Assembly (NCBI GenBank): GCA_009602725.1
Contig: WELB01000330.1
Location: forward strand, 65,044-86,746
From: Spirogloea muscicola
Lineage: Eukaryota; Streptophyta; Zygnematophyceae; Spirogloeales; Spirogloeaceae
Reading direction: 5' to 3'
DNA length: 21,703 nt
The notes under the pieces are model-generated. The model had not been told where the DNA came from, made no database searches, and was given only the letters and a program-made list of their open reading frames with translations. Below are positions 1 to 21,703 of the stretch, piece after piece (position 1 is the stretch's first letter; each line of letters starts with the position of its first letter). Made by a program: the position numbers and the translations under genes.

Positions 1-168
1 AGCCCAGCATCTCTGATCTGCGGCTGCTTAGCAGGGGTTACTGAGTGTCTCGTAGCAGCTTTGTTTCTGTTACTTAGCGCTTCCCCTGGCCCCCTTCTCG
101 TACTCTGTTCATTCTTTTTCGGGCTGGTTGTTCCAGCCCCTATTCTCAATGGGCGAGCACTTTCTTCT
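1..168 (+). repeat. 5'-truncated retrotransposon tail, copy 1
   Basis: The copy enters in the last codons of the family's ORF: positions 3-44 read PSISDLRLLSRGY then TGA. A 3' UTR follows with a perfect 7-bp hairpin, GGGCTGG-TTGTT-CCAGCCC, at 121-139. It ends in a pyrimidine-rich stretch (GGGCGAGCACTTTCTTCTTT) near 168, and no poly(A) is visible. The same segment recurs almost unchanged at 18338-18520 (+) and 21628-21455 (-), with two differences from the latter over about 150 bp. It is therefore a young, low-divergence copy. The window edge cuts it, so its true 5' limit is unknown. Confidence 0.8.
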
Positions 169-330
169 TTCCACCAGCTAGCTACTCGGATCTGCATCTC
201 CTGTCTAGAGGTTACTGAGCGTTCCCTGGCTGATGTCTTAGTCCTAGTCGTTCGCACTCTAGCTCCCTCAGACCATGTCCATTCTTTTGGGCTGGCCTTT
301 CGTTGTCTCGATGCCTAGCTAGTGTGTTTC
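169..330 (+). repeat. 5'-truncated retrotransposon tail, copy 2, abutting copy 1
   Basis: Directly after the end of copy 1 the sequence reads PPASYSDLHLLSRGY then TGA (216-218), the same C-terminal signature in a more diverged version. Its 3' UTR keeps the pattern of a TCAGACCATGTCCATTC stretch followed by GGGCTGGCC (about 270-295), but the second hairpin arm is lost. The right end fades near 310-330. Two tails lie head to tail with no spacer I can see. Confidence 0.65.
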
Positions 331-561
331 CCAGCCACCAGTCAATCTGGCCGCGCTTTCTTTCTCGTCTCCGACGTTCAAAACTTTCTTTTGCCTTGTC
401 TTGACTTCTCTCGGAAAAAGCACACCACGCTTCGCCTTACCCAATCCCTCGCCGCCGCCTGGAGGGGGCAGATTGCGGCCCGCCGTGGCGAGGCTCCGGA
501 AACGCCTCTGCCCAGCTGCCGGCTGCTGGCAGCACGGCCTGCGTACCCGCGGTTGTCGAGC
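331..561 (+). promoter_or_regulatory. 5' flank / leader of the LRR-RLK gene
   Basis: About 230 bp separate the retroelement tail from the first credible start codon. It is moderately GC-rich toward the gene. I see no TATA box or other core promoter element and cannot place the transcription start. The promoter may therefore overlap the upstream retroelement tails. Confidence 0.3.
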
Positions 562-3500
562 ATGGCAGCCATGGCAGCCGCCGCCCCACTGCTTGTCGCC
601 GTCGCTCTGCTAAATTGTGTCGACTTTACGGCCGGGGACCTCGCGTGAGCAGTCCTCCCTCTTACCTTCTTACCCTTGTACCCACTGTATGCACCTGGCT
701 GGTGTCAACAGCCGCTCTTTCAATGTAAGCAGCCGCACTCCTCTCACACCCCGCACCACCATGGCATTGCCAGTCCTGAGCCGCGAGCAGATTGCCTGCG
801 AGTCCTCTCTTATTTGCAACTTTTGCCGCCGGGCTTCTGAGGCGCCATGCATTTCGTCGCCATGCCTGGGGTGTGTGGCCACCATACAGCCCTGCACGCT
901 GACTGCCATCTTTCCTCTGTTGCGCAGCTCCGACAAGGCCTGGCTGCTGGCCTTCAAGGCCGGCATAACCAGTGACCCGTTCGGCGCGCTTGCCAATTGG
1001 CGCCCAGCCGACCACACGCCATGCGACTGGTATGGCATTGTGTGCAATGTCACGGCACCTGGCGGCCCCAGGCAAGAGCTTTGACCATTGCCCAGTAAAT
1101 GCGGGAGCTGGCCTTGCATTGTGTCAAACGACCGGCACGAGCTTGGTAGCCTGGCGGCAGCCGCTGTTGAGATCGTGGCCATGCAAGGGCCGCAGCCTTT
1201 GCGGCCTCTCCAGGATTAACGGCATTGGCTGCCTGTGTCTGCTCGGCGGAGGGCTTGTGTAACAGCAGCATTGTTGCAAGCTCATTGGAAGCCTCTGCTT
1301 GGGGTCAAGACTTCAGTAAGCTCAGCTTCATTCACAGCTGGCCACTTATGTCTACGTGCAGGCAAGTGATTGGCCTCAATATAACTTATGTGCTGCTGGA
1401 CGGCACGGTGGCACCGGAGCTCGGCAACATTCACAGCCTGCACTACATATTCTTAGACAACAATTTGCTCACGGGCCCCATCCCAGCGGCGCTCGGCAGC
1501 CTCCCTAATCTTCGAGTCCTTTCCCTCAAAAACAACAGGTTAGCATGCTTAAGTTGCTCAATCGCATCTCAGTCTATGGCCAGAGAAAAGGTGAGCTTCC
1601 ATCCTTTCTCGATCTCAATCTCACCTGTCCTTACGGCAGGCTGTCAGGTTCCATGCCAGAGGAGCTCGGGAACCTCTCTGCCATCCGGGGCCTCTACCTC
1701 TCCAATAACACGTACTGCATGCACACCAACTTTGCATGCTGGAGACACCTCATACTGTTTGCAGACAGCCACTTTGCTCTGCATGACTAATAATCGCCAA
1801 ACCCTCAAGACTTAGGCCTCTTTACGTCGTCAGACATCTGTTAGTGAAGAGCCAACAGATGTGATATGTTACGTATCTCCAGCATTTTTATGTGCTGCTG
1901 CACCTACTACCATTGCACTGTATGGTCGTCAGCAATGAAGCAAAGGCATGCAGGGGTTAGCACATGCAACATGCATCTTACTGCCAGCTCTAATACTTCT
2001 TGCAGATATTGGTGACTATCCTTCCTGTCATGAAAGACTAATGGTCACTTTGAATGCACTGCAAGGTCACTGTGGCTTGCATATTTTGGTAATATCCTTC
2101 TTGTCCAGGCTGTCAGGAAGCATACCATCTGCTCTCGGAAATTGCTCACAGCTCCTTTATCTCGACATCTCCACCAACAGGTATGCTCCAGAGCCTATAA
2201 GACTATTGGTCATTTTGGTTACTCTGCATGGCCTGGTGGCTCCGCAGCATCCATTTTGGTAGAGGAAGATGATTACAACATTGTAGCTACACCTTTGTTC
2301 CTCGTAGTCATCTCCTTGGCTTCCTTCAGAAGAGTTGTTCTTTGACATTGCTTGACGCTGGTCTAGATTGGTTGGGCCCATGCCTGTGTAGCTTGCAATG
2401 ACTTAGATCAAGCTCCTCTATACCCAGAACAACAGGGGAATACTTGAATAATGTTTGCCACTGTACAATCAAGATGCCAGTCTCGTTGCCAGCTTGCTGC
2501 ACTCTTCGCTTCCTGAGGCTGCATCTGTCACGCATTTGCTTGTGTGGCATTGTGGATTCCCAGTTTGACAGGACCTATTCCAAAGGAGTTTGGTCAACTA
2601 GTCAATCTCACAATCTTCTTTGCAAACAGTAACAAGTATGCAACCTCTCTCTTGCTGAACATGTTGACTTCTCGGTTGCACTGTTTGATCTAGCACAGGC
2701 AAATCACGCTATAATTGGCATTGCCAAAACCCTGAAGCCCCCGATGGTGCAGATGACGCAAGCGCTGTGCCTGTAAGAGTGTTGCTGTGCCAATTAAGTG
2801 ATGATGAGATAGTGATGTCGTCTGTATGTTTACAGCCTGACAGGTACTATACCTGCTGAACTGGGAAGGACCTCCATGACCGATCTGAGCCTCTACAATA
2901 ATTCGTATGTTTCTGATAGAGCTCTGTAGATGCATTTATCCTAATAAAGGATGTCGTGAGCTGATGTCCCCTGTAGTAAATGTCGTACACAGGGAGAGTA
3001 TGCATCATGCAGCCTGATTCAAAGCAGCTGGATCCAACCCTGGATAACAAATGCCATATGCTGATGACATGGTCCCTTCAGGTTGGAAGGCATACTTCCT
3101 CCTGAACTATGTGGTCCGGGTAATCGATTGAGTGGTCTCTTCCTCCTGGACAATAGGTGAAGTCACATGGGCTTGCTGCCATTATCTCCACCCTTCTCAG
3201 GCTGCTGCTGGCTGTTTAATTTGAAGAGTGTTGAATCGCTTGACTATGTATCGTCATGACAGTTTGTGAATCCGTCAATGTGACTCCTTCTTGGCCAAGG
3301 TTTTCGGGCCCACTTCCAGCAACAATAGAGGACTGCACATCTCTCACCTCGTTATTCTTGAGTCACAACAGGTGAGGCCACGTGCTCTTCCTTTCCTTTG
3401 TCTTCCAGGTTTTATCTCTATTTCTTCTTACTTCAAAGACTGAAGACTTTGACTGGATGATGTGAAAGGCTTCATTGAGAAACGGATGAACTGTTGCAGC

Positions 3501-6500
3501 TTTTCTGGTCGAATTCCAAGCTCAATTGGCAACCTGCAAAGATTGCAGTACTTCTACGCCTCAGCTTGTGGGTCAGTCATATTGCCACCTTCCTCTTAAG
3601 AGACACTGCTCGAATGTTGAGTACGTTAATTTTGGGTTACAATGAGTAAGTATGAGTGAGACACTCCTAGCAGAAGGTTGCCGTGCGTAGCGCATCCAGG
3701 CATCATCATCAACTTTGAGGCAACTCATTCATGGACCAGGTGGCACGTATGCCAATACCCTGTAGCTGTCTTGCATTCAGATTGACAGGAGTCGTACCTT
3801 CAAGCATCGGCAACCTACGAATGTTGAATACGTTAGAGCTGGGGAACAATAAGTGAGTATGAGCAAGACACTTCTAGCAGATTTGTGCCATGCGTAGCGC
3901 ATCAGGGCACTATTGCAAGGAGTGTCCTTGAGACACAGTGAGCTTGACAACATCAACTCAGTTGCAAGTGTGTCTGATTGAAGAGTGGTCATCGGTCACG
4001 AAGCTATGGAGAAATGGAGAGTTAATGAAGCTCTTAGTTGCGACGCAGCCTTACTGGTCCCTTACCATCGGAGTTGGGAAACTGCGCCAATCTCAGATAT
4101 CTCTATGTAAATGACAACCAGTAGGCTCCAATATGCCTTTTGCCCAAGTCAGGCATGTAGGCCTGCTCTGCTGTCCCTACGTGCAGGTCATCTCGTGCAA
4201 CAAGCTCCCAATTCATGAGGGAGTTGACTGCTATTTGTGCACATAAGACCTAGAGTGCTGGCCACATTGGATTCGCTGCTCTCAGAGAGTTGCATTGCGT
4301 TGTTGCATTGGATTTGATAAGATTCTGCTATGCATCTCACTGGCTTACAACATGTTGCAGGCTAAGCGGTGAGTTCCCCGCTTCAATGGCAAACCTGTCC
4401 CTTCTACAGGTCCTTAACATTCGCAATAACAGGTGAGAGACCACATACAAACGCGGCATGCTAATTACTGATGGTCGTTTGCACAACTGATAAGTCAAAG
4501 CCCAAGACAACAAAGCATGAGCAATTTCTGACGTCATTTCTACTTGCTGCCGCCATGCAGTATATCTGGAAGCCTGCCCGCCAAGCTTGGGATAAGTGGA
4601 ACTCTCACTGACCTTAACCTCGCCAACAACAAGTACTCTCAATACTGCACTCCTCTCAAAACTGGTGTGACGGTGTGGCTGGCACACTGCAATATGTCTA
4701 AATTTCATCAAGACTGCTCCCGTGCATATTGAGGTCTGCTTGATGCATAGATGTATGTTGAGTAACCTGATCTGACACATACCTGGACAGGCTGACAGGC
4801 TCCTTGCCACCAGCAATTGGCAGTTGCCAGAATCTGATGAACCTCGAGTTTAGGGGCAACAAGTGCGCAGTCCTGCACCTTTCCTCTTCTACTAAATGTC
4901 ACATATGCTGCACGTCAAGCTCAACCTCAGATGATCATGCAGCTTGTACCATTTCGAGAAGCTAAATTGTATGACTGTGCTGTATTGACAGCTTTACTGG
5001 TCCGATTCCGCCTGGATATGGCAACCTTACCAGCTTGAAGTCCTTCGTGGCATCCAACAACAGGTATGCTGATTGACAGAGTACAAGAACTGTATACAGC
5101 CGAGCTTCAAGGGAGTAAGCCTGTATCACAGTAGCATGTGGATGTGAAACCACGTACCAAGGAGTGACATGACCTCCAAGCAGATCATATGATGCCATGC
5201 GTTTGTATGCGTATCTTGTGTAGCTTAACAGGTAGCCTCCCACCCGAGCTCAGTCACTGTAGGTCACTCGACTCACTTGACCTTCAGAGCAACAGGTACT
5301 CTTTGTTCAGCCCAAAAAGGTGTATTTCCAGAGATCTTTGTGTTTCATCATCGCAAGACCAGCTCTCAGTGTCCAACTTATGTAGCATGTGACTGCCTAG
5401 TGTGTTCAATGTGAGCTGATATGATAGGCATTCGTCGTTGACTGCCTAAGCCTGCAGTATTGTAAGTCTGTCACAAATGGTGGGGCTCTGCTCAAGTGTT
5501 GTATTGATACACACAGAAATACAACACCAGTGTTGTATTTCTGCTCTTGGCAAGGAAGACAATGAGACAGACACTTTGTGACTCATTCTCTTCTTTCTGC
5601 AGTAGCAGAAGTCTGTTACAAATAGTCTGGCTCTGCTGAGTAATGTACTGTTCGTGCTTTTGGGACCTGTGAGGATGCTGCTCACATTCTCTCATACCTT
5701 TTCCACAGTCTCAGTGGGCCCATCCCTCCATCATATGGCAACCTGGCTAATTTGTCACTTCTGTTCTTGAACTCCAACAAGTGGGCACTACTTCTCCGTT
5801 GTCGGACAATATATTGGCATCGTGACTTCGAACCTGATACTGACTGTTTCCGTGCTACCTCCCATGAAGTGAGGTTACAGAATCGTCATAGTGATTTGCC
5901 ATAGCAATGTTTGAGAGCTCTTTCTCCTGTTCCTATTGCAGATTATCGGGCACCATACCAAAGCAGCTAAGCAAGTGCAAAAAGCTCAGTCACCTCCAAC
6001 TGACCTCCAACTTGTAAGGGCTTGCTTGCGGCCATGTCAATTGCTTGGCTGATATTGAATTTCTCAAGTCAAGGCATGTGTACGTGGCTCTAAGTATGTC
6101 TGCTATTAGTGCAGCTTTCAAGATCTTGCATGTCCACATTATCTCCAACACATACCCCAATAGCTAATGAGGTGGCACTCTGCATGTTGGATATGGCAGG
6201 CTTGTTGGAGGAGTACCACAAGAGTTTGGGGAGCTACCTCTCCTCGACTTTTCAGCAAGAAATAACAGGTGATATAAGCAAAAGCTCTAGACTTCAGCAG
6301 CAACTTTCGTCATTGACTATAGACAATTGTGATCGCTTAGAGTTTCTCACGCCTGCAGTGTCATGCAAAGTGATCTCTTGTGCTATTTCAGCCTGTGCTA
6401 AATAAGAGGTCACCTTGCAGGTGTTAACCCAACCCCTGTCAAATGCTCGTTTGGTGTCAGCTTGGAGGGTGGAGTGCCACCAGAGCTTGCTGATTGCAAG

Positions 6501-8796
6501 GGAATGGTCAATCTGGACCTGAGCTACAACAGGTGCTGAGCTGTGACTGCATGGTCGATGCAGCTATAAGTTGCCTGATTTGCCATGTCAGCATATACAT
6601 GAATTGCAGAACAGCCACAGCTGGCATTCGTAGCGGCTCACTCTCAATGATTGGCAGGTTAAGTGGCCACCTGCCGCCTCAGTTGGGGAGACTTGTGCTG
6701 CTCAACCGGCTCTACCTTAGTGGCAACAGCCTCTCAGGACTGATCCCGACAACCTTCTCCGACCTGGAGAACTTGCAAGTGCTGGAGATGGACAGTAACA
6801 ACTTCTCTGGCCCATTCCCACAGTGGCTTGGCAACCTAAGCAGTGCATTGAGCATTTACTTAGATCACAACAACTTGACCGGAGGAGTACCTGCGAGCAT
6901 TCGAAGTCTGCAGAACGTTCAACTTCTTGACATCTCCAACAACCGCCTAACTGGCAGTCTCCCCCAGGAAATTGGAGAATTAAGCAAGCTTGTTACATTT
7001 TCGGCTGCAAGCAACTCATTCAGCGGGCCCTTACCGGAGCGCATCGGCAACTTGCCGAGTCTTATATATCTCGATCTTTCCAACAATAATCTCAATGGCA
7101 GCATCCCGGCGTCCTTCGCTAATTTGAGTCTTACTCGATTCTTTAACATCTCAAATAACAACCTCAGTGGCCCCATTCCTGGCGGCTCTATTGGTCAGTA
7201 CAGCAGCAGCTCCTTCTCTGGCAATGGCGCCTTGTGTGGCGGCCCTTACGTGGCCTGCAAGACAGCTCCCTCACCTCGTTCTCTTCCTCCTTCCCCACCA
7301 CCTCCAGTGCACAAGTCATCGAGCTTACCAGGGGGGGCAATTGCCGGAATTGTTCTTGGGGCTGCTGTTGTCCTTCTCCTCCTGTTGCTGGGACTGCTCC
7401 GGCTGTGTTGCTTGACTCGGAAGAAGGAGAAACTTATGACAGACAAGGAGCGGAGCATCGAGAGCTTCTGCTCCAAGTTGTCCATCACTCGAGATAGACT
7501 ACAAGCTCCCTTCACCTACGAGGAGCTCATGGTCGCAACTGAGGACTTCAATGACAACCACATTGTTGGTTCGGGCGGCTTTGGGATAGTCCATAGGTAC
7601 GTACATAACGGAAGCACAAGCTTTGCATAGGCTGGCCCTGCTTGCATTATATTACTTTCTTCTTCCTTGGTGTGTTTCCTTAGTGCTTGATGTCCCGATT
7701 GTTTTCATGTCCTATGGCTTGCACAAGTATACAGGCCACTAAGATGAAGTTGCTGAGCAGTGCACAGATGGAGGATGGCAAAAAGTATGCTGTGAAGAGG
7801 CTAGCACCAAACAGCACGCAAGGCATGAGAGAGGTCCAAGCTGAGGTGGAGACGCTGAGTCGCATCAGTCATCGCAATGTGGTTCCGCTACGGGGCTGGT
7901 ACATCCCCAAGGACAGCGACGTGGACATGCTGCTCATTTATCCTTTCTTGCCTGGGGGGAATCTTGACCAACTGGTGCACGGAGGAAAGGGCGTGCCTTC
8001 TAAGCCAGATGGGTTTGACCATTGGTCTGCGCGGAATAAAGTCATTTTGGGTGCGGCCATTGGGCTTAAGTACTTGCACCATGATTGCAATCCTCGGGTG
8101 GTGCATAGGGACGTCAAGCCGAGCAATATCCTCTTGGATGAGCAAGGTCAAGGTTGTGTGGCGGATTTTGGGCTTGCACGAACCTTTCAGGCACATGACA
8201 CGCACGTGTCAACCACGGCTGCAGGTGAGATTTCAAGCAATTGTGCTTTGTCATTGGCTTCTTTGGCATTATGCAAGGAGGATGAGCTTGCTGCACGTAT
8301 AATACATGCTGGTTGTGGCACCTCAGACTAACGGCCTCGTACAGAGAGGAATCAGAATTCATGCAACTCATGAACGCAACACCATGATTGCTGCATATCG
8401 GCAGGCACAATTGGATATTGGGCTCCAGATGGCGCTTTGGGCCAATATACTGAGCGAAGCGATGTCTTCAGTTTTGGAGTCACGATTCTGGAGACCGTCA
8501 CAGGCAAGCGACCTGTTGACCCTTTCTTTCGATCTGATACTGCAACTGGGTACAACTTGATCAGTTGGGTGCAATCATGCCTTCACAATGAGAAGCCTAT
8601 GGAGTGCATCGATATGGCTCTAGCTCCATTTGTTCCCCAGAAAGTCGACGAGTTGAAGGGAGCCTTAAAAGCAGGGCTATGTTGCTGTGCCAGTACTCCA
8701 AGTCAAAGACCACTGATGACTGAAGTTGTTAATATGATCCAGTACAATCTCCGCGCATTTGGTGCTGGTTTGGCAATTCCCAAGGTGCTGAGTTGA
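562..8796 (+). CDS. Leucine-rich-repeat receptor-like Ser/Thr kinase, 24 exons, 1,163 aa
   Basis: Predicted plasma-membrane receptor kinase that would bind an extracellular ligand through LRRs and signal through a cytoplasmic kinase. Exons: 562-644, 928-1071, 1362-1538, 1640-1711, 2109-2180, 2564-2635, 2836-2904, 3082-3156, 3300-3371, 3500-3571, 3781-3852, 4049-4120, 4361-4432, 4561-4632, 4791-4862, 4992-5063, 5224-5295, 5709-5780, 5942-6013, 6200-6268, 6461-6532, 6658-7596, 7761-8224, 8405-8796. They sum to 3,492 nt with no internal stop. Signal peptide about residues 1-25; N-cap with W-Y-G-I-V-C about 28-75; LRRs about 76-742; proline-rich 770-784; membrane helix about 790-817; kinase about 867-1145. 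Kinase landmarks: GSGGFGIV (870-877), K891, E907, HRD with D996, DFG with D1014, and APD where APE is usual. It is an RD kinase. The start at 562 opens a hydrophobic leader; a second ATG at 571 is also possible. Ligand and subfamily are unknown. Confidence 0.88.
690..757 (+). repeat. Possible retroelement 3'-UTR relic inside intron 1
   Basis: Within intron 1 (645-927, GTGAGC...GCGCAG), about 68 bp starting at TGTATGCACCTGGCTGG and containing AGCAGCCGCA resemble the 3' UTR of the retroelement tail at 14120-14187, which has TGTATGCATCTGGCTGG and AGCAGCCGCA in the same order and spacing. By eye roughly seven bases in ten agree. It is too short and diverged to be certain. Confidence 0.4.
1072..1361 (+). 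other. GC-AG intron 2 of the receptor kinase
   Basis: The exon end CCCAG is followed by GCAAGAG, which matches the usual context of the minor GC donor (AG then GCAAG). The acceptor is TACGTGCAG at 1353-1361. This joins the LRR N-cap to the first LRR in frame. GT donors nearby do not give an in-frame N-cap to LRR join. The other 22 introns I placed are GT-AG. Confidence 0.7.
3611..3700 (+). pseudogene. Decayed duplicate of the 3' half of LRR exon 11 in intron 10
   Basis: Positions 3611-3700 align, with scattered substitutions, to 3817-3906, which is the end of exon 11 plus the start of intron 11. The relic still reads RMLSTLILGYNE and keeps a donor (GA then GTAAGT at 3646). The 5' half of the exon, including an acceptor, is missing. 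Reading through from exon 10 hits TAA at about 3597, so it cannot serve as an exon extension. Downstream, GCGTAGCGCATC is shared by both copies, so the duplication included intron sequence. Confidence 0.75.
5464..5640. repeat. Palindrome and direct repeat in intron 17
   Basis: Intron 17 (5296-5708) is the longest intron. It holds a perfect inverted repeat with 14-bp arms, 5514-5527 and 5530-5543, separated by 2 nt; the right arm contains GTGTTGTATTTCTG. An extra GTGTTGTATT lies upstream at 5495-5504. The palindrome is bracketed by two imperfect direct copies of about 27 bp, each starting GTCTGT and ending GGCTCTGCT (near 5466 and 5612). This could be a small foldback element or a folded intron structure. 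Confidence 0.7.
6658..7596 (+). other. Exon 22: last LRRs, proline-rich spacer, membrane helix, glycine loop
   Basis: The longest exon (939 nt) encodes about seven more LRRs without introns. After these come a Cys-containing cap (ALCGGPYVACK), a proline run (SLPPSPPPPVH), one hydrophobic helix with a leucine run ending in RLCCLTRKK (stop-transfer basic residues), and the start of the kinase domain. Loss of introns here contrasts with the single-LRR exons upstream and looks like a fused or retroposed segment, but that is inference. Confidence 0.85.
7761..8796 (+). other. Exons 23-24: receptor kinase catalytic domain
   Basis: Exon 23 (7761-8224) supplies the ATP-binding Lys (AVKRL), SHRNVVPLRGW, the catalytic loop VVHRDVKPSNILLD and ADFGLAR. 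Exon 24 (8405-8796) supplies GTIGYWAPD, RSDVFSFGVTILE, the subdomain XI Arg (SQRP) and a short tail ending IPKVLS. I chose the acceptor at 7760 because it continues GFGIVH directly into SAQMEDGKKYAVKRL, the usual length between glycine loop and Lys. An earlier in-phase acceptor at 7727 would add 11 residues. Confidence 0.85.
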
Positions 8797-9650
8797 CCAA
8801 TGCAGTGGGACTGATGCCACCCAATATTAGTTCTGCTTATTTCGTGGATATGTCATTTTTAGCTAAATACCTTAGCAACAGCAGTGACTCACATGAGACG
8901 CCTGGCATTGAACCTCTGATACTGCAAAGTGGGTGCACTATTTACCAGGTCTCCATGTGCACGGCCCCCTGGCTTCACTTGCCCTGCTGTCCATCTTTAG
9001 CACGATAGCAAGAAGCAGGAACTGGGTGGCACTAAGAAGTCCAGAAAGTGGGTGATGAGTTGAAGAGAGGGAGAGAAATAGACCGTATTGATGGCGAGCG
9101 TAAGAATATACGAGGTGACAGAAAGCGAAGAGAAGTCGGACAGGCAGCCGGAGAGTTATGGATAGTGAGACCGAAGTATGAGAGGATAGTCAGCTTTCTA
9201 GGCTCGGTAGCAAAATGGCCAGCGCATCGCACACGTGTTATACCCAGTCTGCTGCAGTGACTACACGGCTGAATATCACAACACACACTTGTAGTCGTTG
9301 TCATTGTGAAAGTAATTTACCACTACCTTACGCACTGCTTGTTATTGATCAGCGGTGTAGAGAACGGAAGTGGCAAGAAGCAGGTCAATGGAGACCCTTG
9401 ATGGAGAAATGAGCGACCTGATCTCAAGAAAGACGCTGGGTTTGCGCATGCTTCCCGCTGACCGCATGTCTTTACATGAGATAGGAATTATCAACTATCA
9501 TGGCGGAGCTTTGGGCGGGGCAAGGGCTGTCAATGCTAGGGTCGATCCTTTGAGCCGTGGGCAACAGGCCTGCCGAGGTGTGCACTGCAGGCTTCCCCGC
9601 CGGACGCGTCTCATCCTCCGAGTTCATTGTTTGCCTTCTTCTTACAAAGG
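8797..9650. other. Intergenic; no gene seen
   Basis: This presumably starts with the 3' UTR of the receptor kinase, but I see no clear poly(A) signal. Positions 9028-9190 are purine-rich (AGAGAGGGAGAGAAATAGA and similar) and give a 70-codon frame of mostly charged residues that resembles nothing I know. I see no RNA gene. Confidence 0.5.
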
Positions 9651-9654
9651 CGAG

Positions 9655-9827
9655 CCTTCAGCGGCTCTCACAAAGAGGAGCGTGTCAGCAGTTGTGAGCT
9701 CAAAACCAATGCTTTGCACCAAGGCTGGACGAGCTTTATCTGGTTGCAGAAGGGCTTGGGATCTGCTGTCCGGTTTTCGAGCATCACTCAGCGACCTCTA
9801 CTTGTTGACCTCGTTGTCCCTGAGATG
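9655..9827 (+). repeat. Retrotransposon C-terminal tail fragment, + strand
   Basis: The + frame reads KAGRALSGCRRAWDLLSG and then SLSDLYLLT. This matches the tail of the long - strand copy near 20013-20130 (KAGLALVGGRRASSLPSG, then ISDLYVLTRGY). One extra base after LLT destroys the usual RGY-stop. The 200-codon frame around it (9370-9972) has no other recognisable content, so I treat it as a decayed fragment and not a gene. Confidence 0.65.
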
Positions 9828-9989
9828 CGTGTCAGCTTACCAGCTCAGCTCCAATCCGGGACGGCTCATGGTACTCTTGCATGCTACTGTCAGCGCCTGG
9901 AAGGCCCCAGGCCTCCTAAGAAAACTTCGATTTGCTGCCCAAAACTTGACGAAGTTGCTGGATAGGCTGTAGGGATGGCGTGTATATTG

Positions 9990-10200
9990 AGTGATGGAGG
10001 GCCTGAGTGGCCAAGTACAGAGGCAAGCACATGACAAATGTACATCACATGCTGCTAAGCTGACCCGCTCAGTAAGCACGAGTCAGCACGTAGAGGTCGC
10101 TACTTGATACCCGAACACCGGACACCAAGTGACGAGCCCTTGTACCACCAGCTAAAGCTTGACCAGCTTTCTGGTGCTGGAAGGGTGCCAGGGTCTTTGC
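9990..10200 (-). repeat. Retrotransposon tail, - strand, facing the previous copy
   Basis: On the - strand, VSSSDLYVLTRAY then TGA (stop complement at 10069-10071) is followed by a 3' UTR. The whole block aligns with 19941-20130, another - strand tail, including GACCCGCTCAGTAA and CCAGCTTTCTGGTGC. With the + copy at 9655-9827 it forms a tail-to-tail inverted pair. Confidence 0.7.
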
Positions 10201-10359
10201 AAGTATGTACATAACAGCAAGTCACTAGCAAAGTAGGACGACAGAGGTCGAAGTTGTCCGATGTGTTTCTAATAGAGGAGCACTTAGAATAGAGCAAGTG
10301 ACGATAGTCAGCATAACAGTGGGCTCATGTCTGTAAGTGAGGGACCACCGGGACCACCC

Positions 10360-10852
10360 TTGTGGCGAGGTCTGTCCCATTGAGACATGCTGTCTGTACT
10401 TTCGAAAATGTAGTGCGTCACTTCTCTATGCCGACTGTGCCAGGTTGGGCGACACATCTGCGGAGAAGAGGAAGGAGCGACATTATTAGGACCAACCCCA
10501 GGGCGACCGCTTCTTCCCATGTGCCATGGACATATATGGCGGCTACAAAACGAAGTGGTCTTTCCTCCTCCATCGCCTGGCACAGCATGTCGATGCCTGC
10601 CGGCGTAGTCGGGCGGGTAGCTTAGGGCATTGTAGCGTCCCGCAAGCCATCGTTGTCTGCTATAGAATGCGGCTATCATTGAGTCTACAGCGCTCCCTGG
10701 CACTTGCGATACACCAGCGAGCTGGGCGTGCATTAGGCCAGGCTAATGGCTTCCGTGGTGGTGGTCTGGCTCCTCAGCTTAGCTTGTCTTATATATATGT
10801 GCTCACTCGAGGATATGTAGTGTCGCCCTTTGCCAGCTCATTACCCCGTTAG
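10360..10852 (+). pseudogene. Retrotransposon C-terminal fragment, + strand
   Basis: From about 10661 the frame reads YRMRLSLSLQRSLALAIHQ, RAGRALGQANG and SYIYVLTRGY, the family tail. The stop codon is lost (the next codons read VV). The upstream part (10360-10660) contains an Arg-rich stretch and SDIIRTNPR that could be the remains of the endonuclease region, but frames change and I cannot align it with confidence. Confidence 0.6.
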
Positions 10853-10859
10853 CAGGACA

Positions 10860-11404
10860 TCTGTAAGGCTAGCATTGGCCTCCCTTTCAATTTCATGCGC
10901 ACCACGCGCCTTCTCTCTGCAGGACAGTCTACTGTCGAAAAGAGTAAGCACGGACGAGCTTGCCTTGCAACTGTGCCGACTTGGTGACCGGTCAGCATAG
11001 TCCTGTCTGGGTAAGGCTCTTTAACGGCCGGTCTGCCTGGTGGTTCAGCCTGTGCCCTTTGGCGCAGCGCGCGATGCTCAAACGACGCCTGCTGGTGCAA
11101 CGCGGGTGGAGGCGGCACTGGTGACCCTAGGTCAGACCCGTCCCAAGCAAGCAAGAGACTGGACCGAGTGGACTACTCGTTCCCAGGACCATCTTCTCCC
11201 TTATGCTCGATCACTCAAAGATTTTGTTTTGAATCTACTAACTAGAGATAACTGAGAGCCCCCTTGCTGCCATCTTAGTACTTCGTACCTTGCTTTCTGC
11301 GCCAACCGGCTCCTTCTGACCTTGTCCATTCCTTGGGGCTGGCCCCTCAAAGAACCACAAGGTGTGTTGGGCTGAGCCCCGTTTGGAAGAGCTTACTTTT
11401 ATAT
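10860..11404 (+). repeat. Decayed retrotransposon tail and 3' UTR
   Basis: A frame ending LLTRDN then TGA (11253-11255) resembles the family end LLTRGY. The following CTGACCTTGTCCATTCC, GGGGCTGG and GGAAGAGCTTACT (11310-11400) match the 3' UTR type at 19090-19262. The part before about 11200 is unassigned; I see no known domain in it. Confidence 0.45.
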
Positions 11405-11574
11405 TCCTTTGGGTGAGCCGTCTGTCAGGATCGACTTCCTAAATTCCCAATAGTCGTTGCAGCCTAGGACCATCACTTTCACAAATCACCTACCATTATC
11501 CCGCCACTGCCTAGCCGCAACCGCCCAACCACAATTTGTCAAAGTGGATAAAAGCTGTTGGAGCCGGCTTCTGG
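11405..11574 (+). repeat. Repeat family B, left half (interrupted copy)
   Basis: Starts CCTTTGGGTGAGCCGTCTG and aligns with 16602-16763, including CCTACCATTATCCCGC and TTGGAGCCGGCTTCTGG. Similarity stops exactly after CTGG at 11574 and resumes at 13285. The family's function is unknown. Confidence 0.8.
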
Positions 11575-13284
11575 ACGTCTCAATCACCGCAGGCTACTCG
11601 TCTGCCTGGGTGCCAGACTCCCCCAGGCGGCCTCATCATCCTGGGATTCCCCCTCGGAAGGCCGTCTTTTGTCGACGGGCAACTGCGTGACCGGCTCCAG
11701 GAGTATTACCAACCGGTGGCCCGCCTCCCCGAGCTGCAGGACATGCAGCTGGCGCTTGCCATGCTCACCAGATGCATTGTGCAGCGTCCCCACCACCTGG
11801 CGCGGACGACCCTCCCTGCCGCCGAGACGCTGGAGGCCTACGCCACGTTCGACGCGGGCGTCATGGAGAGCGTGATGGCCCTCATCCGTCACACGGGCTT
11901 CCTCGACTCGCCAGCTGCGGCGCTCCAAGCCACTCTGCCCCTCGGCCGTGGCGGCCTCGGCTGCCGCTCGCTCGCTCGCATCTGCAGGCCAGCGTTTCCT
12001 CGGCAGTTGGGCCCAGGTCGCCACGTCGGTGGCGCAGCGCTTCTCCCATGATGGGCGGCCCCTGCTGCAATAGGCTGTGCGGAGGTGGCGACCGGCTCGT
12101 TGCCCTTTCAGGTGGCGCTCCGCTCCGCTCAAGACAATACACTTGCGGAACACGCTGCCCTCGCAGAGAGCGTGGTCCCGTTTGCCCACCTTGCCCATTT
12201 CACCGACTCGCAAACGCAGGCGCGTTACATGGCGGCAGTCGACAAGGCGCCCTTTACGGCCACGCTGCAGCTTCTCCCTGCAACCGACGTGCGCGGCCAT
12301 GCTCAATTGCTGTCGGCCGCCTCTCCCGGCGCGGCAGCCTGGCTCTCCGCGCTCCCCCTGTACGATGCCCTCAGGATGGCGGATGAGCTATTCCGAACGG
12401 CCACCCATCGCTTTTTGGGTCTTCCCCCGCCCTGTCTGCTCGGCGTGCTGCATTGTGAGTGTGGGGAGCGGTCGACAGACCCGGCGGAGCGCAGCGTATA
12501 TCCTCCGCTGCGCCACTGGAGGCGAACATACACCTGCTCACGACCTCCTCCGTGATGCAAGGTTCGGCATCTTCCAGGAGGCCGGATACACGGTTGCGAT
12601 GGAGAACACTTCCATTATGCCAATTCTCCAGAGGGCCGACGGACTCCACACACGCCGAGTCGACCTGGTGACGTCCACACCGGGAGACGGCGCGCGCATC
12701 ATTGCTGATGTGGTCACCACTGATGTGGTCGACCGCTTCAACCCGGTGCTCTCTGCCTCGCGGGCTGGCCATGCTGCGGCGAAGGCGGCTCGCAGCAAGG
12801 CGGCCAAATACGCCGACCACCCGGCTGCAGATGAGTTCGTCCCCCCTAGAGGACGTGCACGGGGCTCTTGGGTCCCAGTGGCTCGACCTGCTGGCCAGGC
12901 TTGCGCGGCGCGCTGTGTCTGGCAGACGCAGCGAGCCGGCTGACTTCAGCGCCGCTGGCTGGTAGGCCCAAGTCTATTTATTGTATGAGATTGTCGGTCT
13001 CCCTTCAGCGGTCCCATGGCCCAAGCCTTGCCTCTGCGTGCTGGCCGTGCTCTCGCTGTGGCCTCCGGCGTTCGTCAAGGGGATAGTTTTCCGGCAGCTA
13101 GTCTGTCGGATTTGAGGCTCCTCACTCGTCACTATTAAGTGGTCCAACCTCCCCCCGTTTTGACATAGCCCCTTACGTGACTGCGAAGCGGTTTTTGGCC
13201 CCTTCGAACCTTTATCAAGATACTTTGGGCTAGCTTTTCACAGCCCTTGCCCCCATTGGGAGTGCCACATCTTCTTTGAGCAAT
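11575..13284 (+). pseudogene. 5'-truncated non-LTR retrotransposon: RT end plus C-terminal endonuclease
   Basis: Remains of a retroelement polyprotein. The first frame carries GGLIILGFPLGRPSFVDG and LPLGRGGLGCRSLARI, typical of the region after the reverse transcriptase palm. A frameshift near 11990 leads to FLGSWAQVATSVAQRFSHDG, then a stop near 12071, then a frame to CECGERSTDPAE. Another shift near 12480 leads to ILRCATGGEHTPAHDLLRDA, RRVDLVTSTPGDG, IIADVVTTDVV and a Lys/Ala-rich AAKAARSKAAKYAD. CxCG...C followed by HD-x-LRD and two Asp-containing strands is the arrangement of C-terminal restriction-like endonuclease domains in some non-LTR elements. The tail reads MRLSVSLQRS (12990), LSDLRLLTRHY and TAA (near 13137), then a 3' UTR with GGGCTAGC...CAGCCC. 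It is dead: frameshifts and stops break it throughout. Confidence 0.82.
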
Positions 13285-13390
13285 GCGGGTGGCAGGATGG
13301 GTCTGAGCACCGATGCCATTTGTGGCACTGCCAGAGGCTATATGCCTCGATTGAAGCTAAGCTGGAGGTGCCCTGCTTGCGACTCCTTTC
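13285..13390 (+). repeat. Repeat family B, right half
   Basis: Begins GCGGGTGGCAGGATG and aligns with 16764-16863, including TGCCTCGAT, AAAGCTAAGCTGGA-like and TGCTTGCGACT. It continues the left half (11405-11574) without loss or gain relative to the uninterrupted copy. Confidence 0.8.
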
Positions 13391-13451
13391 GATGTTCCCG
13401 CCCCTTTGGACGAAAAGGGGCGATGTTCCCGCCCCTTTGGACGAAAAAAAA
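13390..13451. repeat. 31-bp tandem duplication
   Basis: Two copies of a 31-bp unit starting CGATGTTCCCGCCCCTTTGG lie side by side and differ only near the end, where the second passes into a run of A. The unit is absent from the sister family B copy, so it arose after the copies separated. Confidence 0.9.
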
Positions 13452-13486
13452 TTTGGGCTGGCTTTTCACAGCTCTTCTTTCCTTTG

Positions 13487-13914
13487 GGAGATGTACTACT
13501 TCTCTGCTTTTTCAACATTAGACAAGAATAAGAGACCCCCTTATATGACGACAGGTGCAGCCCGTCACTATCCTTTCAAATCTACAGAAAAGAGCCACCG
13601 ACAGGTTATTGCACGACAAGGCATGCATAGGGACCCCGAGTGGTGGCTCCTGGTATGCTGAGGGCGATAAGTCTTGCCAATGTCCTCCGGATGCTCAACC
13701 TCCGGCATCCTCCTCAACGTCCTGAGACACCAACCTCCTGCTGCTGCCACAAGCTTAGCCAGTGCCCCCCGTACGCCTTGCTCGCGGGGTCAACCCCGGC
13801 GAGCTTTGTGTAGTGGCCATCGCCGCACGAGGCGGCGGCCCGACAGCCCGGAGTCAACGGGGCCCACGCGGCCCGGAGTTTCGGCACAGCCCGCCTTGAC
13901 GCGTGATTCCTCAG
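13487..13914. repeat. Repeat family A, copy 1
   Basis: Aligns over its whole length with 17880-18296 and in part with 17285-17589. Shared landmarks are GAGCCACCGACGGG-like, GCACGACAAGG, CTCAACCTCCGGCATCC and CATCGCCGCACGA. On the - strand a stretch near 13665-13730 resembles the - strand retroelement at 20821-20885 (both give LRRxxE and TLARL or SLARL). It may thus derive from the reverse-transcriptase end of a - strand copy, but that is tentative. Confidence 0.75.
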
Positions 13915-13959
13915 CAAGCTGCCCCGCCCGGGGGGGCTGCCCTTAAGGTCCTTCGTCTC

Positions 13960-14275
13960 GTTTCTCCCCCTTTCTTCGGCCCTTGTCGCGCCCTTGCAGC
14001 AGCCTCTGGTCTGCGCAGCGGGGTTGCTCTCCCTCCCCTCAGCTCATCTGACTTCCTACTGCTGACACGGGGGTATTGAGGGCGCCCTGTCTGCCTACCC
14101 TTGGCTCCGTCATATACACCTGTATGCATCTGGCTGGCAGTTTACAGCCAATTCTTTAATATCAGCAGCCGCATTCTCCCTTTGGCACCTCTTTCTTTAG
14201 CTGTGGACATTGTTCATTCTTTTTGGGCTGGCTTTGCCAGCCCCTCTACGGGCGAGCACTTTCTTCTCTCTTCCT
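13960..14275 (+). repeat. Retrotransposon tail with hairpin, + strand
   Basis: Reads ALAAASGLRSGVALPP then SSSDFLLLTRGY and TGA (14077-14079), an intact family C-terminus. The 3' UTR carries a perfect 8-bp hairpin, GGGCTGGC-TTT-GCCAGCCC, at 14225-14243, then GGGCGAGCACTTTCTTCTC, the usual end. Confidence 0.82.
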
Positions 14276-14440
14276 TTCGGGCTGGCTGTTCACAGCTCAA
14301 GAGGAGATATTCAATACCCAGTGGCTACTTGAGACGCTGTGTGCTTAACGCTCTTCTGGCCCCTTCGAATTCATTCATTCTTTTATCCTGGGCTGGCCAG
14401 TCACAGCCCTCTACTGGAGAAGTCTTTGTTCTCACAGGCC
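14276..14440 (+). repeat. Decayed retroelement 3' UTR piece
   Basis: Contains TTTCGGGCTGGCTGTTCACAGC, a degenerate tail end (CCCAGTGGCTACTTGAG near 14318), GGCCCCTTCGAATTCATTC and GGGCTGGCCAGTCACAGCCC, the usual 3' UTR order, on the same strand as the previous copy. Confidence 0.5.
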
Positions 14441-14455
14441 CCGCCCCTCCTGGGA

Positions 14456-14640
14456 GGAAGAGGGGCTGGCAAAGCGAAGAGGGGCTGGCAAACCCAGCTC
14501 AAAAAGAATGTATAATGTCCACAGCCAAAAGTAGAGGTGCCGAAAAAGGACTACACTACCAAACACGACAACGCTCTGGGGAAGCTCAGTACCCGCGAGT
14601 TAGCAACATCAGGTCGGAGTAGCTCGTTGCCGGGAAGGGT
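14456..14640 (-). repeat. Retrotransposon tail, - strand, convergent with 13960-14275
   Basis: On the - strand FPATSYSDLMLLTRGY ends in TGA (complement at 14586-14588). The UTR runs down through ACATTATACATTC and GGGTTTGCCAGCCCC. A 19-bp tandem pair starting GAAGAGGGGCTGGCAAA occupies about 14457-14494. The two UTRs meet tail to tail. Confidence 0.72.
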
Positions 14641-15909
14641 GTAACACTTCAAGGCGGCTTTCCCGCATCACGTGGCAGTACTGTCTCAGTGGATAAAATC
14701 ACATGTGAAGCTGTGTCATCTCTAGATGTATGTACAAAGGGCTGCCATAGATTTGGCAGACTGGCTATGATGTGGGTGACAAGTGGCGTGTGTGCCACCG
14801 CATCCTTGCTTGGCGCTGAACCATGTGTGCATTCTCGTCAATTTGGTAATTGTCGCTTGTATTTCACAAGGACTTTCCCTGTGTAGCAGCTATCGGCTGT
14901 ACTGCGAGTCAGCACGGGCTTGCCGAGACCAATCAGACTTGTATGAATTGGGCTCTCATGTATTAACGCCCAACCCAAGCTGGCTCTATGCCCGTGGAAG
15001 TTGTGGACTTTGTCGTGAGATCAGTACTGTGTAATACCTCAGCATGGGTGGCCCCTGCTTTGGTACTCACCTTGCCATACCTCTGGTGTTGGCGGCTGGC
15101 GCGCCCTCACCTTGTTTTGTGCGTGGGCACACTCCAAATCCTGGAAGCCTATGGTGCTTGGCACTGTAGTGAGATGAGGACTGTGGCTGGCCGCCATCCT
15201 CAATGGCCTAGTGGCCTATGTGGCCCTGGTCAGTAGCACCTCGGTGTTATCTACTTCCAGTACAAGTGCACGGCTCTCCATAGCTGTTGATGACGTAATC
15301 ACGGCAACCGGCTAAGTTGGTGTGCTGAGGCAGGGTCGGCGAATGTTGTCAATGCCCCCTGCAGCACCCGCTGCCTGGAACTCTCTTCGCTTTTGTACTC
15401 TCTGCGGTGCTTACGTGTCAAGCCACGTGAACCGGGTATGGACGAGACAAGGTGTGGCTCTGTGTCCTGCTCGAGTGGTCTGTCTGTAAGCCCGCATGCT
15501 GAGTAGTGATGATTGCGCAATTGGCCCAGCTATGTGCCTGAGTATCTCTGTGCACTCGAGGTGTATAAGCTGCCGACATAGGATGCCTTCAGCTGGCCAG
15601 TGTATTTTGGGTACTCTGGGTGACTGCTCATCTCTGCCTTTGGTCGTCAAAGGGTTGACTTGCATGGGATTAGCTTTCAGCATTCTGGCAAGCTGAGCTG
15701 GAAGGCTGTTCTTGAAGACGTACTCTCACATGAAACCAGCTTTGGCTGTGTATCTCATTGTGATGATGCGCAGAGTCTCGCCCTGACTCTGTTGTGAGTG
15801 TTGTATTCTCACGTGGTGTAACTCTTGACGATTGTCGTGTGGTGCACCTATCCTGTGACGTCCTGATCCCTAAACACGCAGTCAGTGGTTAGTATGTCCT
15901 TATTGAGTT
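14641..15909. other. No feature recognised
   Basis: About 1.27 kb with no long frame of believable composition, no similarity to the repeats elsewhere in the window and no RNA gene I can see. It may be unique intergenic DNA or an older element worn beyond recognition. Confidence 0.4.
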
Positions 15910-16550
15910 CAGACCTAGGGGGTTTAGGAACTAACCCCCCACATAGTGGAGCGCCAAAGCACACGGTGCCCTCAAATGCATCACATAGCACAGCGGACGT
16001 CTTACCCTGAGGCGCCGCCAGAAGGCGGCGACTCTACAGAGGGTCTGAAATAGTAGCTGGCCCCAGATGGGGCGCAACCGTGGCACTAATGGAGAGCCGG
16101 CGATGTCCGCAGCGATGGGCTGCGGCGACGGGCTGGGCAGCAGACGGCAGCAGCAGAGCTGGGGCGGCGGCTGCGGCAGCAGGCAAGCAAGGCTATGCCT
16201 CTCTCTGGGCGTCACTGGTCCGACTAAAGAGTCTGGCCTACTACTTATAGCGTTCCACCTGCCACCCCTCCACGGAGGGTGTGACGAGGGCAGCCCCAAG
16301 GTCCGACCCCCCGGAGGAGCGGACCCGCACAATGGGGATACGACTGGCGCGGGTAGCCCCCAAGGTCCGGCCCCTGGAAGAGCGGACCTGCACAACGAGG
16401 ATACAGGGGGGCGTGCCGCGCGTACTGCGGGCTGCGCGTGGCGCGAGCCTGACGAGTGGGATACAAGTCCAGGGGACTGGCGCGTGCCGCGCGTGACTGG
16501 CGCGTGACTGGCCCGTTAAGCGCGTGAAGCCGTTTACCGGGACCGTTTGG
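15910..16550. repeat. GC-rich block with 64-bp tandem repeat
   Basis: Opens with an imperfect stem, GGGGGTT at 15918-15924 against AACCCCC at 15933-15939. From about 16060 it is strongly GC-rich. Units 16287-16350 and 16351-16414 repeat with a 64-bp period (AAGGTCCG at 16298 and 16362), and a partial third lies near 16453-16483. Short GACTGGCGCGT repeats follow to 16515. Long frames exist on both strands here, as expected of GC-rich DNA, without recognisable domains. Confidence 0.65.
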
Positions 16551-16595
16551 CTCATTCAAACTGGCTCGTGCAAACGGGCGGACGTAACGGTTCTC

Positions 16596-16926
16596 TTCCT
16601 TTGGGTGAGCCGTCTGGCAGGGGTTGGTCCCCTGAATTCTATATGGCCGGTGTAGCCTGGACCATCACTTTCACAGATCACCTACCATTATCCCGCTGCT
16701 GCCTAGCCACCCGCCCAGCCACAAATTGTAAGGTGGATAATACCTGTTGGAGCCGGCTTCTGGGCGGGTGGCAGGATGAGTCTGAGCACAGATGCCACGT
16801 GGCACTGGCAGATGGGATGTATGCCTCGATCAAAGCTAAGCTGGATGTGCCGTGCTTGCGACTTCCTTCTGTAAACCGGCCCCTTCGGAGCTTGTGTATT
16901 CTTTTCGGGCTGGCTTTTAATTCCTA
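16596..16926 (+). repeat. Repeat family B, uninterrupted copy
   Basis: Contains both halves of family B in one piece: CTTTGGGTGAGCCGTCTG at 16602, CCGGCTTCTGG ending at 16763 and GCGGGTGGCAGG from 16764. It ends with CCCCTTCGGAG and TCGGGCTGGCTTTT, the retroelement 3' UTR pattern. One frame gives DGMYASIKAKLDVPCLRLPS, which I do not recognise. Confidence 0.8.
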
Positions 16927-17284
16927 GCAGTGATGCTCTAATACTCAAGCACACTACATGCAAGTGGCTGTGCAACACTTCATGGTGTGAAGTAGTAGCG
17001 GTGCAGTGCTGAAGATCGAATAAACGTAGCCAGAATAATATAGAGATGCTCATAGACTTTGACGAGGGCTCAAGTCAGATTTCCAAACTGAATCACCACC
17101 CTCCTGAAATTTCAAGTACTGAGTATTAGATCCGAAGCACGACGTGATCTCTACGTTCACTGGCTGCAACTAGGACAGTGGCGGATGATTGAGTGGCGCA
17201 ATCACCTCCCCCAGTCTGACATTGGCAGCATGAGGACATGTAAGACTCACAGCCGTCGCCCCCTTCAAAATGTAGTACTACTCT
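16927..17284. other. No feature recognised
   Basis: About 360 bp with no frame worth calling and no similarity to the other repeats. Confidence 0.4.
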
Positions 17285-17589
17285 GTTTCGTTCAGACCAG
17301 AGCAGAATATGAGTCCCTCTTGTATGTCAACAGCAGCCTCGTAGTATGTTCATGCGTGTAGCCAGTCACCAAGCTCGTCAAATTCGCAGTAACGAGCCAC
17401 CGACGGGATATGGCACGACAAGGGCGTGCAAGCGACCTCAAGTGGTGGCTCCTCGATGCGGAGAGATGAATCTTATCAATGTCCTCCGGATGCTCTCACC
17501 CTCCGGCATCGTCCTCAACGACTTTCTTCTCCCGAGACACCCACCTTCTGCTGCTGCCACAAGCTTTGCCTGTGGACCCGTACGCCTTG
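17285..17589. repeat. Repeat family A, copy 2 (partial)
   Basis: Shares ACGAGCCACCGACGGGATAT, GCACGACAAGGGCGTGCA, TCCTCCGGATGCTC and CTGCTGCTGCCACAAGCTTT with copies 1 and 3. It stops at the CGTACGCCTTGCTC stretch near 17589, where the retroelement tail begins. Confidence 0.75.
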
Positions 17590-17875
17590 CTCCCTCGCTC
17601 ACGCCGTCCACTCGCGTGCAGGCCGTGCTATCGTTGCTGCTTCCGGGTTTCGTCTGCCTGCATTGTTTCCAGCTTCGAGCTATTCTAACCAGATGCTGCT
17701 CACCCGCGGGTATTAAGCTTCCTGTGGTTCCGTCGTGTGTAGTTGTCTAGATGCCTAGCTGTGTAATTCCCTTCTTTCCGGCACCTGTTGTGGCTCTTTG
17801 GTGTTTTTGTGCATTCTTTTTTGGCTGGCTTTTGCCAGCTCCTCTTTTCTATGGGCGAGCTCTTCTTCTTGCCCC
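17590..17875 (+). repeat. Retrotransposon tail with hairpin, + strand
   Basis: Reads SLAHAVHSRAGRAIVAASG, FPASSYSNQMLLTRGY and TAA near 17714. The UTR follows, with hairpin GGCTGGC-TTTT-GCCAGC at 17823-17839 and the GGGCGAGCTC end. Confidence 0.82.
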
Positions 17876-17879
17876 CTTT

Positions 17880-18296
17880 GGAAGAGTTACTACTTGTCTG
17901 TTTCTTCAACGCCAGACCAAAGTATGAGTCCCCTTATCTGTCCACGCGTGCAGCCCGTCACCATCCTTGTCAATCTACAGTTACGAGCCACCGACGGGAT
18001 ATCGCACGACAAGGGCGTGCATAGAGACCCAAAGTTGTAAATTCTGGTATGCTGAAGGAGATGGATCTTGCCCAAATCCCTCCGGACGCTCTCAACCTCC
18101 GGCATCCTCCTCAACGTCCTGCGACGCATACCTTCTGCTGCCACAAGCTTAGCCCGTGCCCCTTGTACGACTTGCTCGCGTGGTCAACGCCGCCTAGGTT
18201 GGCGGCGCGGCCATCGCCGCACGAAGTGGCAGTTGGGGTCATTGGGGCCCACGCGGCCAGGAGTCCCGGCATAGCCGCCTTGACGCGTGATCCTCC
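17880..18296. repeat. Repeat family A, copy 3
   Basis: Full-length match to copy 1 (13487-13914), starting GGAAGAGTTACTACTTG and ending CCTTGACGCGTGATCCTC. As in copy 1, it follows a retroelement 3' UTR and precedes another retroelement tail. Confidence 0.78.
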
Positions 18297-18299
18297 TCT

Positions 18300-18530
18300 T
18301 TGCCTCTGGCTCTGGCCAGGGGACCCACTTCCAGGAGCCCAGCATCTCTGATCTGCGGCTGCTTAGCAGGGGTTACTGAGTGTCTCGTAGCAGCTTTATT
18401 TCTGTTACTTAGCGCTTCCCCTGGCCCCCTTCTCGTACTCTGTTCATTCTTTTTCGGGCTGGTTGTTCCAGCTCCTATTCTCAATGGGCTTTCTATGGGC
18501 GAGCACTTTCTTCTTTTTCCTTTTCGATTC
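18300..18530 (+). repeat. Young retrotransposon tail, + strand
   Basis: Reads ASGSGQGTHFQEPSISDLRL and LLSRGY-stop, then a UTR almost identical to positions 45-168 and to the right-end copy. Hairpin at 18456-18474 with one arm mutated (CCAGCTC). A 12-bp partial duplication inserts an extra TTTCTATGGGC before GAGCAC. Confidence 0.85.
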
Positions 18531-18602
18531 CTCGCTGCTAGCCGGAGAGGCTGCTCTTTGTGGTCCTTCTCCTCAAGGTCCTTCTGAAAATTCACTTATT
18601 GC

Positions 18603-18725
18603 GCGCTTTCGACTTGTGGCTGCTGACTTAAAGTTACTATGATCTTCCTATGTGGTACTTGCACCTCTTGCTGGCGTCTTGGAGACTAGTATCCTGCTTT
18701 TTGCGCAATTCGGCCCTTTCAGACG
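18603..18725 (+). repeat. Decayed retrotransposon tail, + strand, interrupted
   Basis: CGACTTGTGGCTGCTGACTT followed by AAAGTTACTATG is a worn SDLxLLTRGY end. The UTR has TCTTGGAGACTAGTATCCTG and GGCCCTTTCAGAC, also seen at 19077-19127. The - strand copy 18727-19070 separates the two matching stretches. Confidence 0.5.
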
Positions 18726-18726
18726 T

Positions 18727-19070
18727 CAGCAAGTGGGCGCTCAATAACCTATGCACTCTGGTCAGCACGTGCAAGTCAGAAGAATTGGAGGGTAGGAAAG
18801 CGCCGCCGTGATGAACCCGGGGGCAGCAGCCAAGGCGCGGCCTGCACGCAAGTGGACGGCAAAAGCTAAGGACCGCTGCAGGGAGAAGGCGTGCGGAGCG
18901 CATGAACTAAAGAAGAAGGGCTCGCCCATTGAGGATAGGGGCTGAGAAAGCCAGCCCAAAAAAGAATGTACAAAGTACGAGAAGGGGGCCAGAGAATAAA
19001 GGGAGGCCAATACAAGCCAACACATTGTTTAAGGAGATGGCAAGGCGCATCCTGTACACTTGAGCAAGCG
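18727..19070 (-). repeat. Two joined retrotransposon tail pieces, - strand
   Basis: Reading the - strand: VYRMRLAISL (near 19050), then a 3' UTR with GGGCTGGCTTTCTCAGCCCC and the GGGCGAGCCCTTCTTCTTT end at about 18905. After this comes a second C-terminus, FSLQRSLAFAVHLRAGRALA, ending near SDLHVLTR with a broken stop. The second piece starts right at the end of the first. Confidence 0.68.
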
Positions 19071-19119
19071 ACCCGACTGTCTTGGAGACTACTATCCTGC
19101 TTTTGGCGCCATCCGGCCA

Positions 19120-19445
19120 TTTCAGACCTTGTAACATTCCTCTGGGCTGACTCTCACAGCCATTGCCGAAAATTGGAAGAGCTAATTCTTCTTCTTCAGA
19201 CCTTGTCCACGCCTTTGGGCTGGCCTCTCACTGCCATTGCTGTGATTTGGAAGAGCTTATTCCTTGCCTATCTGTCTCAGCCCTTTTTGGCCCCTTCGGA
19301 CCTTGTCATTCACGGCGGGCTGGCTTTTCACATTGTAACCTACAATAACCTTCTCACAGCTCTCGCCCTCTTTGGTCCTCTTGGCCACTCAGGCCCTCCA
19401 TTGCTTATTAGACGCTCCATTTTGCTTTGGAAGAGCTCACCTCTT
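19120..19445 (+). repeat. Array of GGGCTGG-core UTR units
   Basis: Units with the order CAGACCTTGTCCA, TTTGGGCTGGCCTCTCAC(A)GCC, a short spacer and TTGGAAGAGCT recur at 19123-19190, 19197-19262 and, expanded, 19293-19440. The same unit is at 11310-11398 (+), 19765-19850 (-) and twice in 20930-21015. They look like amplified retroelement 3' UTR segments. Confidence 0.65.
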
Positions 19446-19548
19446 GTTGTGCGTCCATTTGCAGAAGCACTAGCTCACAGGATTCACGAAGAGTAGTTTC
19501 GTTAATTTGCGCTTGCCGGCCATTCCAGCCCTTGTTCAGTCCTTCTGG

Positions 19549-19700
19549 GCCTCACTCAGTGAGTACTAAGCTTCCTCTGCGCCGTCTCTTGTCTGGCTGT
19601 GTAGTTTTACTTTTCGGCACCTTTTTCGCTCTTTGGATTCTGTCCGTTTTTTTGGGGCTGGCCTTTTCCAGCCCCTCTTCTCTATGCGCGAGCCTCTTCT
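19549..19700 (+). repeat. Retrotransposon tail with hairpin, + strand
   Basis: CTCACTCAGTGAGTACTAAG matches the LTRGY-stop junction at 17699-17716, with TAA at 19567-19569. The UTR holds a perfect 8-bp stem, GGGGCTGG (19654-19661) and CCAGCCCC (19668-19675), then GCGCGAGCCTCTTCTTTT. Confidence 0.72.
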
Positions 19701-19754
19701 TTTGGGCCGGCCACTCAGCCCTTTCAGCCCTCAGAGCTTCTTCTTGGGCTGGGC

Positions 19755-19850
19755 CAGTCAACATCAGGAAAGAACAGCTCTTCCGAGTTGTCAGGAGTGG
19801 CTGTGAGAGGCCAGCCAGGCCAGCCCAAAGGAATGGACAAGGTCTCAAAC
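19755..19850 (-). repeat. GGGCTGG-core UTR unit, - strand
   Basis: On the - strand: GACCTTGTCCATTCCTTTGG, GCTGGCCTGGCTGG, CTCTCACAGCC and CGGAAGAGCTG. Same order as the + strand units at 19120-19445. Confidence 0.6.
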
Positions 19851-19899
19851 ATCGCTCTTCATTGATAAATGTATTGTTCTGTTATTTCTGTCGGGCTGG

Positions 19900-20965
19900 C
19901 CTTTCACATTGATAGAATTTTGTGTATTTGAAACAAACAAAGGCCACAATGGCCAAGCACAAAAGCAAGCACATCTAATGACGTACATCACCTACAGCAG
20001 ATTGACCCGCTCAGTAACCACGGGTCAATACATAAAGGTCACTAATCAATGCCTGAATACCAGATGGCAGACTCGAAGCCCTTCTGCCACCAACTAGAGC
20101 TAGCCCAGCTTTCTGGTGCAAAGCATTAGCCTGAGAACGCTGCAAGCAGGCCGAAAGTCGTCGTCGCAAGAACGACAGATATGCAGCTGGCAAGCCCATC
20201 TCAGCCGGAAACACATCTGCACGTCGTGCATAGCCTAGATTGGCAACATTCTGAAGAAGTGTGGAAGCGAGGACCTAAATAGCCAAAGATATCGCCTGCA
20301 GCTGGCAGTAGCTCATCGCACTGGGGGTAAACGAAGTAATGCAGCAGCTTTCTGTGTCCTGCACTGCCCACTGTGTGGCCAGCGATGTGCGTCGATGCTG
20401 GACCTTCATAAGCCTCCGTAACAACAATATTAACCAAGGCCCGTGGTCCTCCACCCGGTTGCACGCCCACAATGTAAAAGGTGCGGCGACAATGACGTCC
20501 CTGGGCATCCGTGGAGGTAGGCATGATGTTTACTTTTCACGACCGCACGGTCACCTGCGTCGTGCATCAAACTGGCCAGGGCATCGCGGAGGAGGTTGCG
20601 GATGCCCACCACTTCCGGTCCAGTGGGGCATCGCAGCATGTGAGTGGTGAGCTCGGCACCCTCTGCACGGAAGCCACAGTCACATTGGCGCACTCAAATC
20701 AGACAGGTGGGAGGCCGAGGAAGAGTTGATCTAGCGTCCGCAAGGCCTCGGAACTGATGCCGGAAGCATTGGCAACGCGTGTGAGGCAACCCAGTCGGTG
20801 GCACCAAGTGTGGCCCGAGAAGTAAGTCTTGCCAGGCTCCTTGGATTGTACTGAATCTCTGACAGCCTCCTCAACGCTCTGCAGCGCTCAACTTTCTCTG
20901 CCGCGACCAGTCTGGACTGTGCCCTTCCGACAATGGAAGAGCATTTGTCTTTCACAGCCCTCACC
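19900..20965 (-). pseudogene. Second long retrotransposon copy, - strand, endonuclease region
   Basis: Reading from 20965 downwards: ALRRLSEIQYNPRSLARL and LGATDWVASHALPMLP (reverse-transcriptase end), CDCGFRAEGAELTTHMLRC (CxC...HxxxC finger), RNLLRDALASLMHDAG, then in other frames RRTFYIVGVQPGGG, VNIVVTEAYE and PQCDELLP. The copy closes with RRRLSACLQRSQANALHQKA, ISDLYVLTRGY and a stop at 20011-20013. It matches copy 11575-13284 block by block. Where that copy has RRVDLV and ADVVTT, this one has RRTFYIV and VNIVVT, so both presumed acidic residues are gone. At least three frame changes break it. The UTR continues to about 19900 and ends at AGGCCAGCCCGAC. Confidence 0.8.
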
Positions 20966-21015
20966 CCCTTTGGAAGAGCTCACTCTCTTTCACAGCCCTC
21001 GCCCCATTGGAAGAG
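20930..21015 (+). repeat. Tandem UTR-type units of about 35 bp
   Basis: TCTTTCACAGCCCTCACCCC then TTTGGAAGAGCTCAC is followed at once by CTCTTTCACAGCCCTCGCCC then ATTGGAAGAGTCC, a two-unit tandem with period of about 35 bp. Confidence 0.75.
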
Positions 21016-21454
21016 TCCGTTTCATTCACACACAGCAGAAAAAGTACTCGCCCGTAGAGGATAGGGGCTGGGAAAAGCCAGCCCAAATAGCATCAACAAG
21101 GTTCGAAGGGGCCAGGGAAAGCGCTGAAGCTAGCACAAAGGAAACCAAGCAGCTATTACACACTCAGTCACCCCTGCTAAGCAGCCGCAGGTCAGAGAAC
21201 TGGGCTCCTGGTAGCGGGTTTTTTGGCTAGGGCCAGAGGCAGCAGCGAGGGCACGACCGGCACGCAGATGCAGCGCGCGAGCCATGGACCTCTGCAGCGA
21301 GACGGACAAGCGCATGCGGTACACCTGCGCGAGCGAGCCTGCTGCAAGGAAATCTTACCGGCTCCCCATGGTATCGGCGGGAGATGGCGTGAGAGCTGGT
21401 TGAGCATCTCGAGCCACTGAGCGCTCAACGCTCCGTGGGTGTCGATGGCGAGCG
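21016..21454 (-). pseudogene. Retrotransposon C-terminal fragment, - strand
   Basis: Starting at about 21454 the - strand reads FPLAIDTHGALSAQWLEMLN, matching the HGALGSQWLDLLARLA stretch of copy 11575-13284. After a frame change it continues FLAAGSLAQVYRMRLSVSLQ, LHLRAGRALAAASG and, after a 1-nt deletion relative to sister copies, the LRLLSRG region. The UTR runs through GGGCTGGCTTTTCCCAGCCCC to about 21030. It starts exactly where the next copy's UTR ends. Confidence 0.75.
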
Positions 21455-21703
21455 GGAAGAAGAAAGTGCTCGCCCATTGAGAATAGGGGCTGGAACAACC
21501 AGCCCGAAAAAGAATGAAAGGAGTACGAGAAGGGGGCCAGGGGAAGCGCTAAGTAACAGAAACAAAGCTGCTACGAGACACTCAGTAACCCCTGCTAAGC
21601 AGCCGCAGATCAGAGATGCTGGGCTCCTGGAAGTGGGTCCCCTGGCCAGAGCCAGAGGCAGCAGCGAGGGCTCTGCCGGCACGAAGGTGCAGCGCCCGGG
21701 CCA
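21455..21703 (-). repeat. Young retrotransposon tail at the right edge, - strand
   Basis: Reading from the edge: ARALHLRAGRALAAASG-type frame (LHLRAGRALAAASG), QGTHFQEPSISDLRLLSRGY and TGA, then the UTR with hairpin GGGCTGG-TTGTT-CCAGCCC (21505-21487) and the CACTTTCTTCTT end. Nearly identical to copies at 1-168 and 18338-18520. The window edge cuts it. Confidence 0.85.

Follow-up and report, generated by a model that had tools for sequence, protein, structure and literature searches.

A probable pile-up of decayed LINE-type copies in a stretch of Spirogloea muscicola DNA

The right half of the 21,703-nucleotide stretch of Spirogloea muscicola DNA analysed here (the window) is probably made up of decayed LINE-type (non-LTR) elements piled onto one another. 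At the C-terminus, their protein would carry a zinc-knuckle, then a restriction-like endonuclease (RLE) domain and, last of all, a conserved tail (Table 1). The 5' ends of the copies are cut at many different points. A sequence-only reading had taken the tail to be the coding end of a non-LTR-looking element with a C-terminal RLE, present mostly as 5'-truncated copies, and our analysis supports that idea.

Table 1. Coordinates of tail, module and repeat copies in the window.
Feature	Positions	Strand	Remarks
Young subfamily A, tail end and module	1-178	+	cut by window start
Further tail, SDLHLLSRGY-stop, partial module	175-301	+	directly behind subfamily A copy
Lineage B tail remnant	9708-9844	+	inverted relative to 9975-10177; tail at 9721-9822 without stop
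Lineage B 3' end	9975-10177	-	tail SDLYVLTRAY-stop
Tail copy YRMRLSLSLQRS...YVLTRGY	10661-10819	+	no stop afterwards
Repeat E copy 1	11404-11574 and 13285-13509	+	split by T03
T03, longest copy	11575-13284	+	1,710-bp 5'-truncated insertion in repeat E, covering the RT thumb-like stretch through the 3' UTR; with frameshifts
T03 thumb-like coding stretch	11580-12055	+	translations read by eye; more than one frame
T03 linker end and CxC...C knuckle	12385-12511	+	frame changes within
T03 nuclease-like (RLE-like) domain	12545-12914	+	RRVDLV...ADVV, SKAAKY (KX2KY), HGALGSQW (last part in other frame)
T03 coding tail to stop	12985-13138	+	
T03 3' UTR module	13189-13283	+	
Repeat C copy 1	13471-14269	+	head lacks codon bias; followed by tail (stop ending at 14079) and module
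Tail SDLMLLTRGY-stop and module	14444-14618	-	
Repeat E copy 2, uninterrupted	16596-16918	+	partial module at end
Repeat C copy 2	17274-17869	+	head, then tail (stop ends 17716), module
Repeat C copy 3 head	17876-18300	+	broken by subfamily A copy
Subfamily A copy inside repeat C	18301-18520	+	C sequence on both sides
Decayed tail copy	18744-18887	-	just downstream of module 18990-18901
Copy with tail start (VGSLAQVYRMRLAISL) directly into module	18901-19077	-	module 18990-18901
Three consecutive 3' UTR modules	19107-19332	+	head to tail
Lineage B copy	20011-20684	-	knuckle CDCG...HMLRC, RLE-like domain, SDLYVLTRGY-stop; with frameshifts; hairpin module absent
Two consecutive partial modules	20946-21032	+	
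Older copy	21031-21455	-	RLE-like domain end, tail (frameshifted), module
Subfamily A, tail plus 3' UTR module	21451-21703	-	cut by window end

Matches to SDLLLLTRGY-stop with at most three of the 11 positions changed occur 11 times in the six frames of the whole window and not once in 100 dinucleotide shuffles, which rules out chance as the source of the tail. Allowing four substitutions leaves the count at 11 (shuffle mean 0.07, maximum 2). Two of these matches lie at the window start and nine after base 9000, within 9655-21703; the set includes the tails whose stops end at 17716 (+) and 21582 (-). The LHLRAGRALAAASG-like block is matched six times at up to five substitutions, whereas a shuffle gives 0.03 matches on average. 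Three decayed tails are added by DNA alignment and by reading the frames, at about 18887-18744 (-), 10661-10819 (+) and 9721-9822 (+), giving 12 places inside 9655-21703 when decayed copies are counted, so that the earlier figure of at least ten, on both strands, stands.

Three overlapping pairings of divergent tails show differences at the first, second and third codon positions of 50/41/85, 50/33/85 and 41/35/66; the pairings were chosen by hand, reuse copies, are not independent and leave out the frameshifted copy T08. The preference for third positions indicates that the tail is a true protein end, and a mere DNA repeat was rejected on this excess. Several tail copies carry frameshifts or stops. 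It is extremely improbable that LLTRGY is just an accidental reading of a shared, non-coding DNA repeat: lesions of this kind in many tail copies, and the similarity of some related copies at the DNA level, would suit such a repeat, but the divergent tails differ mostly at third positions and the domain upstream is similar as protein in two lineages while remaining unaligned as DNA by blastn.

The flanks of the longest copy (T03) match the uninterrupted copy of repeat E at 16596-16918 and meet at TGG/GCGGG, with no target duplication; the exact junction is ambiguous by one or two G. By our reading of the translations, T03 appears to start just past the place of the RT catalytic box, and we take the stretch at 11580-12055 to be RT thumb-like by eye; it has no Pfam or PDB match. 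A stop-masked, six-frame Pfam search of 9001-21703 returned no RT domain, and no RT palm was found in the window, where the copies begin past its place. We therefore infer the RT, and the earlier description of the element as RT-encoding is unsupported as worded. The observation that the two longest copies combine a CxC...C finger with a nuclease-like domain was confirmed at 11575-13284 (+) and about 20684-20011 (-), the RLE-like domains of T03 and the minus-strand lineage B copy being homologous (33% over 79 amino acids; E 3e-10, a single comparison).

The available text of one study gives KX2KY as the catalytic motif of LINE RLEs and places it on their second helix (PMC5678591). T03 has SKAAKY at 12794-12820 (+), where a helix occurs only in a low-confidence model, and the lineage B counterpart is KLLHY at 20306-20356 (-), with the second K lost. 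The knuckle that precedes the RLE in published elements is CCHC with the spacing CX2-3CX7-8HX4C, as given in the same text (PMC5678591). Our one readable CCHC knuckle, at 20613-20684 (-), departs from that spacing with CX1CX11HX3C. The catalytic core of PD-(D/E)XK nucleases is PD...D; its positions are VD...D in T03 and Y and N, neither of them acidic, in the lineage B copy, and both copies are dead. RLE LINEs carry GXW after the fourth strand, in place of which we find GSQW (T03) and SAQW, of GXXW type with the W nearby.

AlphaFold models of the thumb-like stretch and the nuclease were both poor (mean pLDDT 38.8 and 47.4, respectively); the latter has the element order helix-four strands-helix. 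Foldseek of the nuclease model against the PDB gave nothing at E <= 0.001, and no Pfam, PDB or fold match supports the thumb-like stretch or the RLE-like domain. A PDB match of the nuclease piece to the repeat protein Hax3 (4osz; whole-sequence E 2.6e-08) was rejected since no single stretch passed the limit, and we read it as a probable sum of weak matches to repeats; the other seven entries of that search, and the further PDB searches, gave nothing below 0.02. The Pfam hits UPF0524 (E 0.51) and Synapsin_N (E 0.16) were dropped as chance. No relatives were found in viral contigs, bacterial or archaeal genomes, plasmids (one piece) or phages (one piece), a silence that says little because these collections are not eukaryotic. 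Since outside relatives were not found and neither profile nor fold searches lent support, the RLE assignment is based on motifs.

A 3' UTR module of about 100 nt gives 23 hits in the window at E <= 0.01; at E <= 0.05 there are 25, compared with two in 20 shuffles, using a profile iterated on its own hits. The module is a better tag for element copies than the tail, which had been proposed for that role, since a tail stop is missing from the 150 nt upstream of 14 of the 23 modules. The sequence-only reading had counted full-length elements with 3' ends lacking the tail against itself, and these modules go part of the way towards that; at least one of the 14, at 18990-18901 (-), is instead a deletion and not a tail-less element, because a tail start lies further upstream at 19077-19030. 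Among 24 module stretches, 11 have a GGGCTGG-type stem as their best hairpin, and a stem score of at least 8.5 is reached in 11 of 24 as against 13% of letter shuffles (24 of the 25 module hits were taken, with limits widened for some).

In a hand-chosen set of 14 tails, nine have the hairpin module no more than 150 nt downstream. The other five are three of lineage B (ends 20011 -, 10069 - and 9822 +) and two decayed copies (18744 - and 10819 +); the lineage B copies (n = 3) have a 3' UTR of their own. A single family, as first proposed, is thus not what we find. There are at least two lineages with the tail in common but not the 3' UTR and, since the heads of repeats C and E also run into the module, one broad kind comprising several families is indicated. 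Subfamily A copies show 98-99% likeness over ungapped stretches and activity has therefore been recent.

Mismatches by phase in the heads number 30/26/21, 19/16/14 and 14/17/12 for repeat C and 9/7/6 and 4/5/7 for repeat E. Lacking codon bias, the heads were rejected as coding parts of the element, a result that is suggestive only because the counts are small and come from gapped alignments. No tRNA was found that would give these heads a tRNA origin, and an Rfam search of them (E <= 1) returned three microRNA families only, all far below gathering scores. We infer that C and E are non-autonomous passengers ending in the common 3' end; alternatively, repeat C could be a chain of separate insertions.

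The kind of element is ordinary; the packing of its copies on one another is unusually tight. Modules abut in six of 20 neighbouring pairs, compared with a mean of 0.72 when they are placed at random without overlap over 11300-21703 (overlaps of as many as 10 bases were allowed in the observed pairs; this window only). Same-strand modules form period-like arrays, with a 74-bp period at 19121-19262 and a 37-bp period at 20934-21015. Such arrays of abutting modules would accord with local tandem duplication or with RT template jumping in one event, as opposed to new insertions into old ones, and the R2 protein jumps templates in vitro at low levels according to the text available (PMC10499050). 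We regard this as plausible, if not quite probable. In two of the six abutting pairs the modules point towards each other and join at their 3' ends, an arrangement not simply given by either process, and there are two clear cases of nesting, the 1,710-bp T03 in E and a subfamily A copy in C; beside the latter, the C sequence matches at 65 of 79 aligned bases on the left and, more weakly and with gaps, at 63 of 82 on the right.

We consider that the pile-up of LINE copies would have arisen as follows. The protein of the element would bind the 3' UTR of its own RNA, probably through the hairpin, and the RLE would nick the target. Reverse transcription would then start at the RNA 3' end (target-primed reverse transcription) and would usually stop early, so that the tail and 3' UTR are what survives.

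The order of knuckle and RLE-like domain at the C-terminus, KX2KY, the single-ended 5'-truncated copies and the lack of a target duplication at one site are shared with the RLE LINEs (R2, R4, NeSL, HERO, CRE; Utopia). The present element differs from them in its knuckle (CX1CX11HX3C rather than CX2-3CX7-8HX4C), in having GXXW rather than GXW, and in a further conserved tail past the RLE that ends in LLTRGY. For the LINE reading as a whole, the favourable observations are the tail far above chance, the third-position excess, a truncated insertion with an uninterrupted counterpart, an RLE-like domain in two lineages, KX2KY before the tail, a knuckle before the domain and a shared 3' UTR module. 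The unfavourable ones are the failure to find an RT palm in the window or a Pfam, PDB or fold match for thumb or RLE, the poor models, the knuckle spacing, GXXW, the altered PD positions, the lack of a target duplication at the one clear insertion and a hairpin that is the best stem in fewer than half of the stretches.

Dualen (RandI) likewise has a C-terminal RLE in a green-lineage LINE; in the parts of the sources at hand, it combines an apurinic endonuclease with the RLE (PMC3636483) and occurs in green algae (PMC8226300). Our element could be Dualen-like, with an additional N-terminal apurinic endonuclease that might be the nicking enzyme and the same mechanism at the 3' end. The plant-type receptor kinase in the host here, together with the occurrence of Dualen in green algae, would suit this, but no apurinic-endonuclease domain was found in 9001-21703 and nothing upstream of the thumb is present, the 5' part being missing from every copy, and we judge it rather unlikely.

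The abutment of modules recalls the self-nesting of the Zepp LINEs. Zepp and Zepp-like LINEs of Chlorella, Coccomyxa and Chlamydomonas form nested 5'-truncated copies and arrays consisting mostly of 3' ends, as far as the available text describes (PMC8226300). The likeness would be one of behaviour and we do not claim membership. Zepp is an L1-type LINE, whereas the window here is without an RT and no L1-type protein was seen. A literature search, with most subscription papers outside its reach, gave no direct account of such LINEs in streptophytes. It is conceivable, though quite unlikely, that this is a streptophyte RLE LINE in which the knuckle is unusual and the C-terminus has been extended, and that it prefers its own older 3' ends in either direction, mobilizes at least two non-autonomous repeats by means of the shared module and builds Zepp-like arrays with a different nuclease.

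Together, the protein tail, the module in the 3' UTR and an insertion site that also survives uninterrupted show how the copies came about and turn unreadable repeats into readable history. To find the full-length element and its passengers, the module can serve as a practical probe. If the streptophyte host and the preference for its own 3' ends hold true, the element would represent a second route, with another nuclease, to array-building of the Zepp type.

Allowing at most 3/11 substitutions, the conserved coding end of the copies (the tail, SDLLLLTRGY-stop) has 11 six-frame matches in the window, nine of which lie past base 9000. As 100 dinucleotide shuffles yielded no match at all, the motif is real. 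A LHLRAGRALAAASG-like block gives six matches at up to five changes, compared with 0.03 per shuffle. In a DNA alignment of 14 tail copies of our own selection the tail is seen, the stop is present in most and a 3' UTR is common to many. Four pairs of divergent copies, spanning 122 codons, differ 50/41/85 times at first, second and third codon positions (p 1e-4 by chi-square); two further pairings, which reuse copies of the first, gave 50/33/85 (p 4e-6) and 41/35/66 (p 0.003). Since these mismatches concentrate on codon position 3, the tail is the end of a protein. Within lineage B (tail-bearing copies without the module described next) the bias is small (7/11/12, 13/7/12 and 7/7/11), as would be expected of copies decaying once inserted. 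Repeats C and E, presumed non-autonomous passengers, showed no such bias in their heads, on small numbers.

The module, roughly 100 nt long, lies in the 3' UTR and has an end like GGGCGAGCACTTTCTTCTT. Its better copies carry a stem, GGGCTGG...CCAGCCC; in 11 of 24 module stretches this stem ranks first among the hairpins. The module matches 23 times at E <= 0.01. Relaxing the cutoff to E <= 0.05 raises the number to 25, where 20 shuffled windows gave two; the interval 302-11299 contains none. Nine of the 23 modules sit 37-121 nt after a tail stop and 14 do not, at least one of the latter retaining the tail start. Five of the 14 tails (three of lineage B, two decayed copies) have no module within 150 nt. 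Neither feature alone thus delimits one family, and the sequence-only reading that a single family, tagged by the tail, explains most of the right half is not supported in that form. The tail does join lineages; the module, which unites copies and presumed passengers, is the better tag.

The modules are closely packed. Of the neighbour pairs formed by the 21 modules past base 11300, four on the same strand and two facing ones are spaced by -10 to +15 bp (six and two if two weaker matches are included), and in both facing pairs the 3' ends meet. Random placement gave a mean of 0.72 close pairs and never reached six in 20,000 placements; for same-strand pairs alone the mean was 0.45 (P 0.0008). 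The clustered 3' ends are reminiscent of Zepp, described as inserting into copies already present (PMC8226300). Alternatively, same-strand abutting modules could stem from tandem duplication or from template jumping, which the R2 protein is described as showing at low levels in vitro (PMC10499050).

Nesting itself is observed: the longest copy, which is 5'-truncated, arrived by insertion into repeat E. One copy of this repeat is whole and the other split, the two being 82-83% alike on both sides of the gap, and the 1,710 bp separating the halves are the longest copy. The flanks join at TGG|GCGGG with no target duplication (1-2 G uncertainty). A second nesting places a copy of subfamily A (young copies with tail and module) within repeat C, to which 65/79 positions align on the left flank and 63/82, gapped, on the right. 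Because subfamily A copies are 98-99% alike over ungapped stretches, this lineage was recently active.

Features of the window
Position	Strand	Feature	Remarks
1-154, 18336-18489, 21472-21625		subfamily A copies	21454-21625 vs 1-172, 98.3% alike
685-740		57 bp near receptor-kinase gene start	77% like 14120-14176, the 3' UTR after the tail ending 14079
700-8800		LRR receptor kinase gene with apparent introns	kinase BRI1-like
3057-3071, 15283-15297	+	catalytic-box matches
3611-3702, 3818-3909		92-bp direct repeat	79% alike; within receptor-kinase gene region
9716-9844, 10051-10177	opposite	lineage B 3' ends	75-76% alike; large inverted repeat immediately downstream of receptor-kinase gene
11404-11574, 13285 onward		repeat E, split
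11575-13284	+	longest copy
16282-16516		minisatellite-like	60-bp pair 82% alike and 11-bp array; separate from LINE ends
16596-16918		repeat E, whole
18301-18520		subfamily A copy in repeat C
20684-20011	-	lineage B copy

The longest copy changes frame along its length, passing from a thumb-like stretch through the end of a linker, then a knuckle and a nuclease-like domain, into the tail. The thumb-like stretch, which has no database match, we read as a putative reverse transcriptase (RT) thumb. Pfam detected no RT palm in the six reading frames of 9001-21703, and neither of the two matches to a plain catalytic-box pattern in the whole window sits in a context readable as RT. The proposal that the element is RT-encoding is therefore an inference.

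The nuclease-like part is 26/79 identical to that of the minus-strand lineage B copy (E 3e-10, single comparison). LINE restriction-like endonucleases (RLEs) are described as having a peculiar catalytic motif, KX2KY, in the second helix (PMC5678591); the longest copy has KAAKY and the minus-strand copy KLLHY. The longest copy has VD in place of PD, and lineage B has lost both acidic positions. The element shares its way of working and motif order with RLE LINEs, but two published details differ: the knuckle is CX1CX11HX3C rather than CX2-3CX7-8HX4C, and GXXW replaces GXW. Given these departures, and with no support for the nuclease-like part from Pfam, PDB sequences or folds (one repeat-protein match was set aside), motif and order provisionally suggest an RLE. 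For the same two details, placement among the RLE LINEs, clade unspecified, is provisional. Five clades of RLE LINEs besides Dualen are described, before the addition of Utopia (PMC4640811), and Dualen is reported to carry both nucleases, an apurinic endonuclease and an RLE (PMC3636483).

The left 9 kb hold pieces of an LRR receptor kinase gene, apparently split by introns, in which LRR and kinase domains were found. The window is eukaryotic and plant-like. The host is likely on the plant side (streptophyte), since the top match of the kinase stretch among solved structures is plant BRI1 (E 2.1e-36; PDB, a biased yardstick). The 57-bp likeness near the gene start hints at one more LINE end near its 5' part.

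No outside relatives were found in the collections searched (viruses, bacteria, archaea, plasmids and phages). A bolder reading would make the element a plant-side RLE LINE that nests in itself.
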